In this document: positions 1 to 57,382 of the stretch, one piece after another
How positions within the stretch are numbered: position 1 is the stretch's first letter
Layout of the letters: each line of letters starts with the position of its first letter
Source: Dehalococcoidales bacterium
GTDB taxonomy: Bacteria; Chloroflexota; Dehalococcoidia; Dehalococcoidales; UBA2162
Direction of reading: 5' to 3'
Length of the DNA: 57,382 nt
Assembly (NCBI GenBank): GCA_016932435.1
Contig: JAFGCW010000023.1
Coordinates: forward strand, 1-57,382
Notes under the pieces: generated by a model
The model's input: the letters and a program-made list of their open reading frames with translations, nothing else
Told to the model about the DNA's origin: nothing
The model's database searches: none
Translations under genes and position numbers: made by a program

Positions 1-1
1 C

Positions 2-88
2 ATGACCGGAACGGTGGCTCCGCAGGACTGGAACACTGGCTCACCCCCCACCGGAACTGCGGCTCCGCCGCACCGGAATATCCATTAA
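2..88 (+). other. GC-rich imperfect tandem repeat, possible 3' end of an off-window gene
   Basis: Three imperfect copies of a 22-23 base unit starting ACCGGAAC or ACTGGAAC lie at about 5-26, 27-49 and 50-71, and a partial fourth begins at 72. The stretch is clearly richer in GC than the AT-rich DNA after it. One plus-strand frame is open from the window edge to a TAA at 86-88 and encodes a Thr/Gly/Ala/Pro-rich tail (TGTVAP, TGSPP, TGTAAPP). This could be the C-terminal tail of a protein that starts outside the window. I cannot tell coding from non-coding repeat, and positions 89-294 show no gene. Confidence 0.25.
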
Positions 89-294
89 GAAAATCTGGTA
101 AATGCATGAATCTTAACACAGACTCGTGTCTATGTTCAAAATTGGTCGATGACATATATTGATGATGTACAGCAAACAGAATATATATAGTCTAGAAATA
201 GGTTTAGTATTGTACAAAATAAAATTTGTGCAATTACCTTGAAGCAACCATTGAGATTATTGTCCTATAATATATACTTCTCACCATTTATTAA

Positions 295-819
295 TCATGT
301 GTTGATAGCATGGTACATGCCAAATCCGATATGTACACATATCGAAATTAACCATAATAGCCAAAGCCAGGTGTGTAATCTATAATATTTCTGGAACATT
401 TTATTACGAAGAGGATCAATATCCGAAAATATTCTAGTAAGACTGATAAAACTTTTACATGTTGAAAACACCACAAAGGTCATTAGCAGATTAACAGTTG
501 CTGTAATAAATACAGACCAATGCGCACCAATATATGGCACACCTTGAGCAGGAAATCCTACATGAGTTACGGTAACCATAAGGTGTAATATTAACAGCAT
601 CCAGAAAAATACCCAGTAGTAAGAGTGATATCGCTGAACCATGGAATACAACTTTCCGAAGAGGTTATTTGAGGATTTATTTAACAGAAATCTTAGTGTA
701 AAACTTCGACAGGTTGTGAACACAAGAGTACCAAATACCAGAATCCCTATCCCGAGCCCTAAAATAAGCCAGTGGATATATATATCGATGGTTGTACCTT
801 CAAAGATGGCGTATTCCAT
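295..819 (-). CDS. small duplicated four-helix membrane protein, candidate di-heme cytochrome b
   Basis: A 174-residue protein with four predicted membrane helices (about 15-35, 65-88, 100-120, 148-170). It is an internal duplication. Residues 33-86 and 117-170 share VF-T-C-R/K-SF, then an R-x-H, then H-x13-H and a last His seven residues later. Cys37, His65, His79 and His86 match Cys121, His149, His163 and His170 at exactly the same spacing, offset by 84. His residues 14 apart on paired helices are the arrangement that holds two b hemes in ferric reductase/NOX-type and cytochrome b-type proteins. A bis-heme electron carrier or ferric-reductase-like transmembrane protein is therefore inferred. 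No FAD or NADPH domain is attached. It is divergent from the histidine kinase gene, and I cannot assign a named family. Confidence 0.6.
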   Translation of the reverse strand: MEYAIFEGTTIDIYIHWLILGLGIGILVFGTLVFTTCRSFTLRFLLNKSSNNLFGKLYSMVQRYHSYYWVFFWMLLILHLMVTVTHVGFPAQGVPYIGAHWSVFITATVNLLMTFVVFSTCKSFISLTRIFSDIDPLRNKMFQKYYRLHTWLWLLWLISICVHIGFGMYHAINT

Positions 820-1256
820 TGTTATTATCTCTGATTATAGAATGGGTTAATTTATTTTAGTCTTGTCTATGAGGAATAACCAGAGGGTATATCACCGCTT
901 TACCTTTTTAGATTATTGCGCGGCGTATATTGTTAGCACAATTTTTCATTTGACGCTATATCTCATTCAAACGCAACAAAATTACCTTATAGAGTTGAAA
1001 GCTATAAGCATGATTGGATCTCGAGATATCGGCGTGGGCGCGTGAATTAATTGTGTCCTGCTATTTGCGGAGTAATAAAATAATAATATGACTAACTAGC
1101 TTGTGGTAATTCTTATGCGCAATAATGTGGTGATATCCTAACCTACTCTTTTATGTATATATTCCTATCTATGTTACAATAATTAAACTATTTGAAGTGA
1201 CAATACGAGGATATCAGCTTCATCTTTTTCATTCTTTCGTATGTTAATCAGCTACA
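820..1256. other. divergent intergenic region
   Basis: This 437-base AT-rich stretch lies between the start of the membrane protein gene (minus strand) and the kinase gene (plus strand), so it should carry both promoters. A weak -10-like TACAAT is at 1175-1180, but there is no convincing -35 element. No clear ribosome binding site precedes the kinase ATG. A 60-codon open frame at 863-1045 has no ribosome binding site or recognisable product and was not accepted as a gene. Confidence 0.35.
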
Positions 1257-3206
1257 ATGGTTAAAATAAAAAATGGCGCACGAGAGAAGAGACCGGATAT
1301 CATAAGCAAACGGAATGTCATTGCATTACTGATATGGATGGCTATAGCAGCAGCTCTTTACCTCACCAGCATTTATGACTACCTGCTGTTTCACAGTATT
1401 GCGGAGATATTCAGTATAGTCATCGCTTTTGCTATTTTTACAGTGGCATGGAATTCCCGTCGGATAACCGAAAATAATTACCTGCTTTTCATTGGTATCT
1501 CCTACCTTTTTATCGGTGGTATCGATTTTGTCCATACACTAGCCTATAAGGGAATGGGAGTATTCCCAGGTGAAGACAGTAACCTAGCCACTCAACTGTG
1601 GATAGCGGCAAGATATTTTCAAAGTTTCTCCTTGTTGATTGCTCCTGTATTCATACGCCGAAAAACAAACCCCTGGCTGGTTCTTACTGGTTGGGGTATT
1701 GCTACTACTCTACTTCTGGCTACAATTTTCTACTGGACTAATTTCCCTGTCTCTTTTTCAAATACCGGTGGTCTTACCCCGTTTAAAATAATCAGCGAGT
1801 ACATAATTTCCTTCATCCTCGTACTCACAGCATTGGTTCTTTTCAGAAATCGCAGTAAGTTTAACCCGATAGTCGTGAGATACATTATTGCATCTATCAT
1901 CGTTACAATTGCTTCCGAGATGGCTTTCACTCTATATACAGATGTATACGGTTATCTTAATATGACCGGGCATATGCTGAAAATAATAGCGTTTTACTTG
2001 ATATACAAGGCTCTTATCGAAACCGGCCTCAGGAGACCATACGAACTGCTGTTCAGGGATCTCAAACAACATGAAGAAAGTCTGGAAAACCAGGCATGGG
2101 AGTTGACCAGGTTAAACGAAGAACTGGTGCATGAAGTCGATATCCGACGGAGCGTCGAGGACGCTTTACGAAAGAGCCAAGAAGACCTGCAACATGCTCA
2201 GTCAGTGGCTATAATAGGAAACTGGAGGTTGGATATTCGTGATAATACCCTGACATGGTCAGACGAGGTGTACCGCATTTTCGGTATTCCGGCGGGGACG
2301 GGTATGAACTATGAAAAGTTCCTTGGTCACGTTCATCCGGATGACCGTGAATATGTCCATGATGAATGGAATGCCGCTCTTCAAGGTGATACGTATGATG
2401 TTGAACACAGGATAATTACTGAAAATCAAGTGAGGTGGGTACGGGAAATTGCAGAGATCGAATTCAATGAGCAAGGAAAAGCAATAAGCGGATTCGGGAC
2501 TGTTCAGGATATCACGGATTTAAAAAAAGCAGAGCAGGTAAAAGATGAATTCATCGGTTTAGTATCTCATGAATTAAGGACTCCTCTCACGATCATTATT
2601 GGCTCTCTAAAATCGGCTTTATCGGAAGGAGTATCAGCCAAAGATACGCGTGAACTTTTAGAGAATGCCTCCGAAGGAGCAGAATCACTAGCCGATATTC
2701 TTGAGAATATGCTTGAATTATCGAGATACCAGGCGAATCGTCTTCAGCTTGAACTCACGCAGGTCGCAATTCCTGCAATAACGATAAGTGTACTGGAGAA
2801 ACTTAAAGAACATGGTATTACCCAAAAAACAACTACCGACTTCCCTGAGGACTTACCGAAAGTAAAAGCAGACCCGATCCGGGTGGAGAGAATCCTCTAT
2901 AATCTGCTGGAAAATGCTGCTAAATATTCTCCAGCCGAAAGCGAGATAAAAATATCATGCTGGATTGACGGCAATAACGTTATTACAACCATATCCGATA
3001 AAGGAGAAGGTATAGCCGCCGAAGACCGTAATAAACTATTCGAGTTATTCCAAAGATTAAATAATCCTACGAGGACAAGCGGAATAGGGCTAGGATTGGT
3101 AGTCTGTAAAAGACTTGTTGAAGCTCAGGGTGGATGGATTGACGTAACTTCACAAAGAGGAGAAGGTTCGGAATTTTCCTTCGCATTACCAGTATACCGA
3201 GAATAA
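1257..3206 (+). CDS. MASE3-PAS sensor histidine kinase
   Basis: A 649-residue hybrid-free sensor kinase. Residues about 20-260 form a multi-helix membrane sensor resembling MASE3 (conserved stretches such as FIGGIDFVHTLAYKGMG). A short coiled linker (about 265-310) and one PAS domain of the PAS_3 type (about 315-425, with HPDDR and VQDITD) follow. The HisKA domain carries the phospho-acceptor His438 in SHELRTPL. The HATPase domain has the N box (NLLENAAKYS) and the G boxes (DKGEGIA, GIGLGL). The protein autophosphorylates and passes phosphate to a response regulator; the two regulator genes beside it are the obvious partners. The input ligand is unknown. The ATG at 1257 has no clear Shine-Dalgarno sequence. 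Confidence 0.9.
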   Translation: MVKIKNGAREKRPDIISKRNVIALLIWMAIAAALYLTSIYDYLLFHSIAEIFSIVIAFAIFTVAWNSRRITENNYLLFIGISYLFIGGIDFVHTLAYKGMGVFPGEDSNLATQLWIAARYFQSFSLLIAPVFIRRKTNPWLVLTGWGIATTLLLATIFYWTNFPVSFSNTGGLTPFKIISEYIISFILVLTALVLFRNRSKFNPIVVRYIIASIIVTIASEMAFTLYTDVYGYLNMTGHMLKIIAFYLIYKALIETGLRRPYELLFRDLKQHEESLENQAWELTRLNEELVHEVDIRRSVEDALRKSQEDLQHAQSVAIIGNWRLDIRDNTLTWSDEVYRIFGIPAGTGMNYEKFLGHVHPDDREYVHDEWNAALQGDTYDVEHRIITENQVRWVREIAEIEFNEQGKAISGFGTVQDITDLKKAEQVKDEFIGLVSHELRTPLTIIIGSLKSALSEGVSAKDTRELLENASEGAESLADILENMLELSRYQANRLQLELTQVAIPAITISVLEKLKEHGITQKTTTDFPEDLPKVKADPIRVERILYNLLENAAKYSPAESEIKISCWIDGNNVITTISDKGEGIAAEDRNKLFELFQRLNNPTRTSGIGLGLVVCKRLVEAQGGWIDVTSQRGEGSEFSFALPVYRE

Positions 3207-3229
3207 ATTCCTCCCGGCGATCCGAAGTT

Positions 3230-3592
3230 TCAATATTCTAAAATGATGTTGATTTTTTTTACTACGGTTGTCGGATCAAACGGTTTAACGATAAAATCGT
3301 TAGCTCCGTTGAGAAGAGCCTTATACTTATTCGTGGAATCAGCACTAAAGGCAATTACAGGTAGTTCGGAGTATGTGCGTAATTGTTTCAATACCTCAAG
3401 ACCGTTAACTTCCGGCATAACAATATCCAGCAAGATTATATCGGGATTTAGTGAATCCACTTGCTCAAGTGCTTCTCTCCCGGAGGTTAGAGTTGTTACC
3501 TTAAATCCTTGAAGTTTCAGATCAACCTCTATAAATTTAAGCACCTTAGGCTCATCATCAACTACAAGTACGCTTTTCTGTCTTTCCGTCAT
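3230..3592 (-). CDS. stand-alone response regulator receiver protein
   Basis: A 120-residue CheY-like single receiver domain with no output domain. The acidic pair Asp12-Asp13, the phospho-acceptor Asp56 (IILLDIVMP) and the conserved Lys in IVKPFD are all present. It converges on the kinase gene, with only 23 bases between the two stop codons. It may act as a phosphate relay or sink for that kinase, or regulate a protein by direct contact. It is closely similar to the receiver half of the OmpR-type regulator at 3827, so the two could share a kinase. Confidence 0.85.
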   Translation of the reverse strand: MTERQKSVLVVDDEPKVLKFIEVDLKLQGFKVTTLTSGREALEQVDSLNPDIILLDIVMPEVNGLEVLKQLRTYSELPVIAFSADSTNKYKALLNGANDFIVKPFDPTTVVKKINIILEY

Positions 3593-3767
3593 TTCAACAG
3601 CCGACCGATAATATTCAAGATGTGCGGAAAATAGCCCGGCTTATTAAGTATAGTAAATCAGGGCGTATCTCAATGTTATAAAAAATGAAATAAAGATATT
3701 ACAGATACATTACATTTTTTCTCTTTTTATACTCTGAGAACTGTAGTTAAAGTGAGTAATTCACAGT

Positions 3768-3797
3768 TTGACAATATCGTTTTATCGGCAATAAGAT
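3768..3797 (+). promoter_or_regulatory. candidate sigma-70-type promoter for the OmpR-type regulator
   Basis: TTGACA at 3768-3773, an 18-base spacer and TAAGAT at 3792-3797 lie 30 bases before the TTG start of the regulator gene. The -35 is perfect and the -10 matches 4 of 6 positions. Confidence 0.45.
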
Positions 3798-3826
3798 TAG
3801 GTTAAAATATTTCTCGGGAGATTTCA

Positions 3827-4528
3827 TTGTCGAAACAAGTTCGGGTGTTGATTGTCGATGACGAGCCGAGGATTGTGAAATTCCTTCAGGTAAAACTGAA
3901 ATCCTCAGGCTATGAAGTACTGTCAGCCGGTTCAGGTAAAGAAGCTCTCGAATTAGTCCAGGCACAGGAACCGGATATTGTCGTTCTGGATATTGTCATG
4001 CCAGGTATGGATGGTCTGGAGACGCTGAAACAGATACGTACCGTATCAGGAGTGCCGGTCATTATACTGAGTGCCAGGAGAGAGAACGCTGAAAAGATAA
4101 AAGGATTGAAATTGGGAGCCGATGACTATCTTGCTAAACCTTTCAGCCCTGATGAACTGGTTGCACGTATTGAAGCTATCGGTCGACGAATGGTATCGGA
4201 CGATCAACGGAAAACATACGACGAATTTTCTATCGACAATCTCACCGTGCACTTTAACAGTCGCACGGTTACTATCGGCGATAAAGAAATACATCTTACC
4301 AGGATAGAGTGGCTTTTATTAAGTGAGTTGGTGCAGAATGCAGGTAGTCTGATGCTTTATAGCGATCTACTTACACGAATCTGGGGGCCGGAATTCCGGG
4401 ACGACGTTCAGATACTCCGTACCTGGATTAGTCGATTGAGAAATAAAATTGAAACAAATCCTGGAAAGCCCACAATTATCAGGACTATTCCCAAAACAGG
4501 ATATATCATCGAAAATTCTGTCAATTAA
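3827..4528 (+). CDS. OmpR/PhoB-family response regulator
   Basis: A 233-residue two-domain regulator. The N-terminal receiver (1-120) has Asp11-Asp12, phospho-acceptor Asp55 (VVLDIVMPG) and Lys in LAKPFSP. The C-terminal winged-helix DNA-binding domain (about 135-230) shows the family signature around WGPEF, RTWISRLRNKIE and the terminal IRTIPKTGYII. It probably takes phosphate from the kinase at 1257 and controls transcription; targets are unknown. Translation starts at TTG (3827), with CGGGAG eight bases upstream. An A/T-rich hairpin with a T run follows the stop. Confidence 0.9.
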   Translation: MSKQVRVLIVDDEPRIVKFLQVKLKSSGYEVLSAGSGKEALELVQAQEPDIVVLDIVMPGMDGLETLKQIRTVSGVPVIILSARRENAEKIKGLKLGADDYLAKPFSPDELVARIEAIGRRMVSDDQRKTYDEFSIDNLTVHFNSRTVTIGDKEIHLTRIEWLLLSELVQNAGSLMLYSDLLTRIWGPEFRDDVQILRTWISRLRNKIETNPGKPTIIRTIPKTGYIIENSVN

Positions 4529-4564
4529 TCGTTTTGTCATCTATTAAACTTATTTTGAATATTT

Positions 4565-4592
4565 AAAATGTCATACTTTTGACATTTTTTTT
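4565..4592 (+). terminator. AT-rich stem-loop with T run
   Basis: A perfect 9-bp stem (AAAATGTCA / TGACATTTT, 4565-4573 and 4580-4588) with a 6-base loop, followed by more T residues. It lies 37 bases after the regulator stop codon. The stem is AT-rich, so it would be weaker than a classic rho-independent terminator. It could instead be a palindromic operator for the next gene. Confidence 0.45.
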
Positions 4593-4684
4593 GTTTGTAT
4601 TTTATGACTTTTAAATTTCTGTTTTGATACAGTACAGTCAATACAATAATTTCTCCTGACATATAGTTTTATCCTGGGAAATTA

Positions 4685-5044
4685 TTGACCGTAATGAGTT
4701 TGATAACGATGAAATCACAGTCCAAAGAACGAGAAGAACATGTAATTGCAGAGTACTCAGAACGATGTAACATCGCAAAGGTTGCCAGATTTCTGCTTAA
4801 TTATAAACATAAACCCAGCTACGGAATCGAACCAATAACAATAAGCAGAATGGCAGTGCTTACCGGTATAAGTCCTCACTCTGCGAACGAATCACTCATT
4901 TCATTACAAGCAATCGGCGTCCTTAAACTGAGGAGGGGTGCTATCGTAATCGTCGATAAGTACAGGATGCAAGACCTTATGGATACATCCTACTGCAGAT
5001 CAAGCAACTCCGATGATGTATACCATAATTCCCTGAAAGTATGA
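4685..5044 (+). CDS. small Crp-type winged-helix DNA-binding protein
   Basis: A protein of up to 119 residues. Its middle part (about 35-100) resembles the C-terminal helix-turn-helix of Crp/Fnr proteins (HTH_Crp type). ITISRMAVLTGISPHSANES would be the two HTH helices, followed by SLQAIGVLKLRRGAIVIVD as the recognition wing. No cyclic-nucleotide-binding sensor domain is present, so this is a free-standing DNA-binding domain or a truncated regulator. The frame opens with TTG at 4685. ATG at 4694 is an alternative start, and GGGAA at 4676-4680 fits the later codon slightly better. The targets cannot be told from the sequence. Confidence 0.65.
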   Translation: MTVMSLITMKSQSKEREEHVIAEYSERCNIAKVARFLLNYKHKPSYGIEPITISRMAVLTGISPHSANESLISLQAIGVLKLRRGAIVIVDKYRMQDLMDTSYCRSSNSDDVYHNSLKV

Positions 5045-5181
5045 GAGCCTGTCAGGAATAATTCTTATTACATTCTCATCACCCATATCATATCTGTTTT
5101 GTCTCCGGAGAATATCAGTTTATCCCCGATACTCAATCATATCGAAATCACAAACTTCGATGATGATATCGTTTTTACAGG

Positions 5182-5682
5182 TTATTTACGACGACGGGAA
5201 TACGGATGAACGATTAAAACTTTCCCGGTGAATTTTCTAACCACTTCATCTGCAACACTACCAAGGATAGCTCGCTTGATCCCTCCCCGACCGTGTGTTG
5301 ACAGTACTATCAGATCAGCTTTTTCGACCCGGGCGAGTTTCAATATCTCGTTTGCAGGTTGTCCTATTTTAACCTGGTAAGTACATTTCAACGCTGAGCA
5401 ACTACCGGTTTTGGATTTTTCCCTAAGATAGCGTCTGGCACGTTCGACGTTTCTTTTTTCTTCAGCCCGGGCAATATTCATTGATATCTTTACCGATTGA
5501 GGTGATTCGATAAAAGGAGATGTGCCATTGGCAATAGCAACTGGCCTGACTGGGCTGACGACTCTTAATAATATTATATCCGAATTAAAACTTTCTGCGA
5601 TTTCATACGCAGATTCCAATGCATGTGATGCAAAACTGGAACCATCGAGAGGAACTAAAATCCGCTTATACATATTATTCAC
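5182..5682 (-). CDS. universal stress protein, UspA family, single domain
   Basis: A 166-residue Usp domain. It opens with RILVPLDGS, which holds the ATP-contacting Asp, and ends with the nucleotide-binding signature STHGRGG followed by GSVADEVV, matching the G-x2-G-x9-G-S/T pattern. It is therefore an ATP-binding type Usp. It is the first of three Usp genes in this block and lies just downstream of the proton ATPase gene on the same strand. A role in energy or acid stress adaptation is inferred from the family and context. Confidence 0.9.
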   Translation of the reverse strand: MNNMYKRILVPLDGSSFASHALESAYEIAESFNSDIILLRVVSPVRPVAIANGTSPFIESPQSVKISMNIARAEEKRNVERARRYLREKSKTGSCSALKCTYQVKIGQPANEILKLARVEKADLIVLSTHGRGGIKRAILGSVADEVVRKFTGKVLIVHPYSRRRK

Positions 5683-5780
5683 CTCTTTCTGAAATATGAT
5701 TTTTACATTTTACTGTTCCGAATGAGAACAATTATAAAAAAGGTCGTTATTTGTTCCTTTAACCCATCACATTTTCGCCA

Positions 5781-8246
5781 TCAACTTGCTGCTGGTTGCC
5801 CGTTCCGACCTCTGACATGCCTGCCAAATAATCCTGAGTGTTCTTTGCTGAAGATCTTGTATGCCAGTTGCTTTACTACATCGTTAACGATTAGCCAAGC
5901 CAGGGCGTATCCCCAGACTATTCCAGCGTATTTCCAGCCCAGCGGCTCCATAAGGAATCCATAGACCGCAATAATAGTAGCCACTATTTGAGTCCCGATG
6001 ACGGCAATCAAGAGAACTCGAGAAGGCTTTATCGACCAGAACGGTCCCCTCGTCCTGGCAACGAATATTGTTAAATGACCGGCAACGGAGAGTTTCAGAT
6101 ACATCAGGGTCTGTATAGTACCTTGACTGAGATGAAAGGCGTTCTCTCCTAGATACATGAGTCCGAAAGATGCGATTACTCCGAATACCCCCAACGTGGT
6201 GGCAACGCCGAGGACTGTCCACATATCCCATCTTTCAGGCTGATTCGAGTACTTTACATTATCATAGGCAATAGACAGGATAGCCCCGTCATTGAGTACG
6301 GCAAGCAGGACTATCATAATGGCGGTAACCGGGTAGACATTGAACGTCAGGATAGCCAGGGTTAAAAATAATAAAGCTCTTATCGTTTCAGCGATACGGT
6401 AAATAGCATAATTTGTCATTCGATGGAATATTTTCCGACTTTCTCTGATCGCGTCGACGATAACGGAAAGACCGGGCTGAAGGAGTACAATGCTGGCTGC
6501 AGCTCTGGCAGCGTCGGTTGCGCCGGAAACGGCGATCCCCGCGTCCGCCTTTTTCAGGGCAGGAGCATCGTTTACACCATCACCAGTCATTCCTACTATG
6601 TGACCTCTCTGTTGCAGAACATCGACGATGTGGTACTTATGCTCAGGGAAAACCTGGGCGAAGCCATCGCTTTTTTCGATAATATTTGAAATTTCACCGG
6701 TTTCATGAGGTTTACTTGATTCAAAGAGACTTGCATCCATGATGTTTGTGCCTAGTCCAAGCTGACTGCTGATTTCCTTACCGATAGCCACCTGGTCTCC
6801 TGTAACCATTTTTACTGCAAGACCCATATTACGAGTAGTCTCAATTGTTGATTTAGAGTCTTCACGAAGCGGGTCGAAAAGCGGGATGATTCCGATTATC
6901 TGCCATTTCCCGGAATTATCGGTACGGGCTACTCCAAGAGAGCGGAAACCACGGGCGGCAAATGCGTTGACAACATTTTCAATCTCATCACGTTTTTTAT
7001 CTTTTTCAGGATCAAGTTCCAGAATCGCCTGAGGTGCACCTTTGGAAACCTTAAACGTTCTACCATCTGGATCCGTTACTTTCGCTTCAGTAAGTTTATG
7101 AACCGGGTCAAAGGGCTTAAAATCCAAGATCTGGTAAGATTGTAAAACAGTTATATCTGTAAGACCACTCAATACTGCAAGGTCTATCGGGTCCTGGCTT
7201 TCTTCCCTGGAAGCTAAACCTCCGGACAGAATTACTTCCTCCGGTTTGATTCCTTCGATAGTATAGGTTTCGCCTGGTGTAAGTTTATTTTGTGTAAGCG
7301 TTCCCGTCTTGTCTGAACACAGTACATCGATACCGGCCATTTCTTCGACCGCTGTCAATTTGGTCACAATGGCTTGCTTGGCTGCCAGTACCCTTGCCCC
7401 AAGCGCCATCGTAACGGATAAGACCGCAGGCATAGCTACGGGAACTGCAGCAATCGTTAATACGAGAACAAACTGAAGTACCTCGATAAGCGACTCTTTT
7501 CTTGATATTGCTACCCCTATTATCAGAATTGCCAATGTTGCGGCGATTACCAGAAGGTAATCTGCTATTTTAATTATCGCTTTCTGAAGATGACTCCGTG
7601 TTTCAGCTGTTTTTACCAGTTCTGTTGTTTTTCCGAAATAAGTCTTTTCTCCTGTAGCATATACGAGTGCGTCAATTTCGCCCTGTTTTAGTATCGAACC
7701 GGAAAAAACAGCATCACCTCGCTCATGTTCAACAGGCAAAGATTCACCGGTCAGAGCTGACTGGTCTATCTGTACCGGGCTACCTTCCAGGAGCCGGGAG
7801 TCAGCCGGGATAATATCTCCAATCCGAAGATGTATAATATCACCAGGCACCAATTCTCGAGCAGGGAGACTTTCCCATTTACCATCACGTTTTACCTTCG
7901 CATTCATCGCCAGCCGCTTTTTCAGGGCAGCGACCGCATTGTCAGCCTGGTATTCTTCGCGGAAACCGACCACCGCGTTTATGATAAGCAAGGTTACGAT
8001 AACCCCTACATCCGGCCAGTGCCGAAGAATTCCAGACAGGATAGCAGCAATTATAATCATGACAGGTATAGGCCCCCAGAAATAGAGTAGGAATTTTGTA
8101 AGAGGATTTGTCTGTCTTTCCACAATTTCGTTGTAGCCATACTCATCCAGCCGTTTTTTCGCCTCCTCCTGACTTAAACCAGCATTTGAAGAGTTAAGCT
8201 GCTTGTATAATTCCGGAACTGATATATCTTTAAGAAAATCTTTCAT
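5781..8246 (-). CDS. plasma-membrane proton-efflux P-type ATPase (P3A type)
   Basis: An 821-residue P-type ATPase of the proton-pump group. The N-terminal cation-ATPase domain comes first. The actuator domain has the TGES loop, the phosphorylation site is Asp312 in SDKTGTLT, and the hinge motif is GDGVNDAPALK. The membrane helices are arranged as in fungal, plant and archaeal H+-ATPases, without heavy-metal-binding domains. It would expel protons at the cost of ATP and set membrane potential or pH. It sits on the same strand as an MHS symporter and three universal stress proteins, which suggests a common stress-response role. A Ca2+ or Mg2+ specificity is less likely from the motif set. Confidence 0.88.
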   Translation of the reverse strand: MKDFLKDISVPELYKQLNSSNAGLSQEEAKKRLDEYGYNEIVERQTNPLTKFLLYFWGPIPVMIIIAAILSGILRHWPDVGVIVTLLIINAVVGFREEYQADNAVAALKKRLAMNAKVKRDGKWESLPARELVPGDIIHLRIGDIIPADSRLLEGSPVQIDQSALTGESLPVEHERGDAVFSGSILKQGEIDALVYATGEKTYFGKTTELVKTAETRSHLQKAIIKIADYLLVIAATLAILIIGVAISRKESLIEVLQFVLVLTIAAVPVAMPAVLSVTMALGARVLAAKQAIVTKLTAVEEMAGIDVLCSDKTGTLTQNKLTPGETYTIEGIKPEEVILSGGLASREESQDPIDLAVLSGLTDITVLQSYQILDFKPFDPVHKLTEAKVTDPDGRTFKVSKGAPQAILELDPEKDKKRDEIENVVNAFAARGFRSLGVARTDNSGKWQIIGIIPLFDPLREDSKSTIETTRNMGLAVKMVTGDQVAIGKEISSQLGLGTNIMDASLFESSKPHETGEISNIIEKSDGFAQVFPEHKYHIVDVLQQRGHIVGMTGDGVNDAPALKKADAGIAVSGATDAARAAASIVLLQPGLSVIVDAIRESRKIFHRMTNYAIYRIAETIRALLFLTLAILTFNVYPVTAIMIVLLAVLNDGAILSIAYDNVKYSNQPERWDMWTVLGVATTLGVFGVIASFGLMYLGENAFHLSQGTIQTLMYLKLSVAGHLTIFVARTRGPFWSIKPSRVLLIAVIGTQIVATIIAVYGFLMEPLGWKYAGIVWGYALAWLIVNDVVKQLAYKIFSKEHSGLFGRHVRGRNGQPAAS

Positions 8247-8303
8247 TTTTTAGACTAATTTACCAAAGTTTTATTTTCATATCACGTATAGAATATGGTT
8301 TTT

Positions 8304-9653
8304 CTAGCGTAACGCTTCGCGACTCCTGTCTTTCATCAATAGCAGGGCAATAAGAGATATAACAAGGAAGAAGCACAGGTAGAAGGCTGGCGCCAGATTG
8401 TTTCCAGCTACCTGTATAAGCCAAGTACACACCATTGGCGTCACTCCGCCAAAAATACCAACCCCGATATTATATATTATGGAATAACTGGTAAGTCTGT
8501 ATCTGGTGGGAAACCACTCAACTAATGTAGCCGGTACTACACCAAGAGGAACAGCTACAATAATCCCAAAAAATACAAGGACCGCCAGTAGATAAAAATA
8601 ACTATCCTTGACTAAAATGAACATTGGTATGGTAAATAATAATGCAATAGTAAACGCTGTTATTAGGATTGATCTTCTCCTGATAAACTTGTCTGAAAGA
8701 ACAGCCATCATTGGAATGAGAAATATAAGTAAAAACGTAGCTAAAGTTGTAATCTGTAGCGCTTTATCTTCATCCATTCCAGCAACCGAATGAACATAGG
8801 TCGGCATATAGACTAACGGAAGATAAAAGAGCACTGTGTATCCAAGACAGAAAAGTGTTGTCTGAATCAATTCACGTCTTCCCAATTTGAATATCTCAGA
8901 AACAGGAGCTACTTCTTCATGTCTTTTTCCCCGGACAAATAAATGTGATTTTGGCATTTTTTTTGTGTAATAGACGCCAACTATTCCTAAAATAAACGCA
9001 AGAAAGAAGGGCGCACGCCATCCCCAGCTTATTAATGCTTCTTTTGGTAAAATAGTACTGACGCCGGCAGCCATTGCCGCACCTAATACCATACCTGCCA
9101 TACTGCCTATGTTTGCCAGACTGCCGAAGATACCTCGACTATCGGCAGGAGCTTCTTCTACCATATATGTGACCGACGTACTGAATTCTCCTCCAACCGA
9201 TACTCCCTGCAACAGTCTCAACAATACAAGAAGAACAGGAGCAAGCACTCCTACGCTTTGATAAGTAGGAAGCACTCCCATCAAGGCTGTGGATATCGCC
9301 ATCACCGAAGTAGAAATATAGAGTGTTGTTTTTCTTCCCTTTTTATCTCCAATACGCCCCAATAAAAAACCACCGAGTGGTCTCATAACAAAACCAGCGG
9401 CAAATACGGCGAAGGTAGACATTATTGAATTAAGATTGTTGCTGTCAGGAAAGAATAGCTGGGACATGGTCGGTACCATGTAACCATAAAGGGCGAAGTC
9501 ATACCATTCCATTATGTTGCCAACCAGCCCGGAAAGAATATTTGTCTTATTCCCGGTTAGTTTCTGGACTTCCTCACCAATTTCTTCTTCGACTTCTCTG
9601 ATAAAATGCCTTGGTTTTTTATCAAAGTTCGATTGGGTGATATTCATTGACAA
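8304..9653 (-). CDS. MFS metabolite:H+ symporter (MHS/ProP-like)
   Basis: A 449-residue permease with about 12 membrane helices. Family signatures are GNIMEWYDFALYGYM in the first helix, the loop GRIGDKKGRK, and LLRLLQGVSVGGEFSTS with MVEEAP. These place it in the metabolite:H+ symporter family, which includes ProP, KgtP and ShiA. It imports a small solute such as a compatible solute or carboxylate with protons; the substrate is not readable. The frame can begin with TTG (9653) or ATG (9647). Placement beside a proton-pumping ATPase fits a proton-driven carrier. Confidence 0.85.
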   Translation of the reverse strand: MSMNITQSNFDKKPRHFIREVEEEIGEEVQKLTGNKTNILSGLVGNIMEWYDFALYGYMVPTMSQLFFPDSNNLNSIMSTFAVFAAGFVMRPLGGFLLGRIGDKKGRKTTLYISTSVMAISTALMGVLPTYQSVGVLAPVLLVLLRLLQGVSVGGEFSTSVTYMVEEAPADSRGIFGSLANIGSMAGMVLGAAMAAGVSTILPKEALISWGWRAPFFLAFILGIVGVYYTKKMPKSHLFVRGKRHEEVAPVSEIFKLGRRELIQTTLFCLGYTVLFYLPLVYMPTYVHSVAGMDEDKALQITTLATFLLIFLIPMMAVLSDKFIRRRSILITAFTIALLFTIPMFILVKDSYFYLLAVLVFFGIIVAVPLGVVPATLVEWFPTRYRLTSYSIIYNIGVGIFGGVTPMVCTWLIQVAGNNLAPAFYLCFFLVISLIALLLMKDRSREALR

Positions 9654-9725
9654 TTACTTTCATAATCGTTTATTACGAAAAAATTAGTTATTGGGTAATA
9701 ATTTGCCAGAATTTATCCTGGCGAC

Positions 9726-10625
9726 TTATTTTCTTACTAATAAAAGTGGAGTCTTACCACTATGCAAGACTTTATCAGTAACACTACCATGTCCTGCATC
9801 GTGAAAATCCGAGCATCCCTGTGTAGACATAGCTATGACATCGAAGTCATTTCCTTCAGCGAAAAGCATTATCTCCTCGGCTGGTTTACCTGTCTTCACC
9901 TCGATTGTAGCAGTAACATCGTATCGTTTAATTTTTTCACCTGCTTTCTCTAGATAACCAATGGCTTCCTTCTTCTTGTTTACCAACTCACTCTGTGAAT
10001 AGCTAACATTTATGATTCCATCAGTGTCCGTGTATGAGTTATAAGGCTGGGTAATGATGTGAAACAAGGTAACCTTTGCTTTCAGTACAGAAGCTAGATT
10101 ACCGACATAGGAAAGCACAGTTTCGCTTTGTCTTGAACCATCAAGAGGGATAAGTATGTTTCTTATAGGTGGTCTTCTGTCTCTATCGACATTTGCTCTC
10201 ACTAATAGTACTGGTGATCGTGAAGCTCTTACTACTTTTTCGGCTACACTACCAAGAGCCCAGAGACTGATTCCCGTCCTTCCATGAGTAGCCATTATTA
10301 TCATTGCTATATTCTCATTATCTGCGTAATCTAATATCTCTTTAGCGGGGTTACTTTTCAGTATTCCCGATCCCATAATAACTGCTTTTTCCTTTTGACC
10401 TTTGTCCTCGTAGTTTTTATAATATATCTGAAAATCATTTCGGGTCTTTTCTGCTATTTCCTGTAGATAGGCTCTAAGATCTGGATGGTAAGGATCTTCA
10501 GCTGGTGAACGTACGTTAAAGAATATAATTTCATAACCAATCTTAACAGCTAATTCCTCCACATACGGTAAAACTATTTTAGACAGCTTAGAACCGTCAA
10601 GCGGTACCAGTAACTTTTCAGGCAT
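9726..10625 (-). CDS. universal stress protein with two tandem Usp domains
   Basis: A 299-residue protein made of two Usp domains (about 1-145 and 155-299). Domain 1 opens with KLLVPLDGS and carries ATHGRTG with GSVAEKVV. Domain 2 opens with NILIPLDGS and carries STQGCSD with GSVTDKVL, a degenerate G-x2-G site with Cys-Ser in place of the usual Arg-Gly/Ser. The second ATP site may therefore be weak or lost. It is the middle member of the same-strand stress block. Confidence 0.88.
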   Translation of the reverse strand: MPEKLLVPLDGSKLSKIVLPYVEELAVKIGYEIIFFNVRSPAEDPYHPDLRAYLQEIAEKTRNDFQIYYKNYEDKGQKEKAVIMGSGILKSNPAKEILDYADNENIAMIIMATHGRTGISLWALGSVAEKVVRASRSPVLLVRANVDRDRRPPIRNILIPLDGSRQSETVLSYVGNLASVLKAKVTLFHIITQPYNSYTDTDGIINVSYSQSELVNKKKEAIGYLEKAGEKIKRYDVTATIEVKTGKPAEEIMLFAEGNDFDVIAMSTQGCSDFHDAGHGSVTDKVLHSGKTPLLLVRK

Positions 10626-10676
10626 CCTATACTCCTATATTATCCTTATTGATATTAATTTCGGAAATAAACCAGA

Positions 10677-11597
10677 TCAGTGTTGCCTAACCAGGAAGAT
10701 TGGGCTTGAAACTCCATGTAGGACTTTATCGGCTACACTACCATATTCCCAGCGACCGATTCCTGATCGACCGTGAGTCGCCATAATTACAAGGTTCGGA
10801 AGGTTTCCGTGAGAATACTTGATAATCTCATCGGCGGGATTTCCCTGAAGCACCTTATAATCAACTATTAATCCATGCTGAATAAGACGTTGCTGTAATC
10901 CTTCAAGATACGTTTTCGATCCCTGTTTAAAGTGTTCTTTAGTCCTTTTTACATGTTCCTCCCAGTCTTTATAAGGGTAATCGGCTGTGACGAAGGGGTC
11001 CTCCGCAACTCGAAGTAATACTATCCTCATTTTTTCTACGCTACGCTGCTTGGCAAGCGATTCAACATGAGGGATTACCGACTCAGCCAGTTCAGACCCA
11101 TCAAGTGGAACCAGCAGAGTTCTGTTATGCCACTCTTCACGAATAATTTTTTCCGGTATGGCCGCCCTCACCAGCCAGACCGGTACCGGAGATGCTCGTA
11201 ACACTTTATCGGCTACACTCCCCATAACCCAGCGTTTCACACCGGAACGACCATGAGTTGCCATAAGAATGAAATCGACGTCATTATCTTTAGCATAACT
11301 AATGATTTCCTCAGCCGGATGGCCCGTGATAACGCTACCGGTAGCTTCGACCGCTTTGTTGCCGGACGATAGGCCTGTCGAAGAATGGACCTCTCTGGAT
11401 CCATCACTTACTTTCTCGGCAACACGTTCTATATATGCCCTGCACATAAATTCTGAATCCGAGCTACTTGGTTCGCAAACATGGATAAGTGAAACCTCAA
11501 GATCCAACCTTCCGGCAAGTTCCGTTGCATATGACAGGACTATTTCGGCTAACTCAGAACCGTCCAGCGGAATTAACATTTTTTTATACATATTCAT
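10677..11597 (-). CDS. universal stress protein with two tandem Usp domains
   Basis: A 306-residue paralogue of the neighbouring tandem Usp gene. Both halves keep a full ATP-binding signature: ATHGRSG with GSVADKVL in domain 1 (about 130-150) and the same ATHGRSG/GSVADKVL set in domain 2 (about 275-300). Both halves open with a VPLDGSELAE-type strand and loop. The near-identity of the motif blocks in the two halves suggests duplication within the protein. It lies 51 bases upstream of the next Usp gene and is probably cotranscribed with it. Confidence 0.88.
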   Translation of the reverse strand: MNMYKKMLIPLDGSELAEIVLSYATELAGRLDLEVSLIHVCEPSSSDSEFMCRAYIERVAEKVSDGSREVHSSTGLSSGNKAVEATGSVITGHPAEEIISYAKDNDVDFILMATHGRSGVKRWVMGSVADKVLRASPVPVWLVRAAIPEKIIREEWHNRTLLVPLDGSELAESVIPHVESLAKQRSVEKMRIVLLRVAEDPFVTADYPYKDWEEHVKRTKEHFKQGSKTYLEGLQQRLIQHGLIVDYKVLQGNPADEIIKYSHGNLPNLVIMATHGRSGIGRWEYGSVADKVLHGVSSPIFLVRQH

Positions 11598-11658
11598 CTC
11601 ACTGTAACTGCTACGTTATTTCCCTCGAATATAAAAAAGGATTTCTATTCAACAACGA

Positions 11659-12729
11659 CTACTGTGCTGACGGCATCTTAGTAAGCGTAAGTTCAGTTGT
11701 TTGCTTGACATTACTCCGCCAATAGGTAACGGAAATTTTCTCACCGATTTTTGACGTGTATAATTCCTCTGCCAGATCACGAGTCGATACGATATTCGTA
11801 TCATTCATCATGGTAATGACGTCCCCTTCTTTTAATCCGGATTTCTCTGCGGGGCTGCCGGTTACAATATTCGTAATCAGTACACCTTCATTAACTGCCA
11901 GACTGTAAAGACTGGCTACGAATTCATTAACTTCGGATACACCTATTCCCATCCAAGGACGCGATATTTGTCCCTTCTCTATCAGGGTATTAATAACAGG
12001 AAGCGCCTCATTGATGCTTATTGCATAACCCATGCCTTCAATACCTACCTGGGCTATCTTGATACTGTTTATGCCGATAACTTCTCCAGCCATGTTTACT
12101 AAAGGGCCACCGGAGTTTCCGGGGTTAATCGCCGCGTCAGTCTGTATAAGGCCCAGTAGCGTCTGACCAGGAGAAGCATCAAGTGATACGTCAGTGACGC
12201 TCACAATACCGGCAGTGGCACTTATTCCCTGTCCCAGGGCATTACCGATTGCAACAACGCCATCGCCTACGAGTAGTGCTGAAGAATCCCCAACCGGAAG
12301 AACCGTAAGACCTGTTGCATTAATTTTAATTACTGCTAAATCGGTAAGTGAGTCAGTACTCACCGTTTCTGCTTGATAAATACGTCCGTCACTTAAAGTA
12401 ACAGTCACGTTGTCTGAATCAGCAACAACATGATTGTTGGTAACGATATAGCCATTACTTTTAATAATCCAGCCTGAACCGGCTCCTTCTTCCTTGACAG
12501 GCTGGTTGAAATAATCATAAGTGGTGATCTCTACGTTTATCGATACCACCGACGGTCTGACTTGAGTTACGACTGTTGAAATCGTTGGTGATTCCGATGC
12601 AGCACTCACTGTAGCAGCAGATACTGACGATACCTCGTTCGAATTAACCTGTGCAGAACACGCAAACAGCCCAAACGAACTCAGGACAAGTATTACGAGT
12701 AAAAAGGTTAATATTTTTTTCACTCTCAT
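11659..12729 (-). CDS. HtrA/DegP-like trypsin-type serine protease with PDZ domain, lipoprotein
   Basis: A 356-residue secreted protease. A hydrophobic signal peptide ends in a lipobox (LFAC, Cys24), so it is probably lipid-anchored on the outer face of the membrane. The protease domain has the triad His100 (TNNHVVAD), Asp130 (LTDLAVIKI) and Ser206 (NPGNSGGPL). One PDZ domain follows (about 255-345). A low-complexity Ser/Ala/Val linker lies at about 28-55. The family degrades or refolds damaged extracytoplasmic proteins. It heads the minus-strand stress block, and an imperfect palindrome lies 61 bases upstream. Confidence 0.92.
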   Translation of the reverse strand: MRVKKILTFLLVILVLSSFGLFACSAQVNSNEVSSVSAATVSAASESPTISTVVTQVRPSVVSINVEITTYDYFNQPVKEEGAGSGWIIKSNGYIVTNNHVVADSDNVTVTLSDGRIYQAETVSTDSLTDLAVIKINATGLTVLPVGDSSALLVGDGVVAIGNALGQGISATAGIVSVTDVSLDASPGQTLLGLIQTDAAINPGNSGGPLVNMAGEVIGINSIKIAQVGIEGMGYAISINEALPVINTLIEKGQISRPWMGIGVSEVNEFVASLYSLAVNEGVLITNIVTGSPAEKSGLKEGDVITMMNDTNIVSTRDLAEELYTSKIGEKISVTYWRSNVKQTTELTLTKMPSAQ

Positions 12730-13284
12730 CCTTTTTCCTCCAGTTTCAGATTTCTCTGATAATTATCTATGTTGTATCGCGTTAATATAATTTTAGTTCT
12801 ACGAAGCTAAAATAGTTATCAAACACAAGGGGAAAAAAGTTACAAATTTATTTCATTTTGCACAACGACGTATACATCCTGTTCAGGGGTTGAGTTATAT
12901 TGCAGACTGGCCTGTGATAACGATCAGTGGACTAAGATTGAACATTTGGTTACCGGATTGAATTATGATGAATTTATCAAGTGCCGGAAAATCTTTCGAA
13001 ATTTGTTGAGACGGGAAGCAGCGAGGTTCACGTTATCAGGGCCATCATTACCAGTATTGTGGATGATATTAGATGGTTCGATAGTTCTGCGTTAAATGTA
13101 ATAGTTTTGTAATTAATTGCTGTACGTTTTTATAACAAATCAATCCTGAGCCGAATACAATAATACGAGACTATACTCAAATGTTAGATATTTTATATAC
13201 CTGAATTTTACCTGTGTAGATACGACTGATAGCCGACATTGCTGGAAGAATAAAACGATATAGTATCGGGAAGAGAAATACATC
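12730..13284. other. divergent intergenic region with a palindrome upstream of htrA-like gene
   Basis: This 555-base stretch separates the HtrA-like gene (minus) from the GH130 gene (plus). An imperfect palindrome, ATTTTAGTTC-TAC-GAAGCTAAAAT, lies at 12790-12813, where a regulator of the protease gene could bind. At about 12920-13098 one plus-strand frame is open and ends with TAA. It has no start codon with a ribosome binding site and no product I recognise, so it is at most a gene remnant. A purine-rich GGGAAGAG just before 13285 serves the GH130 gene. Confidence 0.35.
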
Positions 13285-14565
13285 ATGAGTGGAAGAAAAC
13301 GAATTCCAGCTAAATACAACAAATATCCTGAAAATAAGAAGGTTTCTATATTCGAAACGATCCGACTTAAGAGCAGTATTCCGATAATATCTGGAACACA
13401 CTCCACGAACAATACAAAGATAATTACGCCTGAAAAAAGTAAAACTGAAACAAAGAGAAACAGACCAGTACTGCCGTCCACACCGCTGACGAGATACGAG
13501 GATAATCCGCTGATCTCACCTCGTGACGATTCCTGGTGGGAATCCCGCCAGACGTTTAATCCCGCCGCCGTTCTACTGGAAGGTGAGATACACATGCTTT
13601 ACCGGGCCATTGGTGAAGATGGGATTTCTCGACTGGGATATGCTGATATCGGGGAAGGTTTCGAACTTGAAGAGAGACTGGAGTATCCAGTATATCAATA
13701 TCCGGTTAGTTTATCCGGATATTCCGTTTATTCCTATTCTTCTGGAGGTAGTTTTGGAGGTTGTGAGGATCCCCGACTTGTCCACGTTATGGGAGAAGAC
13801 AGGTTATATATGACCTATACTGCCTGTGACAGAGGTTTGAGGGTAGGATTAACCTCGATAAAGGTCAAGGATTTCCTTGAAAAAAAGTGGAACTGGGCGC
13901 CGCCAAAGTTGATCTCCGCTCCCGGAGAGATTCATAAGAACTGGGTTATATTCCCGGAAAAGCTACAGGGGAAATATGCTGTTCTGCATAGTTTAACTCC
14001 TCAAATATCAATTGCTTATCTAGATACTCTAGAATTTAAACCGGGAACCTACCTCCCAAGTTATCACTCTAATGGTAACAGTGCTGGCAGAGAGCAGTTC
14101 TGGGACAGCGTAATCAGGGGAGTTGGCCCGCCACCAATCAAGACACGTCTGGGATGGCTACTGTTTTATCATGCAATGGATCGATACGAATCCAGTAAGT
14201 ATAAAGTTGGAGCTTTACTGACAGATCTCAAAGACCCGAAGAAGGTTATCCGTTGTGCAGCTTCACCGGTCCTGGAACCGAAAGTAATCTATGAAGAAAG
14301 CGGATTTAAACCTGGAGTTGTCTACCTGACATCAGCGATTGTACGAGATGGAGAACTTATTCTCTGTTACGGGGCATCTGACAGTTATGTCTGTGTGGTC
14401 AGTTGCGAACTGGAGGAATTTCTTGATGCATTGATTAAGGGGGGACGGACAGTTTTTATTAAAACCGAGGTGCCTTCAACCTTAATTTCTCGTCGGAACA
14501 CGCGGAGGATAAAGCGGCAAAGGCATAGTCGTTATTCTTCAGAAATGACTGCAAGCATCAATTAG
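13285..14565 (+). CDS. GH130-family glycoside phosphorylase/hydrolase
   Basis: A 426-residue protein. From residue about 67 it matches the five-bladed beta-propeller of GH130, which contains beta-mannoside and related phosphorylases. Markers are DNPLISPR, the SWWESR strand, HMLYRA, GCEDPRL with the probable general acid Asp162, and KNWVIFPEK. The first 66 residues are a basic, Ser/Thr/Pro-rich extension that is not part of the usual fold, has no signal peptide and may be a wrongly extended start. The family cleaves beta-mannosidic bonds, often with phosphate; the exact sugar cannot be read. A second, broken GH130 gene follows 18 bases downstream. Confidence 0.85.
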   Translation: MSGRKRIPAKYNKYPENKKVSIFETIRLKSSIPIISGTHSTNNTKIITPEKSKTETKRNRPVLPSTPLTRYEDNPLISPRDDSWWESRQTFNPAAVLLEGEIHMLYRAIGEDGISRLGYADIGEGFELEERLEYPVYQYPVSLSGYSVYSYSSGGSFGGCEDPRLVHVMGEDRLYMTYTACDRGLRVGLTSIKVKDFLEKKWNWAPPKLISAPGEIHKNWVIFPEKLQGKYAVLHSLTPQISIAYLDTLEFKPGTYLPSYHSNGNSAGREQFWDSVIRGVGPPPIKTRLGWLLFYHAMDRYESSKYKVGALLTDLKDPKKVIRCAASPVLEPKVIYEESGFKPGVVYLTSAIVRDGELILCYGASDSYVCVVSCELEEFLDALIKGGRTVFIKTEVPSTLISRRNTRRIKRQRHSRYSSEMTASIN

Positions 14566-14583
14566 TGATGAAAAGGAGTTATC

Positions 14584-15642
14584 ATGCTTGCTCAACGGCT
14601 CGATGACAATCCAATCCTGAAACCAAAGAGGAATCACCTGTGGTAATCCGTCGCAGTTTTTAACGGATGCCCGGTACGGAAAGGCAGAGAAGTCTTCATG
14701 GCGTATCGCGCTCTGTCCCTGCCATATTATAGTGTACTCACTGATGCCACCCTTCCCGTTTCCAGTGTGGGTCTCGCAAGAAGCACAGATGGTATACATT
14801 TTTCCAGGTGCAGACGGTTTATTTTCCCGGAATACGGCTGGGAGCGCTTTGGATGTGAAGACCCCCGGGTAATAAAACTTGACGACAAGTATTATTTCTT
14901 CTATACAGCATTATCTACATGGCCACCGACCGCCGATGGGATCAAGGTAGGACTGGCACTAAGCAGAGACTTGAAGAAGGTCGATGAGAAGTACCTGGTA
15001 ACACCCTTTAACGCCAAGGCAATGGCTCTTTTCCCCGAGAAGATTAATAACAAGATATATTCAGTGCTTACCATTAATACCGACCGACCGCCGGTAAAAA
15101 TATGTCTGGCTGTCTTTGACAGGGAAGAAGATATCTGGCCGCAAGATTACTGGCGAGAATGGTACAAGAAACCAAAACTCTTCGAATTGTCTCTGAGATC
15201 CGGACAGAATGATCATTTCGAGGTTGGTGCTCCTCCCGTGAAAACAAAAGATGGCTGGCTTATGTTGTTCAGTTATATTAAAGACTATTTCTCGAAAACA
15301 AGAGGAATATTGTTCGAGGTACAGGCTGTTCTTCTGGATCCGGAAAATCCTTTAAAAATAATTGGCAGAATGGAAATACCACTATTAATTCCAGAAGAAT
15401 ACTATGAGAAATTTGGTATGATGCCCAATGTCATTTTCCCTTCCGGCGGTCTTACCAGGAAAAACTATTATCACCTGTACTACGGTGCAGCAGATACTAC
15501 TTGCTGCACCGCTTCCATAAGGCTTCCTGCATTGCTAGGAATACTCCAGAACAAGGAGCCGATAGTGAATTACCCTGTGCCAAAAGCACAGGGTAATTCA
15601 CAAACCTGGAATATCTCCTGTAAGATAAGGTTGGATATATAA
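14584..15642 (+). pseudogene. second GH130-family gene, interrupted by an in-frame TAA
   Basis: From ATG 14584 the frame gives MLAQRLDDNPILKPKRNHLW, a normal GH130 N-terminus, and then hits TAA at 14644-14646. The same frame continues without a break (SVAVFNGCPV ... MAYRALS) to 15642. Aligned with the upstream paralogue (SWWESRQTFNPAAV), the TAA sits exactly where Glu stands, so a single GAA-to-TAA change explains it. Catalytic features downstream are intact: GCEDPR, ALFPEK and the closing blade. A 314-residue product could still start at ATG 14698, but it would lack the first strand of the propeller. The last 30 residues run into the inverted repeat and the RHS remnant, so the natural end is also lost. 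Confidence 0.75.
15565..15601. repeat. perfect 16-bp inverted repeat
   Basis: GTGAATTACCCTGTGC (15565-15580) and its exact reverse complement (15586-15601) flank the 5-base loop CAAAA. It lies at the junction between the end of the GH130 remnant and the end of the convergent RHS-type frame. Neither strand has a following T run, so it is not a standard intrinsic terminator. It may be a mobile palindromic unit or part of a rearrangement junction. Confidence 0.7.
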
Positions 15643-16569
15643 TCCCCAATATGCTGGTCTGGGACCACTTTGCCATAATGGAAGATTTACATAATATCTA
15701 ACATTGTCTTTTAACCATCTCTGCTTGACATCTCCTAACTGATTGCTTAGAGTACTTCCGTCAAGAGAAAATATCAAATTAAAATCTACCGCCAACGCTT
15801 CCGTCACAGATATATTAAAATCTGCTGGTTTTGGATCGTATCCCAGTTGACGCAATACATGAAATTGAACCTGATAGTTACCACTCTCCTCCAATATTGA
15901 ATTTTCACCTTTGTCTGTATCACAAATCGCATGCCCGATCTCATGGGCAGTATTACCAATAATTATTTCTAAATGATTATTCGTTACAATATCATTACCA
16001 TATGTCGGGTTTTTATACATGTTATTTATAATAATAGTATTAGAATCCGATACGTATTCCCCACCTCCTGATGTTTGTCCGAATTTGATCGTGTATAAAG
16101 TATCGTTTTCAATAAGGTAGTTCGTTGCTTCTCCAATAATTGTACTAACTTGTGTCCAGTTATAGAATAATGCAAACATATCAGGATCACTACGTATGAC
16201 ATTACTCATACCGTTCAAGGTCCATGGATCTAAATATTGCATATTTTTATCGAAAACAATAGTTACTACGTCAGAAGAAAAACCTACAGCATGCCCACTC
16301 GGATCTATATATTTAAGTGGATTATTCAGGCAAAAGGAATACCTTTTAAAGGATTGAGGCTTTGCAGGATTAGATACTATAGTATCCGCACTGATAAACC
16401 TGCCAATCACAGGATCATAGTACCTGGCACCGTAGTAGTACAGCCCGGTATCATCGTAATGTTGGCCTGTGAAGAGCCTGTCCGTAGGCATTTCGGAAGC
16501 ACTTTCTAACCACTCTCCATAGGGATAATATTCTATACTGCTTATCTCATCTCCTTCATCATCGGTCAT
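15598..16569 (-). pseudogene. C-terminal remnant of an RHS-repeat surface protein
   Basis: The first 85 residues are a textbook RHS core end: YYGARYYDPVIGRFISADTI, then YSFCLNNPLKYIDPSGH. They are preceded by EYYPYGEW. About 230 residues of variable C-terminal domain follow, with a metallopeptidase-like HEIGH-type site in NTAHEIGHAICDTDKG, so the tip may be a zincin toxin or peptidase module. The open frame extends upstream of the ATG (HILCYVDQDRLTGTSL), as expected inside an RHS gene, but meets a stop at 16762. No YD repeats or N-terminal delivery domain are present. This is therefore the 3' part of a much larger gene, whose natural end is at 15598. Confidence 0.75.
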
Positions 16570-16629
16570 CAGTGACGTTCCGGTCAGGCGGTCCTGGTCT
16601 ACGTAGCAGAGAATATGGAGAGGTTGTAA

Positions 16630-16740
16630 GGCTATGATGCCGCAGGCATTTTCTACTTCACGATCCAGGCTGACGAAGATCTGGTACCGGGTCAGGGATA
16701 TTGGCTGGCAGTAAGCGCTGACGGAACAATATACCCGTAG
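16630..16740 (+). pseudogene. C-terminal fragment of a surface-protein gene
   Basis: A 36-codon stretch, open after TAA 16627-16629 and ending with TAG 16738-16740, encodes GYDAAGIFYF ... LVPGQGYWLAVSADG. The PG-x-GYW-V-DG pattern is typical of the last strands of repeat-rich bacterial surface proteins. It has no start codon and lies on the strand opposite the RHS frame. I read it as debris from a rearrangement at this boundary. Confidence 0.4.
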
Positions 16741-16754
16741 TGGAGGAAAGAAAC

Positions 16755-16925
16755 ATGAGTCTTAAAAAGTTAGCTACATGGAGGTTGGCAGGAGTATCGG
16801 TACTCCTGCTAATCCTGAACCTGGTCTGGACTCAGGCGCACATCAAGAGAACGTTACCAGGCACTGGTGAGGAAAGCGTCGGAAGCGGTAGCCAAACCTT
16901 TGAGCGACTAGCCGCCCTGAGATAG
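16755..16925 (+). CDS. small single-helix membrane peptide or truncated gene start
   Basis: ATG 16755 is preceded by GGAGG at 16741-16745, a good ribosome binding site nine bases away. The 56-residue product starts MSLKKLATWRLAGV and has one hydrophobic helix (about 10-28), then a polar tail ending at TAG. It looks like a signal peptide whose mature domain has been lost. The flanking sequence is gene debris. No family is recognised. Confidence 0.35.
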   Translation: MSLKKLATWRLAGVSVLLLILNLVWTQAHIKRTLPGTGEESVGSGSQTFERLAALR

Positions 16926-16985
16926 GGTACAGAATGTCGGGCACAAAACCAAGGATTGTGTGAATCCAAGAAATCATCCATTAAA

Positions 16986-17015
16986 TTGACAAATATTGGT
17001 CGGTCTACATATACT
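16986..17015 (+). promoter_or_regulatory. strong sigma-70-type promoter for the UGSC (seleno)protein gene
   Basis: A perfect -35 TTGACA (16986-16991), an 18-base spacer and TATACT (17010-17015, 5 of 6 matches) lie 32 bases before the ATG at 17048. GGAGGG at 17037-17042 is the ribosome binding site. The intact promoter and ribosome binding site argue that the gene with the internal TGA is expressed and not a decayed remnant. Confidence 0.65.
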
Positions 17016-17047
17016 CGCTCTTATATTGATGATTTTGGAGGGAATAT

Positions 17048-18799
17048 ATGGCGGAAATATATAAATGTCTCAATCCGGTCGGTATGCAGCCACCTGTTAA
17101 ACAATCTGCGCTGGCGCCGAGACTCGATACTCTTGATGGGAAGACAATTCACCTCAGTATCTGTGGTGAAATGGATATCTGGGTTCCCCTTGAGAAAAAA
17201 CTGAAGGCAGAATATCCGAGTATTAATTTCACAGTAAAGAAAGGTTATACTCCAAATCCGATCCCTTTATCGGAGGAGGAGAGGAAAACTACCGATGGTG
17301 TAATACTGGGAGTTTGCTGGTGACATGGTGCAGTAGAAAGGCAGTTGCCTTATCTGGCTGAACTTGAACGAGGTGGGATTCCTACTGTACTCCTTGGCTA
17401 CACAGAAGAGACTGGAAAAGTCAGGAATGATTCCGTATTACACGGTATCCCACAGTTGCGGTATGTTGAAGCTTCACGTAATTCTCTGGGCGGAGTTACT
17501 GAAGCCGAAAAAGTCTTACCGTTGTTGCTTGAAAGTCTCACCCGTCCTTTAACAGAAAAAGAACAGGAGAGTAGTCTCTGGGCTCCTGCCGAACCGAGGA
17601 TACTTTTTGAAGGGACTCTCGAAGAAGCCGAGGAGTTCTATAATCAGAGTGAAAATATTCCGGGACTGGGTAATACTCCATTTTCCCTGTATACGGATGG
17701 GTTACCAGTGGTTATTCCCACTGAGGAACGCGTGGAAAAAATGCTGAAAGGAACCAGCCATAAACCCGATGAAATTATAACTTACCAGCGTGACATGGAG
17801 ATGCGAGGTCCGATGGGCTTTGGGGTACCCAGGAACAAAGGCGACGTGGTAAGGTTTATGCCTATGGAGAGGGTAGGCACGGTAGAACAGGTAGCTGTCA
17901 ATGCCGTGATGGCTGGCTGCAAACCGGAATATTTCCCTGTGGTACTGGCTATTACCGAGTCGGCAACCTGGGGTGGTCGTGGCAATGGCGGGGCCTATAT
18001 TGTTAGTGGTCCTATCTATAAAGAAATTGGTATGAATGTAAGTTACAGCAGATTCGGTCCTGGCAACCAGCCAAACAAGACCATCGGCCGTGTCGGCAGC
18101 CTTCTGTTACGCAATCTGGGAGGCTTTAAAGACAGTGTCACCGCAGTGTCTGTGACTACGACTTATAACAGTCCTGTTACTAATGGCGGCTTTATTTTTG
18201 CCGAATATGCAGAAGGATTGCCCGAAGGCTGGAAAGGTCTTAACGAGGAGATGAATTTCGGCAAGGATGAGAGTATTATCATGACCTGTATGCCCGGATC
18301 ATGGGGGATCGGCCAGCAGCATATGCCCGGCGTGTATCGTTCATTACAGAGAACGGGACACGGAGCTATAGCCAGATTCCTGGATGTGAAGGGCATTCCC
18401 GGACCGCATAATTACCTTGAGTATCTGACTAAAGGTATCTGGGCTACCAGAGAAGGCGGTTTTACTTTAATCCTGGTACCCCAGATGGCTCAGGACCTGT
18501 ATGATTATGGATTCAAGACCAAAGAGTCGATATACGAATGGATATGGAAAAAGAGCTTCGAACCACTACGGGATTACCGCATGCGTGGAATAGGTGACTT
18601 GACTACAGATGGCTGGACGGGAATAGAAAAAACATCCGGTAAACACTGGAAAGAGTTGTCTGACGACTATATGATACCGGTTGGTGGAGAAAACCCGTTT
18701 GACAGTTACTGTATTATCGTCTGTGATGGGATGGAGACCGCAGCCGACAGGTTTACAGGTGGTCACGGCCAGGCATACAGCGTGGATGCGTGGAGATAG
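17048..18799 (+). CDS. UGSC-family (seleno)protein with in-frame UGA, predicted Sec92
   Basis: One frame runs from ATG 17048 to TAG at 18797-18799, broken only by TGA at 17321-17323. Read through, it gives 583 residues, against 591 and 582 in two uninterrupted paralogues in this window. The TGA follows GVCW and aligns with the U of the UGSC motif in this family (GVGDUGSC-like), and with Leu and Asn in the paralogues. A SECIS-like hairpin follows the codon. Residues about 15-190 are the thioredoxin-like or alpha/beta UGSC domain. About 200-583 is a conserved C-terminal domain of unknown function (TDGLPVVIPTEERVEKMLKG). The active site would be Cys90-Trp-Sec92. A tautomerase gene follows. The alternative is a recent nonsense mutation. 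The reaction is unknown; a redox or reductive role is inferred. Confidence 0.8.
17324..17356 (+). promoter_or_regulatory. candidate bacterial SECIS element
   Basis: Immediately after the in-frame TGA, AAGGC-AGTT-GCCTT (17338-17351) forms a 5-bp stem with a tetraloop 20-23 bases after the codon. A lower stem CAG/CTG (17331-17333 with 17354-17356) closes an internal loop that includes a U. The apical loop has G as its second base followed by U, as bacterial SelB-binding hairpins require. The spacing is in the known range. No folding energy was computed. Confidence 0.55.
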
Positions 18800-18854
18800 G
18801 ATTTAATTTTATTAATTAAGCTCAAAATCTATGAATATGAAAGAGGTGACAAAC

Positions 18855-19040
18855 ATGCCCTTAGTAACAGTAAAAGTATTAGAAGGTAAAACGATCGAGC
18901 AGAAAAGAGCTTTAGTAAAAGATATAATCGAAGCAGTTGTAAAGGACTTTGAAGTCCCGGTAAGTGCCGTAACAATTGATATTGTTGATTTAAGCAAAGA
19001 AAATTTGGCTATTGGTGGGACATTATTCACTGATCGTTAA
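18855..19040 (+). CDS. 4-oxalocrotonate tautomerase-family enzyme
   Basis: A 61-residue protein of normal 4-OT length. The start is placed at ATG 18855 because this makes Pro the first residue of the mature chain (MPLVTVKVLEG). The amino-terminal proline is the general base of this family. GAGGTGA at 18843-18849 is the ribosome binding site. An upstream in-frame ATG (18831) would bury the proline. The family interconverts enol and keto forms of oxoacids as small homo-oligomers. The gene follows the UGSC selenoprotein gene by 55 bases, so an operon is likely and a shared catabolic role is possible. Confidence 0.85.
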   Translation: MPLVTVKVLEGKTIEQKRALVKDIIEAVVKDFEVPVSAVTIDIVDLSKENLAIGGTLFTDR

Positions 19041-19234
19041 GTTCATTGATAATGAAGTTGAAATATCTGAATATGAGATTTCCTGTCTTTGGAGATATCC
19101 TTTTTATAGGGCTTGAGAGATTATTCCTGGTTGTTGTCAGGTCGTCCCAATTGTAACTACCGAGGGATTTTTTTTCTGATAACCGGAGTTCTGTAGTACA
19201 ATTAACAACAGACGTACATCCGGAGAAAAATGGT

Positions 19235-21382
19235 ATGCCTGAAACTCACTATAAAATTATTTCCTCGCAGACGGGCGTTCCTGTCAAACAAGTTGAAGCA
19301 GTCAAGTCATTGTTCGATGAAGGAGCAACCATACCCTTCATTGCCCGTTATCGCAAGGAAAAAACAGGATCACTCGATGAGGTGGTCCTGGGTAAAATAC
19401 GGGACAGTCTGATACGACTGGAAACACTTGATGCACGGCGAAAAGTGATACTGGAGTCGCTCGAGGATCAGAACGTTCTCACAGATGAATTGCGAAGTGC
19501 AGTGGAATCGGCAGAGACAATAACCGTCCTGGAGGATATCTACCTGCCCTATCGCCCTAAGCGCCGTACCCGGGCAACGATAGCAAAAGAAAAAGGACTT
19601 GAACCTCTTGCCGAGTTGATATTAGCCCAGGAGATCAACGATCCGGTCGGTGAAGCCGCGAGATTTATTAACACTGAAAAAGGAGTCGATTCTATGGAGG
19701 AGGCTCTCGCCGGGGCACGCGATATCATCGCAGAACGAGTGAATGAAGACACCCGATCAAGGCAGAGTATGCGCAGTCTTTTTTACCAGGAAGGCGTTAT
19801 TCAATCGACTATTGCTAAGGGTAAAGAAACTGAAGGAATCAAGTACAGTGATTATTTCGACTGGAGCGAGGCCGTTCTACGGGTTCCCAGTCACCGTTTT
19901 CTCGCCATGTTACGAGGGGAAAATGAGGGATTCCTTAAGATTACTATAAGGCCGCCCCGGGAAAAAGCGCTTTCATTGCTGAAAAGGCGTTTCGTCAAAG
20001 GTTCCGGCTCTGTTTCAGAGCAGGTAATACTGGCTGTTGAGGACAGCTATCAGAGGTTATTGGGACCTTCTATCGAAACCGACACCCGCCAGCAGGCAAA
20101 AGAACGCGCCGACGATGTGGCTCTCGATGTTTTCAGACAGAACCTGCGCGAAACACTCATGGCGCCGCCGCTGGGGAGGCGGACAGTGCTGGCTATTGAT
20201 CCCGGGTTCCGAACCGGGTGTAAATTAGTCTGCCTTGATCCCCAGGGTAAGCTCCTGTTTCATACCGTGATCTACATTAACCAGTCGGAATCACGTACGA
20301 AGGAATCACGTAAAACGGTGCTTGACCTTGTGAAACGTTTTAGTATCGAGGCGATTGCTATCGGCAACGGCACCGCCAGCCGTGAGACGGAGGAATTCAT
20401 ACGAGATTTGAACCTGCCGGAAGATATGCCGGTCGTCATGGTGAACGAAAGCGGCGCCTCGATTTACTCGGCATCCGAAGTCGCACGCGAGGAGTTTCCT
20501 GACCAGGATATTACCGTACGCGGGGCGGTATCTATCGGAAGACGGCTGATGGACCCGCTTGCAGAACTGGTAAAAATAGACCCAAAGTCCATCGGAGTCG
20601 GACAATACCAACATGATGTCGATCAAGCCAGACTTAAAAGTAATCTCGATGATACCGTTATGATTTGCGTCAACGAAGTCGGCGTTCAGGTGAATACTGC
20701 CAGCCAGCAGCTCCTGAGCTATGTTTCAGGGCTTGGTACCGTTCTGGCGAAAAATGTTATCACCTACAGGAATGAGAATGGTCCGTTTCACAATCGGACC
20801 GAACTTAAAAAAATACCACGGCTTGGTCCGAAGGCGTTTGAACTTGCAGCAGGATTTCTCCGTATTGATGACGCCGGAAACCCGCTGGATACCACCGCCG
20901 TTCACCCGGAAAGTTATCACATAGTTGATCGTATGGTCGGTGACCTGAACTGTACGGTGGATGACCTCATGCGTAATGAAGACCTTCGCAGCCGGATCGA
21001 TCTGAATAACTACGTTGGCGATGAGTACGGTTTACCAACATTGCAGGACATTATGGCAGAACTGGCCAAGCCGGGGCGCGACCCGAGAAAACAGTTCGAG
21101 ACGGTGGTTTTCTCCGCGGATATCAGAACTATCGACCACCTTGTTCCCGGAATGAAACTACCGGGTATCGTCACCAACGTGACTAATTTTGGAGCGTTCG
21201 TTGATATCGGCGTCCACCAGGACGGGCTGATACATATCAGCGAAATGTCAGATAAATTTGTAAAAAACCCGAATGATATCGTCGGCGTCAATCAAAAGGT
21301 GATGGTTACAGTACTCTCGATAGATACGCAGCGCAGGCGAATTTCTCTTTCAATGAAATCAGATGCGGCGCCGTCTGCATAA
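19235..21382 (+). CDS. tex: Tex-family S1 RNA-binding transcription accessory protein
   Basis: A 715-residue protein with the full Tex architecture. The N-terminal helical Tex domain (about 1-190) has VPFIARYRKE-type sequence (here IPFIARYRKE). A YqgF/RNase H-like domain (about 320-450) opens with VLAIDPGFRTG. Helix-hairpin-helix segments (about 485-570) include GLGTVLAKNVI, and a C-terminal S1 domain (about 635-705) has VTNFGAFVDIGVHQDGLIHIS. It binds nucleic acid and affects transcription and RNA metabolism. CCGGAG at 19220-19225 precedes the ATG. Length and motifs are complete, and a GIY-YIG gene follows. Confidence 0.93.
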   Translation: MPETHYKIISSQTGVPVKQVEAVKSLFDEGATIPFIARYRKEKTGSLDEVVLGKIRDSLIRLETLDARRKVILESLEDQNVLTDELRSAVESAETITVLEDIYLPYRPKRRTRATIAKEKGLEPLAELILAQEINDPVGEAARFINTEKGVDSMEEALAGARDIIAERVNEDTRSRQSMRSLFYQEGVIQSTIAKGKETEGIKYSDYFDWSEAVLRVPSHRFLAMLRGENEGFLKITIRPPREKALSLLKRRFVKGSGSVSEQVILAVEDSYQRLLGPSIETDTRQQAKERADDVALDVFRQNLRETLMAPPLGRRTVLAIDPGFRTGCKLVCLDPQGKLLFHTVIYINQSESRTKESRKTVLDLVKRFSIEAIAIGNGTASRETEEFIRDLNLPEDMPVVMVNESGASIYSASEVAREEFPDQDITVRGAVSIGRRLMDPLAELVKIDPKSIGVGQYQHDVDQARLKSNLDDTVMICVNEVGVQVNTASQQLLSYVSGLGTVLAKNVITYRNENGPFHNRTELKKIPRLGPKAFELAAGFLRIDDAGNPLDTTAVHPESYHIVDRMVGDLNCTVDDLMRNEDLRSRIDLNNYVGDEYGLPTLQDIMAELAKPGRDPRKQFETVVFSADIRTIDHLVPGMKLPGIVTNVTNFGAFVDIGVHQDGLIHISEMSDKFVKNPNDIVGVNQKVMVTVLSIDTQRRRISLSMKSDAAPSA

Positions 21383-21400
21383 AATGCCGGGACTGGACTA

Positions 21401-21712
21401 ATGTCAGACTGGTACATATATATGATCAGATGCCGCGACGGGAGTCTTTATACCGGTATTACGACAGATGTTCCCCGCCGCTTGGCAGAACACCGGGAAA
21501 ATGGTAATGCCGGAGCAAAATACCTCAGGGGCAGGGGGCCGCTTACACTCGTGCTGCAGAAATCGATAGGAAGCAGGAGTATGGCTCTGAGCGTAGAAAT
21601 AAAAGTGAAAGAGCTGCCGAAGATAAAGAAAGAGGAATTGTTACAAAGCGATACATCCATTGAGAGAATAATACAAGAGGTTAGAGACGGAGTAACTCAT
21701 GAAAGCGATTAA
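21401..21712 (+). CDS. GIY-YIG nuclease superfamily protein (UPF0213/YhbQ type)
   Basis: A 103-residue single-domain protein. The two strand motifs of the fold are YIYMIRC and LYTGITTD, followed by the catalytic-helix Arg in RRLAEHR, and then GAKYLRGRGP and a Glu in the second helix (SVEIKVKEL). This matches the stand-alone YhbQ/YazA type. These proteins have a nuclease fold, but their cellular role is poorly defined and may be in DNA repair. The gene starts 18 bases after tex and is probably cotranscribed. Confidence 0.88.
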   Translation: MSDWYIYMIRCRDGSLYTGITTDVPRRLAEHRENGNAGAKYLRGRGPLTLVLQKSIGSRSMALSVEIKVKELPKIKKEELLQSDTSIERIIQEVRDGVTHESD

Positions 21713-21838
21713 AACCGTAACCAAAAAAGTACGATGCGAATTAATGAATACCATTTTAAAAAATTGGCGGCATTCGTTTTGGTATTCCTTTGTATAGCCA
21801 TCTGATACAAAAAATAGAGAATAATTGAAAATAATACT

Positions 21839-22030
21839 ATGAGTAATACCCGAAAAGTCGATGTAAAACCAGGTCTTCAGGTTTCAATAGTTACGAAGGA
21901 AGACCAGAAATCCGGAAAACTGACCGAAGGGATAGTTAAAGATATTCTGACGAATTCTTCCACTCACCCACATGGTATCAAGGTCCGATTGAAAAACGGG
22001 CAGGTAGGCAGAGTAAAAGAGATAAAATAA
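21839..22030 (+). CDS. YwbE-family small protein
   Basis: A 63-residue protein with the features of the conserved YwbE (DUF2196) family: V-x-PGLQVSIVTKEDQ at the N-terminus, then LTEGIVKDILTNS, HPHGIKVRL and a closing GQVGRVKEI. The fold is probably a small beta barrel of the KOW/SH3 kind that binds RNA or protein. No enzyme activity is known for the family. Length is complete. It converges on the DEAD-box helicase gene, 161 bases away. Confidence 0.88.
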   Translation: MSNTRKVDVKPGLQVSIVTKEDQKSGKLTEGIVKDILTNSSTHPHGIKVRLKNGQVGRVKEIK

Positions 22031-22191
22031 ATCTAAAGGTTTCCACAGATTATGCTTGTGTTTATCCCGATAAGTTCCGAAGACCGGTTATACATATACT
22101 AATACCGGATCTAATATTCTTGGCACGGTCTGGCATTCAACATAATCTATTTACTATATGGCAGGTCTGTCCAATCAAAATAGATGTAAGA

Positions 22192-23829
22192 TTAAGTGAG
22201 TTCGAGCTTAACCAGATTTTTCCGCAGTCGGTATTTACCAGCTTTGGCTAATACCTGCTCCACATACTGCTGCGGTACATCAACCAGGGTATGTCTATCA
22301 AGGATATTTATGGCACCAATGCTATTTCCGGGGAAATCAGCATGATAAGCTATTGAACCTACTATATCGGCAGGTCGTATACCATGTTTTTTCCCTGCGC
22401 TGATACTCAGCCGTACCATTCCTTTTTCAACAGAATCCCTGGAACCGTTCCGACCGTTCCTGTTAGTATCACCATTATCCCCGGGCCGGGATTTTTTAGA
22501 ACGTGCTTCCCGTACTTCACTGACTTTGGCGAGAGGGCGCTGTTTCTCTTCTATCCGGGCAATTTTAAGGGCAGCGGCAGCAATCATGAGAGGATCATGT
22601 TCGTTTTCTACCAGCCGGTTAATCATCTGTAATTCCTTCTGACACCGGCCACGCTTCAGCCAGACAGTCAGTTGTTCCAGTAACTGCTCTTCCCTGTGTG
22701 CCTCGATTTCATCAACAGTCGGGATTGGTATACGGGTGATAGTCTGCCTGGTGAATCCTTCTATCCTGCGCAAGCGCCAGAGCTCATTTTTTGTCAGCAA
22801 AGAGATGGCGATACCGGATTTACCGGCTCTCCCCGTGCGACCAACCCGGTGTACGTATAATTCCGGATCCTCAGGTAAATCGTAGTTAAATACATGTGAA
22901 ATATCGGTAATGTCCAATCCCCGGGCTGCCATATCCGTAGCTACAAGAACAGTAATCTGATTATTACGGAATCTGTTTAAAACCTGTTCCCGGGTCTGCT
23001 GATTCAGGTCACCGTTCAGTGCTTCGGCAGGAAATCCGCGTCCCATAAGTTCATTCACTAAATCACTCGTACCAACGCGTGTCCTGACGAATATTAACGC
23101 GCTGGTGATATCCTCAACCTCAAAAAGCCTGGTGAGAACAGCCAGTTTTTCGCCTTTATTAACAAGACAATATCGGTGGTCAACGGAATCAACTGTAAGA
23201 TGCTTGCTCTTTATTGCAATAAACTTTGGCGATGTCATATACTTCCTGGCCATGCTGGTGATTTGTGGCGGCATGGTTGCAGAAAAGAGAGCAGTCTGGC
23301 GTTCAGATGGGCAGGTACTGAGAATATCTTCAACATCCTGAATGAATCCCATACTGAGCATTTCATCCGCTTCATCGATAACAACGGTATTCACAGAACT
23401 AAGATCCAATTCTTCTTTCTGGATAAGATCCAGCAACCGCCCGGGAGTTCCGACGACGATATCTACTCCCTGCCTGAGACTGCGTATCTGTTGAAAATAC
23501 GGTTGACCGCCATATACGGACAGAACCCGTACATTCAGGCTTTTTCCGTATTCATTTGCAGCCTTCGCTACCTGCAGAGCCAGTTCCCGGGTGGGAGCCA
23601 GAATAAGAGCCTGTATACCACGATGATCCTTCTCAAGGGTTTGAATGATCGGTAACATAAAAGCAGCCGTCTTACCCGTACCTGTCTGGGCCTGGCCGAT
23701 TACATCATGCCCCTCCAGCATTAATGGGATAATCTCTGACTGAATGGGTGTGGGGGTGATATATCCAAGATCGGATACGGACTGCTCTAACTCGGCGCAT
23801 AAACCTGATTGAGAAAACTCGATTGTCAT
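22192..23829 (-). CDS. DEAD-box RNA helicase with DbpA-type RNA-binding domain (DeaD/CshA-like)
   Basis: A 545-residue helicase. The Q motif region (TPTPIQ) is followed by Walker A AQTGTGKT at 47-54, PTRELA, DEAD in VIDEADEML, SATMP, then the second RecA lobe with the HRVGRTGRAG motif. A charged linker rich in Arg, Lys and Ser (about 420-465) leads to a DbpA-type RNA-recognition domain (about 465-540, MVRLSISAGKKHGIRPADIVG). This matches DeaD/CsdA proteins that remodel ribosomal and messenger RNA, often in the cold. The divergent upstream region of 534 bases may hold a long regulatory leader. Confidence 0.92.
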   Translation of the reverse strand: MTIEFSQSGLCAELEQSVSDLGYITPTPIQSEIIPLMLEGHDVIGQAQTGTGKTAAFMLPIIQTLEKDHRGIQALILAPTRELALQVAKAANEYGKSLNVRVLSVYGGQPYFQQIRSLRQGVDIVVGTPGRLLDLIQKEELDLSSVNTVVIDEADEMLSMGFIQDVEDILSTCPSERQTALFSATMPPQITSMARKYMTSPKFIAIKSKHLTVDSVDHRYCLVNKGEKLAVLTRLFEVEDITSALIFVRTRVGTSDLVNELMGRGFPAEALNGDLNQQTREQVLNRFRNNQITVLVATDMAARGLDITDISHVFNYDLPEDPELYVHRVGRTGRAGKSGIAISLLTKNELWRLRRIEGFTRQTITRIPIPTVDEIEAHREEQLLEQLTVWLKRGRCQKELQMINRLVENEHDPLMIAAAALKIARIEEKQRPLAKVSEVREARSKKSRPGDNGDTNRNGRNGSRDSVEKGMVRLSISAGKKHGIRPADIVGSIAYHADFPGNSIGAINILDRHTLVDVPQQYVEQVLAKAGKYRLRKNLVKLELT

Positions 23830-24363
23830 TGTACTCCTGCTTGCTTTATAAATAGTCCACTGTATTACCTGTTCCTCGCGGACCGGGATCCCCTGTTGTA
23901 TTCAACGGTTGATCCTGCATGCAAGTAAGAGTTTGCTGTCATACTGAAAATACCAGGTATCTCTTGTAGAAAGACTGGGAGGTATTCCTATAACTTGTAC
24001 CCTTGGTTTACGTGGCTACCTCTATTTTAACACAAACAAAAGCTATTGTATGTAGATTATGGTAAATGTAATATACGGCTTCGCTTGCCGGAGTTGTTTC
24101 TCTTCCGGAAGCAGGATCGCCTGTCAGCAGTGAAAGGGCTTATTTGCTTCGTGGGGGTGGGGAGACTCTACTTCTCTCTGAAATAATGCGCATATCTGCG
24201 TTTATTTACTAATTCACAATAATTTAAAAAAAAACCTTTTGTGATAGAATCCAACAATACATTGTTTTGTAACCTGTTACCCATTCTGGCTTGTTGTTCA
24301 ATACGGCTGATAACACCGTCATCATTGAGCGGTATTGGTTTAGCATCTGTTATAGTTGTATAG
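23830..24363. other. divergent intergenic region upstream of the helicase gene
   Basis: A 534-base stretch lies between the helicase gene (minus) and the radical SAM gene (plus). It includes an AT-rich block (about 24010-24070) and a GC-richer block with short CCGGA/TCCGG inverted repeats (about 24090-24112). Long leaders are common for DeaD-type helicases. No promoter or riboswitch could be named. A 71-codon minus-strand frame at 24168-24383 overlaps the next gene start and lacks support. Confidence 0.3.
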
Positions 24364-25638
24364 ATGAGGCCACTGTTACCCAAGGTTCTGAGATTACTTT
24401 TTCCCGGTGTAAAAGATTCCTTTGTCTTTGACCGACAGCCGGTGGAATTGCCACCGAAGCCTGTCGGCCTTAATCTCTATATCCATCTGCCTTTTTGCCG
24501 CAGTATCTGCCATTTTTGTCCGTATGTGAAAATTCCCTATGATACCGACATGAGCGGCACCTACCAGAAAGCCGTTCTTCGTGAGCTGGACGGCTATCGG
24601 AGAATCTGGGGTGACATCAATGTTGAATCGGTTTATTTCGGTGGAGGAACGCCGTCCCTGACACCCGAGATAGTGGAGAGAACGCTGTCCTGGTTAGCCG
24701 GTAACTTCCATTTAAACCGCGAGATAGGGATTGAAATTCATCCCCTTGATGCCGATCCTGCAACTATAATGTCTCTAAAAAAAAGTGGTGTCACTATGGT
24801 TAGCCTGGGCGTGCAAAGTTTTAATGACAGGATCCTCGATGTCCTGAGGCGCGGTTATGATGGCAGGGCGGCGACGAAGTCATGTGAATTGCTTCTTAAG
24901 TCCGGGTTTGATACTGTTGATACTGACCTGATGTTCGCCATTCCGTCTCAGGAATTGAAAGAAGCTGAGCGCGACGTAGAACTAGCCGGCAAGCTTGGTA
25001 CCGGCCAGATATCCTCCTATCCTCTTATACCTTTCTCATATACACCAATCAAGGAATATCTGAAAAAAGCAGGATTGACCTTACCGACACGGCGTACGGA
25101 AAAACATATGCTGAATTCGATAGTGAAGAAAGCGGAAAACGCCGGTTACCGGAGGACATCTATCTGGAGTTTTAACCAGCCGCAAACAACTCGCTATACT
25201 ACCGTCACAAGGAATGCCTTCATCGGCATCGGCGCGGGGGCTTCATCCCGGATTGGTGATTATTTCTGGCTGAACACCTTTTCGGTCGCTGATTATATCA
25301 AGGCTGTGACCGATGGTCAATCGCCGCTGGCTCTGGCTACCAGGTTAAACGCCGGTGACAAGATGGCATACTGGCTCTTCTGGCAATGTTATAACACTGT
25401 AATTGACACTGATACCTTCCGGTCCATGTTTAATAAAGACTTGCCATATCGTATAAAAATATTCTTATCGATTCTTGGTCTTATGGGATTGACTCATCGG
25501 GAAGGAACTGCTCTCCGACTGACTGATACCGGGGCGTATCTCTTTCACCTTATTGAGCAAGGATACACTCATGCCTACCTCGAAACCTTGTGGCAGGCTT
25601 GTTTTCAAGAGGCGTGGCCACGGAGGACAGTACTCTGA
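24364..25638 (+). CDS. HemW/HemN-like radical SAM protein (coproporphyrinogen III oxidase family)
   Basis: A 424-residue radical SAM protein. After NLYIHLPFC comes the CxxxCxxC cluster site (Cys45, Cys49, Cys52) with SICHFCPYVK. Other family signatures are VYFGGGTPS, ITMVS-like TMVSLGVQSFND, and the C-terminal winged-helix HemN_C region (about 330-410). The spacing fits the HemW/oxygen-independent CPO superfamily. True coproporphyrinogen oxidase activity cannot be read from sequence, and the family includes heme chaperones and methyltransferases. The start at ATG 24364 lacks a strong ribosome binding site. Confidence 0.8.
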   Translation: MRPLLPKVLRLLFPGVKDSFVFDRQPVELPPKPVGLNLYIHLPFCRSICHFCPYVKIPYDTDMSGTYQKAVLRELDGYRRIWGDINVESVYFGGGTPSLTPEIVERTLSWLAGNFHLNREIGIEIHPLDADPATIMSLKKSGVTMVSLGVQSFNDRILDVLRRGYDGRAATKSCELLLKSGFDTVDTDLMFAIPSQELKEAERDVELAGKLGTGQISSYPLIPFSYTPIKEYLKKAGLTLPTRRTEKHMLNSIVKKAENAGYRRTSIWSFNQPQTTRYTTVTRNAFIGIGAGASSRIGDYFWLNTFSVADYIKAVTDGQSPLALATRLNAGDKMAYWLFWQCYNTVIDTDTFRSMFNKDLPYRIKIFLSILGLMGLTHREGTALRLTDTGAYLFHLIEQGYTHAYLETLWQACFQEAWPRRTVL

Positions 25639-25703
25639 AGCAGACATTCATTATGTACAAGTTAGCAATCTGACGAATTGTGACCCAACAAAACTGTCAG
25701 ATG

Positions 25704-26447
25704 TTACGAGGTAACCATTACGGCGAGAGTCTGGTACTTCCAGACGCAGTCAACATGGTGAAATCCTGATTCAATCATATCATGTGCCATTTCCATGATC
25801 GTGCCTGGTTTGTCACCGAGTTTTAGATCCAACTCAATCTGTGCATTTTTTACCTGGTCGAAAGTTCGTTCTTTGTGCAACAATTCTCTTATTCTTTCCA
25901 CCATCCAGGAAATCCAGTTGTCGAACTCCCACCTATCAATGATTTCAGAATCGCCTTTGAATCTATCCCCGTTCACAAACAGCCCACTGCTTTTTAGTGT
26001 CACTCGAATGTCTGTATAGAGTGGAATTCGGTTTTCATAGTCTACATGGTGCAAAGCAAAACATGATACGACCGCATCGAAACCTTCGTTTCTCAGGGAA
26101 GATGGAACACCTGCGTTCAGATCTTGCTTGAATACCTTGATTTTATTGTTATCTCTGAAGCGTTCTTCAGCCATTCTGATCATCTCGTCAGAGTAGTCCA
26201 CCATGCAGATCGTAGCATCTGGCCTGAGTTTAAGGATTTCAGCAGTCACGTCACCATAGCCACACCCGAGGTCCAGCACCTTGGGTCTATCTCCACTGGA
26301 ATCCACGACAAGACGGGCAATGAGTGAAAGGATGTCCCTACGACCAGGAATTAGTATATCAGCCGTACTCTGATAGCTCCTTGCAGCGTTGGCAGACTGC
26401 CAATCCATTCTTTCGTTCATTTTTGCACTAGTGTCTAATTTATCCAC
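25704..26447 (-). CDS. class I SAM-dependent methyltransferase
   Basis: A 247-residue protein with a Rossmann-fold methyltransferase core. Motif I is VLDLGCGYGDVT, followed by ICMVDYSDEMI (motif II acidic residue), FKQDLNAG and FDAVVSCFALHHVD (motif IV). The HH at that strand is common in methyltransferases acting on small molecules. An alpha-helical C-terminal cap (about 165-230) covers the substrate site. The substrate is not readable. The gene is divergent from the following MFS exporter gene. Confidence 0.85.
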   Translation of the reverse strand: MDKLDTSAKMNERMDWQSANAARSYQSTADILIPGRRDILSLIARLVVDSSGDRPKVLDLGCGYGDVTAEILKLRPDATICMVDYSDEMIRMAEERFRDNNKIKVFKQDLNAGVPSSLRNEGFDAVVSCFALHHVDYENRIPLYTDIRVTLKSSGLFVNGDRFKGDSEIIDRWEFDNWISWMVERIRELLHKERTFDQVKNAQIELDLKLGDKPGTIMEMAHDMIESGFHHVDCVWKYQTLAVMVTS

Positions 26448-26659
26448 ACAGCCAGCATCTAAGTCAAGGTTACTTATTTATAAATCTGAAATTCAAGTTT
26501 CAGATGATTCTGCACAAGCCTCGGTTTTGTTCAATCCACATAAATCCAACAATACTCAGATTGTGACTTAACAAGGCGTATTGTTAATCAACTCTTACTT
26601 TAAACAGGCTTGAACGCTAAGCTGTGATATAATTGATTGTCAATATTAACACTTGAGCA

Positions 26660-27919
26660 TTGACAGTGAAGAAATTCTTTGTTCTTTGGTCCAGCCAGGC
26701 CGCATCTATGTTCGGCAGTACCATAGTGGGGTTTGCACTGGCATGGTATCTGGCCAGAGAAACAGGCTCCGCTACGATACTCACCACCGCGATGCTGGTC
26801 AACATACTTCCGGGGGTTGTGCTCGGTCCCTTTATCGGACCATTAATCGACCGCTGGAACCGCAAGGGAATCATCATCTACAGCGACCTCGTCACAGCTC
26901 TATTGACGGCGGTGCTGGTCGTGCTATTTCACACGGGCACTATTCAGATCTGGCACATTTACGTGATCATGGCAGGCAGGTCTATCGGCGGGTCTTTCCA
27001 AGGCCCGGCTCTCAGCGCTTCCATACCCATGATCGTCCCGGAGAAACACCTGGTAAGGGCTAACGGTCTAAACATGACGCTCAGGGGCGCTAACAACATC
27101 GTGGCACCCCTTGCCGGAGCATTTCTGATAGAAGCCATCGAGATGCAATGGGTACTTACCGTGGATATTATTACGGCGGTAGTCGCCGTAGGCTGTTTAC
27201 TCCTACTGGCAATACCACAGCCTCCGCGTTCTGTTCCGGTGAGTAAACCCAGTTATTTCACAGATATGAAACAGGGTTTCCGCTATGTCACCTCGTGGCG
27301 GGGCCTGTTGTATCTGGTTCTATTCTTCACGATACTGAGTTTCTTTTCCGCACCGTCAAATGCCCTGCTTCCGCTATTTGTGACGAACTATTTCGGCAGG
27401 GACGTACTGAAACTGGGCTGGCTGCAGACCGCCGCCGGTGTGGGCGTTATCACCGGGGGGCTTATCATGGGAGTGTGGAGCGGGTTTAAACGGCGCATGG
27501 TCACTATCCTGGTAAGCATCATGGTACAGGCCGTTTCAGTATTTATCTTTGCCTTCACCACGGAGAGTCTCTTCTTCCTGGCCCTGGCCTTGAGGTTGAT
27601 TTCAGGCCTGATGGGTGCCATGCTCAACGCGCCTCTCGGAGCTATTCTGCAATCTGTCGCAGCCAAAGAGATGCAGGGAAGGGTATTTGCCTTGCAGAAT
27701 TCGCTGATGGGAATAATGATGCCCCTATCACTGGCGATTGCCGGGCCGGTGGCTGATGTTGTTGGTCTGCGGACGATATGGTACGTTTCCGCGGCAGCGA
27801 TATTCACCGCAACCGGCCTTGCGTTCTTCTCCCGTGATTTGATGAATATTGAAGACAACAAAATCGATGAAAATCCTGAAGAAGAAGTCCCACTGCATAT
27901 TCCTGAAATTTTAGAATAA
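26660..27919 (+). CDS. MFS efflux transporter
   Basis: A 419-residue major facilitator with about 12 membrane helices. FVLWSSQAASMFGSTIVGFA opens the first helix. PFIGPLIDRWNRKGIII is the loop 2-3 motif A, and GRSIGGSFQGPALSAS is typical of MFS_3/EntS-like drug or siderophore exporters. The last residues are charged and cytoplasmic. The start is TTG 26660 (or GTG 26666), with only a weak ribosome binding site. The cargo is unknown. Confidence 0.85.
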   Translation: MTVKKFFVLWSSQAASMFGSTIVGFALAWYLARETGSATILTTAMLVNILPGVVLGPFIGPLIDRWNRKGIIIYSDLVTALLTAVLVVLFHTGTIQIWHIYVIMAGRSIGGSFQGPALSASIPMIVPEKHLVRANGLNMTLRGANNIVAPLAGAFLIEAIEMQWVLTVDIITAVVAVGCLLLLAIPQPPRSVPVSKPSYFTDMKQGFRYVTSWRGLLYLVLFFTILSFFSAPSNALLPLFVTNYFGRDVLKLGWLQTAAGVGVITGGLIMGVWSGFKRRMVTILVSIMVQAVSVFIFAFTTESLFFLALALRLISGLMGAMLNAPLGAILQSVAAKEMQGRVFALQNSLMGIMMPLSLAIAGPVADVVGLRTIWYVSAAAIFTATGLAFFSRDLMNIEDNKIDENPEEEVPLHIPEILE

Positions 27920-28197
27920 AGATTAGGTAAAGTGGGATCCTCTACGTTTAACTTAAGATAGGATTAAGGATCGTGAGTTATTCAACAAAAAGGCAAATTG
28001 TTAGATAACATTTGCTTAAAATGTGACATTGAACTGGTATTCTTATCGGAAATGGATGGCTATGTTCATAAAAAAAAGATGAAGTAGATATGGTTGTCTT
28101 TTCCGAAAAGAGCAGACTCATGGTATCGTAACTTTGCGGATCACGATAAATAGCTACTTGTCATAAAGTGTTCACAAGAATCGGGAGGTAAGTGTAT

Positions 28198-28329
28198 ATG
28201 CGAAGTGATTCAGGCTTAAAAAAACCTCGTCAGGGAAATAAAAAATTACCTGACATAAAATTTGTGAACAAAACTGTTCGCAAAATCACGCCTGAAAATC
28301 CCGGTATTGATTGTTTGTGGGAAAGTTAA
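28198..28329 (+). CDS. small basic protein, unrecognised
   Basis: A 43-codon frame begins with ATG 28198, nine bases after a strong ribosome binding site (GGGAGG, 28183-28188), and ends in TAA 28327-28329. The product, MRSDSGLKKPRQGNKKLPDI followed by KFVNKTVRKITPENP and CLWES, is strongly basic and hydrophilic with one Cys near the end. It converges with the phosphotriesterase-like gene, nine bases away. I recognise no family. The good ribosome binding site in an otherwise gene-free 419-base gap (27920-28338) is the main support. Confidence 0.45.
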   Translation: MRSDSGLKKPRQGNKKLPDIKFVNKTVRKITPENPGIDCLWES

Positions 28330-28338
28330 CGATCTCTT

Positions 28339-29280
28339 TTATACCCCTTCGAAAAACTTCCTGGGGCCATCTATACAAAGCGTTTTGATAATAGTATCGT
28401 CCACACCCATTTCCCTAAGCCAGGGAAAGACTACTTTTTTTAGATAAAGATATCCGTGAGGATTTCTGTTTTCCATGATGTCCCGAACCTCAGGCGGGGA
28501 AAAGGCCAGCGGGTCTATCATACTTATATCATGCGAAGGTAGAAGGCGGTCAGCCCAGCCGTCATCGATCAATCTCTTCATTGTTTCCGTTCGGGCATAC
28601 GGGCTCAGATAAGAGCCCGGGAAACGATCCATCCCCAGGTAGCATCCCTGGTCAAGTATCCACGTCAGGTACTCTATGTCCTGGGTATCGTTGGCGTGCC
28701 CTACAACAATCTTTTTCATGTCGGCGCCTTCGTCCTGTAGTATAGCTAACTGCTGACGGGCTACCTGTTCCGCGGCGAACGAATGGAGCATAATTGGAAC
28801 TCCCGTCCGGCAGTGTGCTCTGGCAATGGAACGCAGCATAATTTCTCCGTCGGGCGTCACTCCGCCGAAATCAGCAGCTGATTTCAGGATTCCTGCCTTG
28901 ATGTCCGTTCCGGCGACTCCGACTTCGATATCACGTACAAACAAGTCTGCAAAGAGATCCGGAGAATTTTCGGCTAGGTAGTCGGGGAGTTTCATCCACC
29001 ATCCTGAACAGGCAACGATATTAACACCAGTCCGGCGCGATACTTCAGCCATTATGTTCACATCTCGACCGGTATCGAACGGGGTAGCGTCGACGATCGT
29101 GTTAACCCCTCCTTCTCTTGCCTTGTCTATTCCTGTTATTATCCGCTCAATGATTCCGGAGCCGAACAGTTCGGGGTAGTTCTGGATCAGAGGTCCCTGA
29201 TGGACAACGTGTTCATGCATGAGTGTAAAACCGAGATCAGCGGTATCAATTGGTCCAAGCACAGTATTTACAGTAGTCAT
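28339..29280 (-). CDS. phosphotriesterase-family metal-dependent hydrolase
   Basis: A 313-residue TIM-barrel hydrolase of the amidohydrolase superfamily, PTE branch. It has the N-terminal metal site His22-x-His24 (MHEHVV), the bridging Lys in AGILKSAADF, His in VVGHANDT and a further His in the MLHSF strand. The last Asp is in LLPSHDIS. It opens with VNTVLGPIDTADLGFTLMHE, the usual PTE start. The family includes phosphotriesterases and many lactonases, and a lactone or ester substrate is more likely here. It is followed on the same strand by the flavodoxin gene promoter region and lies at the left edge of the catabolic island. Confidence 0.88.
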   Translation of the reverse strand: MTTVNTVLGPIDTADLGFTLMHEHVVHQGPLIQNYPELFGSGIIERIITGIDKAREGGVNTIVDATPFDTGRDVNIMAEVSRRTGVNIVACSGWWMKLPDYLAENSPDLFADLFVRDIEVGVAGTDIKAGILKSAADFGGVTPDGEIMLRSIARAHCRTGVPIMLHSFAAEQVARQQLAILQDEGADMKKIVVGHANDTQDIEYLTWILDQGCYLGMDRFPGSYLSPYARTETMKRLIDDGWADRLLPSHDISMIDPLAFSPPEVRDIMENRNPHGYLYLKKVVFPWLREMGVDDTIIKTLCIDGPRKFFEGV

Positions 29281-29319
29281 AGTAACAATCTCCTGTCTGT
29301 ATTCGATTTGTAACCTTTG

Positions 29320-29973
29320 TTATTGAGACCGATCGGCTATTTCTTCGAGCTTATCTTCAATAAAATATTGTGCTTTCAGCAGATCTTTTTCGCTGGGCCT
29401 GTCACGGATATCTCCGTGGAAGGTACCCGGCATGGGACTATCGATAAATTTTCCGGGACAACAGAACATACCCAGATATTGAAATCCTATATGTTCGAGT
29501 TCAAGCGCCATAAGTGACGCCGCCGGTTCGGCTTCCCTGGGACCGAATTCATATCCGGCATAGGTGATGAACACAATCGCGCGGGGAGAGTCCGGACCCA
29601 GGACAATTTTCCTGTGGATCGACGATAATTTACCGCCGATAGATATTTCAGGTACCGGTTCATCTATATAAGGAATGGTCTCATCTCTCCGGCTCAGTAC
29701 GACACGAGGATCCATCCCTGTCCTGAACCCTCTCAGCATGTTCATTACCTCGTTATAGGGCAGGTGTGCCCTGAGTCCCGAACCGGCGCATACGAAGTCG
29801 TACTTTCGAACATCGAAAGGGGGCCTGAGAATATCGTCGGCGTTTTTCCGTACTTTGAATATATCGCACTGCCATTCCCGGCCTTCGAAAGTTTCTTTAA
29901 TCATTAGTGCTACTTTTTCGGTATTCCCAGTGTACGATGAGTATGTTACCAGACATCTTTTACTCATTATCAT
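29320..29973 (-). CDS. flavodoxin-family protein
   Basis: A 217-residue FMN-binding domain protein. The phosphate loop TYSSYTGNTEKVA lies at about 9-21, and later parts of the fold include FVCAGSGLRAHLPY and IVFITYAGYEFGPREAEP, a conserved loop near the flavin. It is longer than classic flavodoxins and resembles flavodoxin/NAD(P)H-dehydrogenase-like proteins that carry electrons to catabolic enzymes. It is divergent from the carboxylesterase at 30140, and the shared promoter region carries the candidate MarR operator. It could supply electrons to the glycyl-radical activase or to another redox step, but this is inference. Confidence 0.85.
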   Translation of the reverse strand: MIMSKRCLVTYSSYTGNTEKVALMIKETFEGREWQCDIFKVRKNADDILRPPFDVRKYDFVCAGSGLRAHLPYNEVMNMLRGFRTGMDPRVVLSRRDETIPYIDEPVPEISIGGKLSSIHRKIVLGPDSPRAIVFITYAGYEFGPREAEPAASLMALELEHIGFQYLGMFCCPGKFIDSPMPGTFHGDIRDRPSEKDLLKAQYFIEDKLEEIADRSQ

Positions 29974-30007
29974 CTCCGTCCTTTCATACTACAATTAACT
30001 GCGTGAT

Positions 30008-30076
30008 TTGTACATTAGAAAACTTATACGATATACTCATGTATCTAACGCTTACGTGTAACGTGGTTATATCGTT
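30008..30076 (+). promoter_or_regulatory. promoter with overlapping ATATCGTA-type operator sites
   Basis: TTGTAC (30008-30013), an 18-base spacer and TATACT (30032-30037) form a promoter reading toward the carboxylesterase. TACGATAT (30027-30034) overlaps the -10, and ATATCGTT follows at 30069-30076. The same 8-base word occurs near the SnoaL operon and the CaiB/MaoC genes. Binding here would block RNA polymerase, so repression by the MarR protein is likely. This region also fronts the divergent flavodoxin gene. Confidence 0.45.
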
Positions 30077-30139
30077 TTGCTACTCGAGATTCGAGCTTAT
30101 TTGTAATGATACAGGAAAACAACTGACTGGAGGAATCTT

Positions 30140-31543
30140 ATGGATACTGTCAAACTGGATACCGGATATATATCAGGAAAAATAACGGGAGAGCCTGGTA
30201 ACGAAGTGTGGACTTATCGTGGTATTCCTTATGCCGCCCCGCCTGTCGGAGACCTCCGTTGGAAACCACCTCAGCCGGTAGTCCCCTGGGAAGGAGTCCG
30301 TGAATGTGCAGACTACAGCGTCCAGGCCGCCCAGTACCCTGATATGAACCTGTCCGAGGAATATCGGAGAGTACCGTCGAGTGAAGACTGCCTTTACCTG
30401 AATGTGTATACCCAGGCGCAGGATGATATGGAACGGTTGCCGGTGATGGTTTGGCTGCATGGTGGTGGTTTACGATACGGCAACGGAAACCGACCGGGAC
30501 AAAACAGCCCCGGACTGCCGCAACACGGTGTTGTCCTGGTAACCGTGAACAGTCGGCTGGGAGAGATGGGGCTGTTTGCTCATCCATTACTCACAGAGGA
30601 ATCACCTCACAATTCTTCCGGTAATTACATGTTCCTCGATATGGTAGCCGCTCTGGAATGGGTGCAGAGGAACATCACCGCGTTCGGAGGTGATCCGGAT
30701 AATGTTACCATCTTCGGTGAGTCCGGGGGTGGAGACAAGGTCGTCTGCATGCTTACGTCCCCTCTGGCGAAAGGTCTGTTCCACCGAGCTATCTGCCAGA
30801 GCGGCGGCAGCCATGCTGATGCTGTTCCGCTGAATGAGACGGAAGAATACGGCAGTAAATTGTTTGCCATGCTCGGTGTTGATAAAGAAGTTGACCCTCT
30901 GGCGGCAGCCCGGGCAATACCCTGGGAAAGGGTTGTCGAGGTAAGTCAGGCGATGGGTGAAGAGACAGGTGGGAATGCGGTCTTTGGCGGTCTCTGGAAT
31001 ATCACCACCGATGGCTGGTTTCTTCCCGATACTCCCTATAATATCCTGGACAGGTGCGGGCATAATGCGGTGCCGATGATTACCTGTGCCAACCTTGGAG
31101 AACTAACCGGTCCTGGACTGGTACATGCTCCCGATATCATTCCAGCATATATGAAGATAAATACTGCTGCAAATAAGACCGGTAATAGAGGATATATTGG
31201 AATATTCGATCAGGTGCCAGGTAATTTCCGAGAGGAAGGCGGGGTATCCGCTCATGCCATGGAGCTGCACTTCGTTTTTGGAAATGTCGATGATCCCCAG
31301 CCGTGGGAAAGACTTAGCTATATGTACCAGGCTGCCGGTGCTAAATCGGAATTGCCTGTAATCACAGACGCTGAGAGGAAGGTGTCCGAGGAAATGATGC
31401 GGATGTGGACGGCTTTCGCCAGAACGGGAAACCCGAGTGTGCCCGGCTTGATAGACTGGCCTGACTGGGATGAGACGACTGATAAATACCTGTATATCGT
31501 AGATCCGTTGCAGGTAAAGACAGGTTTCTCCAGACTCGTTTAA
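30140..31543 (+). CDS. type-B carboxylesterase
   Basis: A 467-residue alpha/beta hydrolase of the carboxylesterase type-B group. YRGIPYAAPPVGDLRWKPPQ, the SEDCLYLNVY strand, the oxyanion hole HGGG (108-110 region) and the nucleophile elbow FGESGGG with Ser195 are all present. The later His in SAHAMELHFVFG completes the triad. No signal peptide is present, so it is cytoplasmic. It would hydrolyse an ester or amide of the pathway substrate. A paralogue of the same length lies at 54083. A bicupin gene follows 68 bases downstream. Confidence 0.92.
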   Translation: MDTVKLDTGYISGKITGEPGNEVWTYRGIPYAAPPVGDLRWKPPQPVVPWEGVRECADYSVQAAQYPDMNLSEEYRRVPSSEDCLYLNVYTQAQDDMERLPVMVWLHGGGLRYGNGNRPGQNSPGLPQHGVVLVTVNSRLGEMGLFAHPLLTEESPHNSSGNYMFLDMVAALEWVQRNITAFGGDPDNVTIFGESGGGDKVVCMLTSPLAKGLFHRAICQSGGSHADAVPLNETEEYGSKLFAMLGVDKEVDPLAAARAIPWERVVEVSQAMGEETGGNAVFGGLWNITTDGWFLPDTPYNILDRCGHNAVPMITCANLGELTGPGLVHAPDIIPAYMKINTAANKTGNRGYIGIFDQVPGNFREEGGVSAHAMELHFVFGNVDDPQPWERLSYMYQAAGAKSELPVITDAERKVSEEMMRMWTAFARTGNPSVPGLIDWPDWDETTDKYLYIVDPLQVKTGFSRLV

Positions 31544-31611
31544 TACCGGTGACTTACGTAAGGTGTTATGCCAAAGGCACATAATAATATAAGAAAGGAT
31601 TAACCAGACCT

Positions 31612-32472
31612 ATGTCAGATTATTCAAAATATGTAGTTCAGGAATTAAAAGCCCCTTTCTCGAAGGAGGTAAACGCCGCATACTCAAAATTCGCCACGAG
31701 GATTCTGTGGATCGATGAAGATGTTGTCCCGGGAGCTTTCCAGATGAGTTGTTCATGGTATCTGAAACCGAACCCGAAAGGCCCGCCGCCTCATACTCAT
31801 GAGGAGAGTGAAATACTCGGTTTTTTCGGCAATGACCCGGACGATCCTTATAATCTGCACGGCGAAGTTGAGATCTGGCTGGGAGATCAGAAATTTACTA
31901 TCGATAGAACTGCTATGGTGTTCATTCCCTCTGGTTTAAAGCATTGCCCGCTCATTTTGAAGCGTGCCGATAAACCTATATTCCACTTTTCCGTTCTGAC
32001 AGGTGGCCACTGGGATACGGAATCGTTAAAGGAAACTCATAAACCGGAATCTGATTACAGTAAATATATCGTCACCGAGCTTAAAGCCCCTGCCTTCAAA
32101 CCGGAGTTTGTTGAAGAATATAAAAAATTCGCTACCCGTGTCTTATGGATGGATAAGGATGTTGTCCCGGGAGCTTTCCAGATGAATGTTTCCTGGTACT
32201 GTAAACCGGCACGACATGCGCCGGATCCACATACTCACGAAGATGATGAAATAATCGGTTTCTTTGGAGGTGATGCTTCGGATCCGTACAACCTCAACGG
32301 CGAGGTAGAGATGTGGATGGGGGATCAGAAAAACATGTTGACCAGAAGCACTTTGCTATTTGCACCTTCCGGAATCAAACATTGCCCTCTGATTATTCAT
32401 CGTGCTGATCGACCGATTTTTCACTTTTCTATAGTTACCGGAGGTACATATCGAACAATCAGTGTAAAATAA
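31612..32472 (+). CDS. bicupin protein with two tandem cupin domains
   Basis: A 286-residue protein formed by two copies of one cupin module (about 1-135 and 145-286). Both copies share DYSKYVV/IV-ELKAP, then W-DVVPGAFQM, the metal motif PHTHE (PPPHTHEESE and PDPHTHEDDE), GFFG-D-DPYNL-GEVE-W-GDQ and a second histidine in KHCPLI. Each cupin therefore keeps the His residues of a metal site. It has no signal peptide. The chemistry could be isomerase, dioxygenase or lyase. The gene follows the carboxylesterase on the same strand, so it probably acts on the product of that ester cleavage. Confidence 0.88.
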   Translation: MSDYSKYVVQELKAPFSKEVNAAYSKFATRILWIDEDVVPGAFQMSCSWYLKPNPKGPPPHTHEESEILGFFGNDPDDPYNLHGEVEIWLGDQKFTIDRTAMVFIPSGLKHCPLILKRADKPIFHFSVLTGGHWDTESLKETHKPESDYSKYIVTELKAPAFKPEFVEEYKKFATRVLWMDKDVVPGAFQMNVSWYCKPARHAPDPHTHEDDEIIGFFGGDASDPYNLNGEVEMWMGDQKNMLTRSTLLFAPSGIKHCPLIIHRADRPIFHFSIVTGGTYRTISVK

Positions 32473-32541
32473 ACATATGAATTCTCCTGTGTGAACCATA
32501 CCATCTCTGCTACCCTTTTTAGATGATTTTAGAAAAATCAA

Positions 32542-34206
32542 TCAGGATTTATTGCTTGTTAAAGGTAAAACCTTAACTTCCTTTATGGCTGTTGCCGTAG
32601 CTTCTTCCGTATCGGTAAACTCCAATGTAATTATATAGGTTCCCGACTTTTGGTAAACGTGATTAGCGGTAGGGCCGCCAACCGTTACAGGGCTCCCGTC
32701 TCCCCAGTCCCATGTGGTCCCTGCCCATTCAGGCAGGGCAGGATAATGATAACTCGCTTTATCATCATAGAAACGAGTTTCATCGTTCCATGCTGTAACT
32801 GTATCTCCAACCATTACTGCGTCTGATAATAATGAAATACTTACTTGTGGAGGTGTATTCGGACGAGTCTTGCTTATGTTGTCATAGAAAAGTAATCCTT
32901 CCGGCAGGCGGTCTATATTTTCCAGGATTTCGATATGCGCACTGTACGCGCGCTGTATCTGGTCGAGTGTAATCTTGTCCGGCGTATCCAGCGTGGAATG
33001 GTAGTATAGAGGGATGCTTGCTACGTTAACCCACGGACTTGTTGGCGGGGCTATCCCCCATTGCGGTCCGCTTCCAAAAGAGCCGAAACGATTTTGAGTG
33101 CAGATAAATCCATATTTATCCATAGTAAAAGCGGCAAGCCTGCTGAAAATATAATTATTCGAGATAATGTAAAATTCACAGGTTTCGCCTTCAACCGGAA
33201 CGATTTTATCTTCGGTTTCGTCGAACCTGTACCTTGTACCACCGGCTGCATGGTCGACATCCCATACTATTGCATTGGTCAACCGGTCTTTATGAGCCTC
33301 GGCAAACTGGTAATGTCCCGCATTCATATCAAAATCATGTCCCAGGCACCAGGCAAAAATCATATCATGGTTTCTTAACTCAATCGGCTTAGAGGCGAAA
33401 TATTCCGCCCACTTTATCAGCAATGCTACGCTGCCATTGTTATCAACAGCACCGGTAAAATAACCCGTGTCGTAGTGTGTACCGGCGAGAATAACTTCTT
33501 CGGAGTTACCATTACCCGGTAATTCAAAGACTACATTATGGGCATCAACTACCTCATGCTTCACTTCCAGCTTTATCTTTACGGTGTGAGGTGTACCTGA
33601 AACAGCCAGGTTTCTTAAATAATCCCCTGCACTCTTGCTAAAGCAGAAGACCGGAATCGGTAATACATCAGTTGCCGTTCCTTCTCCCTTTTGCTGCTGG
33701 GGGCTGTCTACGTACATATTGGCCCGAAACACAGCAACAACTCCTTTATCCTTTGCGATTACCGTCGCACCTCTGGCGCTGGCTATATAGCCCCGGGAAA
33801 ATTTTTCATCTATCAAAGCTATCTTGCCGCTAACATCGATTAGTTGAAAATTTGAGTCGGCACCAGTTCCTACGTAGGCAAGTTCACCTGTAATACCTTC
33901 GGGAGGAGTCCCGACAGTCCAGTGCAACGGACTGCATGATTCAGTCAATGATATTTCTTTCCCGTTCTCTTCAACTAATACCTCGTAGGATTCAGGGAAC
34001 GGGCTGTTTACTTTAACAGGTTCTAACCTGGCATCTTTCAGACCGGCATCATGAAGTTTTTTAAGGATGTAGTTTGCCGCAGTCTCACCCTTTTCTCCAA
34101 CATTTATTCCTGAATGAACGCCGTAACCGGCAAGGTCGCAAAGGTCCTGGATCATCTCCTTTATCTCCTCGACAGTCGAGGAATTACCGAAACTATTCTT
34201 CTCCAT
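32542..34206 (-). CDS. M28-family peptidase-like protein with C-terminal PKD domain
   Basis: A 554-residue protein. Residues about 10-430 are an M28-type aminopeptidase or glutamate carboxypeptidase fold with a protease-associated insert. Likely zinc ligands are His244 (GTHYDT), Asp255 (AVDNNGS), Asp291, Asp316/318 and the late His in YYHSTLDTPD. The usual catalytic GEE motif reads GHDF (His290-Asp291), so the general base Glu is missing. A PKD-like beta domain (about 460-550) follows with WDWGDGSPVT. No signal peptide is present, although PKD domains are usually extracellular. It ends the long minus-strand operon. It may be a non-peptidase hydrolase or binding protein. Confidence 0.8.
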   Translation of the reverse strand: MEKNSFGNSSTVEEIKEMIQDLCDLAGYGVHSGINVGEKGETAANYILKKLHDAGLKDARLEPVKVNSPFPESYEVLVEENGKEISLTESCSPLHWTVGTPPEGITGELAYVGTGADSNFQLIDVSGKIALIDEKFSRGYIASARGATVIAKDKGVVAVFRANMYVDSPQQQKGEGTATDVLPIPVFCFSKSAGDYLRNLAVSGTPHTVKIKLEVKHEVVDAHNVVFELPGNGNSEEVILAGTHYDTGYFTGAVDNNGSVALLIKWAEYFASKPIELRNHDMIFAWCLGHDFDMNAGHYQFAEAHKDRLTNAIVWDVDHAAGGTRYRFDETEDKIVPVEGETCEFYIISNNYIFSRLAAFTMDKYGFICTQNRFGSFGSGPQWGIAPPTSPWVNVASIPLYYHSTLDTPDKITLDQIQRAYSAHIEILENIDRLPEGLLFYDNISKTRPNTPPQVSISLLSDAVMVGDTVTAWNDETRFYDDKASYHYPALPEWAGTTWDWGDGSPVTVGGPTANHVYQKSGTYIITLEFTDTEEATATAIKEVKVLPLTSNKS

Positions 34207-34280
34207 CTTTTTTCCTCCTTATATCTGTACCGAAAATAGTGGAAGGAAAATCCGTCAGTTACGTATCCAACGCGAGTCGA

Positions 34281-36227
34281 TTATGGTCGAGGTCCATAGA
34301 CAGGAACGGATTGACCGACCTCTAATGCTCCAAGATCCGGTGCGTCTCCGGCGAAGTCATCGTTGATATTAGGGAGAATACAACCGGCATCAATGGCCAC
34401 AGTACCCGGTTTAAGCTGAAAATCCAGGTCCTCGGCTTTATAAATCCTGGTAACGTCATTCGAGTCGACTCGTGATACCTTTGAAAACACATAATAGTCT
34501 ACGAGTATGCTATGTTTGTCCTGACCGGTAGCCTGGCTGTATTCAGCCAGAGTCGCCGACTTGTGTTCGAATTCTGGCTTGTTGTAGTCCTTCAGTTTGT
34601 CAGGCGAAGGAGATTTCCATACGAACGAACACTCGACTTCGGGGGCAGGTCGGAATCCGTTATAATCGGATGACGTGTAACTGGTGAAGGTATCCACAGA
34701 AAAAACTGTTTCCGATGGGAGCCATCCAAGGATAAGGTTGTTCCTGAAATGGTAATTAGAAGCCTGGGAAGCTTCCACTTTAGTGGCAAATGTGTTGTGA
34801 TAATAGAGTAAACCTGATGGATTTTGGGCATGCTTTATACTGTTCGGAGCATTATAGACGATATTACGAATGAAATACGCGGGACCACCGTAAATAGTCT
34901 GCTGGCTCAGGGCATTCCCAGCGGCGTTGAGGCAGTAATTTCTTAAGACACGTATATTGTACATAGCTCCGTCGGCTTCAATGAAGTTATCATGCATGTT
35001 GGTAATAAAATTATTGTAGATATCGATTGAAACGAATGTCCTGTCAGTTTTCAGCACTTCTTCGAGTGGATAAACATCCGGATGGGTGTATGGAGGATAA
35101 CCGTCCGGAACACCATAAGTGGCATGATCGATACCGTCATGAAAATTTGCGACGTAATTATAACAAATCACATGACCTGCCCCGGCGATTTTAACAGCAT
35201 ATTCGGATAAACACTTTTCAAACGGATAGGGAGAAGGTCGTTCGGGAAGATCAATCCAACCGTGTAACGTATTCGGGTCATGCCTGCCGATAAACACGTT
35301 ATCAGCGATATAGAAGTTCTTTGAGCCTGACCAGTCGCAGTGAATACCTTTATCAATATCCTCAAAGCGGCACCTCTTAACTGTCAATCCACTGGAACCG
35401 ATTATATTCTTATTGCCAGCCAGAAAAGCGACATATGTATTTCGGATAGTAAGACCTTCGAAGTAATGATAGTCTGCAGCAGTAACATTAAAGAGATTGA
35501 AATTACCATTACCGTCGAAAATAACCTCTCCATCACCGGCTGCTTTTATAACTACAGGTTTTTCCGGTGTTCCCTTTGCCGTCAGATAGTACGTTCCCTG
35601 AAAAGGAGTACCCATTCCTTCTCCCCAGATGTCACTTCCGTAGAGATTCCAGTCATCCTTATAAACACCGGCATGGATTAGGATAGTATCACCAGGCTGC
35701 ACACGGGGTGGCGCGACATTCCACCAGTCCGCCTCGCACCAGCCGGTGTAATATGCGGCCATCAGGTTCGGGAAGGCAGGTTCCTGCTTTGTCCCGGTAT
35801 AATCACCCGGATACACGTGGTAAACCTGCCCACCCTCAAAAGGTTTCGGTTCAGGACGGGTACTTACTGACACTGTTTTCCGAGAATTACCGATCACTCC
35901 GTCCGGATCTGACATATCGAACCTGCACTGATACTCAGTATCAGGTTCCAGATCCAATATACTTCCGGCAAACAGGTTTGGAGTTACGTAATCAATACTG
36001 TTATTTAGAAACTTGGTAATGCTTTCTTCATTCTGGATGCGTAAAAGAGGTAATGCTTTTTTCCAGTTACGGTCACCTTTTTTACGGTATTGAACTTCGA
36101 CTTCAGCATTATGGTTATCGTCTCCCTCGATATACCACTCAAATCCGAGTGAAATCAGAGTCGGCGGTTCGATGACAAACTTGACTGGTTTAACACTGTT
36201 CATTGTATCGATATCAGTACCCGACAT
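34281..36227 (-). CDS. right-handed parallel beta-helix protein with N-terminal FN3-like domain
   Basis: A 648-residue protein. A fibronectin-III-like strand set (about 20-130, with DTEYQCRFD and ending in VSVSTRPEPKPF) leads to a parallel beta-helix (about 200-520) with repeated short strands separated by turns, as in pectate-lyase and alginate-epimerase folds. Markers are IHAGVYKDDW, VIFDGNGNFNLFNV and the IDIYNNFITNMHDNF-type repeats. The last part ends PDLGALEVGQ, the common end of such repeat proteins. No signal peptide is seen. It may bind or modify a polymeric substrate. Its neighbours in the operon are small-molecule enzymes, so its role is unclear. Confidence 0.75.
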   Translation of the reverse strand: MSGTDIDTMNSVKPVKFVIEPPTLISLGFEWYIEGDDNHNAEVEVQYRKKGDRNWKKALPLLRIQNEESITKFLNNSIDYVTPNLFAGSILDLEPDTEYQCRFDMSDPDGVIGNSRKTVSVSTRPEPKPFEGGQVYHVYPGDYTGTKQEPAFPNLMAAYYTGWCEADWWNVAPPRVQPGDTILIHAGVYKDDWNLYGSDIWGEGMGTPFQGTYYLTAKGTPEKPVVIKAAGDGEVIFDGNGNFNLFNVTAADYHYFEGLTIRNTYVAFLAGNKNIIGSSGLTVKRCRFEDIDKGIHCDWSGSKNFYIADNVFIGRHDPNTLHGWIDLPERPSPYPFEKCLSEYAVKIAGAGHVICYNYVANFHDGIDHATYGVPDGYPPYTHPDVYPLEEVLKTDRTFVSIDIYNNFITNMHDNFIEADGAMYNIRVLRNYCLNAAGNALSQQTIYGGPAYFIRNIVYNAPNSIKHAQNPSGLLYYHNTFATKVEASQASNYHFRNNLILGWLPSETVFSVDTFTSYTSSDYNGFRPAPEVECSFVWKSPSPDKLKDYNKPEFEHKSATLAEYSQATGQDKHSILVDYYVFSKVSRVDSNDVTRIYKAEDLDFQLKPGTVAIDAGCILPNINDDFAGDAPDLGALEVGQSVPVYGPRP

Positions 36228-36289
36228 AGCTCACCTCCATTCTGAAGCGTATTATTCCGGTCAAATGATCGTTTGTTTCATTCCCAGTA

Positions 36290-37627
36290 TTACTTATAAA
36301 CACCGTATTCCTGGGCTGCCTCGATCATTGCGTGTAAACAGGCTGGGTCGCATTTATCAGGACCGGATCCCAATGACAGGATATAGCCGCCGTTTTCACC
36401 ACAGACCTCGATGAGCTTGCGGCAGTATTCTTTAATTTCCTGCGGCGAATGAGTGTACAGTTGCGCTGCGGTCACGTTACCCGTGATACAGGCTGAATCG
36501 CCCAGTATTTCCTTTGCCTTGAACATATCCGTTTGTTCCATATTCCAGACCACAGAGGAACGAGGCAGGTCGCTGATAATCTCCAGTCGGGCTTCATCGT
36601 ATCTCCCATCGATCACCATCCAGGGAACACAACCTTCATTCACCAGTCCCAGGAGGAGTTTTCGGAATGTCGGCCAGTAAAATGTTTCGAACTGTTTAAC
36701 GGACATGAAGCTGACATCTCCCTTATGCATGGGTATCAGGACGATTGGACTGCGTGCCATGTCTGTCATCTGAACTGCCGACCTGACCGCCCGTTCAACA
36801 ATAGCCTCCAGTGTTTCCAGCACTTTTTCCGGCTGGCGGTACATGTCAACCGTGATACCGCGGGTACCTCGCAGCGAGTCGGCAATGGTGTCATAGGGTG
36901 CCTGTGCCATGCCACCGACAAAAGGAGGAAATCCCGATTCCAGCGATACCTGAGCGCATTCTCTGATGACTTGCTGGTATATCGTATTCTCCTCGCTGGC
37001 TTCCCAGATGGCTTTGAACAGTTTTACAAACGCGGGATCCTGGCACATTGCCATAAGTCTCTGAGGAAGACCCTGGTATGAAGAAAGCGGAGGAATGTGT
37101 GACAGAAGTTCAAAGGCACCCCATGTCCGAGGGGTAAAGTATCGCGTCCCGAAATCGAACGGATCATTTACAAAGAGGTCATACTCATCTGCCTGCATGT
37201 ACTCTCTTTCGACGAAATTCTGGATACTGGCGCTGTCCGGGAGTCCGCCTCCCGGCCATTTCATCGATCTGTAATCGAGTATCTCATAAACACGGGCTGG
37301 GAAAAATCCGGGGATATCATTCGAATCCTGGTCGTAGTCGTTGAGCCATTTCTTCCAGGCCGGCATTATCTTCGAGTAGTCGTAGATGACATCTTTTAAA
37401 GTGAATCCGGCGTTATAGGCGATTATCCCGCCACTCGTCAGGTGTACAGGAACACGGTCCGGAATTTCCATCTTAATGGTTTTTATCATACGGGTAGCAC
37501 GTTCACGATACTTCTGTTCCGCTTCCTGACTGCTGAAGGAAATATCTTCGGCTGAAAGCCATTTTTCAAATCGTTTTTCGCGTTTTTCCTGCCAGGTCAT
37601 TTCAGACCATTGTTGTTCCGTGTTCAC
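36290..37627 (-). CDS. uroporphyrinogen decarboxylase-family protein (MtaA/methyltransferase-like)
   Basis: A 445-residue URO-D superfamily TIM-barrel protein. It has IPDRVPVHLTSGG (about 56-68), AGFTLKDVIYDY and the late segments VPWMVIDGR and GGYILSLGSGPDKCDP. It is unlike HemE, being longer and with an N-terminal helical extension, and resembles the methylcobamide:coenzyme M or corrinoid-protein methyltransferase group. No corrinoid-binding protein or reductive activator lies next to it, so a demethylase system cannot be confirmed. It belongs to the minus-strand operon of 32542-43072. Confidence 0.8.
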   Translation of the reverse strand: MNTEQQWSEMTWQEKREKRFEKWLSAEDISFSSQEAEQKYRERATRMIKTIKMEIPDRVPVHLTSGGIIAYNAGFTLKDVIYDYSKIMPAWKKWLNDYDQDSNDIPGFFPARVYEILDYRSMKWPGGGLPDSASIQNFVEREYMQADEYDLFVNDPFDFGTRYFTPRTWGAFELLSHIPPLSSYQGLPQRLMAMCQDPAFVKLFKAIWEASEENTIYQQVIRECAQVSLESGFPPFVGGMAQAPYDTIADSLRGTRGITVDMYRQPEKVLETLEAIVERAVRSAVQMTDMARSPIVLIPMHKGDVSFMSVKQFETFYWPTFRKLLLGLVNEGCVPWMVIDGRYDEARLEIISDLPRSSVVWNMEQTDMFKAKEILGDSACITGNVTAAQLYTHSPQEIKEYCRKLIEVCGENGGYILSLGSGPDKCDPACLHAMIEAAQEYGVYK

Positions 37628-37662
37628 TCGTTAGTCTCCTGTTTCCCACTGTCGCTAGTATT

Positions 37663-38529
37663 TTATTCCAGGTTCAGTAATGCTGAAGGATTTTTTTTCA
37701 CCATGAGTTCTACCTCCTCCGGGGAAATTCCATGGTGGAGCAGTGTAGCGATGAATAATCTCATCCCTTCCACGGGGATCGGATTCTGAGGCTGGCCCAA
37801 GTCGGTACTGACGATACAGTGTTCGGCACCGATGGATTTAATTACCTTTACCAGGTCTGCCGGATGATGGCAGAATTCGTTCGGAAGTATCCCTATAATA
37901 GTAAATTCCATAAACACCCCGGTCTTTGCCAGCTGCTGCATTTCTTCAAGAGTCAGTACCTTTTCCATGAATTCTTTGTCTGTCGGATGGGTGACGATTA
38001 TTTTCTTGATTCCGATTCCCTGCGCCTCTTCGACTAACGCAAATATTTCCTGAGGAGAGATATGACCGGTAGCCAGTACGATATTTTTCTCTTTAATCAG
38101 CGACAGTATCGGCGCGATATCCGGCACCAGATTTCCTTTGTCGTCCAGAATTGAGAAACCTTCACCCTTGGCCGGAAATCCCTGTGCTCTCATCATGTTG
38201 ATGGAATTTGCTGAAGAAAATGTCGGCATCCACACTACCTTGGCTCCCAGCATGACCGCGTTCTCTACCGCGTGCGCGTTTATACCACCGACTTCATAAT
38301 TGAGACAGATACTTCCGATAATTTCGATATCCGGTACCATCCGATTTACGAGTGCTGCTACTGCAGCGGTATAGCTGTGACTCTTGTAGACGAGAGCCTT
38401 CATTCCTGCCTGTTGTGCCTGCTGAGCCGCTTCTATTACATCTACTCGAGCCGGACCTTTGGTAATTCCCGGATGTAAGTGCATGTCTATCGAGTCGGTT
38501 AGATACTCATCTACGTTTATAAAACTCAC
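37663..38529 (-). CDS. DUF6282-like metal-dependent hydrolase (amidohydrolase superfamily)
   Basis: A 288-residue TIM-barrel protein. The N-terminal metal motif is SIDMHLHPG (HxH), then VYKSHSY, the fifth-strand His in LATGHISPQE, the sixth-strand His in VTHPTDKEF and the last Asp in STDLGQ. This is the full ligand set of the amidohydrolase superfamily. The family is uncharacterised. It would hydrolyse a lactone, amide or ester C-X bond. A close paralogue is at 52626 in the opposite-strand operon, and the two differ little in motifs. Confidence 0.8.
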   Translation of the reverse strand: MSFINVDEYLTDSIDMHLHPGITKGPARVDVIEAAQQAQQAGMKALVYKSHSYTAAVAALVNRMVPDIEIIGSICLNYEVGGINAHAVENAVMLGAKVVWMPTFSSANSINMMRAQGFPAKGEGFSILDDKGNLVPDIAPILSLIKEKNIVLATGHISPQEIFALVEEAQGIGIKKIIVTHPTDKEFMEKVLTLEEMQQLAKTGVFMEFTIIGILPNEFCHHPADLVKVIKSIGAEHCIVSTDLGQPQNPIPVEGMRLFIATLLHHGISPEEVELMVKKNPSALLNLE

Positions 38530-38616
38530 TATAATACTCCTCGCGGCAATCGGAGAATCGGTAGCACGAGTTAATCGAATCTCTGGTTGCCACTCTGGCT
38601 ACTTAGACTGGAAAAC

Positions 38617-39663
38617 TTATTTTCTTGACCTTATCCCTTTGGCGTAATTCACCCTGCCTACCCAGAATTCCTCGTCATCTTCTCTCGGGGTTACACCTAT
38701 AGCTTTCAATCCTGCTCTCATCGCCTGCCTTGCCTGATGGGGGATTCTGGAACCCGGTTGTCTGAACAGACCACCGTTACCACCGGCCAGCCAGTCCAGG
38801 TATTTGATTCCTAGATACCCTCCACCACTTTGGTATAAAGCTACCTTCATTGCGTTCATATGTATCGGGGATAATTCCCAGTAGAGGTCCATTGCCTGGT
38901 CAAACTCACCCTGCATGAACAGGTTGAACAGTTTGACGATGCGGCTTTCGGTAAAATCCTCTCCGTCATAGATAACGTATTTCCCCGGACCTGCCCACTG
39001 CTGCTTATATTTCGGGATCGTGATCGGCCACTCTTCCGGTTCGCCTGACTGTTGCAGGATCTGATCACCTACCAGGTGGTGTATCTGGGCCATTTTCCCG
39101 TAGCCGTCAGCGATATATATTTTGGCTGCAACGACATTCGGTATTTCCGCTATCCGTGCGACCAGGTGAGGATTGAAATGACTCGGGTGGAATCTGCCGA
39201 AGTCGAAGATAGGCTTAGGCCAGAAGTCTACGCAAAGGTTCACAGAATCGCATATCTTTTTAGTTATCTGATAAATATCCTCTTCATCTTTGGCATAGAA
39301 GTTACCCGGGTAACCGAAAAGCGTGTGTGTCCCGCCGACTTTTTCGAAATGTTTGAGTAGTTCGATATCCTGCTCGACATCATCGATACCGGTAGTTACC
39401 GATACCAGTATTTTGCCCTTGGCTTCGTCGCAGACGATCTCCATGAACCGTTTCCGTTCCTCAAAGGTCATAACGGCGATCATCGTTTCACAGAGTATAC
39501 TGAACATCCCCTTGCGAATGTTGTGCTGGACATCCCACCTGATACCTTCCTCGTCCAACTCCGTGAGATCCGGGGTGAAAGAAGGAGCGACAGCTCCGTC
39601 CAGACCATGATAATTCTTTCGCGCCCATTCTTTTGCTTCTGATTTGGTATATTCCAAAGCCAT
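38617..39663 (-). CDS. dihydrodipicolinate synthase-family aldolase/lyase, paralogue with Trp in place of Tyr
   Basis: Start taken at ATG 39663 because AAGGAG stands seven bases before it. The earlier in-frame ATG adds a tail with no ribosome binding site. The 348-residue TIM-barrel protein keeps the Schiff-base Lys181 (IPNVVAAKIYI), but the Tyr of the usual Y-x-P/Y-N-P site is Trp148 (VDFWPKPIF). The GTTGE substrate loop is replaced by CETMIAVMTFEER. The motif FDFGRFHPSHF and the length of about 350 resemble the hydratase-aldolase subgroup (trans-o-hydroxybenzylidenepyruvate type) more than DapA. It probably cleaves a pyruvate adduct or has lost part of the activity. It is the second of two adjacent paralogues. 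Confidence 0.82.
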   Translation of the reverse strand: MALEYTKSEAKEWARKNYHGLDGAVAPSFTPDLTELDEEGIRWDVQHNIRKGMFSILCETMIAVMTFEERKRFMEIVCDEAKGKILVSVTTGIDDVEQDIELLKHFEKVGGTHTLFGYPGNFYAKDEEDIYQITKKICDSVNLCVDFWPKPIFDFGRFHPSHFNPHLVARIAEIPNVVAAKIYIADGYGKMAQIHHLVGDQILQQSGEPEEWPITIPKYKQQWAGPGKYVIYDGEDFTESRIVKLFNLFMQGEFDQAMDLYWELSPIHMNAMKVALYQSGGGYLGIKYLDWLAGGNGGLFRQPGSRIPHQARQAMRAGLKAIGVTPREDDEEFWVGRVNYAKGIRSRK

Positions 39664-39710
39664 TTTTTTCTCCTTATCTGAAAACAAATATAATTTTATA
39701 TATCAGCAGG

Positions 39711-40772
39711 TTAATACTGCTTTAACCGCGCGCCCTTGGAGTAATTAACTCTTCCTACGAAAAATTCCTCCTCGTTATCGCGAAGAGGAACACCAAGCCC
39801 TCTCAGTCGGGCTCTGATTCCATCTTTATGGTAGTCATACAGCCGTTGCCCCATCGGCTGCCGTACCATACCGCCGTTGCCTCCGAGAAGCCACTGAGCA
39901 TACTTATCCGGCAGGGTGCCGACGATCCCTGTGTTGAAATATGAATCCGAACTTCCTCCAAGGTTTACCCCAGCCGGAACAGCGCTCATGAAGTCCCAGT
40001 ACATCTTCATCGCTTCATCGATCTTACCTTCAACAAAGAGGTTGAACATGTTTACCATCTTTGGGTTGTCAGGAGTCTGAGATACATCATACGGTCCCGC
40101 GCCTGCCCATTGCTGTCCGTATTGACCGACCGTGATAGGCCAGTTCATCTGTACGGGATCGTTAACCAGTACCCTGTCTCCGATAAGGCGGAACGACTCA
40201 TACATGAAGCCAATCGGTCCACCTCCGCAAAGCTTCATTCCCACGACATTCGGGATATCAGCTATTTTATCAAGAACGGTCAGCGGGAAATAACTCGGGT
40301 GCATATGCTTGACATGGAGTCTGCCGGCGTAAAAATTGACGGCGATATTGGTTGCATCGCACATTAGCTTGTAGTGCCGGTAAAGCTCTTCTTCTGAGTG
40401 GGGGTAAAATTGTACGGGATGGCCGATTAAAGCAAAAGAACCGCCGACTTTCTCGAAATGTGCCAGCATCTCCAGGTCTTCCTCAACAGTGTTCTGCAGG
40501 ATGGTCATCGATACATGTATTTTATCTTTGGCTTCGTCACAGACTATCTTCACAAATTGCTTGCGTTCTTCGAAGGTCATCGCGCTGGCTTCGACGGCGC
40601 AGAGGATACAGCTTAACTTGTTGGCTATCAAGTAGTTTACATCCCACCTGATGCCTTCCTCATCCAGTCCCGAAAGATCCGGTGTGTAAGACGCATGAAT
40701 TACTCCTTCCAGTCCCTTCAGATTTTCCTTAGCCCATTGTTTTGCTTCTGCTTTGGTATATTCCAATGCCAT
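39711..40772 (-). CDS. dihydrodipicolinate synthase-family aldolase/lyase
   Basis: A 353-residue DapA-fold protein. The Schiff-base Lys180 is in VVGMKLCGG and Tyr148 in VNFYAGRL. The substrate loop is CAVEASAMTFEER, not GTTGE, so it is not a DapA. The length and the HVKHMHPSYF segment fit the hydratase-aldolase branch, which makes or splits pyruvate adducts. GAAAGGAGA precedes the ATG. It is 47 bases from the paralogue at 38617 and 59 from the UGSC-like gene on the same strand. Substrate unknown. Confidence 0.85.
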   Translation of the reverse strand: MALEYTKAEAKQWAKENLKGLEGVIHASYTPDLSGLDEEGIRWDVNYLIANKLSCILCAVEASAMTFEERKQFVKIVCDEAKDKIHVSMTILQNTVEEDLEMLAHFEKVGGSFALIGHPVQFYPHSEEELYRHYKLMCDATNIAVNFYAGRLHVKHMHPSYFPLTVLDKIADIPNVVGMKLCGGGPIGFMYESFRLIGDRVLVNDPVQMNWPITVGQYGQQWAGAGPYDVSQTPDNPKMVNMFNLFVEGKIDEAMKMYWDFMSAVPAGVNLGGSSDSYFNTGIVGTLPDKYAQWLLGGNGGMVRQPMGQRLYDYHKDGIRARLRGLGVPLRDNEEEFFVGRVNYSKGARLKQY

Positions 40773-40831
40773 GGTGTTCTCCTTTCATTTAGAAACAACA
40801 ATACTCAAGTAAATTATTTCCTCGATACTGA

Positions 40832-42607
40832 TTATCTCCATTTATCTATTGACGCATTTGCCATACACCGGAAATCTCCTGCCATCCAGAACGCATCGGT
40901 TCCACCGCCAATGACCAGCATCTCTACCGGTGAATTTTTCGTTATCAACGGGTATTCTGTCTTTCCTTCCGGAGGAAGCTTCAGCCAGGAAGCATACGGT
41001 TCAACCCCGGCTTTTGCGGATTCCAGATCTTTCGGCATAGCTGCCCAGTAGGTCCAGGCAGACATTCGGGCATTGTCCTTGATCCACTCTCCCAGCTGTT
41101 CTTTACTGTCGAATCCTTCATTTTTAAGATCGTTTGCTGTTATCGGACTCACCAGGAATGTTGCCTGTGTTCCCGGATTCAGATTCAGTGTATGATGAGT
41201 CCCGGCTCCGCTGGTTTCAAAACTTACAAGCTGGTTAGCCATGATCTCGTGATGAGGGTGAGGTTTATAAGCTGCGTAGTTCAGCAGGCTCCATCCGCCC
41301 AGTATACTGATTACACTTTCTTCTGGTTTAAATCCCTTCTGCACGTGTAGAGGAATCCATCCTTCAGGAAGTGCTTCTTCATTTTCCGCGCAACAGAGGT
41401 TGTTGTAATTAGTACTGTTGCCAAGATCCCCCAGGTATGATTCGCCGAGTATCGCTCCACCCAGGTTCTTCGATATAAGTGTCCAGGCTCTTCCGATGAC
41501 AGCATTAGCCTGGTTGAAGGGGCCAAGAGCACTCAAACCTGAATTCATGTTTATCTCTTTGCATATCGGTCCATTGGCTACGACCATTCTGCACATTGAG
41601 GTAGCGGAACTGAATAACGAGGTGACACCGGTAGAAGCGATAGCCAGAATCACTGGTAAATGTTCCTTCTTCGCTCCGGCCATGACAGCATTAACAGCGA
41701 CATGCTCTACGGTATATTCCCATGCTTCGTGAGGAGGTGATGGCTGCATCACTACTGGTACATCCTCCTTTTCCTCTCCTCGTGAACCTGAGCCAAGTCG
41801 CTCTAACGAGCGCTCCCAAGCTTCATTGGGAGGAATTGGCTGCATCCTACCGATTATTTCATCGGGTTTATGGCTTGTTCCCTTCAGCATCTCGGCTACC
41901 CGTTCCTCGGTGGGAAGTATGATTGGGAGGCCATCGGTCCATCCGTTTTCAAGGAAGAGCTGCTCAAGGTTTTCAGGGGCGTCCGGTTCCAGCAATCTCG
42001 GCATCGATCTTTCTATTGTGCCTGTTTTCTTTTCTGCTTCGGTCGTCGGTCTTGTAAGAGCATCGATTATTCCGGTGATAACAGGTCTGTTATTTATCGG
42101 ATCATTGCCTTCAAGATATTTCCTGTGCACTTCAATGGATCTATTGGCAAAAGGATGAGGAACAAAGGTAAATCTCAGTCCGGAGATCCCTTTTTTATAG
42201 GCAAATTTCCTTGTCAGGTCAGGGAATGCCTGGGTGATTACAGGAGCGGTAGGCAATCCCATGCTCTCAAGTATAGAGCAAAAAATAATGACCGATGGTG
42301 AGCAGGTATCAAGCTGACCGATGCCTATTATGACACCGTTACCTTTTTCCTTTATCTCAGCCCACAGGTCCGGATCATTATTAAAGTATGTACCTGTTTT
42401 TACTCTGAGTTCGAAATTCGTCTCAGGATATCTGCCGGACAGTAATGTTTGCATCTCCTCCCAGAACTGGTGGGTTCTGGGGAAATTCATGTCTACGATA
42501 TATACGGTTTTACCTTTTAAAGTATCAATGCGGGAAGCCATAGGAACCATATGTATCGACGGAGGGATGCCACGCGGGTTCATTACCGTGATTTTTTCAT
42601 TTGGCAT
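40832..42607 (-). CDS. UGSC-family protein, non-selenocysteine paralogue
   Basis: A 591-residue two-domain protein, collinear with the TGA-containing gene at 17048. It opens NPRGIPPS...MASRIDTLKGKTVYIVD. The motif region reads GIGQLDTC: Leu replaces the U of UGSC, while the Cys of the motif is kept. The C-terminal domain (about 205-591) has WTDGLPIILPTEERVAEMLK and VNAVMAGAKKEHLPV. A 30-residue Pro/Glu-rich insert follows (about 245-275). With U replaced by Leu it may bind substrate without redox chemistry or pair with another subunit. It lies between the SnoaL-like and DapA-like genes of the operon. Confidence 0.85.
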   Translation of the reverse strand: MPNEKITVMNPRGIPPSIHMVPMASRIDTLKGKTVYIVDMNFPRTHQFWEEMQTLLSGRYPETNFELRVKTGTYFNNDPDLWAEIKEKGNGVIIGIGQLDTCSPSVIIFCSILESMGLPTAPVITQAFPDLTRKFAYKKGISGLRFTFVPHPFANRSIEVHRKYLEGNDPINNRPVITGIIDALTRPTTEAEKKTGTIERSMPRLLEPDAPENLEQLFLENGWTDGLPIILPTEERVAEMLKGTSHKPDEIIGRMQPIPPNEAWERSLERLGSGSRGEEKEDVPVVMQPSPPHEAWEYTVEHVAVNAVMAGAKKEHLPVILAIASTGVTSLFSSATSMCRMVVANGPICKEINMNSGLSALGPFNQANAVIGRAWTLISKNLGGAILGESYLGDLGNSTNYNNLCCAENEEALPEGWIPLHVQKGFKPEESVISILGGWSLLNYAAYKPHPHHEIMANQLVSFETSGAGTHHTLNLNPGTQATFLVSPITANDLKNEGFDSKEQLGEWIKDNARMSAWTYWAAMPKDLESAKAGVEPYASWLKLPPEGKTEYPLITKNSPVEMLVIGGGTDAFWMAGDFRCMANASIDKWR

Positions 42608-42628
42608 GTTACTCTTATCCCTTCCTGA

Positions 42629-43072
42629 TTATTCGTCGCTATTAGTGTCCATCCCGTAAATCTGGCATAAGGTAGCTACTTTTTGAGGGTGTGTTTCAAG
42701 GAAAACTCGTGCCTTTGTTATCTTCAGATCTCCGTTATCATCGATTTTAAGGTTATATAATGTATTCATCTTTATCTCAAGCAGCACTTTTCCTGTCGAT
42801 CGTTGAATAGCCCGTGCGGTAAGTAATGCACCAACTTCATTCTGTTTCTCATCGATGAAAAGGTGTTCCAGTGTTAATTTGTCCTGGATGTCGGTATGGC
42901 TGAGACATGCTTCATACCACTGTTCACGGCTGGTCACCATATCATCGAACGACAGTTCGGGAGCGTAAAACTTATCCATAATGCCATGGGTCTCCGCGAC
43001 CTGGCCTTCTTCGCTATAAGCCTTGACGTACTCGTTCATAAAACGGACGATTTCATCATACCTGGATTCCAT
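42629..43072 (-). CDS. SnoaL-like/NTF2-fold small protein
   Basis: A 147-residue alpha+beta protein. The N-terminal helices include YDEIVRFMNEYVKAYSE, a strand motif MDKFYAPELSFDD follows, and then the long curved sheet EVGALLTARAI / KVLLEIKMNTLYNL. This is the fold of SnoaL, ketosteroid isomerase and NTF2 proteins. A paralogue with the same MDKYYA..LSFPEDMV pattern lies at 53507. It could be an isomerase, a hydratase or the small subunit of an oxygenase-like enzyme. It is the first gene of the minus-strand operon, and the candidate MarR operator lies about 56 bases upstream of its start. Confidence 0.75.
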   Translation of the reverse strand: MESRYDEIVRFMNEYVKAYSEEGQVAETHGIMDKFYAPELSFDDMVTSREQWYEACLSHTDIQDKLTLEHLFIDEKQNEVGALLTARAIQRSTGKVLLEIKMNTLYNLKIDDNGDLKITKARVFLETHPQKVATLCQIYGMDTNSDE

Positions 43073-43127
43073 CTTTATACTCCTATATTTTATTGATTAT
43101 GGCGTATTGGTATAGTTATTGTGTATG

Positions 43128-43173
43128 ATACGATATCGTATACGTCTATAACTTACGATATGATACGTTATCG
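43128..43173 (-). promoter_or_regulatory. MarR-type operator cluster upstream of the catabolic operon
   Basis: A perfect 14-bp palindrome, ATACGATATCGTAT (43128-43141), lies 55 bases before the SnoaL-like start. A second related site, TACGATAT plus GATACGTTATCG, follows at 43154-43173. The word ATATCGTA or its complement occurs in both and recurs near 30.03, 30.07, 46.556 and 46.58 kb. The MarR gene ends 110 bases to the right. I infer that this protein represses the operon through these sites. Confidence 0.5.
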
Positions 43174-43283
43174 GTGTATCAATTACAAGGTAGAGAAAGA
43201 AAAGAAACCGGAAAAAGAAAGAGCCATAGTCGCGTATATTCTGTAATGGCTCGTTGACCTGTCAGGTACCGAATACGGTGTTC

Positions 43284-43760
43284 CTATGGGAAGGGAGGAA
43301 GCTCTACCTGCAAGCTTGCTTCATACGCGATAGCTTTATTTCGCAGTTTGGTGATGATCTCTTTAAACTGATTTTTTTCTTCATCTGTCAGGACGGACAT
43401 CATATCGTATAACGAGTCTCCGACGTTGGAATGAACGTAAGCTTCTTTACCTTTTTCGGTTAAACTGATGATCCATGTATTTTTTCTTTCGCGACTTTTT
43501 GTTCTCTTAACCAACTCTTTATTTTCCATCCTTTTCAATAAAGCCGTTACCGAATGATGCTGCCGTAACATGCTTTTTGAAATCGTGGCAGGTGTTGCTT
43601 TATCTCCGATAACATGGATGACATGTAATGCTCCGGCTTCAACGGCGGTCAGTCCCCGGTTACTCAGTTCGTTGTCTCTTACCCGCAGTATTGTGTCCCG
43701 TGTCTGGCACAACAGAATCCATATAGTATGTTCAAGATCGGTTAGTGATGCGTTATCCAT
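43284..43760 (-). CDS. MarR-family transcriptional regulator
   Basis: A 158-residue winged-helix regulator. The sequence LTAVEAGALHVIHVIG with PATISKSMLRQHHSVTALLKR (helix-turn-helix, recognition helix with HHSVTALL) and the wing ELVKRTKSRERKNTWIISLTEKGKEA match MarR proteins, which bind DNA as dimers and release it on meeting a phenolic or aromatic ligand. It lies between two divergent blocks of the island and next to the palindromic operator cluster, so it is the likely local regulator. Its own promoter region (43761-43959) includes AT-rich palindromic DNA. Confidence 0.9.
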   Translation of the reverse strand: MDNASLTDLEHTIWILLCQTRDTILRVRDNELSNRGLTAVEAGALHVIHVIGDKATPATISKSMLRQHHSVTALLKRMENKELVKRTKSRERKNTWIISLTEKGKEAYVHSNVGDSLYDMMSVLTDEEKNQFKEIITKLRNKAIAYEASLQVELPPFP

Positions 43761-43959
43761 TTACTTTATCTCCCAATACTTTAACGTTATAAGGCGTGAT
43801 TAACCCCTGTTAATGTAAATACCAGAACACTATCCACTTATCATAGCACTTTAACGCAAGCGAACGAAATTCTAATTACTTGTTTGGGTTTCTTTCTATA
43901 TAAATTTTATATATACTGTCACATCGAGGTGATATAGTATAACCCTCGTCGCTCTAACC

Positions 43960-45177
43960 TTAATCTAAAGCGCCACTATTAAATAGATCGATAAACTCAT
44001 CATCGGATATTCCAAGTATTTCACGGCACACATACTCGGTATGTTCGCCCAGGCAAGGTGCTGCCTTGCGAACTTCAACTGATGAATTTGATAATTTGAA
44101 AGGCGGGTTGCTGTAAGAGGAAGGACCGATCTCCGTGTGATCCAGCATCGGATAAAAATCACGAGCTTTTAGCTGTGGATTTTTACTCAGGTCTTCGCCA
44201 TTGGAGACAACACCGGCTGCAATCCCGGCATTCTGCATCTTGTCCGAAATAACTTCAGGGGAAAACCGGAGTGTCCATTCTTCGATGAGAGTGTCGAGTC
44301 GGTCTTCATTCTCTTTCCGGCCGATGATAGTAGCTAACGATGGATCCATCGTCCATGATGGGGTTCCCAGAACCCGGCAGAAAGATTGCCATTCTCCGTC
44401 AGTAAATACAGCGATGGCACACCACCTGTCATCACCTTTACAACGATAGCAACCGTGCGGGACAGCATGGAGTTCACGATTTGCTATCTGGTGCATATTT
44501 TCTCCGTTGGCAGAATACTGTAGTACCGCCGGTGCCAGAAAGTGTATCCCGGCTTCAAGCTGAGAATGATCGATATACTGACCTTTGCCTGTTCTTTTTC
44601 GATAGTCCAGAGCTGCCAGCAAGGCAGTGATCAGCCACTGGATGGAAACCATGTCTGTGTATGCTCCAAAAGGTCCCATCGGGCTTCCATCACCATAGCC
44701 GGTGAGTTGATGATATCCGGCGATGGCGGCTGTTTGTACTCCGAATCCTTTATATCGCGCCAGCGGTCCTTCCCTGCCCATCTGATTCGTGCTGAGCATT
44801 ATTATCCCGGGATTTAGTACTCTCACGTTATCGTAATCCAGACCGAATTTATCGATCATACCCGGGACATTGCTTTCGATAAATATATCAGCCCATTTGA
44901 CCAGTCGTTTCATCAGATCCAATCCTTCCGGTTTCGAAAGATCGAGACTCATGCCCAGTTTGTCCGGATTATACCGGTGGAAATAAGCGGCGCGGTTGAT
45001 CCCCGGAATATTATCCTGGTAAGGATAAGAGGTTCTCATGAAATCGAGGCGCTTCTGGCTTTCCACGTGTACAACGGTCGCCCCGGCACTGCCGAGAAAC
45101 CGGGCAACTCCCGGACCGACGATGACGCGGGTCAATTCCAGTACTTTCAAATCTTTTAAGGGAAGATTCTTTTCCAT
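43960..45177 (-). CDS. CaiB/BaiF-family CoA-transferase, catalytic subunit
   Basis: A 405-residue class III CoA-transferase. The catalytic Asp175 stands in GAYTDMVS, with the family signatures VLELTRVIVGPGVARFL, NPDKLGMSLDL (KLGMSLDL), DIFIESNVPG and GYHQLTG. The enzyme moves CoA between carboxylic acids through a mixed anhydride on this Asp. Its ATG directly follows the stop codon of the 45178 gene (TAG-ATG), so the two are translationally coupled. It probably activates the pathway acid as a CoA thioester together with the neighbouring subunit. Confidence 0.92.
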   Translation of the reverse strand: MEKNLPLKDLKVLELTRVIVGPGVARFLGSAGATVVHVESQKRLDFMRTSYPYQDNIPGINRAAYFHRYNPDKLGMSLDLSKPEGLDLMKRLVKWADIFIESNVPGMIDKFGLDYDNVRVLNPGIIMLSTNQMGREGPLARYKGFGVQTAAIAGYHQLTGYGDGSPMGPFGAYTDMVSIQWLITALLAALDYRKRTGKGQYIDHSQLEAGIHFLAPAVLQYSANGENMHQIANRELHAVPHGCYRCKGDDRWCAIAVFTDGEWQSFCRVLGTPSWTMDPSLATIIGRKENEDRLDTLIEEWTLRFSPEVISDKMQNAGIAAGVVSNGEDLSKNPQLKARDFYPMLDHTEIGPSSYSNPPFKLSNSSVEVRKAAPCLGEHTEYVCREILGISDDEFIDLFNSGALD

Positions 45178-46419
45178 CTAGATAATTCCAGCCTGTTTCA
45201 ACGTTATAAGCTCATTAGTGGCGATACCTAATTCACCACGGTAAATGTCTATATTGTGTTCACCTATAAGGGGCGCCCGATGTCTGACAATCACCGGGGT
45301 TTCACTCATCTTCACGAACGGTCCTGGATAGGTGATTGTTTCGTTCAGTTCGTTGTGCTCAATATCGGCCCAGAACTCACGACTTTTCAACTGAGGATTA
45401 TCCAGCAAGTCTCCGGTATCGTTAACCGGAGCAAGAAACAGTTCGTTCTCCATTGCCCAGTCGAAAAGCTGCTTCTTCGTCTTATCAAGTAAAAACGGAG
45501 CAACGGCATCCGCAAGGTCGTCGAAGAATTGTTGCTCGACGTTGGCTACATCGAGTTTTGCCCAGTCGAATCCTCTTAACCAGTCCGGACATTTTCCTTC
45601 GGCTTCCATCCACTCAACCATCTTGTATTCACCGATTGTTGCCATGGTCCCGCCGAGAAGGAACATCAGTACATAACCGTCTTTGCAGTCAAATATCAAT
45701 CGCATTCGCGAAAGACCCTGCTGCCGCCACGTTCCTTCCCGCTTCAGGAGCAGATTCGAATAAGACCACCACTCCGCGGCGCTGTAATTTGACCATGCGG
45801 CAGCTTCAAGCATAGATACATCCACATATTGCCCTTCTCCTGATATTGTGCGTCCTGTGAGGGCTATCATTGCTCCGGCTGCTGCCCACGCACCGGCGTG
45901 GAAGTATATCTGCGGTACCGGAATACGCAGCGGCTGTTCGCCCGGTTCACCGCTAAGGAAAACAAGCCCGCCCAGAGACATCTCTACCAAGTCAGAACCC
46001 TTGAAATCACGCCAGGGCCCTGTCTGCCCGAAAGGAGTGATCGAGGTCATTACCAGTCTGGGATTGATCTGACTGAGGACATCATAACCCAGTCCGAGTT
46101 TTTCCATATAGCCCGGATGATACGATTCAAAGAGAAAATCTGCAGTCTTTACCAGTCGTTTCAACAGTTCCTGCCCGTCAGCAGTCTTAATATCCAGAGT
46201 GATGCTGCGTTTATTGGAGTTTAGCGTAAACCATGTGAGACTCTTTTCAGGGTGAGGGATATCGTGATAGAAGGGCCCCAGCCTTCTTGCCGGATTCCCT
46301 TCCGGTGGTTCGATCACAATGGTATCAGCTCCAAGATCAGCAAGTATCCGTGAAGCCAGCAGCCCGTTTTCATCGGTCAGATCGAGTATCCGGTATGGAC
46401 TTAAGGAGCTTTGCTTCAT
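45178..46419 (-). CDS. CaiB/BaiF-family CoA-transferase-like subunit without the catalytic Asp
   Basis: A 413-residue CaiB/BaiF fold protein. Motifs are RILDLTDENGLLASRILADLG, NSNKRSITLDIKT, ESYHPGYMEKLGL and GQYVDVSMLEA. At the catalytic position it has IYFHAGAWAA (about 171-180), with Tyr172 where the partner has Asp. The fold and CoA loops are kept, but the acyl-anhydride step cannot occur here. Such an Asp-less partner is expected in heteromeric class III transferases, of which BbsEF is the known case. The overlapping stop/start with the active paralogue supports a complex. Confidence 0.85.
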   Translation of the reverse strand: MKQSSLSPYRILDLTDENGLLASRILADLGADTIVIEPPEGNPARRLGPFYHDIPHPEKSLTWFTLNSNKRSITLDIKTADGQELLKRLVKTADFLFESYHPGYMEKLGLGYDVLSQINPRLVMTSITPFGQTGPWRDFKGSDLVEMSLGGLVFLSGEPGEQPLRIPVPQIYFHAGAWAAAGAMIALTGRTISGEGQYVDVSMLEAAAWSNYSAAEWWSYSNLLLKREGTWRQQGLSRMRLIFDCKDGYVLMFLLGGTMATIGEYKMVEWMEAEGKCPDWLRGFDWAKLDVANVEQQFFDDLADAVAPFLLDKTKKQLFDWAMENELFLAPVNDTGDLLDNPQLKSREFWADIEHNELNETITYPGPFVKMSETPVIVRHRAPLIGEHNIDIYRGELGIATNELITLKQAGII

Positions 46420-46543
46420 ACTATTACGAATATTCTTTTCAATAAGTCACCATATTTTACCACTGATATTCACTGCTCGGAACCAAACCTGTGAAGAACC
46501 CGATGAAAACTACGATTTCTGGTTTAAAAACAGCTGTAAATAA

Positions 46544-46583
46544 TTTATAATGCGAATATCGTATTGTCAAGGCGATGCGATAT
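46544..46583 (-). promoter_or_regulatory. divergent promoter region with operator sites between CaiB and MaoC genes
   Basis: On the minus strand, TTGACA (plus-strand 46565-46570) and TATAAA (46544-46549) with a 15-base spacer read toward the CoA-transferase pair. The spacer contains ATATCGTA (46556-46563), and TGCGATAT follows at 46576-46583. This places the operator between -35 and -10, the usual position for a repressor. The 15-base spacer is short, so the -10 assignment is uncertain. The region also fronts the MaoC-like gene. Confidence 0.4.
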
Positions 46584-46663
46584 ACACATACAACATTTCG
46601 TACAAAGATGGAATAACAAATAGTATATGGTTACAATGAGTTAAGACTGCCAAGGAGTTAAAT

Positions 46664-47974
46664 ATGCTCGAAGATTACCTATCAGAGATCGATGAAAGGA
46701 AGTGGAAGAACCATCCGAGGGTCAGGATAAATAAAGAATCATCGGGTGAAAAAACGTTTTCAGAATCCGGCAAAGTTACTCCTGAAATGCTGCAAAGAAG
46801 AAATTTCCGGATGAATAAACCATTCATCCCGTCGGCGATATATTTCAATAACGAAGCTACAGCCGATACGATCCGTCACTACGTTGATGGTATCGGTGAT
46901 ACCAATCCGTTATTCAGAGATGCCGGATATGCCGCGAAAACCAAGTACGGTGGGATAGTCGCTCCGGGGACATTCCTTTTCACCCACCAGTGGACTGCGA
47001 CCGGCAGCGGTTTAACCGGTATCCACGGCTGGTATTCCGGCGGTGACTGGCAGTGGTACAAACCGATTTGCGCGGGGGCAAAATTGACCTCTGTAGCAAT
47101 TATCCGCGATATGGAAATAAAGGAAGGGCGGATCGCAGGCAGCGGTAATATATACATCGATTATGGAGATATTGTGTATTTAAACGCCGAGACTCAGGAA
47201 ATCCTTGGGAAGGAACTCTATCACATAGTCTGGGCTGAAAGAAGTGCTGCTGGCGGGTCGAAAAAAAATCGCGGTCGGCCAAAACAAACTTACTCAAAAC
47301 AGGACTGGCTACAGATACTGGAAGCCTATGATCGCGAAGAGGTCAGGGGAGATAATCCCCGCTTCTGGGAAGATGTAAATGTTGGTGATGGCGTCGGTCC
47401 TCTTATCAAGGGACCGTTGAGTGTTCGTGATGAACTTGTTTTCCTCATGGGTGCCGGGTCACCCTTTCTAAAAGCGCATAAAATTGAATTCAATTATGAA
47501 TCCAGACATCCTGATTTCCTTGAGCATGTTGAAGAAACCGGTGAAGATGACGTACCCGAACTGGTTCATTACCTCGATCAATTTGCCAGAGCAATAGGTG
47601 TGGAGAGAGCATATGATTACGGTAATCAGAGAATGAGCTGGATGTGTAATCTGTTCACGAACTGGATTGGTGATGACGGATTCCTCTGGAGGATGAGCGG
47701 AGATGAGAGAGCCTTTAATATGATGGGAGATACGACTATCCTGGAAGGTAAGGTTGTCAGGAAGTATATCGAGAATGATAAATACTGTGTCGATATAGAA
47801 TCGTGGGCTAAGAACCAGCTCGGTGAGATTACTATGCCTGCTAATGTCTCAACGGTAATCCTGCCTTCAAAGGAAAAGGGTCCGGTGGTTTATCCGGATC
47901 CTGATCCGCAACTTGTCGAAGAAGTTAAGCAGGCACGACCGCTCAATGAAATGAGAGCGGAAGGCTTGATCTAG
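46664..47974 (+). CDS. MaoC-like double-hotdog acyl-CoA hydratase
   Basis: A 436-residue protein with two hotdog halves. The N-terminal FAS1-like dehydratase domain (about 50-175) has IGDTNPLF with Phe where a catalytic His is usual, and YAAKTKYGGIVAPGTFLF. The C-terminal half (about 225-420) carries the family signature VHYLDQFARAIG ... YDYGNQRMSWM ... TNWIGDDG. The His in that segment is the likely catalytic residue. It hydrates an enoyl-CoA or dehydrates a hydroxyacyl-CoA. The ribosome binding site is CAAGGAG before the ATG. The gene starts the plus-strand half of the island, opposite the CoA-transferase pair. Confidence 0.85.
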   Translation: MLEDYLSEIDERKWKNHPRVRINKESSGEKTFSESGKVTPEMLQRRNFRMNKPFIPSAIYFNNEATADTIRHYVDGIGDTNPLFRDAGYAAKTKYGGIVAPGTFLFTHQWTATGSGLTGIHGWYSGGDWQWYKPICAGAKLTSVAIIRDMEIKEGRIAGSGNIYIDYGDIVYLNAETQEILGKELYHIVWAERSAAGGSKKNRGRPKQTYSKQDWLQILEAYDREEVRGDNPRFWEDVNVGDGVGPLIKGPLSVRDELVFLMGAGSPFLKAHKIEFNYESRHPDFLEHVEETGEDDVPELVHYLDQFARAIGVERAYDYGNQRMSWMCNLFTNWIGDDGFLWRMSGDERAFNMMGDTTILEGKVVRKYIENDKYCVDIESWAKNQLGEITMPANVSTVILPSKEKGPVVYPDPDPQLVEEVKQARPLNEMRAEGLI

Positions 47975-48017
47975 GATTTACAACATGAAGGTACAATAAT
48001 ATGAATAAGAGGGAATC

Positions 48018-49082
48018 ATGGAATTTACCAAGACGGAAGCCAAGGACTGGGCAAAAGAAAATCTAAAAGGACTGGAAGCTGTTATTTTCCCGTCTTTTAC
48101 TCCTGACCTTAAAGAACTCGATGAAGAAGGTATCAGGTATGATGTTCAGCATCTTGCGGACAATGGTTTTTTCTCTGTGCTTTGCGCTTCCGAAGTATGC
48201 GGTATGACATTCGAAGAGCGAGTCAGATTCCTTGAAATAGTATGTGACGAAGCCAAAGATAAAATAAGCACTTCAATAACCGTTATGCATGATACGGTCG
48301 AACAGGATATCGAGATGCTCCAGGCTTATGAAAAAGCCGGAGGATCGGTTGCCATGATAGGGCATCCCGTCCAGTATTATCCTCATTCTGAAGAAGATAT
48401 TTACCGGGAATTCAAGTATGTCTGTGATTCTACGAACCTTGCTGTTATTTTTTACCCGGCACGATTAAAAACGAAGACCATGGATCCGGCATACTTCCCG
48501 ATGCAATTAGTCCCTCGTATTGCAGAGATACCAAATGTCGTATCATTAAAAATTGGCGGCGGAAGTTCTCTAGCGTTTACCATTCAATGCTTCGAGCTTG
48601 TGGGTGATACGTTACTGGTGAACGATCCTATTCCTGAGCACTGGTTTTTCACCGTGCCTTTATACGGACAGCAGTGGTCAGGACCTTCACCGTTTTATAA
48701 CCTGCAGACTCCCGAGAATCCTCGAATGGTAAAGATGTTTAACCTTTTATCAAAAGGGGAAACAGGCAAAGCCCTGGAGATACACTGGGAGACAGAACCA
48801 ATCAACGAATCGTCTATGAGCATGGCTTCGGTATCGTACTTCGATACCGGGATCATCTATTGCACAATGGATAAATATTATCACTGGTGTAACGGTGGAA
48901 ACGGCGGGATGCTGCGGCAGCCGGTGCCGAGGTTGCACGATTACCATAAGAAGGCGATAAGAGCTTCGTTGAAAGCCGGTGGTTTAACCCCGCGCGAAGC
49001 TCCGGAAGAAGAATTCTACGTTGGCAGAATAAACTACGCGAAGGGTGCCAGACTAAAGAGGTACGATTCGGAGGAATATTAG
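48018..49082 (+). CDS. dihydrodipicolinate synthase-family aldolase/lyase, third paralogue
   Basis: A 354-residue DapA-fold protein. Schiff-base Lys178 (IPNVVSLKIGGG) and Tyr146 (VIFYPARL) are kept, but the GTTGE loop is replaced by CASEVCGMTFEER. A segment KTKTMDPAYF, its length and the C-terminal YVGRINYAKGA end match the two minus-strand paralogues at 38617 and 39711. All three share the hydratase-aldolase-like layout. It opens the plus-strand operon with the glycyl radical enzyme 64 bases downstream. Confidence 0.85.
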   Translation: MEFTKTEAKDWAKENLKGLEAVIFPSFTPDLKELDEEGIRYDVQHLADNGFFSVLCASEVCGMTFEERVRFLEIVCDEAKDKISTSITVMHDTVEQDIEMLQAYEKAGGSVAMIGHPVQYYPHSEEDIYREFKYVCDSTNLAVIFYPARLKTKTMDPAYFPMQLVPRIAEIPNVVSLKIGGGSSLAFTIQCFELVGDTLLVNDPIPEHWFFTVPLYGQQWSGPSPFYNLQTPENPRMVKMFNLLSKGETGKALEIHWETEPINESSMSMASVSYFDTGIIYCTMDKYYHWCNGGNGGMLRQPVPRLHDYHKKAIRASLKAGGLTPREAPEEEFYVGRINYAKGARLKRYDSEEY

Positions 49083-49146
49083 CTTTAGTTGAGTTTGGAT
49101 TGTAAAATAGTAAAGATAAGGTTATAAATTCTGGAGGAGGTGGAAA

Positions 49147-51648
49147 ATGGCGATCAGTTCCGGTAATAAGCAGGGTAAAGATATCGGAGCGTGGCAGGAA
49201 ATTTTTGATGCCATACGATCCGAACGGATTGAGAAAGCCAGGGAAAGGGTACGTAAAGAAGCCGAATTGTGCCTGGAACGGGTACGCGCGGAAGTTAAAG
49301 CATATACGCTCTATAAAGATGAACCAACGATCATCCAGCGAGCCCGTTTTCTTGAGATATTCCTCAAGGAAAAAAGCAGGATGATCTTCGAGGATGAGCT
49401 TATTATCGGTACAGTGGGAAGTAAAACCCGTTCCGCCTTCATCACGACTGCAAATATACCTTCCTTTGCCGAAGAGATGGATGATCCTGAAAAGGATTTT
49501 TCAACACGGCCATACGATAAAATATTGATTCATCCTGAGGAGAGGAAAGAACTCAGAGAAGAGATTATCCCCGCAGTTCAGGAAGGGATACTATCTCTTT
49601 TTGACTATAATCTTAAAAACGTAGATAAAGATATTCTGGAACATACCGCCCCGGGCGTTTCGTCATGTCCGCATATCCCCATCATCGGCGACGTGTCGAT
49701 GACGCGGGAGGCCGGCCATATGTTCCTGAATTTCGAGAAAGTCCTTTATAAAGGGATAAAGGGAGTCAGGGAAGAGGTCTTGGAGAAGATGGCTGAACTC
49801 GATCAGCCTTATCATAAGCTCGACCGGAAACAGAGGCGTGACTTTTACGAAGCTGTGCTTATTACCCTTGATGCCGCTACGGAATACTTTAACAACTACG
49901 CCGAACTGGCGAGTGAAATGGCTGTAAAAGAAGAAGATACCAGACGAAAGAAGGAACTTGAGCGTATCGCCGAAGTCTGTACCCATGTACCGGAACATCC
50001 CGCCCGTGACTGGTGGGAAGCCTTGCAGTCTATCTGGTTCCTGTTTTCTCTCAGCTGGATGGAACACGCTACGTTTGCTGTTCATTTTCTCGGTCGCATC
50101 GACCAGATCCTGTACCCTTTCTACAGGAAAACGGTTGAAGAAGAAAAGAAAATGACTCGAGAGGAAGCTCTGGAACTCCTGGAATGCTTCCTGGTGAAAT
50201 TCAACGAACCTGCCTGGGCACTCAATTATGAGTGGTCTCAGTGGGCAACGGGACAGGGGTTATCCCAAACCATGGTGATTGGCGGACAGACCAGCGAAGG
50301 TGAAGATGCCTGTAACGAAGTTACCTTACTGGTTCTGGAAGCCATGGGAGACCTACGCCTGAACCAGCCGGAATTCGCCATGAGAGTTTGGGAAGGAACG
50401 CCTGATAAATACCTGAAAAAGGCTGCTGAACTTATCCGCCTTGGTCTTGGATATCCGAAATTCATCGGAGACCGGAAAGGGATCCTGATGGCGTCAAAAG
50501 CCTATCCCGATCTGACCATAGAAGACTGGCGTCAGTTCTCAGTAGCCGGATGTTCGGAAATAGGTATACCTTACATAACGATGGATAATGCTTATGAAGC
50601 GATTGCGTTGGCTTCCAAGTGGGTGGAACTGGTTCTCAGTAATGGAAAATGTGCGGTGTGCGGCAAACAGATCGGACCGGAAACCGGTGATCCCAGAGAA
50701 TTTACATCGATGGAACAGGTTAAAAAAGCATACAAAAAGCAGGTATTCTACTGGGGAGAGTATATGGCCAAAGCCGAGAAGGTTTTCAAAGAAAACCAGA
50801 GTGAGTGGTATCCTGCTCCTTTCTGTTCAGCCTTTGCAGAAGGTCCCACTGACAGAGGTAGGGATATCACCCGAGGTGGTGCCTGGTATACGCTATACGG
50901 TTTTTTGTTGGCCAGTATTGCCGATGCAGCGGATTCACTGGGGGTAATAGACAAGCTTATCTTCAATGATAAGAAGATTAACTGGGATCAATTAATCGAA
51001 GCAGTAAATGCCAACTGGGAAGGATACGAAAGCTTAAGGCAACTCTGTGTCAATGGTGTCCCCAAGTACGGTAATGATGATGATTATGCTGACGGATGGG
51101 CTGTCTGGATAGCAGATGTATGGGCTGATCTTATCGACTGGCTTAACACCAGAAAAGACCTTATACCGAAATGGGGAGGCAGGTACCTGGCAGGAGGCCT
51201 GGTGGCAATTGCCAGTACCCAGTTCGGGGAAGCAATCTGGGCTACTCCTAACGGACGAATATATCCTCAGCCGATAGCTGATACCTGCTCCCCGGTCCAG
51301 GGTGTCGATCGTAATGGTCCGAGTGCCGTCGTTAAATCCTTCAGTAAACTGCCTACGGACCGGTGGGCTCTGAGTGGCCTGATAAACCTCCGGTTGAACC
51401 CGAATCTTTTTTCCACTGATGATGATCTCGAGAGATTCGTAGCATTCATCAGGTCCTGTGAAGAACTGGGTTTATACCATGTTCAGTTCAATATCATATC
51501 AGCGGAACTGCTGCGTAATGCTATGAAAGAACCGGAAAAGCACCGGGACCTGCTGGTTCGAGTAGCCAGCTACGTCGCGTATTTTGTCGAGTTAAGCCCC
51601 AATCAACAGACGGACATCATTAACAGGACTGAGCAGCAGGGCTGGTAG
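49147..51648 (+). CDS. glycyl radical enzyme (PFL-like), with Ser at the radical-Gly position
   Basis: An 833-residue PFL-family protein. N-terminal motifs are ERIEKARERVRKEA, EDELIIGTVGS, ITTANIPSFAEEMDD and DYNLKNVDK; a central MVIGGQTSEGEDACNE and the C-terminal RLNPNLF follow. The active-site loop has Cys469 and Glu471 (AGCSEIGIP). Near the C-terminus the fingerprint reads RVASY (805-809), where other members have RVxGY. Ser808 thus replaces the glycine that carries the radical, by one AGC-for-GGC base. GGAGGAGG precedes the ATG. An activase gene follows. The enzyme could be inactive, a new type, or the product of a sequence error. Substrate class not determined; diol dehydratase, decarboxylase and fumarate-adding enzymes are possible. 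Confidence 0.85.
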   Translation: MAISSGNKQGKDIGAWQEIFDAIRSERIEKARERVRKEAELCLERVRAEVKAYTLYKDEPTIIQRARFLEIFLKEKSRMIFEDELIIGTVGSKTRSAFITTANIPSFAEEMDDPEKDFSTRPYDKILIHPEERKELREEIIPAVQEGILSLFDYNLKNVDKDILEHTAPGVSSCPHIPIIGDVSMTREAGHMFLNFEKVLYKGIKGVREEVLEKMAELDQPYHKLDRKQRRDFYEAVLITLDAATEYFNNYAELASEMAVKEEDTRRKKELERIAEVCTHVPEHPARDWWEALQSIWFLFSLSWMEHATFAVHFLGRIDQILYPFYRKTVEEEKKMTREEALELLECFLVKFNEPAWALNYEWSQWATGQGLSQTMVIGGQTSEGEDACNEVTLLVLEAMGDLRLNQPEFAMRVWEGTPDKYLKKAAELIRLGLGYPKFIGDRKGILMASKAYPDLTIEDWRQFSVAGCSEIGIPYITMDNAYEAIALASKWVELVLSNGKCAVCGKQIGPETGDPREFTSMEQVKKAYKKQVFYWGEYMAKAEKVFKENQSEWYPAPFCSAFAEGPTDRGRDITRGGAWYTLYGFLLASIADAADSLGVIDKLIFNDKKINWDQLIEAVNANWEGYESLRQLCVNGVPKYGNDDDYADGWAVWIADVWADLIDWLNTRKDLIPKWGGRYLAGGLVAIASTQFGEAIWATPNGRIYPQPIADTCSPVQGVDRNGPSAVVKSFSKLPTDRWALSGLINLRLNPNLFSTDDDLERFVAFIRSCEELGLYHVQFNIISAELLRNAMKEPEKHRDLLVRVASYVAYFVELSPNQQTDIINRTEQQGW

Positions 51649-51666
51649 TTATCCGGATACATACCG

Positions 51667-52611
51667 GTGAGAAGTAGCAAGTTGTTGAACGAATCTGAAA
51701 CCGCTGTAAATAAACGGATGGTAATTGACATAACCAGGATGACCGTTCACAACGGACCTGGTATACGCACCTTGATCCTCTTCAAAGGATGCCCGTTACG
51801 CTGCATCTGGTGTTCCACACCTGAATCACAGAAAGAATCAGCGGAAATTGCTTACTATCCGGACAGGTGCATAAGATGTGATGAATGTCTTGGCGCGTGC
51901 CCTCGAAACGCGATAACTGTCTGTGGAAAAGCGGTTGCTATAGACAGAAAGTTGTGCGATAACTGTGGTCGGTGCGTTTCTGTCTGTAATACGGAAGCTT
52001 TACTACTTTTCGGACAAGAATACACAGTCCAAGAACTTGTCGATGAGATAAAGAAAGACGAAATTATCTACAAACATTCCGGTGGGGGTGTAACCCTTTC
52101 TGGCGGAGAACCGTTTTTCAGACCGGAATTTCTTCTGACTCTACTTAAAGAATTGAAACAGAACGGTATCAGCTGCGGTATAGATACCTGTGGATATACC
52201 ACTCGCAACCATATCGAAGCTGTTCTTCCATATGTGGATTTCTTTCTCTGGGATATCAAGCATATGAACAGGGATAAACACACCGAATATACCGGTGTTT
52301 CAAACGAATTGATACTTGATAACGCACACTTTGTCGCTGGGGAAAATATCCCTCTCTATTTAAGGTTGCCGGTGATTCCCGGCTATAACGATTCCGAAGA
52401 CAACCTGCTTGATTTGTGTCATTTTGCCAAGACACTGCCTTCACTGGTAGAGATAGACCTGCTGCCGCTACATCATCTCGGTAAAACCAGATATGCTGCT
52501 TTGGATCGTGAGTACCCTATCGATGGGATACCACTAATTGAGGAAGAAATACTGGATGAGATGAAACGCCTGGTTGAGTCAACCGGGCTAAAGTGCAACA
52601 TAATCGGTTAA
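51667..52611 (+). CDS. glycyl-radical-enzyme activating enzyme (radical SAM)
   Basis: A 314-residue radical SAM activase. VHNGPGIRTLILFKGCPLRC holds the CxxxCxxC site (Cys42, Cys46, Cys49). Two extra 4Fe-4S ferredoxin motifs follow: CIRCDECLGACP (Cys68, 71, 74, 78) and CDNCGRCVSVCN (Cys97, 100, 103, 107). TLSGGEPF is the SAM-binding GGEP motif. The family uses SAM to abstract hydrogen from the glycine of its partner. The gene follows the GRE after 18 bases. GTG at 51667 is the probable start, and ATG 51718 is an alternative. A full-length activase with intact motifs beside a Gly-less enzyme is the unusual part. Confidence 0.9.
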   Translation: MRSSKLLNESETAVNKRMVIDITRMTVHNGPGIRTLILFKGCPLRCIWCSTPESQKESAEIAYYPDRCIRCDECLGACPRNAITVCGKAVAIDRKLCDNCGRCVSVCNTEALLLFGQEYTVQELVDEIKKDEIIYKHSGGGVTLSGGEPFFRPEFLLTLLKELKQNGISCGIDTCGYTTRNHIEAVLPYVDFFLWDIKHMNRDKHTEYTGVSNELILDNAHFVAGENIPLYLRLPVIPGYNDSEDNLLDLCHFAKTLPSLVEIDLLPLHHLGKTRYAALDREYPIDGIPLIEEEILDEMKRLVESTGLKCNIIG

Positions 52612-52625
52612 AGGAGAGAATTACT

Positions 52626-53495
52626 ATGCATGATCCTGATTTAGATGAATTACTTGCCGGTTCAATAGACATGCATCTCCACATCGGTCCTGATGAAATG
52701 GATGCACGGGTGACCGGACTGGAAGCAGCCGAGCAGGCTGTCGAAGCAGGCATGAAAGCCATCGTACTGAAAAATCACAGCTACCCTACTACGCCGGTGA
52801 CCGTTGTGGTTAACGAGTTGATACCTGAATTAGAGGTATTCGGCGGTATATGCCTGGATTATGAAATAGGCGGTCTAAACATCGATGCTCTGGAAAAACA
52901 CGCGAATATCGGTGTGAAAGTAGCCTGGATGCCTACCTTTTCATCGAAGAATTCCCGGGCAAAGATGAGAGCACTGGGACTTAAGCTGGAAGGAGAAGGC
53001 TTTTCGATTTTAACCGATAACGGGAAACTGGTGCCTGAAATCGATCCTATTCTGGATATCATCAAGAAGCATGATATCGTTCTTGCCAGCGGTCATATGT
53101 CACCGCCTGAAATATTCGCACTGGTGGAAGCTGCCCGGAAAAAAGGTATTGACAGGGTTGTCATCACACATCCTTCCGACGGGGAATTCATGGAGGAAAT
53201 TCTAACGGTGGAAGAACTGAAAAAACTGGCGGGGATGGGCGCCTACATCGAACAGACAACGGTGACACTCCTGCCGACCGAATTCTGTCACAGTCCTCAG
53301 GAAAGAGTTGAAATGATAAAAACGATAGGTGTTGAACACTGCATTATGAGCACCGATCTCGGTCAGTACTGGAATATCTATCCGGCCGAAGGTTTCAGAT
53401 TTTTCATGGCCATCCTGCTGCGTAACGGGCTCATTCCGGAAGATATCGAAGTGATGGCAAAGAAGAATCCTTCTCTGCTATTAGGGCTTGATTAG
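52626..53495 (+). CDS. DUF6282-like metal-dependent hydrolase (amidohydrolase superfamily), second paralogue
   Basis: The start is placed at ATG 52626 because AAAGGAGAG stands eight bases upstream. The GTG at 52593 overlaps the activase stop and has no ribosome binding site. The 289-residue TIM-barrel protein keeps the same ligand set as the 37663 paralogue: SIDMHLHIG (HxH), VLKNHSY, LASGHMSPPE, ITHPSDGEF and STDLGQ. It would hydrolyse an unknown amide, lactone or ester. It follows the activase gene in the plus-strand operon. Confidence 0.82.
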   Translation: MHDPDLDELLAGSIDMHLHIGPDEMDARVTGLEAAEQAVEAGMKAIVLKNHSYPTTPVTVVVNELIPELEVFGGICLDYEIGGLNIDALEKHANIGVKVAWMPTFSSKNSRAKMRALGLKLEGEGFSILTDNGKLVPEIDPILDIIKKHDIVLASGHMSPPEIFALVEAARKKGIDRVVITHPSDGEFMEEILTVEELKKLAGMGAYIEQTTVTLLPTEFCHSPQERVEMIKTIGVEHCIMSTDLGQYWNIYPAEGFRFFMAILLRNGLIPEDIEVMAKKNPSLLLGLD

Positions 53496-53506
53496 TCATA
53501 TCTTAG

Positions 53507-53959
53507 ATGAAAAATGAGAGGGGAGTCGTGGATAAATACAATAAGATCCTGCGATTTTTCGAAGATTACGTTGCGACCTATAGTGAATATGGTCAGGATG
53601 CAGAAACCATTAACATGATGGATAAGTACTATGCTTCCGACCTGTCATTTCCTGAAGATATGGTGTCCGGTCGTGATCAGTGGTACAAACGATGCCTGAA
53701 TCATCCTGATGTCCTGGATAAATTGACCATTGAACGGTGCATCATCGACGACAGGAAGAACGAGGTAAGTGCCATACTTAAAACCGAAGCTATCGAAAGA
53801 GCAACCGGGAATGTGTTAATGGAATTGAGGATGAGTGCCCTGTATAAACTACTGATCGATGAAAACTGGGATATAAAAATCATAGAAGTGATGATATTTC
53901 TTGAGAATAATCCCGAAAAAGTCGCCAGACTTACCCGGCTATACCGAATCGGCATGTAA
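53507..53959 (+). CDS. SnoaL-like/NTF2-fold small protein, second paralogue
   Basis: A 150-residue protein of the same fold and sequence pattern as the protein at 42629. Shared features are KYNKILRFFEDYVATYSE in the first helix, MDKYYASDLSFPEDMVS, EVSAILKTEAI, VLMELRMSALYKL and the closing FLENNPEKVA. ATG 53507 or GTG 53528 may be the start, and the ribosome binding site AGAGGGGAG (53515-53523) favours GTG 53528. It ends the plus-strand operon, just before a strong terminator. Function unknown. Confidence 0.75.
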   Translation: MKNERGVVDKYNKILRFFEDYVATYSEYGQDAETINMMDKYYASDLSFPEDMVSGRDQWYKRCLNHPDVLDKLTIERCIIDDRKNEVSAILKTEAIERATGNVLMELRMSALYKLLIDENWDIKIIEVMIFLENNPEKVARLTRLYRIGM

Positions 53960-53996
53960 AAATATACAGGAAAAACTGAAAATTTCCTGAACATAC

Positions 53997-54030
53997 AAAC
54001 GCCCTCTGAGTAATTTCAGAGGGCGTTTTT
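53997..54030 (+). terminator. rho-independent terminator
   Basis: A 13-bp perfect stem, AAACGCCCTCTGA (53997-54009) with TCAGAGGGCGTTT (54016-54028), has a 6-base loop and ends in a run of T (54026-54030). It lies 38 bases after the SnoaL-like stop and closes the MaoC-to-SnoaL operon. The A residues on the left arm allow it to work on the opposite strand for the convergent carboxylesterase as well. Confidence 0.9.
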
Positions 54031-54082
54031 GTCGGAGAGTGAATATCTTTTTATCCTATAAGTACCACTGCAGGTATGTTAT

Positions 54083-55486
54083 TTATTGAGCCACTTTCGA
54101 GTAACCGGTCTTTACTTCGAACTTATCGCAGACATTCATGTACTGATCCGAGTCCTCTGTATATTCCGGCCATTCGCTGATTCCCTTTGCTGAAGGTTTG
54201 CCGTCCCGTGCGAAATTCGCCCATAGTTCCATCATTGTTTCTGACACGTATTTATCGGTTTCATCCAGGAAGTTACCTGTTGTTTCAGTTCCTGCCTGAC
54301 CTGCCATCGCAGCTATGCCATTCCACCATCCTGTCGAGTTATCCCAGTCACCGAAGACGTAGGTCAGTTCGATGGAGTGTATGGATACGAAACCCTCTTT
54401 TCTCCATACCGCCGGTACCTGGTCGAAGATGCAGGCGTAGCCGTTTTTCCCCTGCCGGATTACCGCTTTCAGCATTTCAACATAAGCCGGAATTAAGTAG
54501 GGCATGATTAACGGACCGGGTCCTGTCAGTTCACCCAGGTTGGCTACTACAATGAGAGGAACGGCATTACATTTCCCGGATTTAAAGAGATTTTCCGGGC
54601 TGTCTGGAACCAGCCACCCATCGACTGAAGCATCCCACATGAAGGCGGGAGGACTGCCGGGGACACGGGGCGGTTCCAGTGCCTGGTTGGCTTCAAGGAT
54701 CTTTTCAAATGGCAGCGACCTTACCTGGTCCAGTGGGTCGGATGAATCGATTCCCAGTTTTTCAAAGAGTTGTGTCCCGCTATTTTCTATGTCCGAGAGC
54801 GGTTTACTGCTGAGGATTGCCAGGGCTGTACCACTCTCACAGATGGCACGATGGAATAGTCCCTTGGCTTGCGGCGATGACATCATTAATGATACCTTGG
54901 CTCCGCCACCGGATTCCCCGAAGATAGTGACGTTATCCGGATCACCGCCGAAGGCTGCTATATTGTTTTTTATCCATTTCAGAGAAGCGATGAGATCAAG
55001 GAACAGGTAGTTACCGGATACTCCATTCGGAGATTCTTTCGAGAGGGCAGGATGTGCAAGCAATCCGATAACGCCAAGGCGGTGATTGAGGGTTACGACC
55101 ACGGCGCCGTGCAGGGGCAGTCGGTAGTTATTCCATACCTTATCGTTTCCGCATCCCATTGAGTATCCGCCACCGTGCATCCATACCAATACAGGAAGCT
55201 TTTCATCTGGTTGCAGTGCCGGCGTAATCACATTCAGATACAGGCAGTCTTCACTTATGGTAAATCCCGATACCATTCCAGGCGGCTCAACTTGAGGAGA
55301 GATATCACTCATCTGGGTGCATTCACGGATCCCTTCCCATGGCTCAACCGCCTGTGGGGGTTTCCAGCGCAGGTCTCCTACCGGAGGAGCTGCGTAAGGT
55401 ATACCACGGAATATTGATACTTCTCTCCCCGGTTCACCGATAATCGTGCCTGAAACATAACCTTTATCTGTTTTAACTAACTGCAT
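54083..55486 (-). CDS. type-B carboxylesterase, second paralogue
   Basis: A 467-residue alpha/beta hydrolase, the same length as the protein at 30140. FRGIPYAAPPVGDLRWKPPQ, SEDCLYLNV, the oxyanion HGGG and the nucleophile Ser192 (FGESGGGAK) are present, and the late triad His is in SIHSIELTYVFG. There is no signal peptide. It ends beside the terminator and is followed upstream on the same strand by the UGSC-like gene at 55510, so esterase and UGSC form a pair. It probably hydrolyses an ester of the pathway substrate. Confidence 0.92.
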   Translation of the reverse strand: MQLVKTDKGYVSGTIIGEPGREVSIFRGIPYAAPPVGDLRWKPPQAVEPWEGIRECTQMSDISPQVEPPGMVSGFTISEDCLYLNVITPALQPDEKLPVLVWMHGGGYSMGCGNDKVWNNYRLPLHGAVVVTLNHRLGVIGLLAHPALSKESPNGVSGNYLFLDLIASLKWIKNNIAAFGGDPDNVTIFGESGGGAKVSLMMSSPQAKGLFHRAICESGTALAILSSKPLSDIENSGTQLFEKLGIDSSDPLDQVRSLPFEKILEANQALEPPRVPGSPPAFMWDASVDGWLVPDSPENLFKSGKCNAVPLIVVANLGELTGPGPLIMPYLIPAYVEMLKAVIRQGKNGYACIFDQVPAVWRKEGFVSIHSIELTYVFGDWDNSTGWWNGIAAMAGQAGTETTGNFLDETDKYVSETMMELWANFARDGKPSAKGISEWPEYTEDSDQYMNVCDKFEVKTGYSKVAQ

Positions 55487-55509
55487 ACTTTCACCATCCT
55501 TTGTTTTTA

Positions 55510-57258
55510 TTAACGTCCTGATCTGGTTAACGTAGCGTCTTTTATCAATTTTGTCATATGTGCAGTGCGGAAGTAAGAGAAACCGAATGTATAACCCGGG
55601 ATACTGCCGGACACGATGATATGAATATCTTCCGGATTTACCACCGGTACCTTTTTCCCCGGTTTGAGTGAATCCAGTATTACCGGGATCCGGTCTTCAG
55701 GAACGGCGTCATGGGGGAAGAAAATATCAATATCGGGAGGTTTGGAATTTATCCTGTCGTGGATACCCTGGATCTCCTGCTGTGTCAGATCTTCGAAGGG
55801 TACCATGGCACTTTCATAAAGGTAGTCCCGCAGGCTTTGTTTACTGTTGTAGCCAAGACGCTGCAGCATAATTGCAAATTCCGGATGGACTATGATGATA
55901 TGTTTTCTCAGATGAGCACCGGGGTTGGCCACACCGAGTTTATATGCACCCCATACCAACCGATCTCGTGCAACATCGTTAACTATATCTTTGAGTACCG
56001 GTTCGGTATCCCATGGCTCTACTACTCCTCCGCCGTATATTCTCGTCATACCACTCATAACAGTATCCACCGTCACACAACTGTCTTCCCGTTTGTAGCC
56101 AAGTCCTTCGTTGAACGATTCCCATGGACTCTCATCGATATTTTCAGCAAAGGTATAGAAGGTATGCGGAGAGGGACGTCCAATAAGTGCCATATCGATC
56201 TCTCCCGGCCAGAGGTAGCCCAGGTTGATCAAACACAATCTTACTGCGCGGCCTATCGTATTATTTGCCCGCCAACCGTGCCCCAGTAATCCTACACCAG
56301 AATTCATGTCCAGTTCTTTACCGAGAGGACCGCTGACCATGATCATAAGTGTGAAAGATCCTTCGGAAGCCATCATATGAGTATAGGTACCTTCTTCTGT
56401 AAGACATTCCATGACCGATAAAATCACAGGCAAGTACTCAGGTTTAGCTCCTGCCATTACCGCATTGACTGCTATCTTTTTTACCGTAGCGATACCGTTC
56501 CTATACGGTACTTTTCCAATAACTTCATCAGGAAGACGAGAAGTTCCTTCTAACATTCGTTGAACCGCCGTTTCAGTCGGTGGTATCAAAGGCAGACCGT
56601 CACTCCAGTGGTTTTCCATATAATTCTGGTTGAACATCTCCAGAGCAGATTCATAGTCATCAGCGGTGACTTCTACCGATTCAACCTGCTTTTCACGGGT
56701 TTTAAGATCAGGATTTTTCTCTTCTGCTGACAGGGGACGGGTTAACGCGTCGATTATTTCATCAAGAGCGGCTTCAGCTACGGGCATAATGTTTGCAACC
56801 GTTGATCGGTTGGGATAATAGTCAATCGAAGACAGGCTGACGATACGCAGTGTCGGCATTCCCATATCCTCGGCAGACATACGGGCAGTATGGGTAGCAT
56901 TATCTCCGACGACAAACACCCCCGGTTTACCAAGTTTTTCCAGGGCAACTACCTGAACGCACTGGATCCATCCTCCCATGCCGTTGTCACCAACCCCGTA
57001 AATAAAGGTATCCATCTCTCGTTTCGCGTTTTCTGCGGCTTCTGCATTACCCCATACAAGACGGGTGGTTTTCGCTGTCGGGTATCTTTCTTTCAGCAGT
57101 TCGTCTACGGCATCTAGGAAATTATCACCGCCTTTCTTTCCATCCCATATTATGGCGATATTCTTTCCTGCCAGGTCGTTAACGCGGGGATTGGAAAGTC
57201 CAGTGGGTGGAGGGACGTTAAATACGCCTTTAGGATTAAGACAGTTAAAGGTTATCAT
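55510..57258 (-). CDS. UGSC-family protein, third paralogue
   Basis: The start is taken at ATG 57258, with AAGGAAG seven bases upstream. This gives 582 residues, the length of the other two members, whereas a longer frame adds a weak 19-residue tail. It opens MITFNCLNPKG as does the 17048 protein (IYKCLNPVG). The motif region reads GVGDNGMGG: Asn replaces U, and no Cys is left of UGSC. The C-terminal domain shows SDGLPLIPPTETAVQRMLEG and VNAVMAGAKPEYLPVIL. A redox-silent form is implied. It lies upstream of the carboxylesterase on the same strand and is the last gene of the window. Confidence 0.85.
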   Translation of the reverse strand: MITFNCLNPKGVFNVPPPTGLSNPRVNDLAGKNIAIIWDGKKGGDNFLDAVDELLKERYPTAKTTRLVWGNAEAAENAKREMDTFIYGVGDNGMGGWIQCVQVVALEKLGKPGVFVVGDNATHTARMSAEDMGMPTLRIVSLSSIDYYPNRSTVANIMPVAEAALDEIIDALTRPLSAEEKNPDLKTREKQVESVEVTADDYESALEMFNQNYMENHWSDGLPLIPPTETAVQRMLEGTSRLPDEVIGKVPYRNGIATVKKIAVNAVMAGAKPEYLPVILSVMECLTEEGTYTHMMASEGSFTLMIMVSGPLGKELDMNSGVGLLGHGWRANNTIGRAVRLCLINLGYLWPGEIDMALIGRPSPHTFYTFAENIDESPWESFNEGLGYKREDSCVTVDTVMSGMTRIYGGGVVEPWDTEPVLKDIVNDVARDRLVWGAYKLGVANPGAHLRKHIIIVHPEFAIMLQRLGYNSKQSLRDYLYESAMVPFEDLTQQEIQGIHDRINSKPPDIDIFFPHDAVPEDRIPVILDSLKPGKKVPVVNPEDIHIIVSGSIPGYTFGFSYFRTAHMTKLIKDATLTRSGR

Positions 57259-57382
57259 TTGCTTCTTCCTTTGATTTAATGATTTACAGCATGCTTTGTC
57301 ATATGACATATCCACTCGACAAAGTATATTGATTGTTGTTAAACAGCGGCAGCAATTGCCATGTCCGATAAGCGCTGATAGG
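57259..57382. other. upstream region of the last gene
   Basis: The 124 bases before the last start codon contain the ribosome binding site AAGGAAG and an AT-rich stretch, but no ATATCGTA-type operator and no clear -35/-10 pair. The gene or genes to the right are outside the window. Confidence 0.3.

What the first reader, a model, noticed from the sequence alone, without database searches (positions are those of the whole stretch)
17048..18799. UGSC-family gene read through an in-frame TGA as a selenoprotein
The frame from 17048 to 18799 is open except for TGA 17321-17323. Three points favour recoding over decay: read-through length (583) matches two paralogues (591, 582), the TGA falls exactly at the U of the UGSC motif, and a good promoter and ribosome binding site precede the gene. 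Reading GVCW-Sec gives a Cys-x-Sec pair, which is not the canonical UGSC arrangement, and the C-terminal half is a fused domain of unknown function.
Basis: partly seen in the sequence, partly recalled or inferred. Interest (0 to 1): 0.88.

Follow-up and report, generated by a model that had tools for sequence, protein, structure and literature searches.

The report
Expanded selenoprotein family in uncultured Dehalococcoidia
A gene that looks broken by a stop codon almost certainly makes a selenium-containing enzyme, and it belongs to an unannotated group of such genes present in many copies in some uncultured Dehalococcoidia bacteria.

Summary
In detail: 17048-18799 is open except for TGA 17321-17323, at the Sec column of UGSC relatives. 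Recoding to selenocysteine is strongly supported. (1) In three related MAGs plus the window, 49 reading frames form one clade with this TGA, and no TGA-less frame falls inside it. (2) Codons after the TGA are fixed (Leu TTG 47 of 47, background 13%) and form a hairpin with compensatory changes; a model trained on two genomes finds 15 of 15 held-out copies, and only 17321-17362 in the window. (3) selA, selB, selD and tRNA-Sec occur in 3 of 3 related genomes; the window's own is not held. (4) Selection is equally purifying on both sides.

Cys-x-Sec is not conserved: Cys90 in 28 of 49. The clade motif is W-U-x-x-A, without the resolving Cys (0 of 49) but with invariant Cys291 in the fused domain (48 of 48).

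Beyond the finding: the MAGs carry 28, 22 and 13 TGA copies of the superfamily, and its Sec domain is homologous to glycine/proline reductase protein B (hhalign 96.5%). Function, inferred: Sec-dependent reductive cleavage. New variant of a known kind.

The parts
16986..17015 (+). promoter-like site TTGACA-18-TATACT
   Evidence: 11 of 12 consensus matches; 7 sites found in the region against 4.7 expected, so weak by itself
17048..18799 (+). selenoprotein gene, 583 residues with Sec92
17048..17572 (+). N-terminal UGSC / GrdB-like alpha/beta domain (residues 1-175)
   Evidence: PF24696, 24.7 bits, residues 7-142; model; hhalign to GrdB/PrdB-like profile
17321..17323 (+). UGA codon for Sec92
17315..17320 (+). 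Cys90 (variable in the clade) and Trp91 (48 Trp, 1 Phe of 49)
17321..17362 (+). SECIS-type element; apical hairpin 17338-17351 (AAGGC-AGTT-GCCTT), loop AGUU 17343-17346
   Evidence: GGCAGTTGCC occurs once in the window, at 17340
17573..18796 (+). fused C-terminal domain (residues 176-583), no fold assigned
17918..17920 (+). codon of Cys291, invariant in the clade
   Evidence: 48 of 48 (one copy has a gap); 1 of 13 in UxxC copies of the same genomes (two have a gap)
40832..42607 (-). paralogue with Leu at the Sec column (motif QLDTC)
55510..57315 (-). paralogue with Asn at the Sec column (motif GDNGMG)

Best explanation
The gene is intact and encodes a 583-residue selenoprotein. The ribosome reads UGA 17321-17323 as selenocysteine, with SelB and tRNA-Sec(UCA) recruited by a SECIS-type hairpin whose AGUU loop lies about 20-23 nt after the UGA (supported by comparison; no protein data). 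Sec92 sits after a central beta strand and before a helix of an alpha/beta domain that is homologous to the Sec domain of GrdB/PrdB, selenoprotein B of glycine and D-proline reductase (profile evidence). Inferred function, about 0.4: Sec attacks an electrophilic centre of a small organic substrate held between the two domains, so that a bond is cleaved reductively in anaerobic catabolism. The oxidised or substituted Sec is released by Cys291 of the C-terminal domain, which replaces the missing Cys of UxxC. Paralogues would then serve different substrates. The confidence below is for the decoding claim.
For: Codon: 64 of 72 matched frames (three MAGs and window) have exactly one TGA, each at the U column; 49 have Trp or Phe before it and form one clade, and the 8 TGA-less frames lie outside it. 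The 49 were picked as TGA frames, so '49 of 49' is not an independent count; the tree is. RNA: Leu TTG 47/47 (background 13%), Arg AGG 33/33 (20%), Gln CAG 49/49 (78%). Pair 19-30 is A-U in 31 and G-C in 14 copies; covariation score 0.208 against 0.158 in shuffles, 0 of 500 reach it. Hold-out model: 15 of 15 held-out copies (weakest E 0.015), one other match (E 0.56) in 222,788 bases. Machinery: selB, tRNA-Sec with anticodon UCA, selD and selA in 3 of 3 genomes. Selection: window against its closest relative dN/dS 0.015/0.661 before and 0.018/0.596 after the TGA. TGA still ends 6 of 39 listed window reading frames. GrdB link: hhalign 96.5%, E 9e-10, 99 columns, Sec on Sec; 20 shuffled profiles at most 0.6%, 30 single window proteins at most 2.0%. 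Cys swap: Cys95 0 of 49 and Cys291 48 of 48, against 15 of 15 and 1 of 13 in the UxxC copies.
Against: The window's own genome is not held, so its Sec machinery was not tested. Minimum free energy alone is weak in this clade: mean z -0.58 and -0.72 against synonymous recoding, while control positions run from -0.50 to +0.42; for the window 19 of 200 shuffles fold as well. The lower stem is poorly kept: pairs 9-39, 15-33 and 14-34 do not form in 34, 26 and 20 of 49 copies, and partners slid by +1 have 8 pairs with two-sided changes against 7. I chose the structure from folds of these same sequences. The copies share descent, so codon and pair counts are not independent events. No protein evidence for selenium. 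For the GrdB link: the UGSC domain against GrdE, taken as a control, gave 16.1%, E 0.0016, above the other controls. The C-terminal domain shows no homology to GrdE/PrdA (0.1%); the Sec92-Cys291 distance could not be measured; some Acidobacteria UxxC copies have both Cys95 and Cys291. Neighbour genes differ from copy to copy.
Confidence: 0.9

Rival explanations
1. The Sec protein is a conventional thiol/selenol oxidoreductase in which Cys90 and Sec92 form a CxU redox pair.
For: Cys90 is present in the window and in 28 of 49 copies; CxU is listed for other selenoproteins, e.g. rhodanese-like form 3 and UshA-like (Table 1 of PMC13188914).
Against: 21 of 49 copies have A, V, S, T, I or L at residue 90. 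The predicted fold is not obviously thioredoxin-like (inconclusive).
Confidence: 0.12
2. Two separate products: a 91-residue peptide ending at the UGA and a 484-aa protein restarted downstream at TTG, as databases annotate it.
For: The 120 listed database proteins (of 5173 matches) begin after the TGA.
Against: Amino-acid change is equally low on both sides, a gene caller that stops at TGA can only place the start downstream, one fold spans the TGA (pTM 0.88), and the hairpin codons are fixed.
Confidence: 0.03
3. UGA is read as another amino acid (Trp or Cys) by a suppressor tRNA or changed code.
For: The frame is open under any sense reading.
Against: 6 of 39 listed window frames end in TGA; homologues have Cys, not Trp, at the column; relatives have tRNA-Sec and the hairpin is present.
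Confidence: 0.02
4. A decayed gene with a chance TGA.
For: One in-frame stop.
Against: The same TGA throughout the clade and strong purifying selection.
Confidence: 0.01

Closest known systems
UGSC family (seleno)protein, PF24696 / NF041046; also the UGSC/Unknown_1 fusion of the GOS survey (PMC2398784)
   Same: Homologous N-terminal domain, Sec at the same column; a fused second domain (whether it is Unknown_1 was not testable, the figure is not held)
   Different: W-U-x-x-A in place of UGSC/UxxC, no resolving Cys at +3, invariant Cys291 in the fused domain; scores below both curated cut-offs; 13-28 TGA copies of the superfamily per MAG against 33 UGSC selenoproteins in 26 organisms in the 2016 survey (Table 3 of PMC5029168, passages)
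GrdB/PrdB, selenoprotein B of glycine/betaine/sarcosine/D-proline reductase (PF07355)
   Same: The strand-Sec-helix-strand core and the pattern 'D-A-V-I ... U-x-x-C ... G-I-P-T' align, Sec on Sec
   Different: No direct Pfam match of the window protein to PF07355; the fused domain shows no relation to GrdE/PrdA, PF09338; the clade lacks the Cys of UxxC

Membership tests
Selenoprotein | In-frame UGA at a column occupied by Sec or Cys in homologues | tested here: met
Selenoprotein | SECIS-type stem-loop downstream of the UGA, conserved beyond the protein | tested here: met
   weak by energy alone and in the lower stem
Selenoprotein | selA, selB, selC, selD in the same genome | tested here: inconclusive
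   own genome not held; 3 of 3 related genomes have all four
Selenoprotein | Selenium in the protein | not testable with these tools
   needs mass spectrometry or 75Se labelling
UGSC family (PF24696 / NF041046) | Score over the curated cut-offs | tested here: not met
   24.7 of 25 bits and 16.1 of 125 bits; in G001 0 of 21 matches pass NF041046
UGSC family (PF24696 / NF041046) | U-x-x-C motif | tested here: not met
   U-H-G-A here; 0 of 49 clade copies have Cys at +3
UGSC family (PF24696 / NF041046) | Homologous domain with Sec/Cys at the same column | tested here: met
GrdB/PrdB (PF07355) | Homologous Sec core with Sec at the same place | tested here: met
GrdB/PrdB (PF07355) | Direct match to the family model | tested here: not met
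   only PF24696 at E up to 1; note that the PF07355 matches seen here end before the Sec
GrdB/PrdB (PF07355) | Second domain of GrdE/PrdA type (PF09338) | tested here: not met
   C-terminal domain against a profile of nine PF09338 proteins: 0.1%
GrdB/PrdB (PF07355) | Separate GrdE/PrdA partner gene | not tested
   not sought in the window or in G001-G003
Thioredoxin fold | Trx-like fold of the Sec domain, as suggested in PMC2398784 | tested here: inconclusive

The most novel reading that the evidence does not exclude
The W-U-x-x-A clade is a new class of single-chain, Sec-dependent reductive lyases or reductases, derived from the GrdB/PrdB/UGSC Sec domain and duplicated many times for different substrates in anaerobic Dehalococcoidia, comparable to the many reductive dehalogenases of Dehalococcoides (recalled). 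Its catalytic selenium is resolved by a Cys of another domain instead of UxxC.
Probability: 0.35. Interest if true: 0.88.

Novelty: new variant of a known kind. Interest (0 to 1): 0.72.

Why it matters
The 2016 survey of more than 5200 bacteria counted 33 UGSC selenoproteins in 26 organisms (PMC5029168, Table 3, passages); here three MAGs hold 63 TGA copies of this superfamily. The 120 listed database entries of the clade start after the TGA, so annotation appears to miss the Sec and the first 91 residues. The link to GrdB/PrdB offers a testable mechanism for UGSC proteins in place of the thioredoxin-fold suggestion, and a resolving Cys that may have moved into another domain would be unusual.

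Full report
Observation. The frame 17048-18799 on the + strand is open apart from TGA 17321-17323. Read through, it gives 583 residues with residue 92 at the TGA. The local sequence is ...DGVILGVCW-U-HGAVERQLPYL.... The product matches PF24696 (UGSC) at 24.7 bits against a cut-off of 25, and NF041046 at 16.1 against 125. Two paralogues in the window match PF24696 well over the cut-off, with Leu (QLDTC, 40832-42607 -) and Asn (GDNGMG, 55510-57315 -) at the column.

Conservation of the TGA. A search of about 5.8 billion proteins gave 5173 matches among 7998 scored candidates. The 120 listed are 466-496 aa long and cover 80-84% of the query, i.e. they start after the TGA; 37 of them were aligned and do. 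A scan of GTDB genomes kept 79 loci. Twelve of these, L001-L012, are 52-97% identical, come from three MAGs titled Dehalococcoidia, Chloroflexi and Dehalococcoidales, and carry 14 matched copies, all with TGA at the column. In the genomes behind them (G001, G002, G003) PF24696 has 34, 22 and 13 matches at E up to 1. After fetching, the TGA was found at the U column in 28 of 34, 22 of 22 and 13 of 13 matched reading frames, and in 1 of 3 in the window. In G001 one TGA-less gene is split over two frames, and some copies are cut by contig ends. Among the 351 of 378 G001 pairs with over 100 aligned residues, none is more than 89% identical, and selA, selB, selD and tRNA-Sec reach the cut-off once each there. 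A mixture of strains therefore does not easily explain the number, although it cannot be excluded for MAGs. G002 has two tRNA-Sec matches over the cut-off.

Two classes of Sec site. Of the 64 frames with one TGA, 15 have U-x-x-C (UGSC, USTC, UDGC, UPGC) and 49 have Trp or Phe before U (48 W, 1 F) and Ala or Thr at +3 (48 A, 1 T). The 49 were selected as TGA frames. The independent fact is that they form one group on a long branch of the tree and that the 8 TGA-less frames lie elsewhere (FastTree, midpoint root). Residue 90 is Cys in 28 of 49 and A, V, S, T, I or L otherwise, so Cys-x-Sec is not what the clade keeps. What it keeps is Cys291: 48 of 48 in the clade (one gap), 1 of 13 in the UxxC copies of the same genomes (two gaps), where it is usually Ala; Cys95 shows the reverse, 0 of 49 and 15 of 15. 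In the 38-row alignment of the window protein with 37 database proteins Cys291 is also invariant. Outside these genomes several Acidobacteria UxxC copies have both, so the two Cys are not strictly exclusive.

SECIS. In the clade the codons after the UGA are fixed beyond the protein: Arg AGG 33 of 33, Gln CAG 49 of 49, Leu TTG 47 of 47 and Pro CCT 32 of 45, against 20%, 78%, 13% and 19% in the same genes elsewhere. They form the hairpin (A/G)GGC-AGUU-GCC(U/C). Pair 19-30 is A-U in 31 and G-C in 14 copies; pair 21-28 is A-U in two copies and pair 20-29 A-U in one. The 12-pair structure, which I chose from folds of these sequences, has 80.3% of cells paired and a covariation score above all 500 shuffles; slid versions pair 29-48%. 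Against it: the lower stem is poorly kept (pairs 9-39, 15-33 and 14-34 fail in 34, 26 and 20 of 49 copies), a slide of +1 has 8 pairs with two-sided changes against 7, and a slide of +2 has a covariation score of 0.193 against 0.208. A covariance model built from the 34 copies of G002 and G003 was run over the window, the held-out G001 loci and overlapping loci, 222,788 bases. Its 22 matches at E up to 1 are the window element at 17321-17362 (E 1.6e-9, its only window match), all 14 G001 clade copies (weakest E 0.015), six duplicates of those in overlapping loci, and one other (E 0.56). Part of this signal is the conserved protein. Energy alone is weak for the clade (mean z -0.58 and -0.72; controls -0.50 to +0.42) but stronger for UxxC copies (-1.71 and -1.58; controls -0.35 to +0.77). 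From recall, the position of the loop G and U agrees with the fdhF SECIS of E. coli.

Machinery. selB, tRNA-Sec (ARAGORN: anticodon UCA), selD and selA are present in 3 of 3 genomes; selD itself has one in-frame TGA in each. In the 59 genomes behind the distant loci L013-L079, 40 of 43 with a TGA copy on the fetched loci have selB over the cut-off, against 10 of 16 without (Fisher p 0.009; data). Three genomes with TGA copies lack a full selB match (G504, G514, G516). No genome is held for the window itself.

Selection. Between the window and its closest relative dN and dS are 0.015 and 0.661 for the 88 codons before the TGA, and 0.018 and 0.596 for the 491 after it. Six further pairs show similar dN on both sides (0.154-0.220 before, 0.183-0.211 after); their dS is mostly saturated. 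The code is not changed: 6 of 39 window reading frames that I listed end in TGA.

Mechanism. Supported by data: conservation, hairpin, machinery in relatives, domain homology. Inferred: decoding in this organism, Sec as nucleophile in reductive cleavage, Cys291 as resolving residue, different substrates for different copies. Neighbours of the copies include a glycyl radical enzyme with its activase (L010), CoA-transferase III and a URO-D protein (L005), enoyl-CoA hydratase (L004), aldo/keto reductase (L008), a glyoxalase-domain protein (L001), MatE (L002, L003) and solute-binding proteins (L003, L005) (20 of 79 frames scanned). In the window a 4-oxalocrotonate tautomerase-like gene follows (18855-19040). 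This fits catabolism but names no substrate.

Literature. PMC2398784 (section 9 and passages read) describes UGSC proteins as abundant, probably Trx-like, and fused to Unknown_1; its Figure S1 is not held. PMC13188914 (section 7 parts 1-2, section 10, references part 2 and passages) lists UGSC with the motif UGSC and gives 57 and 63 selenoprotein genes as the largest bacterial sets. PMC5029168 (passages) gives 33 UGSC proteins in 26 organisms. PMC12013277 (term search) does not hold UGSC, Chloroflex or Dehalococc. PMC9312934 (passages) lists UGSC with UxxC. PMC9751293 (passages) reports glycine reductases in some Dehalococcoidia. Searches for UGSC, UGSC family, selenoprotein with Dehalococcoidia, selenoprotein with Chloroflexota and paralogs, and D-proline reductase with UGSC, judged from listings and these passages, showed nothing that describes the W-U-x-x-A clade, the expansion or the GrdB link; the library is limited to open licences.

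Verdict. The gene is a selenoprotein gene with high probability. It is a relative of the UGSC family that fails that family's curated cut-offs and motif, hence a new variant of a known kind.

Noticed in passing
L176-L179 (genomes G001-G003): Short PF07355 (GrdB/PrdB-like) frames end before an in-frame TGA with Cys at +3 or +4; the Pfam matches stop before the Sec. Further likely selenoproteins.
   Followed up: partly
L053, L077 (Actinomadura, Pseudonocardia), L037, L054, L074 and others: UGSC-fusion genes with TGA at the U column also in actinobacteria and alphaproteobacteria; over all distant loci 40 of 43 genomes with such a copy have selB.
   Followed up: partly
L016/L079 (G504), L027 (G514), L029/L046/L059/L071 (G516): TGA copies in genomes without a full selB match; perhaps incomplete MAGs.
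   Followed up: no
window 49147-52611: Glycyl radical enzyme (PFL-like), below the cut-offs of the 12 NCBIfam families it matches, followed by an activase over the cut-off of TIGR02494; a similar pair stands directly before a selenoprotein copy in L010.
   Followed up: partly
window 36290-49082: Catabolic-looking island with the Leu-type UGSC paralogue: URO-D-type (36290), DUF6282 (37663), DHDPS (39711), CoA-transferase III (45178) and FAS1-like dehydratase region (46664) matched by Pfam; 38617, 48018 and 43960 look like further DHDPS and CoA-transferase genes by eye only.
   Followed up: no
window 15598-16569 (-): RHS repeat-associated core domain in a 323-aa reading frame, perhaps the end of a larger Rhs gene.
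   Followed up: no
window 17048-18799 and relatives: Database entries for these genes are cut at the TGA: the 120 listed hits (of 5173) are 466-496 aa.
   Followed up: yes
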